Below are positions 1 through 64,000 of a stretch of DNA of 64,000 bases, piece by piece (positions within the stretch are counted from its first letter, which is position 1; the number at the start of each line of letters is the position of its first letter). Source of the DNA: Lathyrus oleraceus (taxonomy: Eukaryota; Streptophyta; Magnoliopsida; Fabales; Fabaceae); assembly GCF_024323335.1 (NCBI RefSeq), contig NC_066581.1:442271816-442335815 (forward strand), read 5' to 3'. Below the pieces are notes generated by a model. That model worked only from the letters and a program-made list of their open reading frames with translations. It was not told the origin of the DNA and ran no database searches. Made by a program: the position numbers and the translations under genes.

Positions 1-3000
1 TTTGTTTTGTGTTTTTTATGTGAACAACGTCACTGCACAATCTACCGGATGCTCAACCTTTGGAGACTTACTCACCTGTAGTAGAAGGAGTTAACGTGTC
101 CTTAGGAGGGTTTAGGGTTTAGGGTTTAGGAAAGCTCACGCAAGAAAGGAAGTCTTAGACGAAGGAACCGTGCTACCTTAATTGACATGCAAACGAGACT
201 ACGCGGAGTCTAGCAAACCTAGGGGATACAATCACACCACACAAACACATACAACATGAAGTAAACACACCAACAAGGGGCTCAAACATCAAGGTTGGGT
301 TTTAGTCAAGGGGTCATATCAACCTCGACAAACAAGCCAACTGGAAAGGTATCTGAGGCTCTTAACCACTGACATTGACCGTCAGGGTGAGCAGATGAAA
401 GGTGATGAGGATAAGACCTCATGGCTCTTAACCCGGGCCTGGGTGAGCTTGACTCAGTGAAAGTGTGGGGATCCATAATGAGGGACTCTATTCCACAATG
501 ACTGATACAACATGATTTTGGGTGTTTATTCAAAATGCCTCAGCACGTAGTGCGAGCAAGATGAATGACTCAACTGAATAGCAGGGGATGGATTGCACAT
601 CCCTTCTATCTGCCAATGCCTCTTCACTTAGGAGGTCTTTGAAATGCAAGGCACAAAGATAAACAAGCACAAACATTGCCTCTTAAGGAGGGCTTCAGAC
701 AGGTGCCTGCCAAAGATAGCAGGTCTTCCAGACTACATGAAGTTAGAGGTCATTACCTGGGTGGTATGCCAACCACAAGCAAAGCAAAGTTCAAATAATG
801 AACTTAAAACAGCTAATGTACCTGTGTAAACAACCAAACAATCAGTATAGTATTCAGACAAAACAAACAGAAAGTCCAACAGTGAGGCAACCAATCATCA
901 GACAACATCAATGCAAGGCATAAGATGCAAGCAAACTAAATTGATACATCATCCATAAGACCTACAAAACAGCAAGGTTAGTCAACCAAAATAACTTGTA
1001 TCTCAAGTCATGAGATCATATCAACCCATGTGGCTAATTGCTTGAAACCTGAAATACAAAGTCCAAAAGATGAGAACAAACCACTAGCTCAAAGGATAGG
1101 GTCAAAGGTGGGGTAAAAAGTCAAAACAGAAGCTAAAACTCAACATGAATCACGTTTACTCTATCATGAACATGTCCTAAAAAGGACCAAGTCAAAAGCA
1201 TTAAGCAAAATCATTTTATGAGCAAGACATGGCAAGGCAAGCAAAAGGTGCATACAATTGGTCATCAAGAAAAGAAAATGCACATTAAATCAGAAACACA
1301 TCCAATAATCATGAAACTTTTTATGCAAAACTCAACATATTACACACATTTATCATGCAAAAAATTGGAAACAGAGGACATCAATTGGCATGGATATGAA
1401 AATGAATAAGATCAATATCAAAATGTGTGACACACATTGTCACACCTTAAGTCCATGTGTCCTAAACACAGAAGGAAATTGCAAAAAGTTCCAAATAAAA
1501 TCTCACAAATCATGCATCATTTTGTGAATCATCAAATAAAATTTCATGGCATTTGGACAAGTGATGAGCATTTTACACCAATTTGAATGAGGCATGGCAT
1601 AATTGTGTACATGTTCAAATAAACCCACACAATCAAAAATCCAGAAGAGATAAAATCATGAAATCACCCCACAAAAATACTAGACATCCATATGATCATG
1701 TAGGAAAAAACCTGGAATTAATTGGATTAATTTTCAATTAGTTATGAATTTTCAAAGTTTGGAAAAAAATATTTCAATTAATGTGGCATGGCATATGATA
1801 TTAAAAAGGAATTGGGAAAATTCTGTAGGTGGGAATCGATCCCTGTAGGCGTCAAAACGCCTGCGTTTTGTGCATAAAAGAAAACAGAAAAAGAAAATGG
1901 GAATGCCTTCGCTGGGAATCGAAGGCTGGTCAATGGGCAAAACGGCGTCGCCCTCATTAAATGAGTTGGGGGACACCTAAGCAGTCCAAGGCTGCGTGGA
2001 CACAGTCAAATGAATCCTGGCCAGCCAAATCGCTACGCAAGCGCCAACGAGGATGCACACTGGAAAATCCCTAACAAGGAAAACCTGACGGCGGCCATGG
2101 GCGGAAACCACCGTCTCCTTCGTTGAGACGGTGGTGGAACAATATCTCCATGCAACTTTTTTTCCAGGATTGTATAAAAATCATACCAAACGAAAGATCT
2201 CAATGAGCACAACACGAGTCCATCATCAATTTAGTCTAATTCCTCATAAATAAAGAGAATCGAAGGGAAATGTTTTTGACATTCAAACTTGAAAACAGCA
2301 TAACTCAATGAATATTGCACCATTTTTAATAATGTTCATATCAGCGTGATCAGGGAGAGAAGCTCTACATAAATATGGCAAAAGAATGGAGAATAGTGAG
2401 ATTCGAAATTTCACCTTCTTGAAGAACAATGTGAGAAAACAGTGTGTTCAAGGCTTAGCAATGTCCAGTTCCACCTCCTTTGAGCTCCAATGAAGTTTGA
2501 TGCAAGGAATGGCACGTGAGAAGACTTGAATCCAGCTCAGTTTAGAGTTGCCATTAATGCACTCAAGCTTGTGGTATGCACGAATTTGAGAGGAATTCCA
2601 CCAAACACACGTTGAATCTTGCTCAACAACACTCCATGTTCACGATTATGCAAGAAAAATCCAGGTTTATGTGTAGAATTTTGGAAAATCAATTAAGAGA
2701 AAATTGAGAGTGAAGAGGGATTTCTAGATCTGAAACTTTCTGTCATGACCAAGACAGTTGCAATTAGGCTTTTATATGCTCTCTTAATCACTCTAAAATT
2801 ATCATTAGGCCAAGGTTAATGGAGATTAGGAAGATATAAGGTGTATGAACAAATTACCATTTCACCTCATGCATGGCACTCCTACGTGAACAGTAACAAA
2901 AGAGGGCCCAAATCCACTCAAAATCAGCCCATGCACACATTGGAATTGGAAATATATTCATGTGATCAACCAATTTTGAATTTGGCAATTTCCCTTCAAA

Positions 3001-3779
3001 ATTAGCATGTAGAACAAATGATTATGTGAATAAATTCCATGCCATGTAATGAATGATTTGGGAAAATATATGTCATGAGGAGCATTATGCAAAAAGGAGC
3101 ACTCAATTTGGAGTTTTGGTTCAAAAGACGTGGCTTGTTGAAGTTTCAAGCACACTTGGCAATGATTTGATCATAACTCCTTAACCATTCATCATAAATT
3201 CATGATCTTGGACTTTTTGGAAATGGGAGAGAAAGATCTTAAACTTTCATGTTGGACAAAATTTCATTTGAAGCTTTTTTGATGTTGGAAAGTTGAGTTG
3301 AAGTTGGTCCAAAAACTTGCCATTTTTGGAAACATGAAATTACACGTCATTTTCCATTTTTGGAAACTTTTGATCTGGCTTCAAAATCTTCAATGTAGAC
3401 ACTTGTCATGATGAATGAACCTCTTTTGGACATTAATGAAGTGTCTCAAACCATTTCTCCACCTCCTAGCCCTCAGTTGACTTTCAGTTGACTTTTATGG
3501 GCCTCAGATGACTTGGCCATATACTGATGACCTTGAGCCTCTAACACTTGGTACAATGGCTTCAAAATGATCCTTGATTCATGTAAGCTCTCTAGAACAA
3601 CCATATGGCCTTCATCTCATGGAAATGCTTGGTCTCTTGCACAGATGAATCCTCTTGATGCCAGTCTTGACTGATGAGATGCAATGTACTATGCAATGTG
3701 AATGTAATGTTAATATAATGTCAATGACCTAAAAATGAAAATGTATGCATGAATGGGGGTGCAAATTTGAGTTACTACA
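1..3779 (-). mobile_element. Element L: partial Ogre-like LTR, 5' end at 3779
   Basis: Read on the minus strand, the sequence starts at 3779 with TGTAGTAACTCAAATTTG, closely matching the LTR starts at 6210 (plus) and 33362 (minus). The first 300 bases are the reverse complement of the R/U5 part of LTR1 (about 8221-8520), and 300-3779 follows the layout of the N LTRs. No coding region is seen. A TATA-like box lies at 2771-2776. Bases 110-129 hold about three TTTAGGG units. The right flank starts CCCCA at 3780; the left end is outside the window, so a full element, a solo LTR or a fragment are all possible. Confidence 0.85.
2771..2776 (-). promoter_or_regulatory. TATA-like box in LTR of element L
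   Basis: TTTATA on the plus strand reads TATAAA on the minus strand, about 1 kb inside the LTR and in a position like that of the TATA-like boxes in the N and S LTRs. Placement by analogy only; no transcript evidence. Confidence 0.35.
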
Positions 3780-6209
3780 CCCCACATTCAAAGACCCCAT
3801 AGATTATTTAGATTGGTTAAAGAAAATAGAGAAATCTAAACCCCTGAACTGGAAAGACACGAGCATTTATGACCTAATCATGTTGTCAAAGATAGAGTTG
3901 GAGTATAACACCTCTATGTTGGTTTCTTCATTATACTTTTGGGATAGTACACACTATACTCTTCACCTTCCATGTGGCATGACCACACCAACACTCTTCG
4001 ACATAGTCGCTATCACAGGGCTAAAACCTACTGGACATACCTACTATCCTGAAATCGATGCCGAAGACACCATAGCCTTTTCGACCTCTCGAGCAGCCTA
4101 TTCGACTCACATCACCCATTATCATGACAAATATACTAACACCGTCTCCGACATGGAGCACATAACTTTCTTGGCCATGTGGTTGTCTCACTCTGTCTTC
4201 TACTCGAACTCTTTGCAAGTTGCCAAGAAATATCTTACCTTGGTGAATCAACTAGATGTTGGACATGATATTTGTTTAAGTGAGATGATATTGGCAAGTC
4301 TTTATGATTCATTGAGTGACGGAGTCACTCAATTGAAGAATTTGGGTGAAAAAAGGAATCTTCTCCTCTCTGGCCTCTTTTGGTTATTGCAACTCTGGCT
4401 CAATGCCACCTTCTACAGAATAAAGGCCTCATTGATGAAGAAGCTAAGGAGGTTAAAACCAGAAGGATCGAAGGCATTCGACTGGCTCATCCGACTCCCA
4501 GTGACGAAGGACAATCTCTGCAACCAACTTTCATGGGCTATATAATGATGTTCACCAAGTGCCATGTTTTCACTTCGAGCATGACCACATTTGCTTCCAG
4601 AAAGTATGGTCTAAAATAGTTTACCAGGACTTTCCCATCTTCATCCAAGAAACAAGATACATAATCTTTACTGATTTGGGAAGCCTTCTTAACCCCCGGG
4701 ATCCTAACCCTTCAATTTAATCCCAAAGTGCATGTATGACAAAAAGGGTAGTCTCCTTCTCTATAATGCAGTCCACAACGAAGCCACTGCCCTCAAGCAG
4801 ATAGCTAGATATACTGGCAGGACCCAACTCACTCCTTTTAACTTCGAGCCTAACTTCCTCTGTACTCGAGAGCTTGGGAGATGGTGGACCAAATACTACA
4901 TTGAAGAGTTTTAAGATGTCTCTTCCTTTATCCAATTCTTTGACAAAGCTTTTCTTCTTGTATAGGAAAAGATTAGAAAAGGTACTTATACGCTTATCAA
5001 AGAAATCCAAGCTTTTCAAAACTACTTTGAAACTGTCTTAGGCCTAATGATCTTAGTTGAACCATTCGCGAAGCAGTTGTCACACTCAAAGAAAATTTTT
5101 CAAAGAAAATGGAAAGTCTAAAAATCCCTTCGTACGTTCCTCATGAGAAACGCTACAAAATGGCTTTTGAGCTATTTCCCCCAAAATTCCCTCTGCTTCC
5201 TAATGTTGACTTTGGAGTGGCCCTTGCCCCTCCATTTCCAGATTGGTTTATTTATGGGGACTCCATTAAGACACTTCGACATCAATCCTAGGAAAAAGCT
5301 CAACGGGTGGTTGCGACTAAGCATACTCTAGATAGTTTCAAAAGGCATCTTCATATAGGGATTGAAGATGTTCGCATCGAATCAGACATATATAAAGGTG
5401 TGACACATGAGGTTTTCCTCGAAGCAAGCCCCTTTTTTAGGATTTTTACTCTTAGCTGACCCTAACTGCTTTATCTTATTTTCTTTTAGCCATCAGGGTT
5501 CCACCTAAGAAACCCACCATCAAAAGACTAGTCGAATCAAAGACTGAGGGAGGTAACAAGCCTACAAAGGTATACTTTTGCCTTCTCTTTTCTTCTTGCT
5601 TTTGCTATGTTTAATGATGCTGACATTTCAATTATTAATTCAAGCTGCTCAAAATCCTCCTCTCACTCCCATCAAAATCCAAAAACCCTCAGAGACCCCC
5701 GTCATAATAGAATCTGACGAAGAGGATCTGTCGCCGGTGCTCAACCTAACTTCGAGGAAGAGGAAGCAGTAACCGTAGGTCACCGACGCTTTGAGCCAGC
5801 CTCCAACAAAACTCCCGAAGAAAAGGCCTTTTGCACTCACTACCCAAGAGCCTACTCCTAAAGAAATGGAAAAGATAGTGGCGACCCAAAGTAAGAGTGA
5901 CAACTGGAGCCCTAGGTCGAAGGTGACAAGGTAAAACAAAACTCTACTCTGCCTTACTTAGTTTATCTACTGTCTTTTCATGACTCACTTTTTCAATTGA
6001 GTTAATTTCAGGGTGGTGCAAGTACCATCGTTCGAACCAAAGCCATGATTTCCTTCGCGCCAGTTTCTATAGAGGATGTCTAAAATCGTGTTGGAGAACC
6101 CACATATCGACCATCATTTGAAAAAAAACTCCATGAGTGAGATCAATCAGCCTCTTTCTGGTGGCCTTGATACTTCACCACCAAAAACCGCTACTCGACA
6201 CTCCCATGT
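3780..6209 (+). pseudogene. Plant mobile domain (PMD-like) gene, degraded, truncated on both sides
   Basis: The frame from 3780 to about 4420 encodes a PMD-type protein: a helical N-terminal part, then LHLPCGMTTPTLFDIVAITG (about 3961-4020), typical of the aminotransferase-like plant mobile domain family (the MAIL1/MAIN relatives). The frame shifts near 4410-4425, continues in another frame to about 4535, and resumes again (FEHDHICFQKVWSKIVYQDF, about 4574-4633, then the piece 4732-4914). Further exon-like pieces follow. Plausible introns lie at 5570-5644 (GT..AG) and 5931-6011 (GT..AG). Element L cut away the 5' part and E1 the 3' part. Two or more frameshifts and in-frame stops mark it as dead. 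PMD proteins occur both as host genes and inside transposons, so this could be old transposon cargo. It is the only non-retroelement sequence in the window. Confidence 0.65.
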
Positions 6210-6510
6210 TGTAGCACCTCAAATTTTCCCCCCTCATTCATGCATTCATTTTAGGTCATTTAACATTTCATATTGCATTTCATCATGTCAATCAGAATTA
6301 GCTCCAAGAGAGTGTCTTCCAGGAAGCTTGAATTCAGCTGTGAAGTCAAAAGTCAACTGTTGGTCTACTGAAGGTCAAACGGCTAGGGAATAACTTGAGT
6401 TACTTCCAACTTGTTCAAATCAGGCCTATTCATCATTCGACATATTACTCTTGAAGGAACAAAGGTCCAGCGCACAGGTTACAAATTTGGAAAGATGACT
6501 TGAGTTGTCA

Positions 6511-6606
6511 TGCTCGCTAGGCGAGCAGGATGGTTCGCCTAGCGAGCCATCAGAGTCTGAACTGTCATGCTCGCTAGGCGAACAGATCCTTCGCTAGGCG
6601 AAGCCC
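6511..6606 (+). repeat. Palindrome cluster with constant TAG/CTA core in LTR1
   Basis: Four near-perfect stem-loops follow each other: TGCTCGC-TAG-GCGAGCA (6511-6527), GGTTCGC-CTA-GCGAGCC (6532-6548, one G-T pair), TGCTCGC-TAG-GCGAACA (one G-T pair) and CTTCGC-TAG-GCGAAG. The core is constant and the stems vary in step. The same cluster is in LTR2 at about 40190-40285. It lies some 80-170 bp upstream of the TATA-like box. Confidence 0.85.
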
Positions 6607-6685
6607 ACGCGTTTTGAAAATATGACAGAAAAATCTTGAACTTGGACCTCTCTCATTTGAGCCCACAAAGCCACGAAAATCAGAG

Positions 6686-6693
6686 TATAAATT
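6686..6693 (+). promoter_or_regulatory. TATA-like box in LTR1
   Basis: TATAAATT within GAGTATAAATTCTG. The same motif sits at the equivalent place in LTR2 (40365), and a related TATAAC is in LTR3 (61294) after the shared CCCACAAA segment. Likely core promoter for element transcription; inferred from conservation and position. Confidence 0.5.
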
Positions 6694-7155
6694 CTGAAAA
6701 TGTCATTGAGCCAAAGCCTATTCTATTCTTATTACCCTAGAAGAGAAGAGAAGAGAGTGAACTAACTAATTCAGAGAAGCCTCCAAACACTGAAGAGAAA
6801 AAATTCATTCGGACTCTGAGACTTTTCACTCTGACTCACACACTTTTCACTTCCATCTCACATAAACCCTAACATTGCTTTGCAAACCCAACTGTGCAAT
6901 TCAATTTCATTCGATCTCTCCAATCAGGTTTGCCTTATTCCCATTACTTTACGCTTTCAATCTGAAATTCCTGAAGCATGAGGTATTATGTTAGAATCTG
7001 GGAGAGTGGGTATAGTTAGGTCTTTCATGTGGGTTTAGATGTGTATGAATGTGTAGAACAATGCCTTAAATGTTTAATCAATTCGCTTCTGAGATGAATA
7101 CCATAGGGTTTGGGGTTCCTAAAATCGCACTGTTATCAATGGAGAATCCAGAACC

Positions 7156-7226
7156 CGTAGGCATTCGCTAGCCCATCGCTAGGGGAGCCTGCAGCGAAGC
7201 TTCGCTAAGCCTTCGCTAAGCGAGGC
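7156..7226 (+). repeat. Second palindrome cluster in LTR1
   Basis: Contains AGCGAAGCTTCGCT, a perfect 14-bp palindrome, and CTTCGC-TAA-GCGAGG (one G-T pair), plus TCGCTAG units. Downstream of the TATA-like box, so probably transcribed. Also present in LTR2 at about 40838-40910. Confidence 0.75.
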
Positions 7227-9018
7227 AGTAGCGATCGTGACAGTAGTTGTTTTTTTTTTCTGTTTGCTCTCTAATTTGTTCTGTGTTTGTTATGACACGT
7301 TTTCTATTGCATCCGGGTATATGTTTTAGTACGTATGTCATGTCTTGATGTGTGGATCCCTGCCCCCTGACTTTGAGTTTTGATACCCTTTTGATGCATT
7401 TGTTTGACAAGAGGTTTAGGCCTCCTATCCTTGGTTGCTTTTTGTGAGCTTTTTGTGAACTTTAATAGCATGATTCATGTGGTTGCTACAATCCTTCTGT
7501 TTGGTGAAACTCTTGATTACACCCCATTTTGTTATTCTAACATGTTTGTTGAGTTTTTTGTGAGGGCTCACATAACTTTTGAAGAGATAGCTTGCTTGGT
7601 ATTCCACTTTATTTGTGGGATACCATCTGGAGATTTATTCCGATTACTTTGCTGACTTGTTTTCTTTGATGGTGCTAGCCTGAGAGATCTTCGGGTTTCT
7701 TATTTCTTTAGTTGTTGTTACTTCGGATCTTTATCAGTGTGGTAGATCTCTTGATCCCTTTTCAATCTTTCCCGTATTTTACCGCTTTCTTAGCTGGAAG
7801 ACCTCAACAGGAGGCAATGTTTTCTTTTGTTTGTTTACTTTTGTGCCCAAAGACCTCCAAGAAGAGGCACCAGTGCTAAAGACCTCCATGAAGAGGCAAT
7901 TGACGGATAAAAGGGATTAGTAGTCAATCCCCCGTTATTCAGTGTGTCGTTTTCTATGCTCACACTACGTGTTGATGCTTCAGAACAAAAGCACAAGATC
8001 TTTTGTCCGGTCGTTCGTGGAGAGGGTTCCACCTTTCTGAATCCCCACTTTTTATCATGAGCTCACCCTGTCCAGGGTTAAGAGCTATGAGGTCTTATCC
8101 TCATTACCCTTTTGATCTGCTCACCCTGACGTTCAGTGTCAGTGGTTAAGAGCCCATTTGATTGCCCTTCCATGGCTTATTTGTCGAGGTTGATATGACC
8201 CCTCTTGACTAAAGCCCTACCCATGTATGTTGAGCCCCTTGTTGGCGTGTTTACTTTATGCATGTTTGTTTTGTATGGTGTGATCGTCTCCCCATAGTAT
8301 TGCTAGGCTTCGTATAGTCTCTCGTTTGCATGTCAATTAAGGTAGCACGGTTCCTTCGTCTAGGACTTCCTTTTGCATGAGCATTCCTAAAACACAAACA
8401 AACTCATTGATTTTTCTTCTCCTAAGAACACATTAACTCCTTCTACTACAGGCGAGTAAGTCTCCAAAGGTTGAGCATCCGGTAGATTGCGTAGTAACGT
8501 CGTTCATCTAAAAACGCAAAACCAACAAATAGGTTAGCCGAACTACGTTTTGCTCTGATTCTCATTCCAGATGAGATACGTAGGCATAAGACGCGATGTC
8601 TTAGCGAGCACACTCCTCTTTAACCCATAGGTAGCCGAGCTACAAAGACTCTGATTCTCATATTCAGATGAGATACGTATGCAGTGGATGCGACATCCGT
8701 GCGAGTCATTTTCTTTTGACCCCTCTTTTAGTAAATAGTACATTAGATAAACCCACACCCTTTAGACAAGAACAACAAGAGTGGGTCCCGTAGAGTACTA
8801 CGGATGCGTAGGGGTACTAATACCTTCCCTTCGCATAACCGACTCCCGAACCTAAGATTTGGTTGCGAGACCTTGTCTTTTCCTTTCCTTTTTCCAGGTT
8901 TACTTCGAGCGTTTCCTTTCCCTCCTTTGGGATAAATAACGCACGGTGGCGACTCTTCTATCATTGCTTTTTTCGCCGGTTGTTTTTTTTTGCATTCCTT
9001 TTTTCAGGTTGCGACAGC

Positions 9019-9037
9019 TAGCGACTCTGCTGGGGAC
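9019..9037 (+). other. Primer-binding site of E1 (tRNA-Arg type)
   Basis: TAGCGACTCTGCTGGGGAC begins two bases after the LTR end. It differs at one base from TGGCGACTCTGCTGGGGAC in N, and is complementary to a tRNA 3' end TCCCCAGCAGAGTCGCCA. The second base (A for G) would weaken pairing with the tRNA terminus. Confidence 0.85.
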
Positions 9038-9593
9038 CCGGTTTCCCTAAGCGAGTCCCTCCTAGCTTTTGTAGTTTTCTTGTTTTTTGGGTGTTTATTC
9101 TTTTGTACAGTTATTCATTTACCTGCTTTACCTTATTGCATTCATGTACATATGTCTGTTGTATCTGTGGATTCTGTTGGGTTGTTTGTTTGTTGGGGTG
9201 AGATGTTCTATGAAAGATAAGCCCACTACCCAGGCTTGAGCGTACACACAGGTTTTAGAGTGGATAATCATGAGGCTTGCGTGGCATGTTGCTACGTTAA
9301 GTCGTTCATGATGACCCACATTCCAGACGAGGTTCCTTTCGGATATATTCTGTCCTATGGGTGTTCCATAACGACAAATGTTTCTCTAGAAATCGTCGAC
9401 TCTGGTGAGCATTTCCCGAGAACTCAATCGAGGCCTCTCCTCCGAAACGCGTTTATGTTAGCTCTGGTGGGTGCATTCTCGCTGCTCAATCCGAGGACCC
9501 CGAGGCTGGGAACTTGCTATTAGGATGTCCTGTTGAGGGGAGTCAGTGGAGGTATTTTGTCTCGTAATAATTCACCAATCCTCCCCTTCTATT
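9038..9593 (+). other. E1 5' leader with deletion junction
   Basis: Untranslated leader collinear with E2 42640-43173. At 9569-9593 there is a 25-bp filler that is an exact inverted copy of 9882-9906. It replaces about 682 bp that E2 keeps at 43174-43855, including the ORF1 start. A roughly 95-codon open frame (9236-9523) is also open in E2, but its first codon is TTG, and it is not called as a gene. Confidence 0.75.
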
Positions 9594-11108
9594 GCTTCAG
9601 CCACATATTTGGGGAAATCAGTCTTGAAGGCTAATATGTGTCAGAAGGGAGGAGTTAATGGTTTTCATCTAAGTTTCTTACTGGGAGAAGCAAAGAAGAG
9701 GCTTGAAGATGGTGACCAGAGGGGTTTCAATGCTGTGTTGGCTCTTTGTGTGTATGGGATTGTCCTGTTCCCTAATGTGGCGAAATTTGTGGACGTAGAC
9801 GCCATACGCCTCTTCGTGTTGGGAAATCCAGTGCCGACCTTGTTGGGAGATTTCTTTCATTCAGTGCATCACAGGAATGAGAATAGAAGGGGAGGATTGG
9901 TGAATTGTTGTGCGCCTTTGTTTTATAAGTGGTTCAGTTCCCACCTACCCAAGTCAGGAGCGTTCGTTGATGTAAAAAACTCGTTGAGTTGGTCAAAGAG
10001 ACTGATGGGGATAAGAGCTAAAGATATTTCTTGGTGTTCAGACCAGAGCTTGCTTCGGGAAGATATTATTCATAGTTGTGGGAACTTCCCGAATGTACCA
10101 TTGGTAGGAAGAAGAGGAAGTATCAACTACAATCCTTCTCTGGCAGTCAGACAGTTTGGATATGCTTTAAGAACTCTGCCTTTTGAAAAAGATGTGGAAG
10201 AGTCTCTGTTTTTCCATTCTTCATCTGATTTGACTGTATCCCGTAAGGCAGCTGAGGCTTGGCACAAGGTGATCAAGAGAGGAAGAACTATGCTTGGAAA
10301 AGGAAATTGTAGAACTTACCCTCAGTATGAAGAGTGGCTTCAAGGAAGAGTCGAAGAGTTCGGTCTGCCGTTTCCTATTGAAGAACCTTTGTATCCACCT
10401 ACTCCTGAGCAGTCAACCATGGTGAGCCGAGAAGAGTATGGCTAATTGAAGAATGCCATGGAGGAACTTCAAACTGAAAAATCGGAGTTAAGTGTGAAGC
10501 TGCAAGACTGTATGCATCAATTCCATGAGGCGGAATATCAGAAGGGGGAAGCCGTCAGATTACAAGGGGAAGCAGAGAGGAAATTTTTTGTGGAGGTGGA
10601 CTTCTTCAGGGAGACAGACAAAGCCCTGGGATCATCAAGTTCTGAGTTGAGGCGAGTCAAACAGCAGTTAACAGATGCTCATGGTAAGTTAACTGGTTGG
10701 CAAGAGCAATGGGATACATTTTCAGCTTCTAGGAAGGTAAAAGAGGAGGAGATGGTGGCCGAATTGACTGGTCAGATTAAGAAGTTGAAGATTTTGCTGA
10801 AGGAGAAGAACAATGAGCTTCTGTGCGCCCGTTCAAGCAATGGTTATATCACAGATCAACTCAACAAAGCTCAAAGACAAATTGAGGAACTCAAAGTGCT
10901 GGCAGGTTTGAAGAAATCCAGACTTGAAGAGGTATTCGGAGAAGATGATGGGAATTACTACAGAGAGCACATCAACGAGTTGGATGGAGTTATTCACAGG
11001 TGGAATCTGCTTATCCGGCGTTTGACATAATCTCCAGATCATCCTGACATAGTGGCACTACTGGCTGAAGTGAGGAGCAGTCCTTATGGGTTGTATACAG
11101 GAGGCTGA
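9594..11108 (+). pseudogene. ORF1 of E1, 5'-deleted, with two internal stops
   Basis: Ogre elements carry an extra ORF of unknown function between leader and gag. This copy matches E2 ORF1 from its residue about 113 onward (ASATYLGKSVLKANMCQKGG) and keeps the globular N-terminal domain (seen in other legume Ogre ORF1 proteins; I recall it as DUF7745) followed by a Glu/Lys/Gln-rich coiled coil (about 10446-10990). The start codon and first 110 or so codons are lost in the deletion at 9569-9593. Stops TAA at 10443-10445 (E2 has ACA) and TAA at 11028-11030 (E2 has GAA) break it. The natural end is TGA at 11106-11108, PYGLYTGG just before it. No function is assigned. Confidence 0.8.
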
Positions 11109-11493
11109 TTCCTGATTTTTGTTTCCTCTCTTTACTTATTGTATTGTAGTGATGATCCACAGGCTTGTTGTGGAAATCCTTTTTTGATGAACTATTGGCT
11201 AAGACCTTTCCCTTCTTGAACCCATTTATATGATGGTTTTCCTTATTGAATCTTGATCTCAGAAGTTTATCCATAACTCGGTCTTCTTGCACTTTCTGTC
11301 GGATGTGAGACCGGAATCAAGGGGGTAGAATACCAGTTGGAATTGATAAACATGTCATTGCATTTACATATTCATTTTCATATCTTGCATAACAGGTACC
11401 GTTGCGGTGTTCTTATATTATTTGGTGTTCACTAGCAGGATAGCTGATTCAGGCATTCATCGGTACGGTACCCGCAGAAACCAGCAGAGAGTA
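11109..11493 (+). other. ORF1-gag spacer of E1
   Basis: About 385 bp with no gene, nearly identical to E2 52603-52988. It holds pyrimidine-rich stretches ending in AG (TGCATAACAG at about 11390-11399 and CACTAGCAG before GATAGCTG) that look like splice acceptors placed before gag; E3 has similar AGs before its gag start. Whether they are used is unknown. Confidence 0.5.
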
Positions 11494-14284
11494 ATGGAAA
11501 GCTTTCAAGTAGATCTAGCAGAGATAAGGACCAACATGGCCCAATTCATGAGTATAATGCAAGGGGTAGTGCAAGGGCAAGAGGAACTCCGAGCCTTGGT
11601 CCAGAGACAAGAAACTATGATTCCCCCTATCGGTCAGAATCCGCCAGAAGGGACCCCTGTCGATGACGCTGCTGTTACCAACCCTGTCAACAACCATGTT
11701 GCTGGTGACGAATTGTGTGGTATTAGAATCAATGGACAACCCATCATTATAGAGGCTGCTAATGCTCGAGCGGCACGTGCTCCAGTTCACCTTCCTTCTC
11801 ATTTGGTTGACAAGCAAGAAGATATGTTCACCATTCCCAGTGATGATGATGAATTTGGAAAGGCGGAAGAGAGAGATAGAAAGGTTGACGCCCTTGCTGA
11901 AAAGATTCGCGCCATGGAGTGCCAGAATTCTTTGGGCTTTGATGTTACTAATATGGGTATAGTTGATGGTTTGAGGATCCCGTACAAGTTCAAAGCGCCC
12001 TCTTTCGACAAGTACAATGGCACTTCTTGTCCCCAAACTCTTGTGCAAGCTTACTACCGGAAGATATCCGCTTATACTGATGATGAAAAGATGTGGATGT
12101 ACTTTTTCCAAGACAGCTTGTCTGAAGCATCTTTGGATTGGTACATGGACTTGAGAAAAGAATTTGTCAGAAGCTGGAGAAAGTTAGGTGAAGCCTTTCT
12201 GAGGCAGTACAAGCATAACATGGACATGGCTCCGAGCAGAACCCAGTTGCAGAGTTTGTGTCAAAAGACTGGTGAGAGTTTCAAGGAATATGCCCAGAGG
12301 TGGCGCGAACTAGCTACGAGAGTACAACCTCCGATGTTGGAGAGAGAATTGATAGATATGTTCATTGGAACCTTGCAAGGTGTTTTCATGGATCGTATGG
12401 GAAGTTTCCCGTTTGGTAGTTTTTCGGATGTTGTGATTTGCGGAGAAACAACTGAAAGTCTTATCAAAGCGGGAAAAATCCAAGACCCTGGTTCTTCAAG
12501 TTCTTCAAGTGCTAAGAAACAATTTTCAGGGGCACCCACAAGGAGAGAGGGTGAGACAAATGCTATACATAATCAGAGAAATGGAAACAGAGGACAACAA
12601 TACCGTCAAGCTGCTATTGTGACTATTCCAGCAACCCAACCTCAACAATAACAAAGAGGACAATCACAACAACAACAACAACGCCAATCCCAACCAAGAC
12701 AAAGAATGCCAGATCGTCATTTTGATTCGTTGCCAATGACTTATGCTTAGTTACTCCCTGAACTACTCAGATTAAAGTTTGTTGAACTTTGCACTATGGC
12801 TCCATTAACAAGGATTCCCGCTGGTTATGATGCTAATGGACGTTGTGATTTTCATTTTGGTGCGCCAGGGCACCACATCGAGAATTGTCGGGCTTTTCAC
12901 CATAATATCCAAGACTTGATCGATGCCAAGACGATTAACTTCGCTCCTACTCCGAATGTGATGAATAATCCTATGCCTCAGCATGGAGGGCCCAGAGTAA
13001 ACAGTGTGGAAGATGGGGAAAATTTGAACTTGGTAGTCGATGTTAATGACGTTCAGACTTTGTTGTTTGTGGTGAAGGAATGTCTGCTTAGAGGGGGAGT
13101 ATTCCCGGGATGTGACAAGAATTGTTCAGATTGTGGTAATCATGAAAACGGCTGTGTGAAATTGAAAGAAGGTATCCCGGAATTGATGAATGAAGGTTGT
13201 TTACAGTTTGATCGTGTAGTGAAAGACCGTGGAGAGATATCAACTGTTACCATTTACTTTACACCGTCAGAAGGTCTTGTACGTGCTCTAAGAACTATTA
13301 GTGCTCCTGTGACTATTGGTACTCATGTGACCGTAGCTGCGCCCGTGACCATATCTGCTCCGGTGACTGTTGATGTTCCCGTGATTAATGCTCCAGTAAC
13401 TATCAGTACCCCTACCACCATTGCTGCTTCTAGTGGAAGACTTTATGAGAATAGTAGAGCAATTCCGTGGCAATATGACAATGCTTCTTGTAGAAATAGA
13501 AGACCTGAGAATCAGACCAGATCAGTAAATCAGACTCCAGTACCAGTTGGTTCGGCTGTGGGTAATGTGGGAGGACCCGGAGGATTTACGAGAAGTGTTC
13601 GTTTGTTTGCACCACAGGTTTCGAAGGATAACAATGCTGAGACTCTTGCTAGAACAAAAGGAAAACAAGTTGTCGTTGAAGAAGAACCAGTGCGAAAGGA
13701 AGTGTCCGAGAGTTCTTTTGAGAAGGACGTGGAGGAATTCATGAGAATTATCAAGAAAAGTGATTACAAGATCGTGGATCAGTTGAACCAGACACCGTCA
13801 AAAATCTCTATTCTCTCTCTGTTAATGTGTTCCGAGGCACATCGTAACGCCCTGTTGAAAATGTTGAATATGGCTTATGTGCCCCAAGAGATTTCTGTTA
13901 ACCAGCTCGAAGGTGTTACTGCAAATGTTAACACGAGACATGGTTTGGGATTCACGGATCTGGACTTGACACCTGAGGGTCGCAATCACAATAGAGCTCT
14001 GCATATCACGATGGAATGAAAAGGCGCTATTTTGTCGCATGTTTTGGTTGATACCGGTTCTTCTTTGAATGTGCTGCCCAAAAAGGCTCTGAGTAAGCTT
14101 GATGCCGAAGGGGTTGTTCTCACACCAAGTGATCTTGTTGTCCGTGCTTTTGATGGATCCAAGCGATCAGTTTTTCGTGAAGTCACGTTGCCTGTGAAGA
14201 TCGGCCCGAAAGTATTTAATATTGTCTTCTATGTGATGGATATTCAACCAGTATATAGTTGTCTGTTGGGGCGTCACTGGATAC
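11494..14284 (+). pseudogene. gag-protease of E1, 5' part, cut by insertion of N
   Basis: Begins ATGGAAAGCTTTCAAG; the ATG is chosen because E2 has it at the same place. In order: helical N-terminus, acidic linker, gag capsid domain (about 12000-12420), Gln-rich segment, a CX2HX5HX4C zinc-knuckle variant (CDFHFGAPGHHIENC, about 12841-12885), a Val/Ile/Pro/Thr repeat (about 13300-13430), and the aspartic protease with DTG at 14050-14058. Stops relative to E2: TAA 12649-12651 (CAA), TAG 12748-12750 (GAG) and TGA 14017-14019 (TGC). N cuts the frame just after LLGRHWI; the protease tail continues at 33363. Confidence 0.88.
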
Positions 14285-17200
14285 TGTCGCATTACGCGAA
14301 AAACCGGCGGGAAAAAGAAACAACCGAGCCGCCACCGTGCGTTATTTATCCCAAAAGAGGGAAAGGAAACGCTCGAAGTAAACCTGGAAAAGACATGGTC
14401 TCGCGACCAGAGAGAAATGGGATCGGGAGTCGGTTATGCGAAGGGAAGGTATTAGCACCCCTACGCATCCGTCGTACTCGACGGGATCCACGCACAAAAG
14501 GAAGGATAAAGGTTGCTAAAACTGCTCAAACATCAAACACTGGCTGAAAGGAGACACAGGAAAACAAGAGAAACTAACTGGGCCTACGTAGTCTGTCAGG
14601 CACAAACATCAGAGTCGACGTAGTTCAGGACTAAGGGAAACATGCTCGCTAGGATGTCACATCCTATGCATACGTATCTTCTCTGACAGGAGAAGAATCA
14701 GAGCACTCGTAGCTCGGCTAACGCACGCCAAACGAAACACAAACCGGAAACCGACTGCCAATCGTTGGACTTACGTCAGACTCCACACAAACACAGGCAA
14801 ACATGGAAACCGAATGCCAATCGCTGGACTTACATCAGACTCCGAACCAAACAAACACACACTGGAAACCGACTGCCAATCGCAGGACTTACGTCAGACT
14901 CCAAACAAAGAAACAAGGCACATGCACAGGAAACCAACTGCCAATCGCTGGACTTACGTCAGACTCCAATACAACACAAAGGGTCAAAACAAAAAGGGCG
15001 CCCGGAGAGATTAGCTGATCTCCTGCCTACGTACCTCATCTGGTATGAGGATCAGGGTGACGTAGTTCCCCTACGTAGGGAAAAAGGACTAGCCTAACCA
15101 GAGACTGGGAAATGACATACTAGAAGGGAGACTAACTCGAGCCTAATAGTTATCATGTAAATTCACCATGGTCCTAGGTTAAGGTTTCTATCTAACTTGC
15201 ACAGGGAGCAAGCTATCATAAACAGCACATGCAAAGCAAACATACACACAATTATACACACTATATACAAACAAATTGGGCTCACACAAGGTTAGGCTGT
15301 GAAACACAAGCCAACTGGAATCGGGTGTAATTAGCTTTTAACCCTAACATTGAGAGTTAGGGTGAAGCAGATGAAATGGGAAGTGAGGGTAAGACCTCAC
15401 AGCTCTTATCCCTGGCCTGGGAGAGCTTCAGACAAATGACAGTGTGGGAGTTCAGAAAGTAGGAACTCTTCTATCCACATATGACTGACACAACAAAGAT
15501 CTTGGGTTAATATCCACAATGCATCAACATGTAATGTGAGCAAAGGGATGACACACTGAATAGTAGGAGATGGATTGCACATCTCTTTTATCTGCCAATT
15601 GCCTTGTCAAAGGTCTTTTCCTGCTTGGCACAAAGATAAACAAACACAAGCATTGCCTCTTAATTAGGGCTTCAGACAGGTGCCTGCCCAAGTAACAGGA
15701 CAGGTCTTCCAGACTACATGAAGTAAAAGAGTTATACCTCAATGCTTAAGCAACCAAGCAAAAGCAAAAGCAAGTTCAAAAGAACTTAAGCAACTAATGT
15801 ACCTGAAAAAAATCTAACTCAATCAGTATACAAGTCAAACAGACAAACAACATTCAACATTAACAGTCAAACAGACAAGCAAGCAATGCAACAAGGTGCA
15901 AGCCACAAGCTCAACTCAAATGAACTAAAATCCACCTATAAAACAACTCAAGATTAGTCAACATCAACCAATTATTCAACTCAAGCAAATGAATCAATCC
16001 CATTATGGCCATGTGCTTCTTAACCTGAAATCAAAACTCAACTGTGAGTCACAAACCACTAGGGCAAAGCCTAGGGTCAAAGATGGAGAAATAATCCAAA
16101 ACAGAACATGAAATTCAACATAAATCAACCTAATCAATTAAGGACACAATCCAAAAGGTCTCATGTCAATAGCATCAACCAAATTCATTTCATAAACCAA
16201 ATATGGCAAGGTATGCAAGTTGAAAGCACATTGAGACAATAGAATAAACAAATGCACATTAATTCAAAAATGACTCAATTAATCTCAAGAAAATTCATGG
16301 CTAAACAGAACATACAATATGATCATCACACAAACAATTAGGGCAATTGGACATGATTAGGCATGGTAATCAAATTGTATAAGGCAAGGCAATCAAAACA
16401 AGCTCAAATGGGACACCAAATGTTACACCAACTTAGCACAAGCCTAAAACATAAATGGAACAAGGTAACAACCTAAAACCAAAGCCAAAACAAACTTTAA
16501 CATGTCTAGAAACAATGTGCAAAATTTCACGTCCATAGGATAAAGCACAAGCATTTCACAAATGATTGAAATTCAAGACCATTCAAAAGCTCACAAATGA
16601 TCATCCAGCATGAAAAATCTCAAACAAATCAGAAATGAATCCAAAAATTCTAGGAAAATTCATGGTCAATCACAACCTCCACAACAAGCAACATACAAAA
16701 AGTCAAAGGATTTGGAATTTATTTGGCATGGGAAAGAAATTAATCAAATTGAGCAAGCAAAGGTGTGACACACATTGCCACACCTATACTCACATGATCA
16801 TATCTCAGCAATGGCACATGATAAAGTTACAAACTCAACACCAAAATGTCCAGCATGAAGTCTAGTTTAAGCATGTCAAATTTCATAGGCATTGGATAAA
16901 CAACCATCATTTCACAAATGAAATAGTAAAGCAAGGTTCAAAAAGCATACATGTTAACATTCCCTAGCACCAATTAATTTCCAGCCATGCACAAATTGGA
17001 GAAAAATAATCAAAAAAAACTAGAAACAATAAGGACCATGATGCATAAATTCCCACATTATTTGGATGATTATTCAATGATTTATGAATTTATGAAGTGA
17101 AAGAAAAATGAAAAAAAACATGTGAAGTATGTATGCATGTGGTATGGAGGGAAAATAGAAAATGTAATGGCATTTGAAAATGTGTCATGAGCCTGGATCG

Positions 17201-19052
17201 AAGAGAGAACAATTTGAAATGAAACGCGCTAGTAGTGAAACATGCCGTTTCACTTAAACAGACGTGGCAAGGTTAAGCGCTTATGACCAATCATTTTGCC
17301 ATGCGTGCGCTACGTGGACCAATACATGCAAGCTATTCCAAAAACACATGCACAATGCAGAAACGCGCCTGGACGGATCAAACTCAGTTTCTGGAAAAAT
17401 ATTTATCATCTTCATACGAGTTCATCATGGATCATGAACAAATTTCTCAGAAACACAAAACAAGCATATCATCGTGTTCATCTCTCATCACTCATCACTA
17501 ATCCATGCATGATTTAATCTAATTCATCGTATATCAAGAAAATCGAAGCAATTAAGTTTCACACATTAAACTTACAATCACTATATCTAACACAATAATG
17601 CATGGAAATCAGTGATCTAAAGCTCAGATTGCTCAGCATTGAAGGATCTACAACAATCACATAACAATTTCATGAATTAAGGAAATCGATTTTTGACCTT
17701 GATGAAGATGCAGAACTGGAATAGCTCGATTCAGGCCTTGCTAAGCCCAAACAGATATTCCTTAGTGCTTGTATGGATGAATGGTTGAAGAATTGATGTT
17801 TAATCGAGCTTGATTCCAATAGAAATTGCAGCTGCCATGGATGAGCTTCAAGCTTTGAAATGCTTCCAATCTGCACGAAATCCCTTGGATCTTGGCTCAG
17901 CAATGCTCAATAATGCTTCTAGGTGATGAATGAATCAAGAACAATGCAATGTGTTTGGAGAAAATTGAAGAAAAAAATGAGAGAAAATTTGTGAAGAAAT
18001 TCTAGATCTGGAAATTGTGATGTTGTTAGCAGAAAATTTGTTATGATTTACTATATATATGATGTGCTAATCATCCCTTAATCATGCTTAGGCCATTTGG
18101 TAATTGGATTAGGGAAATGAGAGTGTGGATGCAAGTTTGGATAATTCACCTCCATGCATGAAAATGAATGGAACAGTGCACGAAAATGCCTTGGAATTCA
18201 CTTGAAATGTTGTGTGGAAGCCAATGCAAGTGGTAGAATGTGAAAACAATGCTTCATTTTCAAATTTGAATTTTTCCCTCCAAAATCAAGTGAAAATGCA
18301 AATGTTCATGTAATGAGAATGCATGGCATGTGATGTATGTTTTGGATAGTGTATGTCAAGACATGAATGTACAAAAAAGAACCACTCCATTTGGCCTTAT
18401 GGTTTGAAAGTTATGCACATTTGAAGTTCCAAGTTCACTTGGCCATGATTGATCCATATCTTTTCAACCATACATGAGAAACTCATGATCTTGGACTTTT
18501 TGGAAATGGGAGAGCAAGATCTTCAACTTTCATGTTGGAAAAAATTTCATTTGATTCCTTCTTGATGATGTAATCTTGAGGAGAAAACCTTTCCCTTTTT
18601 GGCAATTTCAAATTACAAGTCACTTACTATTTTTGGAAAGTTTTGATCTGACCTCAAATTCTTCATTGTTGATGTTTGAAATGTCAAATGAGACTTGTAT
18701 GGACATGAATGAGGCATCTCTAACAATCTCCCACCTTCAAATCCATGGTTGAATTGACAGTTGACTTCTGTTGACTTTCTAGGGTTTCAGATGAATTGAT
18801 CATTGACTGATGAGCTTTGAACATCCAATGCTTGACCTCATCTCTTCAAAATGATCCCTAGGTCACATGAACTCAATATCCCAACCCTAGGGCTTTGGTT
18901 CCATGGAAACTTCACTTGCTTGCTTGCACAACTGAATCTCCTGACCAGTCTTGACTGATGACTGATGAACTATGCAATGGACAATGCAATGTTAATGGCC
19001 TAAAAATGAAAATGTATATGCAAAATGGGAGGTGAAAATTTGAGGTGCTACA
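14285..19052 (-). repeat. N 3' LTR (left copy, 4,768 bp)
   Basis: Sense-strand start TGTAGCACCTCAAATTTTC at 19052, end at 14285 (GCGTAATGCGACA). Nearly identical to the right LTR; a roughly 20-bp stretch at the right copy (about 28864-28884) is missing here near 14572. It holds several near-identical copies, about 60 bp each, of a unit with the phrase CGACTGCCAATCGCTGGAC (about 14750-14980). Non-coding. Confidence 0.92.
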
Positions 19053-19069
19053 GCTGCCCCTATTCAATC
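19053..19069 (-). other. Polypurine tract of N
   Basis: Minus-strand GATTGAATAGGGGCAGC abuts the 3' LTR. The identical sequence precedes LTR2 of E1 (39872-39888). It primes plus-strand DNA synthesis in this class. Confidence 0.8.
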
Positions 19070-19282
19070 AACTGGGAACCCGAATGGATGAGAGCAACGA
19101 CTGTCAGACCTTCAGGGTAAACAGGGATTGAATACCAAAGAACCGTAGAAATTTGCACTCTGCGGGGATCCAAGAAAGGAAAATTCACCAACGGAAGCTT
19201 CCACTGGGATCTGATATTTATTACTGGGGATTTTGATTTTTTCTCAAAGGTACAGTCACATCCGGACATCGAAAGATGATGA

Positions 19283-20790
19283 ATGGGAACAGAAATCACA
19301 ACTAGACGTCAACGGACGACCAGGAAAAACTCAACGTTTATCGAAACCAACGGAGAGGTGACCAGACATCATCGGATGAATGGGAAGGGGAATACAACCA
19401 GACGTCATCGGACGAATGGGAAAAACTCAACGTTTACCGAAACCAACGGAGAGGTGACCAGACATCAACGGATGAATGGGAAAGAAATACATCTAGATGT
19501 CAACGGACAACTAGGAAAAACTCGACGTTTATCGAAACCAACGGAGAGGTGACCAGACATCAACGGATAACCGGAGACTCGACCAGACGTCAACGGACGA
19601 ACGGGAGAAGCTCGACGTTTATCGACACCAACGGAGAGAGGTGACCAGACATTAACGAATGACTGAAAAGAAAGGGATACAACCAGACGTCATCGGACGA
19701 ATGGGAAAAACTCAACGTTTATCGAAACCAACGGAGAGGTGACCAGATATCAACGGATGAACTGGGAAAAGGGAATACCATTAGACGTCAACGGACGCAT
19801 AGGAAAAACTCAACATTTATCGAAACCAACGGAGAGGTGACCAGACATCAACGGATGAATGGGAAGACTCGACCAGACGTCAACGGACGAACGGGAGAAG
19901 CTCGACGTTTATCGACACCAACGGAGAGAGGTGACCAGACATCAACGGATGAATGGGAAAGCCTCGACCAGACGTCAAAGGACGAAAGGGAGAAGCTCGA
20001 CGTTTATCGACACCAACGGAGAAGGAGACCAGACATCAACGGATGAATGGGAAAGACTCGACCAGACGTCAACGAACGAATGGGAAAAACTCAACGTTTA
20101 TCGAAACCAACGGAGAGGTGACCAGACATCAACGGATGAACTGGGAAAAGGGAATACCACTAGACGTCAACGGACGCATAGTAAAAACTCAACGTTTATC
20201 GAAACCAACGGAGAGGTGACCAGACATCAACGGATGAATGGGAAGACTCGACCAGACGTCAACGGACGAACGGGAGAAGCTCGACATTTATCGACACCAA
20301 CGGAGAGAGGTGACCAGACATCAACAGATGAATGGGAAAGACTCGACCAGACGTCAACGGACGAAAGGGAGAAGCTCGACGTTTATCGACACCAACGGAG
20401 AAGGAGACCAGACATCAACGGATGAATGGGAAAGACTCGACCAGACGTCAACGGACGAACGAGAGAAGCTCGACGTTTATCGACACCAACGGAGAAGGAG
20501 ACCCTACTGGGGAAAAGCTAATCACAAACAAACGTCAATAGACGATTGGGAAAAACTCAACGTTTATCGAAACCAACAGAGAGGTGACCAGACATCAACA
20601 GATGAACTGGGGAAAGAGATACATCTAGATGTCAACGGACAACTAGGAAAAACTTGACGTTTACCGACACCAACGGAGAGGTGAACAGACATCAACGGAT
20701 GACCTGGGGAAAGAGATACATCTAGATGTCAACGGACAACTAGGAAAAACTCGACGTTTATCGAAACCAACGGAGAGGTAGCTCACTGGG
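19283..20790 (-). repeat. N 3' UTR tandem hairpin minisatellite
   Basis: About 1.5 kb of irregular tandem units built from two blocks of about 33 bp and 60 bp. Each block has a small stem-loop. On the plus strand these read CGTC-AACG-GACG, CATC-AACG-GATG, TGTC-AACG-GACA, CATT-AACG-AATG, CGTC-ATCG-GACG and GTTT-ATCG-AAAC. Several reading frames stay open over long stretches only because the repeat has few stop triplets, so no protein is called. Tandem repeats in Ogre-type 3' UTRs are known as seeds of satellite DNA. Confidence 0.88.
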
Positions 20791-22140
20791 GATCAAAGGT
20801 CGCGACAGGGAGCAGACAGGAAGGAACACCAAGGATACCGGGTTGTAGGCACAAAATAGGTGACCGACCAAAGCGTGAATTGGTTTGAGTTCCAAAACAC
20901 TCATCATCCTGAAGAGGGCTAGAAAAGCAATCTTGTTAGAGGATGGACATTCGATTCCACAAGGAATACGAACCTTACTTAGTTAGGGAAACAAACAAAG
21001 GGTTCAACCAAAGAGCGCATGAGATATATTATCTATAGCCGTCAAAACGTAGATAATATACTCGCATGGAAGATTATCCATAACCGGTTTGTAGGTTGCT
21101 AAATGGATAAATCGACCAAAATCGTGAATTGGTGTGTGTTCCAAAACACTCATCATCCTGAAGAGAGCGAAAGCAAACTTGTTAAAGGATGGACATTCGA
21201 TTCCACAAGGAATACGAATCTTACTCAACTGGGAAGGACAACACTTCGACCAAAGAGCGCATGAGATATATCATCTATAGCCGTCAAAACATAGATAATA
21301 TACTCGCATGGAAGATTATCCATAACCGGGTTGTAGGTTGTTAAATGGACAAATCAACCGAAGAAGAAAGGCATCGGGATATCGAGACTAGGTATGCAAA
21401 GATGACCAATCAAAAGGGGAAACCACAAACATTACCAGCAAACGGTGAATGAAAGAGGACCCACTGAGGATAAAACTGGCTTACTCGGAGCAATTATCCA
21501 AAGGAAGGGGAGGACCCGCTGGGGATAAAGTTGCTTAACCAAAGCAAATATCCGAAAGGAGGAAAGAAGTATCAATACCAAAACGGGATAATGATAACTA
21601 CAAAGAGGGGATTACATCTACCGGTTCGTCGGTAGAAAACCACGGAACAGCAACCGTCATCGACTAGGATGAGCACAAAGGGTTAACTCCACAAAGGGGA
21701 GAACAGAGGATTCACATCTACCGTTTAGTAGGTAGAAGACCACAAAGATAGGACTTACAACTACCAGTTCGTAGGTAGAAGCCACCAAATTCCGCTGAGG
21801 ATAAGATGAATAAGTGCCGGTTAGTGAGTAACTATTCATTTATACCACAGGGAGGCACAAGAGACAGCCTCAAGGAAGCCAGTTTAGGATCGATCCAAAA
21901 AGGCAGACTGAATCAAGACTCAACCTAATGAGGAAAGAACTCAATAGGGAAAACCCATCCCGTTATGTGTGTAGGGAGGGAACGGAAACAACCGTCATCC
22001 ACGAGGATATAACTCAGTGGGGAGTGCCGAAGGAAATGACAGACACTTTCTGCCTAAGGGGTCGACTCTATATGGAGAGATCAGACACACCCACATCTGC
22101 TTGTGGAATCGATCCAAGCTTGCAAGATGCTACCAATTGT
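20791..22140 (-). repeat. N 3' UTR, duplicated larger hairpins
   Basis: A segment near 21016-21115 recurs at 21257-21350 (period about 241 bp). Copy one has an 11-bp perfect stem (21025-21035 with 21050-21060); copy two has a single mismatch. Further on are TCTACCG-GTTCGT-CGGTAGA (21617-21636) and two relatives near 21718 and 21763 with related loops. No coding region is supported. Confidence 0.7.
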
Positions 22141-22940
22141 GTGGGGAGTAACATTGTTGGGGATACCCGCTCAACTAAGGAGTCACTTGTTGGGAAAACA
22201 CCTCTCTACCCTGCTGGGGAACCCAATTCTGAAATCAATCCAATGGCGCGATGCTAAACTCTTTCCGACAATGGATATGTTTGCAATGCTAATGCATGAG
22301 TTTTTTTTTAGCACAATGCCCCATGATCATGGAAATGCTACACACTAATGATGCAATATGCTATGCTTATCTAAATGATGAATGCATAAAAACACATCTC
22401 CTCCAGAGACAACCCCGGGGAGCTCTAGGAACTATGCTGAGGATTTCATTACCACGTCAATTTCCACCCTGCTGGGGAAAGACAACCCTTGCTGGGGATG
22501 ACCTCCATCGAACCCGAACTGCTTGGGGATTACCCTGCTAAGGGAGAACACCAATGCTTATCTCTCATGGGGATAATTTCACCGGACCCGATCCGCTTGG
22601 GGACCTTGCTGGGGGAAAACCATCAACACAACCTCTGCTGGGAGATCCACTAGGGGAAAACACTCCACACCCTGATGGGGAAATGCATAACTCTGTTGGG
22701 GAAAGGCCTACACCACTCTGCTGAGGAAATAATATACTAGGCCACACTGGCGATAGACATCCACAACCCCGCCGGGGGCAAGCGTTCACGACCACGCTGG
22801 GGATACATCCTTAACCCTTAGGAACAAATCTACCCATCGACACTTCCACTGGGGATATGGCAACCTTCAGGCTCGCTGAGGAGACACCGATCTCGAATCT
22901 GCTAGGGAGATAATACTCTCAAACCCACCGGGGGATACAG
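22141..22940 (-). repeat. N 3' UTR array of PBS-complementary motifs
   Basis: Plus-strand CTGCTGGGGA and close variants recur roughly every 30-60 bp (for example near 22206, 22470, 22489, 22605 and 22795). On N's sense strand they read TCCCCAGCAG, which is the tRNA 3'-end sequence and so complementary to N's own PBS. Intervening sequence is not conserved and no gene is seen. Confidence 0.75.
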
Positions 22941-24007
22941 CTTATTTATCACAGAACACCTGTCGATTCGTCGAACATCGGCATTCATCACCCAACCACA
23001 GTGTCGATTTTCCACTTTTGTGAGCTCCCAGACTCGTCTGGACTTTTGTGATTCATCACCTTGTATTCACGACTCCTCCGTACTCCACGGAGATTGAACT
23101 CCTGGGATTCATACAAACTTTCCAGTCCTCAGACTTTGAAGAGTCTTCTTGATTAATATTCAGGATCGTCGTCATTCTTTCGTCGTCCTTTCACCGTTCT
23201 TCTATCCCTTGCCCCTGATTGGACTCTGCAGGGATCTTTTGTCAAAATGTTACCCATCACAAACTGCAAGTGAATGAAGATTTCTAACAGCACCTGCACA
23301 AGAGATCGTTAGATAAAAGCGTGCCCCAGGCGTGCCAACATTTCAACACCTAGGTCACTCCAACTTCCGAATAAGATTTCCAGATTTCAATCTTATAAGC
23401 ATGCATCGGAAGGGATCTCCATGTTTCAAAATGCAAATATTCTTTATCAAACTAAACAGATGTTTTTGCAATCAAAGCGGTAATGAAAACAAAAAACAAA
23501 ATTTATTTGACTGAACATGCATTTTATTGACAGAAACAAAAAGGTGGCTCACAACCGAGCAACACACAGGAAGCAAACCTGAAAAGAGGTGATTGCGCAC
23601 AAAAGGAAAAAATCTATCCTAATGGCAAAGTAAAACCGTGATCTCATCGAGTTCCAACTCGGTTACACCCCATATGTCCTCAAGACTTTCCGCACTTTCT
23701 ATCTTCTGAATAAGACGCTTCCGACCGATCTCTGTCGGAGATTATCCATGATGTGTTAACCAAAATATCAACGATTATGCTGGACGCAGTTGTTTCTTTC
23801 AATCCCTCTTTTGCCTGGACCGCCCTTTCGGGTTTTCAGTCCACCGGGATACCCTTTTTTTCCCAAGTCGCCCTTGTGGGGTTTTCGACTTGCCGGGTGT
23901 ACAAATTCTTTTCATTCTTTATCCCTAACTTTTGCTCGAACCTTTTCCTTTTTTTCGGTTCGCCGGGATGCCCTTTTTTGCTTGGACTATTTTGTCCTTT
24001 TCGTCCA
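22941..24007 (-). other. N 3' UTR proximal part with polyadenylation signal
   Basis: Non-coding. AATAAA on the minus strand at 23523-23528 corresponds to the AATAAA in the E1 3' UTR (38094-38099). Motifs near 23810-24030 match the E1 block 37641-37820 just after integrase. No ORF on either strand has recognisable similarity. Confidence 0.6.
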
Positions 24008-25955
24008 GCGGGTCTCTTTACACGAAGTATTTTTTAACTGCGTCCGCATTCACAAGGGATGGAAAATCCTCACCATCCATGGTCGTCAACAACAAGGCTC
24101 TGTTAGAGAAAACCTTTTTGACCACGAATGGGATCCATAACTATATATCCACTTGCCCCTACGATCGTTGAGGAGGAAGGATCCTTTTCAATACCAGCTC
24201 TCCCACGTGGCACGCACGAGGTCGCACTTTTCGGTCAACAACACGCTTCATTCACTGGGTACAACTGCCCCATGATAAGTAACTGCCAGCCTCTTTTCCT
24301 CAATCAGGCTTAGCGTGCCATACTGAGTCCTTATCCACTCAGCCTTCTCTAATTTCTCATCCATCAGGACTCTCCACAATGGGATCTAGACTTCAGTAGG
24401 TAATACCACTTCTATCCCATACACGAGCGAGCGCGGCGTTGCCCCAGTAGACGTACGCACCGAAGATCGATACCCAGGATATAAGCTTCGTACTCAGCCC
24501 CCATTGTTGGTGCATTCAAATGTTATCCGGGCAACAAAAGGAATGTGGGATCTTTTCGGCGTAACCAAAGCAACACTAACTCATCCATATTAACCCCATC
24601 AGACATAAGAATCCGTTCAGATCCAGGGTCAGGCCCCTCCTCCGGGATCGGTTCCTCACAATCTTTCGTTTTGAGCACCTCGAGATGTCCTCATCAGGGA
24701 ACTCAAACTTCCTTGGTTGATAATCCTCAATGGAATGTTGGGCGAGATAATCAGACATTACACTCCCCCTTACTGCTCTTTGAGAGGCATACTGAATATC
24801 GCTTTCAATCAAAATCATTTGCCCTCTCACAACCCGTCCGGTCAATGCTAGCTTCTCAAACACATACTTGATCGAATCCATCTTGGACATCCATAAAGTG
24901 GTATGAACCAACATATGCTGTCTCAGTCGGCGAGCAGCCTATGCCAAAGTACAGCAAGTCTTCTCGAGCAGTGAATGTATTGTTTCACAGTCGATAAACT
25001 TTTTGCTAAGGTAAATTGCATGCTCTTTTCGACAAGACTGGTCGTGCTGACCCAATACACACCTCATAGACCCCTCGAGGGCTGTCAAGTACCAGGATAA
25101 GAGTTGTTCCTTCCACGGGAGGCATTAGAATCAGAGGTTCCTGCAACTTATTCTTTTTTCAATGCCCCTTGGCAATATCCACCTGACCGTTTGCTCTCTT
25201 GTTTTGTTTTTTTGTTTCGGTTCAGGCCTTTCTTGCATTGCTTTTTCCTTTTCTTTTCTTTTCTTTCTTTCTTTTTACCTTTTTTTTCTTTTCTTTTTTC
25301 ATTTTTTTTAGCAGGATCGACCTGGATTCCTCTTATCCACTCATAATAAACCTCAGCAGTTTACCGGACAGCACTCCACAAGTGCACTGATTCAGACTCA
25401 ACCTCAGCCTGAGTTGTCTCAACCTGGTCAAACAACTTGGCCAGATCCACCAGATGCCCCTCTTCTGCTTGGGACTTTGCTATCATGTCATCAACATAGC
25501 ATTTGATTCCACGATGAATCATATCATGAAACAAAGTCACTCTGATACGTGGCACCGGCGTCCTGCTTCTCTAGAGGAGAGTCTTCTCTCAATGGTAGCT
25601 TGCGTATAACGACATTGGTATCCGACCCTGGCATATCCTGACATGACCAGGAGAAGGTATCCACATTCTCTTTCAACAGGGCTACCATTCTGCTCTCGTC
25701 TCGCGTCTGAAGCAGCCCCAAATTTCACTTCCTGACCTCGGCGGTGCCTGGATTGAATCTCTCCTCGTGCGGTTGAATCACCTTCTCCTCTTGTCTCAAC
25801 AACCTGGCTAATCTTCCAGCAAATCACAATCTTCTTCGCCTTGTTCTTCGGCATGATAGACCGGATTGTCGAAGTCATACAAAGGTGTAACCGAATTGTT
25901 ATCAATAAGATCAGGAGGATAGTCACTTTTGAGGTCGGAACAAGACAAATCAAAA
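24008..25955 (-). pseudogene. N pol remnant (RT/RNase H/integrase fragments)
   Basis: In sense order: linker YDFDNPVYHAEE (about 25880-25840); the RT N-terminal segment with VDTFSWSCQDMPG (about 25680-25610); a jump that removes the RT fingers and first catalytic Asp; GATYQ and the YVDD box (25499-25488); degraded RNase H (about 25130-24900); second RNase H with DGVNMDE and NNGAEYEA (about 24620-24460); then only the integrase tail (TTMDGEDFPS, about 24080-24050). The integrase catalytic core is gone. Frameshifts and stops are frequent. This copy keeps Tyr where E1 and E2 share a TAG, so it is useful as an outgroup. Confidence 0.85.
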
Positions 25956-26172
25956 GGAAAGAAAAATGAAAATAAACATTGCCATTTTTATTTTTTTAAA
26001 CTTCAAAAATAAATGAAAAATAGGGAACACCGCTTTTAATCACAAAAACATCCAATTATTACTGATGCAAACTGTTGCACAATGAAACACATGAGATGGC
26101 CCTTACAATGGACCATTACGTTTCGGGCAAAACGTATGGCTTTCATGCAGACAAAATTGAAAAACAGAAATA

Positions 26173-27459
26173 CTACACTTCAGGATGAGTGACAGTGGTC
26201 TTGGAGGCCTTCCAGTTCCCTGGTACGCACGACTTTATCCATGACTCGAGCTCGCGGTCACTGTCAATCTCTTCACCCACTGTACAGGCGTGACCTGAAT
26301 CCAGCATTCCGGCACTAACGAATGTGAACGGTGGACGACGTCCTCTGTTTTGCCCAGACGAGCCTTGGTCTGGTTGATAGCCAACCCCGAACATATCCGC
26401 CTTCACCACAATGTCTATGATTTTTCCCCAGCCTAGGGCTTCTCCGTTCTTCACCACTTCCATGGCCTGTTTGTAAGAAGAAATGGACAACTTCTTCTCT
26501 TTCTCAGCTAGAATGGCATCCTCTACCTTGACAGTTTCAACTGCCTGACTTGGTGTTTCAAAATTTTCACCATCCATTTCTACTTCCATCATTCCCTGAA
26601 TCGTTTCCCTCATCATTGCAAACCCATTTGTGGCGACAGCCGCACAACAGTTATCAATACTAGGGAAAGCTCCACTCTTCATCAGATGTTTTGAGACCAC
26701 AGACACTGAAGTTTTTAACTGATCCCCCTCAGTCACCTCTATTCCTCTCTTGTCCTTTGACATCATATTCACTCTTACAGGACCATGCCTTGGTATGGGG
26801 TTAACATCCTCATTCATTATCTGTGCCAAGCTGATGGCCTTGGAATCCACCATGTCCTGAACGACATGTTTAAAAGCCCTACAACCCTCAATGTTATGTC
26901 CTGGTGTCCCAGAATGGAACTCGCACCTGGCATTCTCATCGTAATTTGTAGGCCTCCGATGCGGTTCTACAGGAATCAATATCCTTGGCCGAACTAACCC
27001 CAGATCCTTCAACCTCTTGAATAGAAGGGTATAGGTCATGGGTGGCTTATCAAACTGACGATCTGTCCCCTTCTTCACTTGGCTCTTAGCTTTCTGTGCT
27101 TTCTGTTGAGGTGGCGGTTGTTGCTGTTGTACTGGTGGATTACCAACAGGAGTGGTTACAGTGGCAGCATAAGGGTGGTACCGATCCTTACCGCGTTCTT
27201 TTTTTGCCTGCACACCATTTGACTCAACCTCCTTCTCAGGATGACCACTGCCAGAGGATTTCTTTACTACAGTTCCAGAGGGGTTGTTTACTTCGGATGA
27301 CGGAGGCTTTCCCTGAACTTTCTCATTTATCATCCAGCATTCAATCCTCTCCAACCTCTCAATAATTGCCTTCTGCCCCGAGGCGAGCCCTTGCACGACT
27401 TGGAACAACTCTCCCATCATCTCTTTCAATTCGAGAATGTCGGCGTTGGGCGGATCCAT
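26173..27459 (-). CDS. N gag-like protein, 428 aa, lacking capsid core and protease
   Basis: Open from ATG at 27459 (MDPPNADILELKEMMGELFQ) to TAG at 26173-26175; the frame is open further upstream to 27513, but this ATG matches the gag start of E1 and E2 in context. Residues 1-45 are a gag N-terminal helix and 50-135 a Ser/Pro/Gln/Lys-rich linker. A CX2HX5HX4C knuckle follows (C179, H182, H188, C193), and about 300-428 is the post-protease segment (SSYKQAMEV, GWGKIID, DMFGVGYQP). The gag capsid domain and DTG protease present in E1 and E2 are absent without loss of frame. It may be a nucleic-acid-binding Gag fragment used in trans, or simply an ORF not yet decayed. The stop sits next to a candidate splice donor. 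Confidence 0.75.
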   Translation of the reverse strand: MDPPNADILELKEMMGELFQVVQGLASGQKAIIERLERIECWMINEKVQGKPPSSEVNNPSGTVVKKSSGSGHPEKEVESNGVQAKKERGKDRYHPYAATVTTPVGNPPVQQQQPPPQQKAQKAKSQVKKGTDRQFDKPPMTYTLLFKRLKDLGLVRPRILIPVEPHRRPTNYDENARCEFHSGTPGHNIEGCRAFKHVVQDMVDSKAISLAQIMNEDVNPIPRHGPVRVNMMSKDKRGIEVTEGDQLKTSVSVVSKHLMKSGAFPSIDNCCAAVATNGFAMMRETIQGMMEVEMDGENFETPSQAVETVKVEDAILAEKEKKLSISSYKQAMEVVKNGEALGWGKIIDIVVKADMFGVGYQPDQGSSGQNRGRRPPFTFVSAGMLDSGHACTVGEEIDSDRELESWIKSCVPGNWKASKTTVTHPEV

Positions 27460-28552
27460 CAGCTTGGATTTGTTGAGTCTTGCCAAATATCTGAACGGAA
27501 GAGCTATGCACACCAGTTAGACACTGACACCTACAAAACAGCAAACATGTTAGTATGACTCACACATGCAATGCCTATCCGTGTGAGGAATGTCCTTTGA
27601 TTCTAGCTTCATCGAGACGGATAATATTTCATCAATAACATTCTGACATCTGGATGTCTCTCAACCAGAATCTCAATAAAAAATAATGGACCCTGAGTAC
27701 GGATAGACATGGGTTGAATGCAGATGAATGCAAAATGGGAATGATGCAAATGCATGCAGGCAAGTCACTGTGCCATCTCCAAGTCATCTGAAGAACCATT
27801 AAATCTCTGAACTAGTCACAGTCACCTGAGGGACTAAGTCACCATAATTTTGACTTGGGGAGTTCCGAAATAAACGGAACCGGAGGTTACATCACTATCA
27901 TCACAGGAACATCCACTGAACGGATGACAACCAGATCCTCTGAACAAGTACTCTCAAATTCAACCCGGGGATCCGAAATAAACGGAACCCGCTGATATCA
28001 CGGACAGAATTCCGGCGTGACAGAAGTAAGTACCCATAAGTTCATCTGAACCATAGTCACCATCTGTACCTGTAAATGATTCAAACCCTCCCCACTCACG
28101 GGTGTCATCTAGGCCAGGGTAAGGTCGAGAGAAACGCAACATAAATTACCCTTTCATAGAATATCATCATGTACACACCCGAAGTATGTAACGACAATAC
28201 CCCATCAGAGTCTGAACTGCTCGTGATATCAATGTTCCGCTAAGTGGCGCAATACCACCCGCTTCCCATGAATCACTCTATTCCTAGGTGTCCTAGATTT
28301 CACTCATGGCCTGGGTATTGGGCCTTTTACCTCATGTAACTCCCACCCCAACAGAGAGATACACAGCCAGCACAATGAAAATATGATGCATGCAAACATG
28401 TAATGCAAACAATAAATGCAAACAATAAATGCAAACAATAAATAAATGAATGCAATAAATGAAACAGCAAAAGCAACCAAACCCTATCCTAGAGAGCTCT
28501 AGGAGAGACTCGCTCAGGGAAGATGGTTCAGTAAGAGGTCAACTTCTCAATG
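27460..28552 (-). other. N 5' leader
   Basis: Non-coding. Contains two CCGAAATAAACGG hairpins: GTTCCG with CGGAAC (27862-27867, 27875-27880) and TCCG with CGGA (27972-27986). Near the PBS are short AATAAATGCAAAC repeats (about 28405-28445). No ORF1 is present. Confidence 0.65.
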
Positions 28553-28570
28553 TCCCCAGCAGAGTCGCCA
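28553..28570 (-). other. Primer-binding site of N
   Basis: Minus-strand TGGCGACTCTGCTGGGGA starts two bases (GC) after the LTR end at 28573. It is a perfect 18-base complement of the tRNA end TCCCCAGCAGAGTCGCCA. Confidence 0.88.
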
Positions 28571-28572
28571 GC

Positions 28573-31500
28573 TGTCGCATTACGCGAAAAACCGGCGGGA
28601 AAAAGAAACAACAGAGCCGCCACCGTGCGTTATTTATCCCAAAAGAGGGAAAGGAAACGCTCGAAGTAAACCTGGAAAAGACATGGTCTCGCGACCAGAG
28701 AGAAATGGGATCGGGAGTCGGTTATGCGAAGGGAAGGTATTAGCACCCCTACGCATCTGTCGTACTCGACGGGATCCACGCACAAAAGGAAGGATAAAGG
28801 TTGCTAAAACTGCTCAAACATCAAACACTGGCTGAAAGGAGACACAAGAAAACAAGAGAAACTAGCTCGGCAGGATATCGCATCCTGGGCCTATGTAGTC
28901 TGTCAGGCACAGACATCAGAGTCGACGTAGTTCAGGACTAAGGGAAACATGCTCGCTAGGATGTCGCATCCTATGCATACATATCTTCTCTGACAGGAGA
29001 AGAATCAGAGCACTCGTAGCTCGGCTAACGCACGCCAAACGAAACACAAACAGGAAACCGACTGCCAATCACTGGACTTACGTCAGACTCCACACAAACA
29101 CAGGCAAACATGGAAACCGAATGCCAATCGCTGGACTTACATTAGACTCCGAACCAAACAAACACAGACTGGAAACCGACTGCCAATCGCTGGACTTACG
29201 TCGGACTCCAAACAAAGAAACAAGGCACAGGCACAGGAAACCAACTGCCAATCGCTGGACTTACGTCAGACTCCAACACAACACAAAGGGTCAAAACTAA
29301 AAGGGCGCCCGGAGATATCAGCTGATCTCCTGCCTACGTACCTCATCTGGTATGAGGATCAGGGCGACGTAGTTCCCCTACGCAGGGAAAAAGGACTAGC
29401 CTAACCAGAGACTGGGAAATGACATACTAGAAGGGAGACTAACTCGAGCCTAATAGTTATCATGTAAATTCACCATGGTCCTAGGTTAAGGTTTCTATCT
29501 AACTTGCACAGGGAGCAAGCTATCCTAAACAGCACATGCAAAGCAAACATACACACAATTATACACACTATATACAAACAAAGTGGGCTCACACAAGGTT
29601 AGGCTGTGAAACACAAGCCAACTGGAATCGGGTGTAATTAGCTCTTAACCCTAACATTGAGAGTTAGGGTGAAGCAGATGAAATGGAAAGTGAGGGTAAG
29701 ACCTCACATCTCTTATCCCTGGCCTGCGAGAGCTTCAGACAAATGACAGTTTGGGAGTTCAGAAAGTAGGAACTCTTCTATCCACATATGACTGACACAA
29801 CAAAGATCTTGGGTTAATATCCATAATGCATCAACATGTAATGTGAGCAAAGGGATGACACACTGAATAGCAGGAGATGGATTGCACATCTCTTTTATCT
29901 GCCAATTGCCTTGTCAAAGGTCTTTTCCTGCTTGGCACAAAGATAAACAAACACAAGCATTGCCTCTTAAGGAGGGCTTCAGACAGGTGCCTGCCCAAGT
30001 AACAGGACAGGTCTTCCAGACTACATGAAGTCAAAGAGTTATACCTCAATGCTTAAGCAACCAAGCAAAAGCAAAAGCAAGTTCAAAAGAACTTAAGCAA
30101 CTACTGTACCTGAAAAAAATCTAACTCAATCAGTATACAAATCAAACAGACAAACAACAGTCAACATTAACAGTCAAACAAACAAGTAAGCAATGCAACA
30201 AGGTGCAAGCCACAAGCTCAACTCAAATGAGCTAAAATCCACCTACAAAACAACTCAAGATTAGTCAACATCAACCAATTATTCAACTCAAGCAAATGAA
30301 TCAATCCCATTATGGCCATGTGCTTCTTAACCTGAAATCAAAACTCAACTTTGAGTCACAAACCACTAGGGCAAAGCCTAGGGTCAAAGATGGAGAAATA
30401 ATCCAAAACAGAACATGAAATTCAACATAAATCAACCTCAATCAATTAAGGACACAATCCAAAAGGTCTCATGTCAATAGCATCAACCAAATTCATTTCA
30501 TAAACCAAATATGGCAAGGTATGCAATTTGAAAGCACATTGAGACAACAGAATGAACAAATGCACATTAATTCAAAAATGATTCAATTAATCTCAAGCAA
30601 ATTCATGGCTAAACAGAACATACAATATGATCATCACACAAACAATTAGGGCAATTGGACATGATTAGGCATGGTAATCAAAGTGTATAAGGCAAGGCAA
30701 TCAAAACAAGCTCAAATGGGACACCAAATGTTACACCAACTTAGCACAAGCCTAAAACAGAAATGGAACAAGGTAAAAACCTCAAACCAAAACCAAAACA
30801 AACTTTAACATGTCTAGAAACAATGTGCAAAATTTCACGTCCATAGGATAAAGCACAAGCATTTCACAAATGATTGAATTTCAAGACCATTCAAAAGCTC
30901 ACAAATGATCATCCAGCATGAAAAATCTCAAACAAATCAGAAATGAATCCAAATATTCCAGGATAATTCATGGTCAATCACAACATCCACATCAAGCATC
31001 ATACAAAAAATCAAAGGATTTGGAATTTATTTGGCATGGCAAAGAAATTAATCAAATTGAGCAAGCAAAGGTGTGACACACATTGTCACACCTATATTCA
31101 CATGATCATATCCCAGCAATGGCACATGATAAAATTAGAAACTCAACACCAAAATGTCCAGCATGAAGTCTAGTTTAAGCATGTCAAATTTCATAGGCAT
31201 TGGATAAACAACCATCATTTCACAAATGAAATAGTAAAGCAAGGTTCAAAAAGCATACATGTTAACATTCCCTAGCACCAATTAATTTCCAGCCATGCAC
31301 AAATTGGTGAAAAATAATTAAAAAAAAACTAGAAACAATAAGGAGCATGATGCAAAAATTCCCACATTATTTGGATGATTATTCAATGATTTATGAATTT
31401 ATGAAGTGAAAGAAAAATTAAAAAAAACATGTGAAGTATGTATGCATGTGGTATGGAGGGAAAATAGAAAATGTAATGGCATTTGAAAATGTGTCATGAG

Positions 31501-33362
31501 CCAGGATCGAAGGGAGAACAATTTGAAATGAAACGCGCTAGTAGTGAAACGCGCCGTTTCACTTAAACAGACGTGGCAAGGTTAAGCGCTTATGACCAAT
31601 CATTTTGCCATGCGTGCGCTACGTGGACCAATACATGCAAGCTATTCCAAAAACACATGCACAATGCAGAAACGGGCCTGGACGGATCAAACTTAGTTTT
31701 CTGGAAAACTATTTATCATCTTCATACGAGTTCATCATGGATCATGAACAAATTTCTCAGAAACACAAAACAAGCATATCATCGTGTTCATCTCTCATCA
31801 CTCATCACTAATCCATGCATGATTTAATCTAATTCATCGTATATCAAGCAAATCGAAGAAATTAAGTTTCACACATCAAACTTTAAATCACTATATCTAA
31901 CACAATAATGCAAGGAAATCAGTGATCTAAAGCTCAGATTGCTCAGCATTGAAGGATCTACAACAATCACATAACAATTTCATGAATTAAGGAAATCGAT
32001 TTCTGACCTTGATGAAGATGCAGAACTGGAATAGCTCGATTCAGGCCTTGCTAAGCTCAAACAGATATTCCTTAGTGCTTGTATGGATGAATGGATGAAG
32101 AATTGATGTTTAATCGAGCTTGATTCCAACAGAAATTGCAGCTACCATGGATGAGCTTCAAGCTTTGAAATGCTTCCAATCTGCACGAAATCCCTTGGAT
32201 CTTGGCTCAGCAATGCTCAATAATGCTTCTAGGTGATGAATGAATCAAGAACAATGCAATATGTTTGGAGAAAATTGAAGAAAAAAATGAGAGAAAATTT
32301 GTGAAGAAATTCTAGATCTGGAAATTGTGATGTTGTTAGCAGAAAATCTGTTATGATTTACTATATATATGATGTGCTAATCATCCCTTAATCATGCTTA
32401 GGCCATTTGGTAATTGGATTAGGGAAATGAGAGTGTGGATGCAAATTTGGATAATTCACCTCTATGCATGAAAATGAATGGAACAGTGCACGAAAATGCA
32501 TTGGAATTCACTTGAAATGTTGTGTGGAAGCCAATGCAAGTGGTAGAATGTGAAAACAATGCTTCATTTTCAAATTTGAATTTTTCCCTCCAAAATCAAG
32601 TGAAAATGCAAATGTTCATGTAATGAGAATTCATGGCATGTGATGTATGTTTTGGGTAGTGTATGTCAAGACATGAAGGCACAAAAAAGAACCACTACAT
32701 CTGGCCTTATGGTTTGAAAGTTATGCACATTTGAAGTTCCAAGTTCACTTGGCCATGATTGATCCATATCTTTTCAACCATACATGAGAAACTCATGAGC
32801 TTGGACTTTTTGGAAATGGGAGAACAAGATCTTCAACTTTCATGTTGGACAAAATTTCATTTGAAGCATTCTTGATGATGTAATCTTGAGGAAAAAACCT
32901 TTCCCTTTTTGGCAATTTCAAATTACAGGTCACTTACTATTTTTGGAAAGTTTTGATCTGACCTCAAATTCTTCATTGTTGATGTTTGAAATGTCAAATG
33001 AGACTTGTATGGACATGAATAAGGCATATCTAACCATCCCCCACCTTCAAATCCATGGTTGAATTGACAGTTGACTTCTGTTGACTTTCTAGGGTTTCAG
33101 ATGAATTGATCATTGACTGATGAGCTTTGAACATCCAATGCTTGACCTCATCTCTTCAAAAGTATCCCTAGGTCACATGAACTCAATATCCCAACCCTAG
33201 GGCTTTGGTTCCATGGAAACTTCACTTGCTTGCTTGCACAACTGAATCTCCTGACCAGTCTTGACTGATGACTGATGAACTATGCCATGGACAATGCAAT
33301 GTTAATGGCCTAAAAATGAAAATGTATATGCAAAATGGGAGGTGCAAATTTGAGGTGCTACA
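28573..33362 (-). repeat. N 5' LTR (right copy, 4,790 bp)
   Basis: Sense start TGTAGCACCTCAAATTTGC at 33362, end at 28573. High identity to the left copy implies a recent insertion, younger than E1. A TATA-like run lies at 32361-32370 (plus-strand CTATATATAT). Near 31530-31570 is a GAAAC/GTTTC palindromic segment, with counterparts in L (1848-1880) and S (about 49957-49975). Confidence 0.92.
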
Positions 33363-33917
33363 GATACATGGAGCCGGAGCAGTTTCTTCGACTCTCCACC
33401 AAAAGCTAAAATACGTGTGGGATGGTCAGGTTGTGACCGTGTATGGCGAAAAGGACATCTTTGTGAGCCATTTATCCTCCTTCAAATATGTGGAGATGGA
33501 TGGCGAAATTCATGAAACTCTATGTCAAGCTTTTGAGACTGCCAGTATTGAGAAGGTGGCTTTTGTTGAACAGAAGAAACCAGGTACCTCGATTGCGTCC
33601 TATAAACAAGTTTTAAAGGTCAGTCATTCAGGTAACGCGAAAGGTTGGGGCAAGATGATTGATGTGCCCATAAAAGAAGACATGTTTGGCATTGGTTATC
33701 AGCCTTTTCAATCATCAGAGCAGGGTGTCCAGGATCAGAAAGGGCCGTGTACTTTCACTAGTGCTGGATTGATGAATCACGGGGATTTCTTCGCAATAGA
33801 CAATGAAAATGGTGAAAGTGATTGTGATATGGATAATTGGGTGCGCCCGTGTGCTCAAGGGGAGAAAATCAACAACTGGACCGTTGAAGAAATAGTCCAA
33901 GTTACCCTTCAGACAGA
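33363..33917 (+). pseudogene. E1 protease tail and linker (exon 1 end)
   Basis: Resumes the protease frame interrupted at 14284 (IHGAGAVSSTLHQKLKYVWD) and is open to the splice donor. It contains SIASYKQVLKVSHSG and GWGKMIDVPIKEDMFGIGYQ, the same post-protease segment as in N. If unspliced, translation ends at TAA 33919-33921. The open frame extends upstream into the N LTR by chance. Confidence 0.85.
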
Positions 33918-34175
33918 GTAATTTTCTTTTGTTTTGCATTTTGCATGAAAACCCTACGCTCTGCCCAAGGCGTAGTGGTTCATTGTAGGGCCATATCATG
34001 TTTTGAATTTTCAATGATTATCATCAATAAAGGACGTTTTGCAATCAAATTTGTGCTCACTGTCTTTCTGTTTTTATTACTTTCATTTTCAAAACCATAA
34101 AAATGGCAATGTTTTTTTCTCTGTGACTTCCTTGAACTCTTTTCTAAAATAAGGCATGAAACATCATTCGTGCAG
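33918..34175 (+). other. Pro/RT intron of E1 (258 bp)
   Basis: Donor CAGA|GTAATT at 33918 and acceptor TTCGTGCAG|AATTG at 34175. Joining gives GA+A ATT, which leads straight into the pol frame (IDLADSIKNSSVMAQYDFDD). Length and both sites are identical in E2. Inside are a hairpin CTACGC/GCGTAG (33954-33975) and AATAAA (34026-34031) in a context resembling the 3' UTR polyadenylation region. An intron at this place is characteristic of Ogre. Confidence 0.8.
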
Positions 34176-37100
34176 AATTGATCTGGCGGATTCCATTAAA
34201 AACAGTTCTGTTATGGCTCAGTATGACTTTGATGATCCCATTTAGCAGGCCGAAAAGGAGAGTGAAGAAGATTGTGAACTCCCCAAAGAATTGGCCAGAC
34301 TATTGTAACAGGAGGAAAGGGTCATTCAACCTCATTAGGAAGAGTTGGATGTCATTAACCTTGGTACTGAGGACGCAAAGAAGAAGATCAAGTTAGGGGC
34401 TGCTTTAGAGGAAAAGGTCAAGAGAGGGCTGATTGAAATGCTGCAGGAATATGTGGATGTATTCGCATGGTCGTATCAAGATATGCCTGGTTTGGATACA
34501 TATATTGTGGTGCACAGGCTACCTCTCAGAGCAGATTGTCCTTCGGTAAAGTAGAAGCTTCGTAGAACTAGTCCTGATATGGCTGTCAAGATCAAAGAGG
34601 AGGTTCAGAAACAGTTGGATGCAGGTTTTCTAGCAGTTACCAATTATCCCCCTTGGGTGGCCAACATCGTACCCGTGCCGAAGAAGGATGGTAAAGTCAG
34701 GATGTGTGTTGATTACCGAGATTTAAACAGAGCCAGCCTGAAAGATGACTTCCCATTACCTCACATTGACGTATTGGTTGATAACACTGCTCAGTCCTCG
34801 GTTTTCTCTTTCATGGATGGATTTTCTGGCTATAATCAGATCAAGATGGCGCCAGAAGACATGGAGAAGACGACATTCATTACACCTTGGGGCATGTTCT
34901 GTTATAAGGTAATGCCATTTGGGTTGAAGAACGCCGGTGCTACCTACCAAAGAGCTATGACGACTCTCTTTCATGACATGATGCACAAAGAAATTGAAGT
35001 GTACGTGGATGATATGATTGCGAAGTCTCAGACAGAAGAGGAGAACTTGGTAAACTTGCAAAAGTTGTTTGAAAGACTGAGAAAGTTCAAACTGAGGCTG
35101 AATCCAAACAAGTGTACATTTGGAGTGAGATCTGGAAAGCTGTTAGGTTTCACTGTCAGTGACAAAGGGATTGAGGTTGATCCAGCGAAAGTAAAAGCTA
35201 TTCAAGAAATGCCTGAACCAAGAACGGAAAACCAGGTTCGTGGGTTTTTAGGGAGGCTGAACTACATTGCGCGGTTCATATCTCACCTAAAGCTACGTGC
35301 GAACCGATATTTAAATTGCTAAGAAAATATCAAGCAATCAGGTGGAACGATGATTGTCAAAAATCTTTTGATAAGACAAAAGAATATTTGCAGAAACCTC
35401 CAATTCTTATACCTCCGGTTCCTGGGAGGCCTCTAATAATGTACCTTTCAGTAATAGAGAATTCGATGGGGTGTGTATTGGGACAGCATGACGAGTCTGG
35501 TCGAAAAGAGCATGCAATATACTACCTTAGCAAAAAGTTTACCGACTGTGAAACAAGATATTCGCTGCTCGAGAAAACTTGTTGCGCTTTGGCATGGGCT
35601 GCTCGCCGACTAAGACAGTATATGTTGAACCATACTACCTTGTTGATTTCTAAGATGGACCCAGTAAAGTATATCTTTGAAAATCCGGCTCTTACCGGAC
35701 GAGTGGCTCGTTGGCAGATGGTTTTGACAGAGTATGATATCCAGTACACGTCGCAAAAGGCCATCAAGGGTAGTATTCTGTCTAATTACCTTGCCGAGCA
35801 ACCAATTGATGACTATCAGCCGATGATGTTTGAATTCCCCGATGAAGATATCATGTACTTAAAGATGAAAGATTGTGAAGAGCCTTTTATCGAGGAAGGA
35901 CCGGATCCCGATGACAAGTGGACACTGATGTTTGATGGGGTGGTAAATGTGAATGGAAATGGTGTTGGGGCAGTACTCATTAATCCTAAAGGTGCACACA
36001 TACCTTTTTCCACCAGATTGACTTTTGAAGTAACCAATAACAAAGCTGAGTACGAGGCCTGTATCATGGGGATTGAGGAAGCCATCGATCTAAGGATCAA
36101 AACTCTGGACATTCATGGAGATTTTGCTCTAGTGATTAACCAAGTCAATGGAGACTGGAATACTCATCAGCCGCATTTGATTCCTTATAGAGATTACACC
36201 AAAAGGATCCTGACTTTCTTCAAGACAGTAAAGTTGTATCATGTACCCCGAGATGAAAATCAAATGGCTGATGCCTTAGCCACATTATCTTCCATGATTA
36301 AAGTTCATTGGCAGAATCATGTGCCACACGTTGCTGTGAATCGACTTGAGAGGCCTGCGTATGCGTTTGCAGCCGAGTCTGTTATTGATGAGAAGCCGTG
36401 GTTTTATGATATTAAGAATTTCCTCAAAAGCCAAGAGTATCCTGAAGGAGCGTCAAAGAATGACAAGAAGACACTGAGAAGGCTAGCTGGAAGCTTTTAC
36501 TTGAACAAGGATGATGTGTTGTACAAGAGGAACTTTGACATGGTTCTGCTCAGATGCATGGTTAGACACAAAGCAGACGTGTTAATGCAGGAAGTGCACG
36601 AGGGATCTTTCGGTACCCATGCTGGTGGTCATGCAATGGCCAAGAAATTGTTAAGAGCCGGTTATTACTGGATGACCATGGAATCTGATTGTTTCAAATA
36701 CGCTCGGAAGTGCCACAAATGTCAGATCTATGCAGATAAAGTGCATGTACCACCAAACCCTTTGAATATTATGAGATCTCCTTGGCTATTCGCGATGTGG
36801 GCCATCGATATGATTGGAAAGATTGAACCTACTGCTTCTAATGGACATCGCTTCATCCTAGTCGCGATTGATTACTTTACCAAGTGGGTGGAAGCAGCTT
36901 CCTATGCCAATGTTACCAGACAAGTGGTTGCTCGATTCATTAAGATAGAAATTATCTGTCGTTATGGGGTTCCTGAGAGAATTATCACTGATAATGGTTT
37001 GAATCTCAATAACAAGATGATGAAGGAGCTTTGCAAAGACTTTAAAATCGAACACCGCAATTCTTCTCCTTACAGACCAAAGATGAATGATGTTGTAGAG

Positions 37101-37640
37101 GCGGGAAACAAGAACATTAAGAAGATTGTGCAAAAGATGGTTGTGACGTACAAGGATTGACATGAGATGTTGCCTTTCTCTTTGCATGGGTATCGTACCT
37201 CAGTGCGTATGTCAACCGGGGCAACTCCGTTTTCACTTGTGTATGGCATGGAGGCAGTCCTGCCAGTAGAAGTTGAAATCCCTTCTTTGAGGGTAATGAT
37301 GGATGTAAAACTTGACGAGGCTGAGTGGGTTCAAGCCAGGTTTGATGAGTTAAATTTAATTGAGGAAACGCGATTAGCGGCTGTGTGCCATGGACAGCTA
37401 TATCAGAGAAGGATGAAGAAGGCTTTTGATCAGAAAGTGCATCCTCGAAGCTATCAGATAGGTGACTTAGTTTTGAAGAGGATCCTTCCTCCCGTTACAG
37501 ATAACAGGGGCAAGTGGGCTCCGAATTATGAAGGTCTGTATGTTGTTAAAAAGGTCTTTTTTGGGGGAGCCTTGATGCTTACAACTATGGATGGTGAAGA
37601 TTTTCCGTCTCCTGTGAATTCAGATGTAGTAAAAAAATAA
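34176..37640 (+). pseudogene. pol of E1: RT, RNase H, second RNase H, integrase
   Basis: Linker, then RT (about 34560-35290) with YVDD at 35002-35013; the RT-linked RNase H (about 35330-35790); a second, archaeal/plant-like RNase H (about 35910-36300) with FDG, NNKAEYEA, HGD and MADA acidic residues; then integrase with the HHCC knuckle (about 36590-36730), catalytic core (AIDMIGK, TDNG, VVEAGNK; about 36780-37110), and a C-terminal tail ending at TAA 37638-37640. Two RNase H domains in a row mark the Tat clade. Defects: TAG 34243-34245 and TAG 34336-34338 (both shared with E2), TAA near 34306, TAG 34552-34554, a 1-base deletion near 35289 and TGA 37158-37160. Confidence 0.9.
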
Positions 37641-39875
37641 TTCGCATAAACTGACCCGCTGGACAAAAAAAAAGAGAGTCCAGGCAAAAAAGGGCGTCCT
37701 GGCGAACCAAGAAAAAAAGAAAAGAAAAAGGTTTGGGAAAAAGTTAGGGATAAAGAATAAAAAGAAAGTAATAATATGTACACCCAGTGGATTGAAAACC
37801 TGAAAAGGTGGTCCAGGCAAAAGAGGGATTAAAGCGAAGACTACAGTCTGAGTTACCTGTACTTCATCACGTTTCAGTTTCTACCATCTTGAAGGATATG
37901 ATCGGTCCAATCACTCTTCTCAGAAGGCAAATAATTTGGGGAAAGTGAAGATCTATGAGTCATAACAGAATTGGAAATTAGTGGAATGTCGTGTTCACAT
38001 TGCCAATAGGGTAGTTTATTTTCTCTTTTGGCGAAATTACGTCTTCCTAGAATTGCTTCCTGTTGTATTCGCCTTTATAGGCCATTTTCAATCAATAAAA
38101 GTCGTTATTCAATCAAATTGCTCTCTTGTTTTTTAATTCTACTGTTTTGTTTGCAAAAAACGTCCGAATTTTTGATAAACATTGCATCTAAAAAACATGA
38201 AGGCTAGACAATGACGTGCGGAAAGATAAAACATCTGAAAATCATTTTGAATGTTGAGTACACTTGAGTATATTTTGTCCATACGATCCCATGGGGGCAT
38301 GTATGTCCTGCTGTTTTGCAGGTTACTATCTTTGATTGATGGCTAAAGCAGACGAGCCAAAGTTTGTTCGAAGGAAGACCCTGTTGTTTCAACACTGTCC
38401 AGTCGTGTAAGAAATTGGGTCGTCTAAGTCGAGTTTAGAATTTGTTTCCCCGACATGGTCGAGAGGTTGGTGTTTTCCCAACAAGTGACTCCCCAGTTGA
38501 GTTGGTTTCTCTACCGTTCCGAGAATTTCAGATCAGTGAGTATCCTCAGCAGAATTGTTGTATGTCCCCACAGAGTTGGAAGATCGAATCAGAAATGATG
38601 TGCTTAGTAAAGTGATCATTTGCTTTCCCAGCAGGAGTTTTCCTCCCTTTGCATCTTGCATGTAGTAATCATCATTTGCATTCGCATTCTCAAATCGCGT
38701 AGCATTTCCATTCAGTATGGAGCATTACGCCATAGAAAACTCAAACATATGCATGCAGCTACTCTTGGCAACATTCAGAATCGATAATCCCACTGAGATT
38801 TATTTTGTCACCAGTCCGTGAAACGAAAGCTTGATTCCCTTCCGATTTAGTCCCTAGTAAGTGTCTGCCTTATTTTGACATACGTAAGTGTCATCCTTGC
38901 GATACCGGTAAGTGTCGTGTTGATCCCCGTAAATGTTTGTGCTTTTCTTTGATGTCGGCAAACATCATCTTTCAATGTCGGTAAACGTCGAATTCCAATT
39001 GTTGGCCATCTGTAAATGGCATGTCTCGCATGGTGTCTACAAAAAATCATTATGTCAACACCCATGTGTGTCCTTTCCTTTCTTTGGTGTCGGTAAACAT
39101 CATTGTTCGATGTCGGTAAACATCAGCCGCTTGTTAACCATCGGTAAATGATTTTGTCATTTAAGATTCCCCAGCAGATTCGCTATCCGTAAATATCGAG
39201 TATTTCATTGTCTCCATCGGTAAATGGTTTCGTTTCTTAAATGTATTCTTTCCTTGGTGTCTGTAAACATCTTTATTCGATGTCGGTAAACATCGAGTTC
39301 CCTCCCAGTCATCGGTAAATGTCTGGTCTTGTTTCATTTATAAACATCTTTATTCGATGTCCGTAAACATCGAGTTCCTTCCCAGTCATCGGCAAATGTC
39401 TGGTCTTGTTTCACTTGCTCCTCCCCAGTGAAGCCGCCATCGGTAAATGGCCTCGCTTTCTTTGATATCGGTAAATATCAATTTGTTTTGAAGCCGCCAT
39501 CGGTAAATGGCCTCGCTTTCCTTGATATCAGTAAATATCAATTTGTTTTGAAGCCGCCATCGGTAAATGGCCTTGCTTTCCTTGATATCAGTAAATATCA
39601 AATTTGTTTTGAAGCCGCCATCGGTAAATGGCCTCGCTCTCCTTGATAGCGGTAAATATCAATCTGTTTTGAAGCTGCCATCGGTAAATGGCCTCGCTTT
39701 CTTTGATATCGGTAAATATCAAATCTGTTTCGAAACCGCCATCAGTTAATGGCCTCGCTTTCTCCGCTCTGTCACCTACAAAGTGCAAATTATCCGGTTC
39801 TTTTGGTATTCAATCCCTATTTACCTTGAAAGTCTGATAGTCGTTGCTTTCATCCGTTCAGGTTCACAGTTGATT
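37641..39875 (+). other. E1 3' UTR
   Basis: Long non-coding stretch. Starts with a purine-rich block holding CTGGAC/GTCCAG; AATAAA lies at 38094-38099. From about 38450 on are CCCCAG-rich motifs resembling the tRNA 3' end, best at 39168-39185. The hairpin series follows at 38876-39760. Short open frames seen here on both strands reflect the repeat and are not called. Confidence 0.8.
38876..39760 (+). repeat. E1 3' UTR mini-hairpin series with constant CGGTAA loop
   Basis: About 25-30 stem-loops, most with loop CGGTAA (variants CGGCAA, CCGTAA, CTGTAA, ACGTAA). Stems differ yet remain complementary: TGACA/TGTCA, CGATAC/GTGTCG, TGATGT/ACATCA, GCCAT/ATGGC, CCAT/ATGG, TCGATGT/ACATCGA and GATAT/ATATC. 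From 39431 on they are locked into six copies of a 60-61 bp unit, each with one GCCAT and one GATAT hairpin. Confidence 0.9.
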
Positions 39876-39888
39876 GAATAGGGGCAGC
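39876..39888 (+). other. Polypurine tract of E1
   Basis: GAATAGGGGCAGC directly before LTR2, identical to the PPT of N. Confidence 0.8.
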
Positions 39889-42626
39889 TGTAGCACCTCA
39901 AATTTCCCCCCCTCATTCATGCATTCATTTTAGGTCATTTAACATTTCATATTGCATTTCATCATGTCAATCAGAATTAGCTCTAAGAGAGTATCTTCCA
40001 GGAAGCTTGAATTCAGCTGTGAAGTCAAAAGTCAACTGTTGGTCTACTGAAGGTCAAACGGCTAGGGAATAACTTGAGTTACTTCTAACATGTTCAAATG
40101 AGGCCTATTCATAATTCGACATATTACTCTTGAAGGAACAAAGGTCTAGCGCACAGGTTACAAATTTGGAAAGATGACTTGAGCTGTCATGCTCGCTAGG
40201 CGAGCAGGATGGTTCGCCTAGCGAGCCATCAGAGTCTTAATTGTCATGCTCGCTAGGCGAACAGATCCTTCGCTAGGCGAAGCCCACGCGTTTTGAAAAT
40301 ATAACAGAAAAATCTTGGACTTGGACCTCTCTCATTTGAGTCCACATAGCCACGAAAATCAGAGTATAAATTCTGAAAATGTCATTGAGCCAAAGCCTAT
40401 TCTATTCCTATTACCCTAGAAGAGAAGAGAAGAGAGTGAACTAACTAATTCATAGCAGCCTCCACACACTGAAGAGAAAAAATTCACTCGGACTCTGAGA
40501 CTTTTCACTCTGACTCACACACTTTTCACTTCCATCTCACACAAACCCTAACATTGCTTTGCAAACCCAACCGTGCAATTCAATTTCATTTGATCTCTCC
40601 AATCAGGTTTGACTTATTCCCATTACTTTACGCTTTCAATATGAAATTCCTGAATCATGAGGTATTATGTTTGAATCCGGGAGAGTGGGTATAGTTAGGT
40701 CTTGCATGTGGGTTTAGATGTGTATGAATGTGTAGAACAATGCCTTGAATGTTTAATCAATTCGCTTCTGAGATGAATACTATAGGGTTTGGGGTTCCTG
40801 AAATCGCACTGTTATCAATGGAGACTCCAGAACCCGTAGGCATTCGCTAGCCCATCGCTAGGCGAGCTTGCAGCGAAGCTTCGCTAAGCCTTCGCTAAGC
40901 GAGACAGTAGCGATCGTGACAGTAGTTTTTTTTCTTTCTGTTTGCTCTCTAATTTGTTCTGTGTTTGTTATGACATGTTTTCAATTGCATCCGGGTACAT
41001 GTTTTAGTACGTATGTCATGTCTTGATGTGTGGATCCCTGCCCCCTGACTTTGAGTTTTGATACCCTTTTGATGCATTTATTTGACAAGAGGTTTAGGCC
41101 TCCTATCCTTGGTTGCTTTTTGTGAGCTTTTTGTGAACTTTAATAGCACGATTCATGTGGTTGCTACGATCCTTCTGTTTGGTGCAACTCTTGATTACAC
41201 CCCATTTTGTTATTCTAACATGTTTGTTGAGTTTTTTGTGAGGGCTCACATAACTTTTGAAGAGATAGCTTGCTTGGTATTCCACTTTATTTTTGGGATA
41301 CCATTTGGAGATTTATTCCGATTACTTTGCTGACTTGTTTTCTTTGATGGTGCTAGCTTGAGAGATCTCCGGGTTTCTTATTTCTTTAGTTGCTGTTACT
41401 TCGGATCTTTATCCGTGTGGTAGATCTCTTGATCCCTTTTACATCTTTCCCGTATTTTACCGATTTCTTAGCTGGAAGACCTCAACAGGAGGCAATGTTT
41501 TCTTTTGTTTGTTTACTTTTGTGCCCAAAGACCTCCAAGAAGAGGGACCAGTGCTAAAGACCTCCATGAAGATGCAATTGACGGATAAAAGGGATTAGTA
41601 GTCAATCCCTCGTTATTCAGTGTGTCGTTCTCTATGCTCTCACCTTTCTGAATCCCCGCTTTTTGTCATGAGCTCACCCTGTCCAGGGTTAAGAGCTATG
41701 AGGTCTTATCCTCATTACCCTTTTGATCTGCTCACCCTGACGTTCAATGTCAGTGGTTAAGAGCCCATTTGATTGCCCTTCCATGGCTTATTTGTTGAGG
41801 TTGATATGAACCCTCTTGACTAAATCCCTACCCATGTATGTTGAGCCCCTTGTTGGCGTGTTTACTTTATGCATGTTTGTTTTGTATGGTGTGATCGTCT
41901 CCCCATAGTATTTCTAGGCTTCGTATAGTCTCTCGTTTGCATGTCAATTAAGGTAGCACGGTTCCTTCGTCTAGGACTTCGTTTTGCATGAGCATTTCTA
42001 AAACACAAACAGACTCATTGATTTTTCTTCTCCTAAGAACACGTTAACTCCTTCTACTACAGGCGAGTATGTCTCCAAAGGTCGAGCATCCGGTAGATTG
42101 CGTAGTAACATCGTTCATCTAAAAACGCAAAACAAACAAATAGGTTAGCCGAACTACGTTTTGCTCTGATTCTCATTCCAGATGAGATACGTAGGCATAA
42201 GACGCGATGTCTTAGCGAGCACACTCCTCTTTAACCCATAGGTAGCCGAGCTACGAAGACTCTGATTCTCATATTCAGATGAGATACGTATGCAGTGGAT
42301 GCGACATCCGTGCGAGTCATTTTATTTTGACCCCTCTTTTAGTAAATAGTACATTAGATAAGCCCACACCCTTTAGACAAGAACAACAAGAGTGGGTCCC
42401 ATAGAGTACTACGAATGCGTAAGGGTGCTAATACCTTCCCTTTGCATAACCGACTCCCGAACCCAAGATTTGGTGGCGAGACCTTGTCTTTTCCTTTCAT
42501 TTTTCCAGGTTTACTTCGAGCGTTTCCTTTCCCTCCTTTGGGATAAATAATGCATAGTGGCGACTCTTCTATCATTGCTTTTTTCGCCGGTTGTTTTTTT
42601 TTCGCATTCCTTTTTTCAGGTTGCGA
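39889..42626 (+). repeat. LTR2: 3' LTR of E1 and 5' LTR of E2
   Basis: About 2,738 bp, start TGTAGCACCTCAAATTTCC. It follows the E1 PPT and runs straight into the E2 leader, so one LTR serves both elements. The final CA and the next eight bases are lost in a 10-bp deletion between two GCGA copies (compare 9011-9026). It keeps the palindrome clusters and the TATA-like box at 40365-40372. Confidence 0.9.
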
Positions 42627-43521
42627 CTCTGTTGGGGACCTGGTTACCCTAAGCGAGTCCCTCCTAGCTTTTGTAGTTTTCTTGTTTGTTGGGTGTTTAT
42701 TCTTTTGTACAATTATTTATTTACCTGTTTTACCTTATTGCATTCATGTACATATGTCTGCTGTATCTGTGGGTTCTGTTGGGTTGTTTGTTTGTTGGGG
42801 TGGGATGTTCTATGAGAGATAAGCCCACTACCCAGGCTTGAGCGTACACACAGGTTTTAGAGTGGATAATCATGAGGTTTGCGTGGCATGCTGCTACGTT
42901 AAGTCGTTCATGAAGACCCACATTCCAGACGAGGTTCCTTTTGGATATATTCTGTCCTATGGGTGTTCCATAACGACAGATGTTTCTCTAGAAATCGTTG
43001 ACTCTGGTGACCATTTCCCGAGAACTCAGTCGAGGCCTCTCCTCCGAGACGCGTTTATGTTAGCTCTGGTGGGCGCATTCTCGCTGCTCAATCCGAGGAC
43101 CCCGAGGCTGGGAACTTGCTATTAGGATGTCCTGTTGAGGGGAGTCAGTGGAGGTCTTTTGTCTCGTAATAATCCCAAACCTTCATTGGTAAACGTATTA
43201 TTCGACTGAAGGGAAAGAAACTGACAAACTTCTGTTCTTAGAACCTACCAGTGAGGGGCGGGCTAAATTCAGGAAACCTTAACCTTCAACCAACCCGATT
43301 TTATGGAGCAGAGCTTTGATCTTGTATTATATTCTTCAGTGGGTTTTCTCTTCAGACAGTGTGACCCAACAGTTGTTCAAGCAGATACAACAATCTTGAT
43401 TTCCATGTCACTGCATTACATCACATCATTTTGCATTCATATCATTTAATACATGTTTATCTATTTCTAGGGGTTTATATCTTCTTCTTGATTCCGGTCG
43501 GGGTTCTCTGGTTCTCCTAAG
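42627..43521 (+). other. E2 PBS remnant and leader
   Basis: The PBS is cut to CTCTGTTGGGGACC (42627-42640) by the 10-bp deletion, so tRNA priming should fail. The leader is otherwise as in E1, plus the 43174-43521 segment missing from E1. TTTATCTATTTCTAG|GGG (about 43456-43472) resembles a splice acceptor about 50 bp before the ORF1 ATG. Confidence 0.7.
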
Positions 43522-44427
43522 ATGGATATTGGCAGAAAGAGACATGTCGCCTACAAGTTTCCTGTTGTTTGTTTGGATCCCATTCAGCAGCTGATGAAGT
43601 TAATGGATCATGGTTCTCTAGAAAGATTCCGGAAGGATTACAGTTTGATTCTAAGTTTCGTCACAGTTCTCTCCAAAGATCAACACGATGCCCTCTTTAC
43701 ACTGCTGCAGTTCTATGACCCTCCCTTGAGGGTTTTCACGTTCCCAGATTATATTTTGGTCCCTACTTTGGAGGAGGTTGCTAGTTTTCTCAGAGTTCCT
43801 ATCAAGCCGCAGTTGCTATTCTATAGTTCCGAGTTTCTGCCCGATCTCAACATGGTTGCTTCAGCCACATATTTGGGGAAATCAGTCTTGAAGGCTAATA
43901 TGTGTCAGAAGGGAGGAGTTAATGGTTTTCATCTAAGTTTCTTACTGGGAGAAGCAAAGAAGAGGCTTGAAGATGGTGACCAGAGGGGTTTCAATGCTGT
44001 GTTGGCTCTTTGTGTGTATGGGATTGTCCTGTTCCCTAATGTGGCGAAATTTGTGGACGTAGACGCCATACGCCTCTTCGTGTTGGGAAATCCAGTGCCG
44101 ACCTTGTTGGGAGATTTCTTTCATTCAGTGCATCACAGGAATGAGAATAGAAGGGGAGGATTGGTGAATTGTTGCGCGCCTTTGTTTTATAAGTGGTTCA
44201 GTTCCCACCTACCCAAGTCAGGAGCGTTCGTTGATGTAAAAAACTCGTTGAGTTGGTTAAAGAGACTGATGGGGATAAGAGCTAAAGATATTTCTTGGTG
44301 GTCAGACCAGAGCTTGCTTCGGGCAGATATTATTCATAGTTGTGGGAACTTCCCGAATGTACCATTGGTAGGAAGAAGAGGAAGTATCAACTACAATCCT
44401 TCTCTAGCAGTCAGACAGTTTAGATAT
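43522..44427 (+). pseudogene. ORF1 of E2, segment 1 (residues 1-302)
   Basis: Starts with ATG in AAGATGGATATTGG (MDIGRKRHVAYKF). It holds most of the globular domain conserved among legume Ogre ORF1 proteins, with FPDYILVPTLEEVASFL and LGNPVPTLLGDFF. The ORF was complete before the guests arrived: 906+236+709 bp gives 617 codons without an internal stop. The role of ORF1 is unknown; its absence from most Ty3/gypsy elements suggests an accessory function. The solo LTR at 44428 adds a premature TGA. Confidence 0.8.
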
Positions 44428-46167
44428 TGAGATTCTGGCATAGTCAGAATTCAGATGTTCTACTCCAAGTAATGACATCTAATCCAACTTTGTTACTAAT
44501 ACAGCAAGATAATTATACAAATTAAAACCCAGTACTGATAAGCACACATTCACAGATGTCACGACATCTGCTACTATATCACCATAGAATGGAAGAACAC
44601 CCAGTTCTGTCACTTTCGATGTCACACGAGTTGTTATGACATCCAATTCTGCGCAGACAAGAATTAAGCAGAACTTAAAAGGTAAGTGCAGTAAATAACA
44701 CAAGTAATTGTTAACCCAGTTCGGTGCAACATAACCTACGTCTGGGGGCATACCAAGCCAGGAAGAAGATCCACTATCAGCAGTATTAATTCAGAGTTAA
44801 ACTCCCCCGTTTACATCTCTTCACTTAATCCCTACCCAATGCAATCTATACCTAGGAACTCCTAGATAGAAACCTCCAGTTTCCATTCCTATCACTACAA
44901 ATACAATGTAATGCTAAACAACTTGAACTTGCTTCACAGCTTCATTCAAGACCATAATCACTCTTGCCTACAGGCTTTGAGTTACAAATACTCTCATCTT
45001 TGACCACTGAGAAACACATGGTAACCTTCCCACAGATTGGGAGGTTTACCTCATACACACCCCTAAATTTTCATTCTATGAGGCTCACAAAAACTAGGTT
45101 ACAATATGCTATTTATAACCTAATCACCCAACTGAATTTGGGCCTTCAGAAATCGCAGCAAACTTGTTCTTTGCTGTTACAAAGTCAGCAGAAACTTTCT
45201 GCTACAAACAAGGTCTTCAAACTTTTAGTTCCTAAAATATCTCCATATTTAGTTCCTAAAATATCTCCATATTTAGTTCCTAAAATATCTCCATATTTAG
45301 TTCCTAAAATATCTCCAGACCTCCACAAATAATGCCATATAGGATTCTAACTAATTTCCACATATTAGTGTGCTAACAAATAGGCTATTTGTTAGGTTCC
45401 TTAATTGTAGCTCAGTTGTTAGTTTCCTGGATTTTAGATCAGCTGTTGGATTCCCGAAGAATAGCCTGAGAAAAATCCTGAAACAGAAAAACTAAACAAC
45501 CTACAATTTAGCATATGCTGTCAGGAATGAATGTCACAACATTCAGTTTGACGTCCAGAACATTAACCATATGCTAAGTCTGCTTTTCCTGAAAACAGAC
45601 TGTACAATTTGCTGTACTGTACAGAACCAATCTGTCCATACTTCAGTATCAGCGTACAATAATAAATGTCAAAACCTCCAATTTGACATTCACACATAGA
45701 GCCTTACATCAGGTCTGTTATCCTCTTGATAAGCAGACTGAGTTGTATACTGAAATGTAGCAGAAAACCAATCTGCCTATTGTTCAGTAAATGCTGTCAA
45801 TGAATGTCATACATCCAGTTTGACATCCAGACAATAGGCCTTATGCCAGGTCTGTTATCCTCTTGATAAACAGTCTGAAACTAAATGCTGAGTTATAGAA
45901 GAACACCCACTGTTCTATTCCTCAGTATTTGCTGACAGGGATGAATATCATAACATCCAGTTTGACATTCAATAAATCCTGTATTAGCTAAACCTGCAGT
46001 ACACTACTCAGAGTGTCATGACATCAGCCAAGACATCAGAGTACATCTAGATATTCTAACATACAATGCAGTCAAACAAACATCTCCACAGCATGTCATG
46101 ACATCAGTCAAGACATTGGAATCCAGCTAGTGTTTTACCATACAATGCAGCCAATTAAACATCTACA
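44428..46167 (-). mobile_element. Solo LTR, SIRE/Maximus-like (Ty1/copia), 1,740 bp
   Basis: Flanked by GATAT duplications (44423-44427 and 46168-46172) with TG..CA ends. On the minus strand it begins TGTAGATGTTTAATTGG and ends GACTATGCCAGAATCTCA. The segment reverse-complementing 44700-44770 (CCAGACGTAGGTTATG and the following ACCGAACTGGGT) is typical of legume SIRE/Maximus LTRs as I recall them. No internal region is present, so it is a recombination remnant. Family is less certain than the solo-LTR call. Confidence 0.8.
45224..45322. repeat. 24-bp tandem repeat, about 4 copies
   Basis: Unit TTAGTTCCTAAAATATCTCC plus ATAT inside the copia-type solo LTR. It gives a repetitive open frame (VPKISPYL) with no meaning as a gene. 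Confidence 0.85.
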
Positions 46168-46172
46168 GATAT

Positions 46173-46408
46173 GCTTTAAGAACTCCGCCTTTGGAAAAAG
46201 ACGTGGAAGAGTCTCTGTTTTTCCATTCTTCATCTGATTTAACTATATCCCGTAAGGCAGTTGAGGCTTGGCTCAAGGTGATCAAGAGAGGAAGAACTAT
46301 GCTTGGAAAAGGAAATTGTAGAACTTACACTCAGTATGAAGAGTGGCTTCAAGGAAGAGTCGAAGATTTCGGTCTGCCGTTTCCTATTGAAGAACCTTTG
46401 TATCCACC
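46173..46408 (+). pseudogene. ORF1 of E2, segment 2
   Basis: Continues the frame: LEKDVEESLFFHSSSDL through QYEEWLQGRVEDFGLP to EEPLYPP. It is the C-terminal part of the globular domain. The Ogre solo LTR cuts in after CCACC (46404-46408). Confidence 0.85.
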
Positions 46409-49400
46409 TGTAGCGGTGTATTCGTCGCTATATGATTTATTGATTAAACCATAAGCAAAGTATACAAAGAAATCGAGTCGCCACCGCACTTTTATTTATC
46501 CAAAGGATTGGCTAAAAAGCGAACAAAAACCTAAGAAGTTTTACACATAGAAAACCAATAAAAAGATCAGAGAATCTGGGTAAGGGGTAAATTATGCAAT
46601 GGGAAGGTGTTAGGCACCCAAAACGTCCTAGGTACTCCTAGGGAGCCCTTTTCACACTTGTTGTATAAAAATGTTTATTTGTTTATGACATATTGTGCAA
46701 ACATGAATGGGAAGATGAGAAAAGAATATACAATTTTATTATTTTTGTGTTTGAACGGATGAACCCGTTGCCTACGTACCTTTCCATGGAAGGTAAGGAT
46801 CAAAACGCCGTAGTTCGGCTAAAAGATTTCCAAAATATCAGTGGGTTCATTTTAAAACAATAGCATTAAGGCTTTTCATTACCAATGGGAGAAAACTCAA
46901 CCTGAATCAACAATCCACCATGCGAGGATGGCTTCAACATACTAGTGAGGGGTTAACCCTATAATAAGTATGGAAGACTTACAATCGACTCACTAAGGAT
47001 GTAATGAGATTTACATCAACCACTGTGAGAATTGAAACCTATGGCTAATGTATGAAAACATATCAACAATGGACAAAGCCACAAAACAATTGAATGAGTG
47101 AAGTTAATTGATTATGAGTATTCACAAAAGGATGGTCAAAGTATGATTAGAGTTCAATTCAGAAAGAAGTGTTATGAAATGGAAGTTTGAAAATTCAAGG
47201 ACTTAAGGTCCAGGTTTCTAATTTGAAAAGAGATGAGAATGTTTGCACAACATATATTTACAAGTTTCAAAAGTCAACAAGTGAAAAGGGGTTTTTGAAA
47301 CAAAAGGGTGTGGATGAAGGAGTGTAAAACTTCCTAGAAGTTCACCTCTTGAAATCATATGGAAGATGATTCAAGTGTGTCCTTTGGAATGAAGCAACAA
47401 AGCAAGCAAGCAAAATAAAAACAAGGTGATACCGGATGCCATCAATGGACTTATACCAATCTCACACACAAAAGCGGATACCGGATACCAATCAATGGAT
47501 TTACACCAATCTCCTAAAACAAAACAATGATATCGGACGCCAATAAATGGACTTACTCCAATCTCACTCACAAAAGCGGATACCGGATACCAATAAATGG
47601 ATTTACACCAATCTCCTAAAGAATCAAAAACATGGATGTCAGATGCCAATCTATCTGGACTTATACCAACCTCCAAAGGGTGACCATAGGAGTACAAAGG
47701 CCAGTAACATGGACTTACAATTGCATCCTCACATACAACAAACAAACAGAAGCACTAAGCAAAGAGGACATAAGTGGCCAATGAAATGGTCTTATACTCA
47801 ATCCCTTCCAAATCATGGGAACAATGGCCAATGAATGGACTTACAGTTGTCCTCAATGGGTAAACCAAAGATGGATCACAAAGATATGAAATGATGATCA
47901 TGCAATAATGAACAATCATTGATGATAAATGCACAAAGGCAACCAAGCAAACATGTACAAATGAACCAAGCAATCAAAGATTCAGTTAGCACACACTATA
48001 TCCAAGCAATTAGGCTCAAGCAAGGGTTAGACTTTAAAGTCAGTTGGAATGGGGTAAATGCTGCTCTTAACCTTAACATTGAGAGTTAAGGTGAAGCAGA
48101 TGAAAGGATATGAGGGGTGTGCCTCATTGCTCTTATCCCTGGTCAGGGAGAGCTTTGAATATCAGAAGGTGTGGGAGTTCAGAAAGTTGGAACTCTCTCC
48201 ACAAGTTAATGACTCGATAGATCTTGGGTTGAGATCCACAATGCTACAACATGTAATGTGAGCAAAGGGAAGACACACAGAATAGTAGGAGATGGGCTAC
48301 ACATCTCTTCTATCTACCGATTGCCTCATATGAGGTCTTTTCCTGCTTAGGGACAAAGATAAACAAGCACAAACATTGCCTCTTAAGGAGGACTTCAGAC
48401 AGGTGCCTGGCTAAATAACAAGCCAGGTCATCCAGACTACATGAAGAAGAGATGGTATACCTCAATGCTAATGCTATCAAGCAAAGCAAAAGCAAGTTCA
48501 CAATGGAACTATAGCAACTAAGGTACCTGAAATCAATCAAATATAATCAGCATACCAATCACAAAGTCAAAACAGACAAGATAAGAGCCAACTGTCAACA
48601 CAATCAATCACATGTGCAAAGCACAAACTCAAATCAAATGAGCTAGAGGCATCCTACAAAACAAACCAAGTTAGTCCATAACAATCAAATAAACCAAACT
48701 CAATCAACTTGAATTCATCTCCTTAAAGCAATTGCTTCTTAACCTAAAAATCAAACTCAAACATGAGAAGTAAACCCTTAGGCCAAGGCCTAGGGTCAAA
48801 GAAAGAGGAATGGACCAAAACAGAACATGAAAATTGACCAAAATCAAGATTAATCAAATAAGAGCAAAGTCTAATTGGTCTCATATCAAAACTATGCACC
48901 AAATCCATTTTATAAGCAAAACATGTCAAACTAGGCAAGTTGGAAGCTCAATGAGGTAAACAGAATGAACACAAGCATATCAATACCAAAATGGCTCAAT
49001 AAATTCCAAGAAAAATCATTCTTAAACAGAACACATTGAATGAGCAACACACCAAAAATCAATCCAATTGGATAAGTAGAAGCATGTCAATTAAAATCAC
49101 TAAGTCATGGTATGCAAAAACAAGCTCATACAAGGCATCAAATCAAGCATCAACTTCAAGCAAGCATAAAACAGAAACCAAACATGATAAATGAGTGAAA
49201 CCAAAGCCATGGCAACCTTCAAGATGCCTATAATACATTTTTAGAATTTCAAGTCCATCCAATAAACAACAAGAATTTCACAAATCATATAAGATCATGT
49301 CTCACAAGAGGTCCACAATTGGTCAAACAGAGGGAAAATTCTCAAACAAATAGAAAATGCATTCAAAAATTCCAGGAAAACTCACAAGCAAACTTAACAT

Positions 49401-51888
49401 CCATAAGTATCAACATGCAAAAATCCAGATCAATTCAAGTTCAATAGGCATGGCAAAGAAATTCCACAAGTTGGACAAGAATTGGTGTGACATACATTGT
49501 CACACCTCCAAAGATCAGGTCATATCTCACAATCCAGAAATGCAAAAATCACAAACTGTATACCAAAATGCTCCCCAAGGTGTCTAGATTATGCATATAA
49601 AATTTCAGCTCCATTGGATCAAGCACCATGATTTCATAAAAGAGATGGTAAGCAATGTGCAAGGAATGGCATGTATGCACAAACCCTAGGCAATTATTTT
49701 TTTCAACCATGCACAAATCTTGAAAAAATATCCATAAAAAAGTAGACATGATGATGAACATTTCACAAAAAATTCCAGGTGATTTGGATTTTTATTTCAT
49801 GAGTTATGGATTTTTTAATATGATGAAAAATTAAAAAATGTGAAGGGAAAGCATGTAAACATGATGAACATATATGAGAAAATGCAACAAGGCAATTTGT
49901 GAAATGCCTGAGGCCGGATTCGAACCGTGGAATTATTTGAACTAAGCGCGCGCCTAATGAAACGATGCGTTTCATTAAAAGATGTGGCGCGCTGCTATTG
50001 GTCACATGGCACACAAACATGAAATCCATGCAAAACAAAGGCCAGGCAAGATCAAGAAGGAATCTGGAAACGAAAACTGAGACATTCATCACGCATTCAT
50101 CATGTTCATCATCATCATGAACTTTTGGTCACAGAAATTTATGAAACTTATATCAATCGAACCAGCATTCATCATACATCACTAATCTAGCATTGATTTG
50201 TCTTAATTCTACGCATGGCAAAAGAATCGATCCAAAGAAGTTTCAGCATCCAAGATTCAAATCCACATAACTTGCTCAAAACTTAATGAAATTACATGAT
50301 CTAAATTGCAGAATGATCTATATGCTAGGATCTACAAAAGCCACATGATAATTGTGAGAATTGGAGCAATCGAGTTCTTACCTCTATGAAGATGCAGCAG
50401 CGGATTCGTGCTCCTCAAGGCTTCAATTGTGAAAACAGATGCTTAATGATGCTAAGGAAGATGAATGAATGATGTACTTTAGCTCAACAATGCTCAGATT
50501 CAAAGAAATCTCCAAATGCCATGAACATGCTCAAGCTCCAACAGTTCCAATTCTTCAAGAATCCTCCAATGTTTGCTTCAACAGATCTTCAATACTTCCT
50601 GCAGATGATGATTAGCACAAGAACAAGCAAAAGGAATGGTGACATTTGATGAACAAAGTGAAAAAAAGTTTGAGAGAATTTGAGTGAATTTGTGTTTGGA
50701 TCTGAAATTGTGAAGTGTTTTTCAATTTTCTGTTATGATTAGTGCTTTATACCAACTGCTAATGAAGCTCCTTAATCATGATTAGCAAAAGTTGAATGGA
50801 TTAATGAAATGATCATGTTATGTAACTTGGCCAAAATGCCCTCATGAAATATGATCAATGGAACAATGCAAATTCACCTTGCAGCAAGTCCAAAATTCTG
50901 TTTTAAGGCCAATGCAATTGGTTTGGAGTGAAAATTATGCGTACTTTTCAAAATCACTTTTTCCCACCAAAATTTAAAATGAATTCACTTGAAAAATGCA
51001 CTTTTTGTGTGTTGATTTTTGATGAAATGTAATGAATGATTATGATAGAGCATGTCAAATGGAGATTGCTCCAAAAAGAACCACATAAATTGGCCTTTTG
51101 ATGCAAAAGTTATGCCTTGTTGAAGTTCAAAATTTCTTGACAATGATTTGATCATAACTTGCCAACCACAAGTGAGAAATGGATGTTCTTGGACGTTTTG
51201 GAAAGGTAAGAGCAAGATCTTCAACTTTCAGGTTGGACAAAATTTGATTTGAAGCTTGCTTGATGATGTAAAGTTGAGGAGAAGACCTTTCCATTTTTGG
51301 CATTTTGAAATTACAGGTCACTTACTATTTTTGGAAACTTTTTGTCTGACCTCAAATCATTCAATGTTGATCTTTGAAATGTCATATGAGGCTTGTATGG
51401 ACATGAATGAGACCTCTCAAACCATTTCCCACCTTCAAATCCCTGATTAAATGCACAGTTGACCACAGTTGACTTTGCTAGGGTTTTGGTTGACTGAGCC
51501 ATGCTTTGATGAATTTCAAACCTCTACCACTTGAGATCTTGATTCCAAATGATACCATGGTTCATATGAGTCTCTTATGAATGATCATGGTGCCCAAATT
51601 CTCAAGAATGGCCACCATCTATGGCTCAAGGAATGCCTTTGACTGGCTTGACCTAATGTTGCTTCATCTGCAAGTAACAAGGTTAGATGACAATATTTTT
51701 GTACTTTGGTTAGTAAACAAATGAAAAGTAATGATATACAAATGCAAAACATGCTTGGTGATCAAGAACCACACTCACAATGACAACCCACCCTCAGGAA
51801 AGAAGGCAAGGTGCACAATGATCCTTGAGGCAATGATGATATGATATGATGCCATGAGGGATCTTAGGGACAAAATTGGGGTCTTACA
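46409..51888 (-). mobile_element. Element S: solo Ogre LTR (5,480 bp)
   Basis: Perfect CCACC duplication (46404-46408 and 51889-51893). On the minus strand it starts TGTAAGACCCCAATTTTG at 51888 and ends ACACCGCTACA at 46409. Layout and several blocks match the N LTRs (for example 51180-51320 with 18480-18640), but overall it is a distinct, longer family. TATAAA on the minus strand lies at 50756-50761. A GC-rich palindromic segment with GAAAC/GTTTC is at about 49957-49975, and GGTTCGAATCC (minus) at about 49914-49930. No protein-coding gene is present. Confidence 0.9.
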
Positions 51889-51893
51889 CCACC

Positions 51894-52602
51894 TACTCCT
51901 GAGCAGTCAACCATGGTGAACCGAGAAGAGTATGACACATTGAAGAATGCCATGGAGGAACTTCAAACTGAAAACTCAGAGTTAAGTGTGAAGCTGCAAG
52001 ACTGTATGCATCAATTCCATGAGGCGGAATATCAGAAGGGGGAAGCCGTCAGATTACAAGAGGAAGCAGAGAGGAAATTAGTTGTGGAGGTGGACTTCTT
52101 TAGGGAGACAGACAAAGCCCTGGGATCATCCAGTTCTGAGTTGAGGCGAGTCAAACAGCAGTTAATAGATGCTCATGGTAAGTTAGCTGGTTGGCAAGAG
52201 CAATGGGGTACATTTGCAGCTTCTAGGAAGGTAAAAGAGGAGGAGATGGTGGCCGAATTGACTGGTCAGATGGAGAAGTTGAAGATTTTGCTGAAGGAGA
52301 AGAACAATGAGCTTCTGTGCGCCCGTTCAACCAATGGTTATATCACAGATCAACTCAACAAAGCTCAAAGACAGATTGAGGAACTCATAGTGCTGGCAGG
52401 TTTGAAGAAATCCAGACTTGAAGAGGTACTCGGAGAAGATGACGGGAATTACTACAGAGAGCACCTCAACGAGTTGGATGGAGTTATTCACAGGAGGAAT
52501 CTGCTTATCCGGCGTTTGACAGAATCTCCAGATCATCCTGACATAGTGGCACTACTGGCTGAAGTGAGGAGCAGTCCTTATGGGTTGTATACAGGAGGCT
52601 GA
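51894..52602 (+). pseudogene. ORF1 of E2, segment 3 (coiled coil)
   Basis: Open to TGA 52600-52602. Rich in Glu, Lys, Gln and Leu with heptad spacing (MEELQTENSELSVKLQDCMH and onward to about 52420), which predicts a long coiled coil and hence self-association. Ends SSPYGLYTGG. Intact where E1 has two stops. Confidence 0.85.
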
Positions 52603-52988
52603 TTCTTGATTTTTGTTTCCTCTCTTTACTTATTGTATTGTAGTGATGATCCACAGGCTTGTTGTGGAAATCCTTTTTTGATGAACTATTGGCTAAGACC
52701 TTTCCCTTCTTGAACCCATTTATATGATGGTTTTCCTTATTGCATCTTGATCTCAGAAGTTTATCCATAACTCGGTCTTCTTGCACTTTCTGTCGGATGT
52801 GAGACCGGAATCAAGGGGGTAGAATACCCGTTGGAATTGATAAACATGTCATTGCATTTACATATTCATTTGCATATCTTGCATAACAGGTACCGCTGCG
52901 GTGTTCTTATATTATTTGGTGTTCACTAGCAGGATAACTGATTTCAGGCATTCATCGGTACGGTACCCGTAGAAACCAACAAAGAGTA
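52603..52988 (+). other. ORF1-gag spacer of E2
   Basis: Nearly identical to the E1 spacer, including the acceptor-like TTGCATAACAG and CACTAGCAG. No gene. Confidence 0.5.
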
Positions 52989-55900
52989 ATGGAAAGCTTT
53001 CAAGTAGATCTAGCAGAGATGAGGACCAACATGGCCCAATTCATGAGTATAATGCAAGGGCTAGTGAAAGGGAAAGAGGAACTCCGAGCCTTGGTCCAGA
53101 GACAAGAAACTGTGATTCCCCCTGTCGGTCAGAATCCGCCAGAAGGTACCCCTGTCGATGACGCTGCTGTTACCAACCCTGTCAACAACCATGCTGCTAG
53201 TGACAAATTGCGTGGTATTAGAATCAATGGACAACCCATCATTACAAAGGCTACTGATGCTCGAGCGGCACGTGCTCCAGTTCACCATCCTTCTTATTTG
53301 GTTGACAAGCAAGAAGATATGTTCACCATTCCCAGTTATGATGATGAATTTGGAAAGGTGGAAGAAAGAGATAGAAAGGTTGACGCCCTTGCTGAAAAGA
53401 TTCGCGCCATGGAGTGCCAGAATTCTTTGGGCTTTGATGTTACTAATATGGGTCTAGTTGATGGTTTAAGGATCCCGTACAAGTTCAGAGCGCCCTCTTT
53501 CGACAAGTACAATGGCACTTCTTGTCCCCGAACTCATGTGCAAGCTTACTACCGGAAGATATCCGCTTATACTGATGATGAAAAGATATGGATGTACTTT
53601 TTCCAAGACAGCTTGTCTGAAGCATCTATGGATTGGTACATGGACTTGAGAAAAGAATCTGTCAGAAGCTGGAGAGAGTTAGGTGAAGCCTTTCTGAGGC
53701 AGTACAAGCATAACATGGACATGGCTCCGAGCAGAACCCAGTTGCAGAGTTTGTGTCAAAAGACTGGTGAGAGTTTCAAGGAATATGCCCAGAGGTGGCG
53801 CAAACTAGCTGCGAGAGTACAACCTCCGATGTTGGAGAGAGAATTGACAGATATGTTCATTGGAACCCTGCAAGGTGTTTTCATGGATCGTATGGGAAGT
53901 TTCCCGTTTGGTAGTTTTTCGGATGTTGTGATTTGTGGAGAAAGAACTGAAAGTCTTATCAAAGCGGGAAAAATCCAAGACCCTGGTTCTTCAAGTTCTT
54001 CAAGTGCTAAGAAACCATTTTCAGGAGCACCCACAAGGAGAGAGGGTGAGACAAATGCTATACATAATCAGAGAAATGGAAACAGAGGACAACAATACCG
54101 CCAAGCTGCTGTTCTGACTATTCCAGCAACCCAACCTCAACAACAACAAAGAGGACAACCACAACAACAACAGCAACGCCAATCCCAACCAAGACAAAGA
54201 ATGCCAGATCGTCATTTTGATCCGTTGCCAATGACTTATGCTGAGTTACTCCCTGAACTACTCAGATTAAAGTTTGTTGAACTTTGCACTATGGCTCCAT
54301 TAACAAGGATTCCCACTGGTTATGATGCTAATGTCCGTTGTGATTTTCATTCTGGTGCGCCAGGCCACCACATCGAGAATTTTCGGGCTTTTCACCATAA
54401 AGTCCAAGACTTGATCGATGCCAAGACGATTAACTTTGCTCCTACTCCGAATGTGATGAATAATCCTATGCCTCATCATGGAGGGCCCAGAGTAAACAGT
54501 GTGGAAGATGGGGAAAATTTGGACTTGGTAGTCGATGTTAATGACGTTCAGACTTCGTTGTTTATGGTGAAGGAACGTCTACTTAGAGTGGGAGTATTCC
54601 CGGGATGTGACAAAAATTGTTCAGATTGTGGTAATCATGAAAACGGCTGTGTGAAATTGAAAGAAGGTATCCATGAATTGATGAATGAAGGTTGTTTACA
54701 GTTTGATCGCGTAGTGAAAGACCGTGGAGAGGTATCAGCTGTTACCATTTACTTTACACCGTCAGAAGGTCCTGCACGTGCTCCAAGAACTATTAGTGCG
54801 CCTGTGACTATTGGTACTCCTGTGATCGTAGCTGTGCCCGTGACCATATCTGCTCCGGTGACTCTTGGTGTTCCCGTGATTAATGCTCTAGTAACTATCA
54901 GTACCCCTACCACCATTGCTACTTCTAGTGGAAGAATTTATGAGAATAGTAGAGCAATTCCGTGGCAATATGACAATGCTTCTTGCAGAAATAGAAGACC
55001 TGAGAATCAGACCAGATCAGTAAATCAGACTCCAGTAACAGTTGGTTCGGCTGTGGGTAATGTGGGAGGACCCGGAGGATTTACGAGAAGTGGTTGTTTG
55101 TTTGCACCATAGGTTCCGAAGGATAACAATGCTGAGACTCTTGCTAGAACAAAAGGAAAACAAGTTGTCGTTGAAGAAGAACCAGTGCGAAAGGAAGTGT
55201 CTGAGAGTTCTTTTGAGAAGGACGTGGAGGAATTCATGAGAATTATCAAGAAAAGTGATTACAAGATCGTGGATCAGTTGAACCAGACACCGTCAAAAAT
55301 CTCTATTCTCTCTCTGTTAATGTGTTCCGAGGCACATCGTAACGCCCTGTTGAAAATGTTGAATATGGATTATGTGCCCCAAGAGATTTCCGTTAACCAG
55401 CTCGAAGGTGTTATTGCAAATGTTAACACGAGACATGGTTTGGGATTCACGGATCTGGACTTGACACCTGAGGGTCGCAATAACAATAGAGCTCTGCATA
55501 TCACGATGGAATGCAAAGGCGCCGTTTTGTCGCATGTTTTGGTTGATACCGGTTCTTCTTTGAATGTGCTGCCCAAAAAGGCTCTGAGTAAGCTTGATGC
55601 CGAAGGGGTTGTTCTCACACCAAGTGATCTTGTTGTCCGTGCTTTTGATGGATCCAAGCGATCAGTTTTTGGTGAAGTCACGTTGCCTGTGAAGATCGGC
55701 CCGGAAGTGTTTAATATTGTCTTCTATGTGATGGATATTCAACCAACATATAGTTTTCTGTTGGGGCGTCCCTGGATACATGGAGCCGGAGCAGTTTCTT
55801 CGACTCTCCACCAAAAGCTAAAATATGTGTGGGATGGTCAGGTTGTGACCGTGTGTGGCGAAGAGGACATCTTTGTGAGCCATTTATCCTCCTTTAAATA

Positions 55901-56328
55901 TGTGGAGATGGATGGCGAAATTCATGAAACTCTATGTCAAGCTTTTGAGACTGTCAGTATTGAGAAGGTGGCTTTTGTTGAACAGAAGAAACCAGGTACC
56001 TCGATTGCGTCCTATAAACAAGCTTTGGAGGTCAGTCATTCAGGTAACATGGAAGGCTGGGCAAGATGATTGATGTGCCCGTAAAAGAAGACATGTTTGA
56101 CATTGGTTATTAGCCTTTTCAATCATCAGAGCAGGGTGTCCAGGATCAGAAAGGGCCGTGTACTTTCACTAGTGCTGGATTGATGAATCATGGGGATTTC
56201 TTCTCAACAGACAATGAAGATGGTGACAATGATTGTGATATGGATAATTGGGTGCGCCCGTGTGCTCCAGGGGAGAAAATCAACAACTGGACCGTTGAAG
56301 AAATAGTCCAAGTTACTCTTCAGACAGA
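52989..56328 (+). pseudogene. gag-protease of E2 (exon 1)
   Basis: ATG at 52989 (MESFQVDLAEMRTNMAQFM). Capsid domain about 53500-53920, Gln-rich linker, zinc knuckle about 54340-54380 where the last Cys is Phe (HIENF; E1 has HIENC), Val/Ile/Pro/Thr repeat about 54790-54920, and protease DTG at 55545-55553. The frame is open for 707 codons to TAG 55110-55112 (E1 keeps CAG), then again to a 1-base loss near 56060 (GGCTGGGC against GGTTGGGGC). A further TAG lies near 56112. The usual product would be a Gag-Pro polyprotein processed by its own protease; here it cannot be complete. Confidence 0.88.
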
Positions 56329-56586
56329 GTAATTTTCTTTTATTTTGCGTTTTGCATGAAAGCCCTACGCTCTGCCCAAGGCGTAGTGGTTCATTGTAGG
56401 GCCACATCATGTTTTGAATTTTCAATGATTATCATCAATAAAGGAGGTTTTGCAATCAAATTTGTGCTCACTGTCTTTATGTTTTTATTACTTTCATTTT
56501 CAAAACCATAAAAATGGCAATATTTTTTTCTCTGTGACTTCCTTGAACTCTTTTCTAAAATAAAGCATGAAACATCATTCGTGCAG
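56329..56586 (+). other. Pro/RT intron of E2 (258 bp)
   Basis: Same donor (AGA|GTAATT), acceptor (GTGCAG|AATTG) and length as in E1. Hairpin CTACGC/GCGTAG at 56365-56386. The stop TAA falls inside the donor. AATAAA is present in the same context as in E1. Confidence 0.8.
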
Positions 56587-59500
56587 AATTGATCTGGCGG
56601 ATTCCATTAAAAATAGTTGTTATGGCTCAATATGACTTTGATGATCCCATTTAGCAAGCTGAAGAGGAGAGTGAAGAAGATTGTGAACTCCCCAAAGAAT
56701 TGGCCAGATTATTGAAACAGGAGGAAAGGGTCATTCAACCTCATTAGGAAGAGTTGGATGTCATTAACCTTGGTACTAAGGACGCAAAGAAGGAGATCAA
56801 GATAGGGGCTGCTTTAGAGGAAAAGGTCAAGAGAGGGCTGATTGAAATGCTGCAGGAATATGTGGATGTATTCGCATGGTCGTATCAAGATATGCCTGGT
56901 TTGGATACAGATATTGTGGTGCACAGGCTACCTCTCAGAGAAGATTGTCCTTCGGTAAAGCAGAAGCTTCGCAGAACTAGTCCTGATATGGCTGTCAAGA
57001 TCAAAGAGGAGGTTCAGAAAAAGTTGGATGCAGGTTTTCTAGCAGTTACCAATTATCCCCCTAGGGTGGCCAACATCGTACCCGTGCCGAAAAAGGATGG
57101 TAAATTCAGGATGTGTGTTGATTATCGAGATTTAAACAGAGCCAGTCCGAAAGATGACTTCCCATTACCTCACATTGACGTATTGGTTGGTAATACTGCT
57201 CAGTCCTCGGTTTTCTCTTTCATGGATGGATTTTCTGGCTATAATCAGATCAAGAATGCGCCAGAAGACATGGAGAAGACGACATTCATTACACCTTGGG
57301 GAACGTTCTGTTATAAGGTAATGCCATTTGGGTTGAAGAACGCCGGTGCTACCTACCAAAGAGCTATGACGACTCTCTTTCATGACATGATGCACAAAGA
57401 AATTGAAGTGTACGTGGATGATATGATTGTGAAGTCTCAGACAAAAGAGGAGCACTTGGTAAACTTGCAAAAGTTGTTTGAAAGACTTAGAAAGTTCAAA
57501 CTGAGGCTGAATCCAAACAAGTGTACATTTGGAGTGAGATCTGGAAAGCTATTAGGTTTCGTTGTCAATGAGAAAGGGATTGAGGTTGATCCAGCGAAAG
57601 TAAAAGCTATTCAAGAAATGCCTGAACCAAGAACGGAAAAGCAGGTTCGTGGGTTTTTAGGGAGGCTAAACTACATTGCGCGGTTCATATCTCACCTAAC
57701 AGCTACGTGCGAACCGATATTTAAATTGCTAAGAAAAGATCAAGCAATCAGGTGGAACGATGATTCTCAAAAAGCTTTTGATAAGATAAAAGAATATTTG
57801 CAGAAACCTCTAATTCTTATACCTCCGGTTCCTGGGAGGCCTCTGATAATGTACCTTTCAGTAACAGAGAATTCGATGGGGTGTGTATTGGGACAGCATG
57901 ACGAGTCTGGTCGAAAAGAGCATGCAATATACTACCTTAGCAAAATGTTTACCGACTGTGAAACAAGATATTCGCTGCTCGAGAAAACTTGTTGCGCTTT
58001 GGCATGGGCTGCTCGCCGACTAAGACAGTATATGTTGAACCATACTACCTTGTTGATTTCTAAGATGGACCCAGTAAAGTATTTCTTTGAAAATCCGGCT
58101 CTTACCCGACGAGTGGCTCGTTGGCAGATGGTTTTGATAGAGTATGATATCTAGTACACGTCGCAAAAGGCCATCAAGGGTAGTATTATGTCTAATTACC
58201 TTGTCGAGCAACAATTGATGAGAATCAGCCAATGATGTTTGAATTCCCCGATGAAGATATCATGTACTTAAAGATGAAAGATTGTGAAGAGCCTTTTGTC
58301 GAGGAAGGACCGGATCCCGATGACAAGTGGACACTGATGTTTGATGGGGCGGTAAATGTGAATGGAAATGGTGTTGGGGCAGTACTCATTAATCCTAAAG
58401 GTGCACACATACCTTTTTCCGCCAGATTGACTTTTGAAGTAACCAATAACAAAGCTGAGTACGAGGCCTGTATCATGGGGATCGAGGAAGCCATCGATCT
58501 AAGGATCAAAACTCTGGACATTCATGGAGATTCTGCTCTAGTGATTAACCAAGTCAATGGAGACTGGAATACTCATCAGCCGCATTTGATTCCTTATAGA
58601 GATTACACCAAAAGGATCCTGACTTTCTTCAAGACAGTAAAGTTGTATCATGTACCCCGAGATGAAAATCAAATGGCTGATGCCTTATCCACATTGTCTT
58701 CCATGATTAAAGTTCATTGGCAGAATCATGTGCCACACGTTGCTGTGAATCGACTCGAGAGGCCTGCGTATGCGTTTGTAACCGAGTCTGTTATTGATGA
58801 GAAGCCATGGTTTTATGATATTAAGAATTTCCTCAAAAGCCAAGAGTATCCTGAAGGAGCGTCAAAGAATGACAAGAAGACACTGAGAAGGCTAGCTGGA
58901 AGCTTTTACTTGAACAAGGATGATGTGTTGTACAAGAGGAACTTTGACATGGTTCTGCTCAGATGCGTGGTTAGACACGAAGCATACATGTTAATGCAGG
59001 AAGTGCACGAGGGATCTTTCGGTACCCATGCTGGTGGTCATGCAATGGCCAACAAATTGTTAAGAGGCGGTTATTACTGGATGACCATGGAATCTGATTG
59101 TTTCAAATACACTCGGAAGTGCCACAAATGTCAGATCTATGTAGATAAAGTGCATGTACCACCAAACCCTCTGAATATTATGAATTCTCCTTCGCCATTC
59201 TTGATGTGGGGCATCGATATGATTGGAAAGATTGAACCTATTGCTTCTAATGGACATCGCATCATCCTAGTCGCGATTGATTACTTTACCAAGTGGGTGG
59301 AAGCAGCTTCCTATGCCAATGTCACCAGACAAGTGGTTGCTCGATTCATTAAGAAAGAAATTATCGGTCGTTATGGGGTTCCTGAGAGAATCATCACTGA
59401 TAATGGTTCGAATCTCAATAACAAGATGATGAAGGAGCTTTGCAAAGACTTTAAGATCGAACACCACAATTCTTCTCCTTACAGACCAAAGATGAATGGT

Positions 59501-60059
59501 GTTGTAGAGGCGGGAAACAAGAACATTAAGAAGATTGTGCAAAAGACGGTTGTGACGTACAAGGATTGGCATGAGATGTTGCCTTTCACTTTGCATGGGT
59601 ATCGTACCTCAGTGCGTACGTCAACCGGGGGCAACTCTGTTTTCACTTATGTATGGCATGGAGGCAGTCCTGCCAGTAGAAGTTGAAATCCCTTCTTTGA
59701 GGGTAATGAGGGATGTAAAACTTGACGAGGCTGAGTGGGTTCAAGCCAGGTTTGATGAGTTAAATTTAATTGAGGAAAAGCGATTAGCTGCTGTGTGCCA
59801 TGGATAGCTATATCAGAGAAGGATGAAAAAGGCTTTTGATCACAAAGTGCATTCTCGAAGCTATCAGATAGGTGACTTAGTTTTGAAGAGGATCCTTCCT
59901 CCCGTTACAGATAACAGGGGCAAGTGAACTCCGAATTATGAAGGTCCGTATGTTGTTAAAAAGGTCTTTTCTGGGGGAGCCTTGATGCTTACAACTATGG
60001 ATGGTGAAGATTTTCCGTCTCCTGTGAATTCAGATGTAGTCAAAATATACTTCGCATAA
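56587..60059 (+). pseudogene. pol of E2: RT, RNase H, second RNase H, integrase
   Basis: The domain order and motifs of E1 pol: RT with YVDD at 57411-57422, RNase H to about 58150, second RNase H about 58320-58700 (FDG, NNKAEYEA, HGDSALV, MADA), and integrase with HHCC about 59000-59140 and the D,D,E core (GIDMIGK, TDNGSN, VVEAGNK) about 59205-59520. Defects: a 2-base loss near 56615, TAG 56652-56654 and 56745-56747 (shared with E1), TAG near 58152, a 1-base loss near 58211, a 1-base gain near 59629, TAG near 59804 and TGA near 59926. The final TAA is at 60057-60059. Confidence 0.9.
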
Positions 60060-61031
60060 ACTGACCCGCTGGAAAAAAAAAGAGTCCAGGCAAAAAAGGG
60101 CGTCCTGGCGAACCAAGAAAAAAAAAAGAAAAAGGTTTGGGCAAAAGTTAGGGATAAAGAATAAAAAAAAGTAATAATATGTACACCTGGTGGATTGAAA
60201 ACTTGAAAAGGCGGTCCAGGCAAAAGAGGGATTAAAGCGAAGACTACAGTCTGAGTTACCTGTACTTCATCACGTTTCAGTGTCTAACATCTTGAAGGAT
60301 ATGATCGGTCCAATCACTCTTCTCAGAAGGCAAAGAATTTGGGGAAAGTGAAGATCTATGAGTCATAACAGAACTGGAAAATAATGGAATGCCGTGTTCA
60401 CATTGCCAATAGGATAGTTTATTTTCTCTTTCGGCGCAATTACCTCTTCCTACGAATTGCTTCCTGCTGTATTCGCGTTTATAGGCCATTTTCAATCAAT
60501 AAAAGTCGTTATTCAGTCAAATTGCTCTCTTGTTTTTTAATTCTACTATTTTGTTTGCAAAAAACGTCCGAATTTTTGATAAACATTGCATCTAAAAAAC
60601 ATGAAGGCTAGACAATGACGTGCGGAAAGATAAAACATCTGAAAATCATTTTGAATGTTGAGTACACTTGAGTATATTTTGTCCATACGATCCCCTGGGG
60701 GCATGTATGTCCTGCTGTTTTGCAGGTTACTATCTTTGATTGATGGCTAAAGCAGACGAGCCAAACTTTGTTCGAAGGAAGACCCTGTTGTTTCAACACT
60801 GTCCAGTCGTGTAAGAAATTGGGTCGTCTATGTCGAGTTCAGAATTTGTTTCCCCGCCATGGTCGAGAGGTTGGTGTTTTCCCAACAAGTGACTCCCCAG
60901 TTGAGTTGGTTTCTCTACCGTTCCGAGAATATCAGATCAGTGAGTATCCTCAGCAGAATTGTTGTATGTCCCTACAGAGTTGGAAGATCGAATCAGAAAT
61001 GGTGTGCTCAGTAAAGTGATCATTTGCTTTC
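60060..61031 (+). other. E2 3' UTR, truncated
   Basis: Collinear with E1 37641-38636, AATAAA at 60498-60503. The hairpin series seen in E1 is not reached because E3 begins at 61032. No gene. Confidence 0.8.
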
Positions 61032-62712
61032 TGTAACACCCCAAAATTTGTCCTCCTCATTCATGCATTCATTTAGCATTTCATATTGCATTTCATCATG
61101 TCAATCAGAATTAGATCCAAAAAAAATAAAAATAAAAAACGAAAAAAAGAAAACGAAAAAAAAAAATAAAAAATAAAAAAATAAAAAATTAATTAATTAA
61201 TTAATTAAATAAAAAATTAAATAAATATAATATAATAAAAATTTTGGACTGGGGTCTCTCTCATTTGAGCCCACAAAACCATGAAATTCAGTCTATAACT
61301 ACCAAGGCTTCACTTGAGAGAACACAGAACAAAGGGGGATTTTGAAGAGAAGCAAAATACTCTGAGGTTTCCTTGGAACAAAACCCTGAGGAAAAAGATA
61401 GTGAGAGAAGACCTAACGGAGTTCAGAGCAGCCTCCAAACCCCGAAGGGAACTCAACTATACAGAATCACCTCTTCCTCACATAAACCCTGAAGATTGTT
61501 TTGTAAACCTCACGGGTGCAACTCAATTTCAATCAAGCTCTCCAATCAGGTTTGCCATTATTCCCATTACCTTTGCCCATGGGTTTAATATGTATATGAA
61601 TGTATAAACAATGCCTTGAATGTTTAACCGTTTAATTTTTGAGTGTATGCCACAGGGTTTGAGTTTTTCTGAAACCATACTGTTGATCATGAAAAAAATG
61701 TTTATGGTGTTTCACTAACCCTTTTGTTGAATTTTTGTGAGGGCTCACATGACTTTTGCAGTGATAACTTGCGTGGTTTCCCACTTTATTTGTGGGATAA
61801 CCCCTGGAGGTTCATTCCGATTACCTGTACTGACTCACTTTTCTTTGATGGCATTAGCTTGGAAGGATCTCAGGGTTTCCCATTCCTCTAATTGTTGTTA
61901 CTTCGGATCTTTATCCGCGTGGTACTTTTACATTTTTCCCGCATTTTACTGCTTTCCTAGCTGGAAGACCTCGATAGGAGGCAACGTTTGAGCCCCTTGG
62001 TGGCATTTTACTTTGAGATACATGTTTTGTGTTTTGTATTCATATCCCTGCAGGTAGCGCGGTTCCTTCGTCAAGGACTGCCTTTTTTCCCTCGAGCATC
62101 ACAAACCCTAAAACCCAAAGCAACACGTTAACTCCTTCTACTACAGGCGAGTAAGTCTCCAAAGGTCGAGCATCCGGTAGATTACGTAGTAACGTCGTTC
62201 GTCCAAAACCCAATCCATAACCCCGTAGTTAGCCGAACTACGTTTTGCTCAGATTCTCAGGCCATATGAGATACGTAGGCATAAGACGCGATGTCTTAGC
62301 GAGCACACATCCCTCAACCCATAGGTCAGCCGAGCTACGAAGACTCTGATTCTCATATTCAGATGAGATACGTATGCAGTGGATGCGACATCCGCGCGAG
62401 TCATTTTCATTAAACCCTTTTTTTTTTGGTAAACAGCACAAGATAAACCCACACCCTTTAGACAAGAACTAAAAAAGTGGATCCCGTAGAGTACTACGGA
62501 TGCATAGGGGTGCTAATACCTTCCCTTCGCATAACCGACTCCCGAACCCAAGATTTGGTTGCGAGACCCCGTCTTGTCCTTTCCTTTTTCAGGTTTACTT
62601 CGAGCGTTTCCTTTCCCTCCTTTGGGATGAATAACGCACGGTGGCGACTCTTCTGTCATTGCTTTTTTCGCCGTTTTTTTTTTCTTTCGCAATCCTTTTT
62701 AAGGTTGCGACA
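61032..62712 (+). repeat. LTR3, 5' LTR of E3 (1,681 bp)
   Basis: Starts TGTAACACCCC and ends GGTTGCGACA. The region that holds the palindrome cluster in LTR1 is replaced by an A/T-only tract (about 61107-61250). TATA-like TATAAC at 61294-61299. The R/U5 block (about 61730-62690) is shared with LTR1 and LTR2. Confidence 0.85.
61107..61250. repeat. A/T-rich simple sequence in LTR3
   Basis: A-runs broken by single T, C or G, then repeated TTAA and ATAAT. Low complexity; no gene. Confidence 0.9.
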
Positions 62713-62780
62713 CACGCTAGCGACTCCGATCACGAAACTGATTCGATCGAAGAAGATGGGGCTGGCGACTCTGCTGGGGA
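62713..62780 (+). other. E3 PBS region, duplicated
   Basis: A degenerate PBS start (GCTAGCGACTCCG, 62717-62729) follows the LTR, and a perfect TGGCGACTCTGCTGGGGA lies 50 bases further (62763-62780). The usual spacing of two bases is therefore lost for the perfect copy. Confidence 0.7.
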
Positions 62781-63883
62781 TAGACCGGTTTCCCTAAGCG
62801 AGTCCCTCCTAGCTTTTGTAGTTTGTTTATTGGGTGTTCATGCTTTTGTACGGTTATTTATTTACCTGCTTTACCTTATTGCATTGTGTACATATCATTG
62901 CTTTATCTGTTGGCTGGCTATGGCTGCTTGGTGATCTTTGTGAGATGAGTTCTATACCCGAACTCGAGTGCACTTAGGATAGGAGAATGGCATAGTCCTG
63001 TCGACTTGTGTGGAGTTATTCCTTAGCGAGTTGACTTGCAAGCCCATTCACTTGGTGGAGGTCATGTTGAGATCAATAATGTCACATAAGTAAGTTGTGG
63101 TTAGACATTACTTGTTCCAATATAGACCTTAGAAGCCGAGGACCTTAGTTTACCAAACCCATCTTGGCCTATTCGTAGGACGTAGTGCGAAAGTCGTTCA
63201 AGTGTAAGATTTGATACGATTGTTACGCGATACTACACTCATAAGAGTCTCTCTTGAGAATATTGTTGGAATACGAGTAGTCGTTCCTCTGATAATATCC
63301 GAAAGATGGGATTATGACTATGGGAACCTTTTGTAGAACATGTTTGGCAGGTTTAAACCTTAGTACACTCCTTTTGGGTGGTTCTTAACCTAAACTCCAT
63401 GCTCGTGACTTGCAACAATCCCTTGATTCATGGTTAATCCAATCAGGTATCCTTAATATCAATGGAACTCGGGTGTTGATAAGATGTAAACCATAATCCA
63501 CCAAAATGGGTGGTTGATATTAAGGATAACATGATCCATCCCATGACCTTTGTTTGGTGTGCTCTTAATTTCTCTCCAGACAGTGCAACCTGACAAATGT
63601 TCAAGCAGATACATCAATTCTGATTGACAGGCCTTTGCATTGCATAACATCATCTGCATATTTGCATCCAACATCTCATGATTATTCATTTGCAGGGTAT
63701 TCCCTTTCAAAACGGGGGTGCCTTAAAACTGAACAAGCAGTGCATCGCATACCATGCATATTAACCCTTGTCCGTTTTGCAGGTGTCACCGCAGTGTCTA
63801 ATGTTTGTTCCCTGTATCAGGCAGTTATTGGTCCCAAGCGAGTCCGCAGGTACCCGACAAAGGAAAATCGTCCACAGCTAGCG
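62781..63883 (+). other. E3 5' leader with strong hairpins
   Basis: Non-coding. Stem TAATGTC/GACATTA at 63077-63110. A compound hairpin at 63448-63528 has a perfect 15-bp outer stem and an inner CCACC/GGTGG. Acceptor-like AGs at about 63696 (TTCATTTGCAG) and 63781 (TCCGTTTTGCAG) bracket the place where E1 and E2 carry ORF1. Confidence 0.7.
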
Positions 63884-64000
63884 ATGGACCAAGTACAGAA
63901 AGAGCTGGCTGATATGCGTGAAAGGATGGATCAGTTCATGACATTGATGACTGGTACGACAGCAGGCCAAGAAAAGCTGAGGGAATTGGTTGAGCAACCG
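63884..64000 (+). CDS. gag of E3, N-terminal 39 residues, runs off window
   Basis: ATG in AGCGATGGACCAAG opens MDQVQKELADMRERMDQFM, clearly related to the gag start MESFQVDLAEMRTNMAQFM of E2. The segment forms the N-terminal helix of Gag. The upstream phrase CGAGTCCGCAGGTACCCGAC parallels the CGGTACGGTACCCGC before gag of E1. Intactness beyond 64000 is unknown. Confidence 0.75.
   Translation, partial: MDQVQKELADMRERMDQFMTLMTGTTAGQEKLRELVEQP

Follow-up and report, generated by a model that had tools for sequence, protein, structure and literature searches.

Hypervariable tandem repeats are known from the 3' untranslated regions (UTRs) of Tat/Ogre LTR retrotransposons (PMC7004042, PMC3305785, PMC11963269), for example the minisatellites of soybean Gmr9/GmOgre (PMC3305785) and the arrays of Retand (PMC11963269), and in the main text of PMC7004042 they are given as the source of most satellites studied in Lathyrus sativus. 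Abnormal strand transfer was proposed earlier for these repeats (Macas et al. 2009, via PMC7004042), and the origin and function of such repeats are called unknown in the texts of PMC11963269 and PMC3305785. By term counts, 'hairpin' is absent from the main texts of all three papers, and 'palindrom' occurs 0 times in PMC7004042 and PMC3305785 and twice in PMC11963269, where it was seen in one cited title. A search by title and abstract start, with most of the subscription literature outside its scope, found no description of covarying hairpins in the 3' UTR of an LTR retrotransposon. The series of small hairpins presented here is not a product of chance and is an addition to this known kind of region.

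Nested Ogre-like elements in the window

The window, a stretch of 64,000 nucleotides from Lathyrus oleraceus, contains nested plant LTR retrotransposons, two of which are described here: E1 on the plus strand and E2 on the minus strand, inserted inside E1 and splitting it at 14284/33363. E1 starts with a 5' LTR (6210 to about 9018), whose end is adjoined by the primer binding site (PBS, 9019-9036), and continues with an ORF carrying DUF7745 (9546-10445) 5' of gag, the gag ORF (11407-12651) and the pol ORFs for RT, RNase H, a second RNase H (RVT_3) and integrase (34579-37160), all on the plus strand. Its 3' UTR extends from the end of the integrase ORF to a polypurine-like tract (37161-39888), and the 3'-side LTR starts at 39889. 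The LTRs of E2 are about 4.8 kb each, with a mutual identity of 97.1%, and its PBS is at 28553-28570 on the minus strand.

The Tat clade is distinguished by an additional RNase H (aRH), and a plant mobile domain is named for the extra ORF of 57% of Ogre elements (PMC6317226). In E1, the domain order within 35316-37160 is RT_RNaseH, RVT_3 and rve, and this second RNase H, which is probably the Tat aRH beside RT, RNase H and integrase, points to the Tat clade of Ty3/gypsy. An extra ORF ahead of gag, as in Ogre, is also present (9546-10445), and its DUF7745 could be the equivalent of the Ogre plant mobile domain. Both elements also have the tandem arrays that are known from Tat/Ogre elements in the interval from pol to the 3' LTR (39429-39762 in E1, 19304-20779 in E2). 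By its upstream ORF, domain order and long LTRs, a placement made without a tree, E1 would be an Ogre-like element of the Tat clade. No relative of the integrase-side ORF of E1 was found in viral or genome contig collections, neither of which is meant for plants.

Beyond the LTR at 39889 come a PBS-like site (42621-42638) and another DUF7745 ORF (43522-44430). E1 and a second copy (pieces at 51889-61031) appear to share one LTR, as in a tandem LTR-internal-LTR-internal arrangement. Another LTR (61031-62780), with a perfect PBS at its end (62763), interrupts the 3' UTR of the second copy at 61031, so that the hairpin region of this copy lies outside the view of the window. At the other side of the window, an ORF at 3745-4545 carries a plant mobile domain (PF10536), which is known from Ogre extra ORFs (PMC6317226).

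Hairpin series with covarying stems

A sequence-only reading of this DNA had described about 25-30 small palindromes with the loop CGGTAA, or a one-base variant of it, in the 3' UTR of E1. The series does lie there, between the end of the integrase ORF at 37160 and the LTR start at 39889, and the count agrees. CGGTAA with at most one mismatch has 26 sites in 38600-39900; the site at 38782, which is unpaired and outside the series, was excluded from all unit counts, and the other 25 (38906-39715) were retained whatever their stems. Loop-proximal pairing (Watson-Crick or G.U) was complete at five of five positions in 17 of the 25 sites and reached at least four of five in 24, the remaining one (38927) having three. 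Exact CGGTAA is present 16 times in the E1 3' UTR, compared with 0.57 expected from base composition. Selecting stems blind to the loop gave 26 non-overlapping hairpins, 17 of them with a six-base loop, and all 17 loops were within two mismatches of CGGTAA; among the other nine, which have other loop lengths, the core was present in two and the loops were unrelated in seven. An inverted CGGTAA loop (at most one mismatch) with five pairs was not found in the E1 array.

The division into an older, irregular part and a clean 60-bp array was confirmed. The older part (38876-39428, plus strand) holds 15 of the 25 sites, with varied stems (38906 to 39390). It includes a hairpin with a core one base shorter (38876-38893) and a 77-bp direct duplication (39264-39413; 1.9 copies, 95% matches) carrying two hairpin types, GATGT/ACATC and GTCAT/ATGTC. 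The tandem array (39429-39762, plus strand; 5.5 copies, 92% matches) holds the other ten sites, and each 60-bp unit has two hairpins, GCCAT/ATGGC and GATAT/ATATC.

In a scan of hairpin density, 39001-39500 ranked first and 39501-40000 third, with an LTR stretch at 62001 in second place. The matching stretches of three related LTRs were hairpin-dense too (8501-9000, z 2.9; 42001-42500, z 2.5; 62001-62500, z 4.2). Rfam 15 gave no match at gathering score in the whole window, and one sub-threshold match (39240-39314, E 0.12) was taken as chance. Matches to exact hairpin patterns, a 16-base one found in 31 viral contigs, once each, and a 14-base one with at least 120 matches, were likewise put down to chance.

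It had also been claimed that both arms change together, beyond what plain tandem duplication explains, and both statements held. When the 3' arms of the 25 units were redealt, the number of Watson-Crick pairs fell from 125 to 84.9 ± 5.9 of 150 (P ≤ 5e-5), and with the 12 distinct 5-bp arms it fell from 56 to 37.1 ± 4.2 of 72 (P ≤ 5e-5). The 25 units were then aligned together (23 distinct rows, six stem pairs) and compared with 500 shuffles, a control that ignores the relatedness of units by duplication. The stems were better paired than shuffled ones (87.7% of cells against 71.3 ± 2.4%), 30 cells were changed on both sides (10.4 ± 3.1 shuffled), and such two-sided changes were found in all six pairs (3.8 shuffled), a number reached by 5 of the 500 shuffles. 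The covariation score of 0.570 (0.284 ± 0.038 shuffled) was reached by none of the 500, and it was at most 0.175 when the partner was slid by one to three bases. Further pair types showed no excess in this alignment (10 against 11.4 shuffled). Taking the commonest pair as reference, the 17 distinct units have 28 cells with both sides changed, 24 of them Watson-Crick and 4 mismatched, and 17 cells with one side changed, 6 of them G.U and 11 mismatched. In a scan of 105 tiles for covarying arms around any loop word, the two array tiles came out on top with z 4.70 and 4.69, narrowly ahead of the third tile at 4.27 (95th percentile 4.03, median 3.15).

E2 carries an array of 94-bp tandem units on the minus strand ahead of its LTR (19262-20790; 16 units found), each unit consisting of three hairpins with the loops CGATAA, CCGTTG and CCGTTG. 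The best local match between the E1 and E2 arrays extends over 388 columns with 60% identity (E 3.9e-8, permissive scoring); TCCCAGTCATCGGTAAATGTCTGGTC in E1, for example, is aligned with TCCCATTCATCCGTTGATGTCTGGTC in E2. Judged by this alignment, the array of E2, a diverged element, is homologous to that of E1. As the E2 loops are CGATAA and CCGTTG, the loop is common within an element and different between elements, and the fixed loop that had been described stands within E1 (17/17 six-base loops near CGGTAA) and fails in E2.

Covariation was found again in 30 E2 hairpins picked by context (20 distinct rows). These comprise 28 of the 53 CCGTTG-like sites and two variant hairpins, the 25 excluded sites being parts of the CGATAA hairpin or in another context. 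In this set, 92.9% of cells were paired (86.5 ± 1.1% shuffled), 15 cells were changed on both sides (4.3 ± 2.4 shuffled), four pairs had two-sided changes (1.7 shuffled; reached by 8 of 500), and the score was 0.384 (0.247 ± 0.022 shuffled), a value that none of the 500 shuffles attained. Additional pair types were not in excess in E2 (8 against 8.0 shuffled). The looser set of all 53 CCGTTG-like sites gave P 0.012 and its 15 distinct arms P 0.21. Beyond its 94-bp unit, the E2 array has periodicities of 285 and 379 bp (19304-20777) that resemble higher-order repeats. Elsewhere in E2 (21629-21770, minus strand), three hairpins share an alike CTACC/GGTAG stem and have differing loops, which is the opposite of the E1 pattern.

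The rates of change in stems and loops, which the sequence-only reading had offered as a check, spoke for quiet stems in E1 and not clearly in E2. Across the five units and one partial unit of the E1 60-bp array, the minority fraction was lowest in stems (0.035), higher in loops (0.061) and highest in linkers (0.115), with P 0.011 for stems against linkers. In the E2 array (16 units) the fractions for stems, loops and linkers were 0.108, 0.055 and 0.137, respectively, with P 0.20 for stems against linkers, or 0.24 once two irregular units are dropped; no P was computed for the loops. The least variable part is the stems in E1 and the loops in E2. Folding was compared with 20 shuffles per strand, giving z -4.6 for the sense and -6.8 for the antisense strand of E1, and -4.3 and -3.2 for those of E2 (19900-20780). 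The E1 stem cells include 6 G.U and 4 A.C. The E2 CCGTTG hairpins have 12 G.U cells against 2 A.C (counted by eye), from few independent events, and the CGATAA set has 64 against 0, although 4 of its 20 rows do not represent that hairpin and the rest are mutual copies. The CGATAA hairpin itself has about three fixed G.U pairs.

Sequences complementary to the primer binding site

A search with the 18-base PBS, allowing up to three mismatches and with 0.04 matches expected by chance, matched at four PBS places and, on the opposite strand, at 39168-39185. This 18-mer, which is on the plus strand inside the hairpin series, is complementary to E1's own PBS at 17 of 18 bases and to the other three at 15 or 16 of 18. 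Matches to the PBS complement at 12 or more of 18 bases numbered 5 in the E1 3' UTR (on average 0.2 with shuffled motifs, none of 200 of which reached 5) and 11 in the E2 3' UTR (mean 0.4; 0 of 200), compared with 0 on the antisense controls of both elements. At 13 or more bases, E1 has only 2, reached by 2 of 200 shuffled motifs, and E2 has 8 (0 of 200).

In the E2 3' UTR upstream of the array (20791-23950, minus strand), the commonest dispersed 13-mer, found without reference to the PBS, is TCCCCAGCAGGGT, with 15 copies at up to three mismatches, and it is identical to the PBS complement at 12 of 13 bases. The stretch of the E1 3' UTR ahead of the array has no comparable dispersed word. A duplex energy with the PBS of -18 or lower was obtained for 25 of 269 overlapping E1 tiles (ten tile-shuffles: mean 3.0, largest 7), against 2 tiles on the antisense strand and 2 of 376 in pol, and for 94 of 486 E2 tiles (shuffles: mean 24.8, largest 33; antisense 11). 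At a lax threshold of -14, E1 was not raised (39 against a shuffle mean of 31.0, largest 44). The PBS complements in both 3' UTRs are above most controls and form a second signal. Such sense-strand sequences recur at 39168-39185 and 38447-38560 and, on the minus strand, at 20513 and 22163-22908.

The CCCCAGCAGGG words were tried as a further hairpin series and rejected, the exact-loop test in E2 giving P 0.13 with 21 sites. With one mismatch, P was 0.0006 for 109 sites in E2 and 0.94 for 85 sites in E1. We read these words as PBS-complementary words and do not claim them as hairpins.

The complements fit a 3' UTR that may be able to pair with the PBS, or pieces that may have been copied from the tRNA or PBS by strand transfer. 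A more speculative proposal, which we consider doubtful, is that the Ogre-like 3' UTR is a structured control region and not a set of junk repeats. In it, a loop-read, multivalent hairpin array would be combined with PBS-complementary decoys through which the RNA's 3' end could base-pair with its 5' PBS, holding back tRNA priming or circularising the genome until packaging. If true, the region would keep its folds and not its letters, with the hypervariable tandem repeats and their derived satellites as by-products.

Possible explanations and known systems

The reading that we favour, tentatively, is that the array is structured, read through its loops and kept by selection. Short stem-loops would present a common recognition loop, T-CNGTAA-A, on stems that are free to change while pairing holds, and the fold would be kept in the element RNA or in single-stranded cDNA. 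The loops could form a multivalent docking platform for a putative protein, most likely as RNA docking sites; the likeliest candidate partner would be the element's own Gag during packaging, followed by a host RNA-binding or export factor. Tandem duplication, which is usual in Tat/Ogre 3' UTRs, would alter the number of units, and single hairpins would thus be expendable while the array persists. The related hairpin set in the diverged, nested E2 suggests that the folded shape itself is kept. Low variation in E1 stems and E2 loops and the absence of an inverted CGGTAA loop weakly favour a kept structure together with a kept loop. However, the E2 stems are not clearly quieter than their linkers, the loops of E1 and E2 differ, and the antisense strand folds too, better than the sense strand in E1. 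Selection on structure, one of the two alternatives offered earlier, is supported in part, by the E2 covariation and weakly by the quiet E1 stems and E2 loops, and not by the E2 stems.

Template switching at quasipalindromes is an established mutational process (PMC7202029), and it is the main rival explanation, possible if rather unlikely, for the paired arms. Where an inverted repeat is imperfect, a polymerase engaged in reverse transcription or DNA replication would switch to the opposite arm and copy it, so that a change in one arm is carried over and the arms covary without selection; hairpins that stall the enzyme would in addition promote the strand transfers that make tandem duplications. 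Arms that match while linkers diverge are consistent with this, as are the imperfect intermediates among the 17 units (17 one-sided cells). Strand switching alone would not keep the loop word or its orientation, though duplication could, and the replacement of a single pair with its neighbours intact (GATGT/ACATC against GATAT/ATATC) is allowed by both strand switching and selection. Of the two, we consider a structure kept by selection somewhat likelier. It is improbable, but worth stating, that the paired changes have no present cause and were inherited from a few events as copies of a duplicated ancestral palindrome diverged. The units are indeed related by duplication, which the shuffle control ignores, but the two-sided changes in the 17 distinct units are 24 paired against 4 mismatched, the score of 0.570 drops to 0.175 or less when partners are slid, and E2 shows the pattern again with other stems.

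If a fold is kept, it could also serve nuclear export or splicing control of the intron-bearing element RNA and not packaging. Only some Ogre transcripts have their intron removed by splicing (PMC6317226), and mouse LTR elements make use of transport elements rich in hairpins (PMC12786077), but the window has no Rfam match, and we regard this as quite unlikely. Slightly less likely still is a fold that acts as DNA, with hairpins or cruciforms in cDNA or chromatin, for example near plus-strand priming. In its favour, folding exceeds that of shuffles on either strand, and at most about 220 bp separate the end of the array from the LTR in E1 and in E2. All loops point the same way with respect to the coding strand in both elements, which lends this DNA reading no support. 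Dimerisation had been suggested for this series; by way of kissing CGGTAA loops it is unlikely and was set aside, since CGGTAA cannot pair with itself and the exact complement, TTACCG, does not occur in the leader with ORF1, in gag or in the 3' UTR (elsewhere in E1 it is found once in the LTR and three times in pol).

Double-hairpin elements of fungal mitochondrial DNA are small hairpins with compensated stems and are mobile as single units in organelle DNA, unlike the E1 and E2 units, which keep to one UTR and one orientation. RNA viruses have multiple, dispersed packaging signals with a shared recognition motif (PMC6281560), and as described there they resemble E1 and E2 in having many stem-loops with a common motif; the stem-loops of E1 and E2 are, in contrast, clustered in one LTR-retrotransposon UTR, and any protein partner of theirs is putative. 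The RNA transport elements of mouse IAP and MusD (PMC12786077), compared here in kind and not in sequence, are also structured cis-acting RNA in LTR retrotransposons, but they are described as one fold, whereas E1 and E2 have many small repeated hairpins. If the monomers are hairpins kept for their pairing, such arrays would have a direct and testable reason to exist, and very large plant retrotransposons would have a candidate cis-acting signal for packaging, export or priming. With the Tat/Ogre 3' UTR repeats, as the main texts present them, E1 and E2 share the lineage group, the position between pol and the 3' LTR, tandem duplication and family-specific monomers, and they differ in that their monomers are hairpins with paired stem changes and that the array is homologous across two diverged elements.
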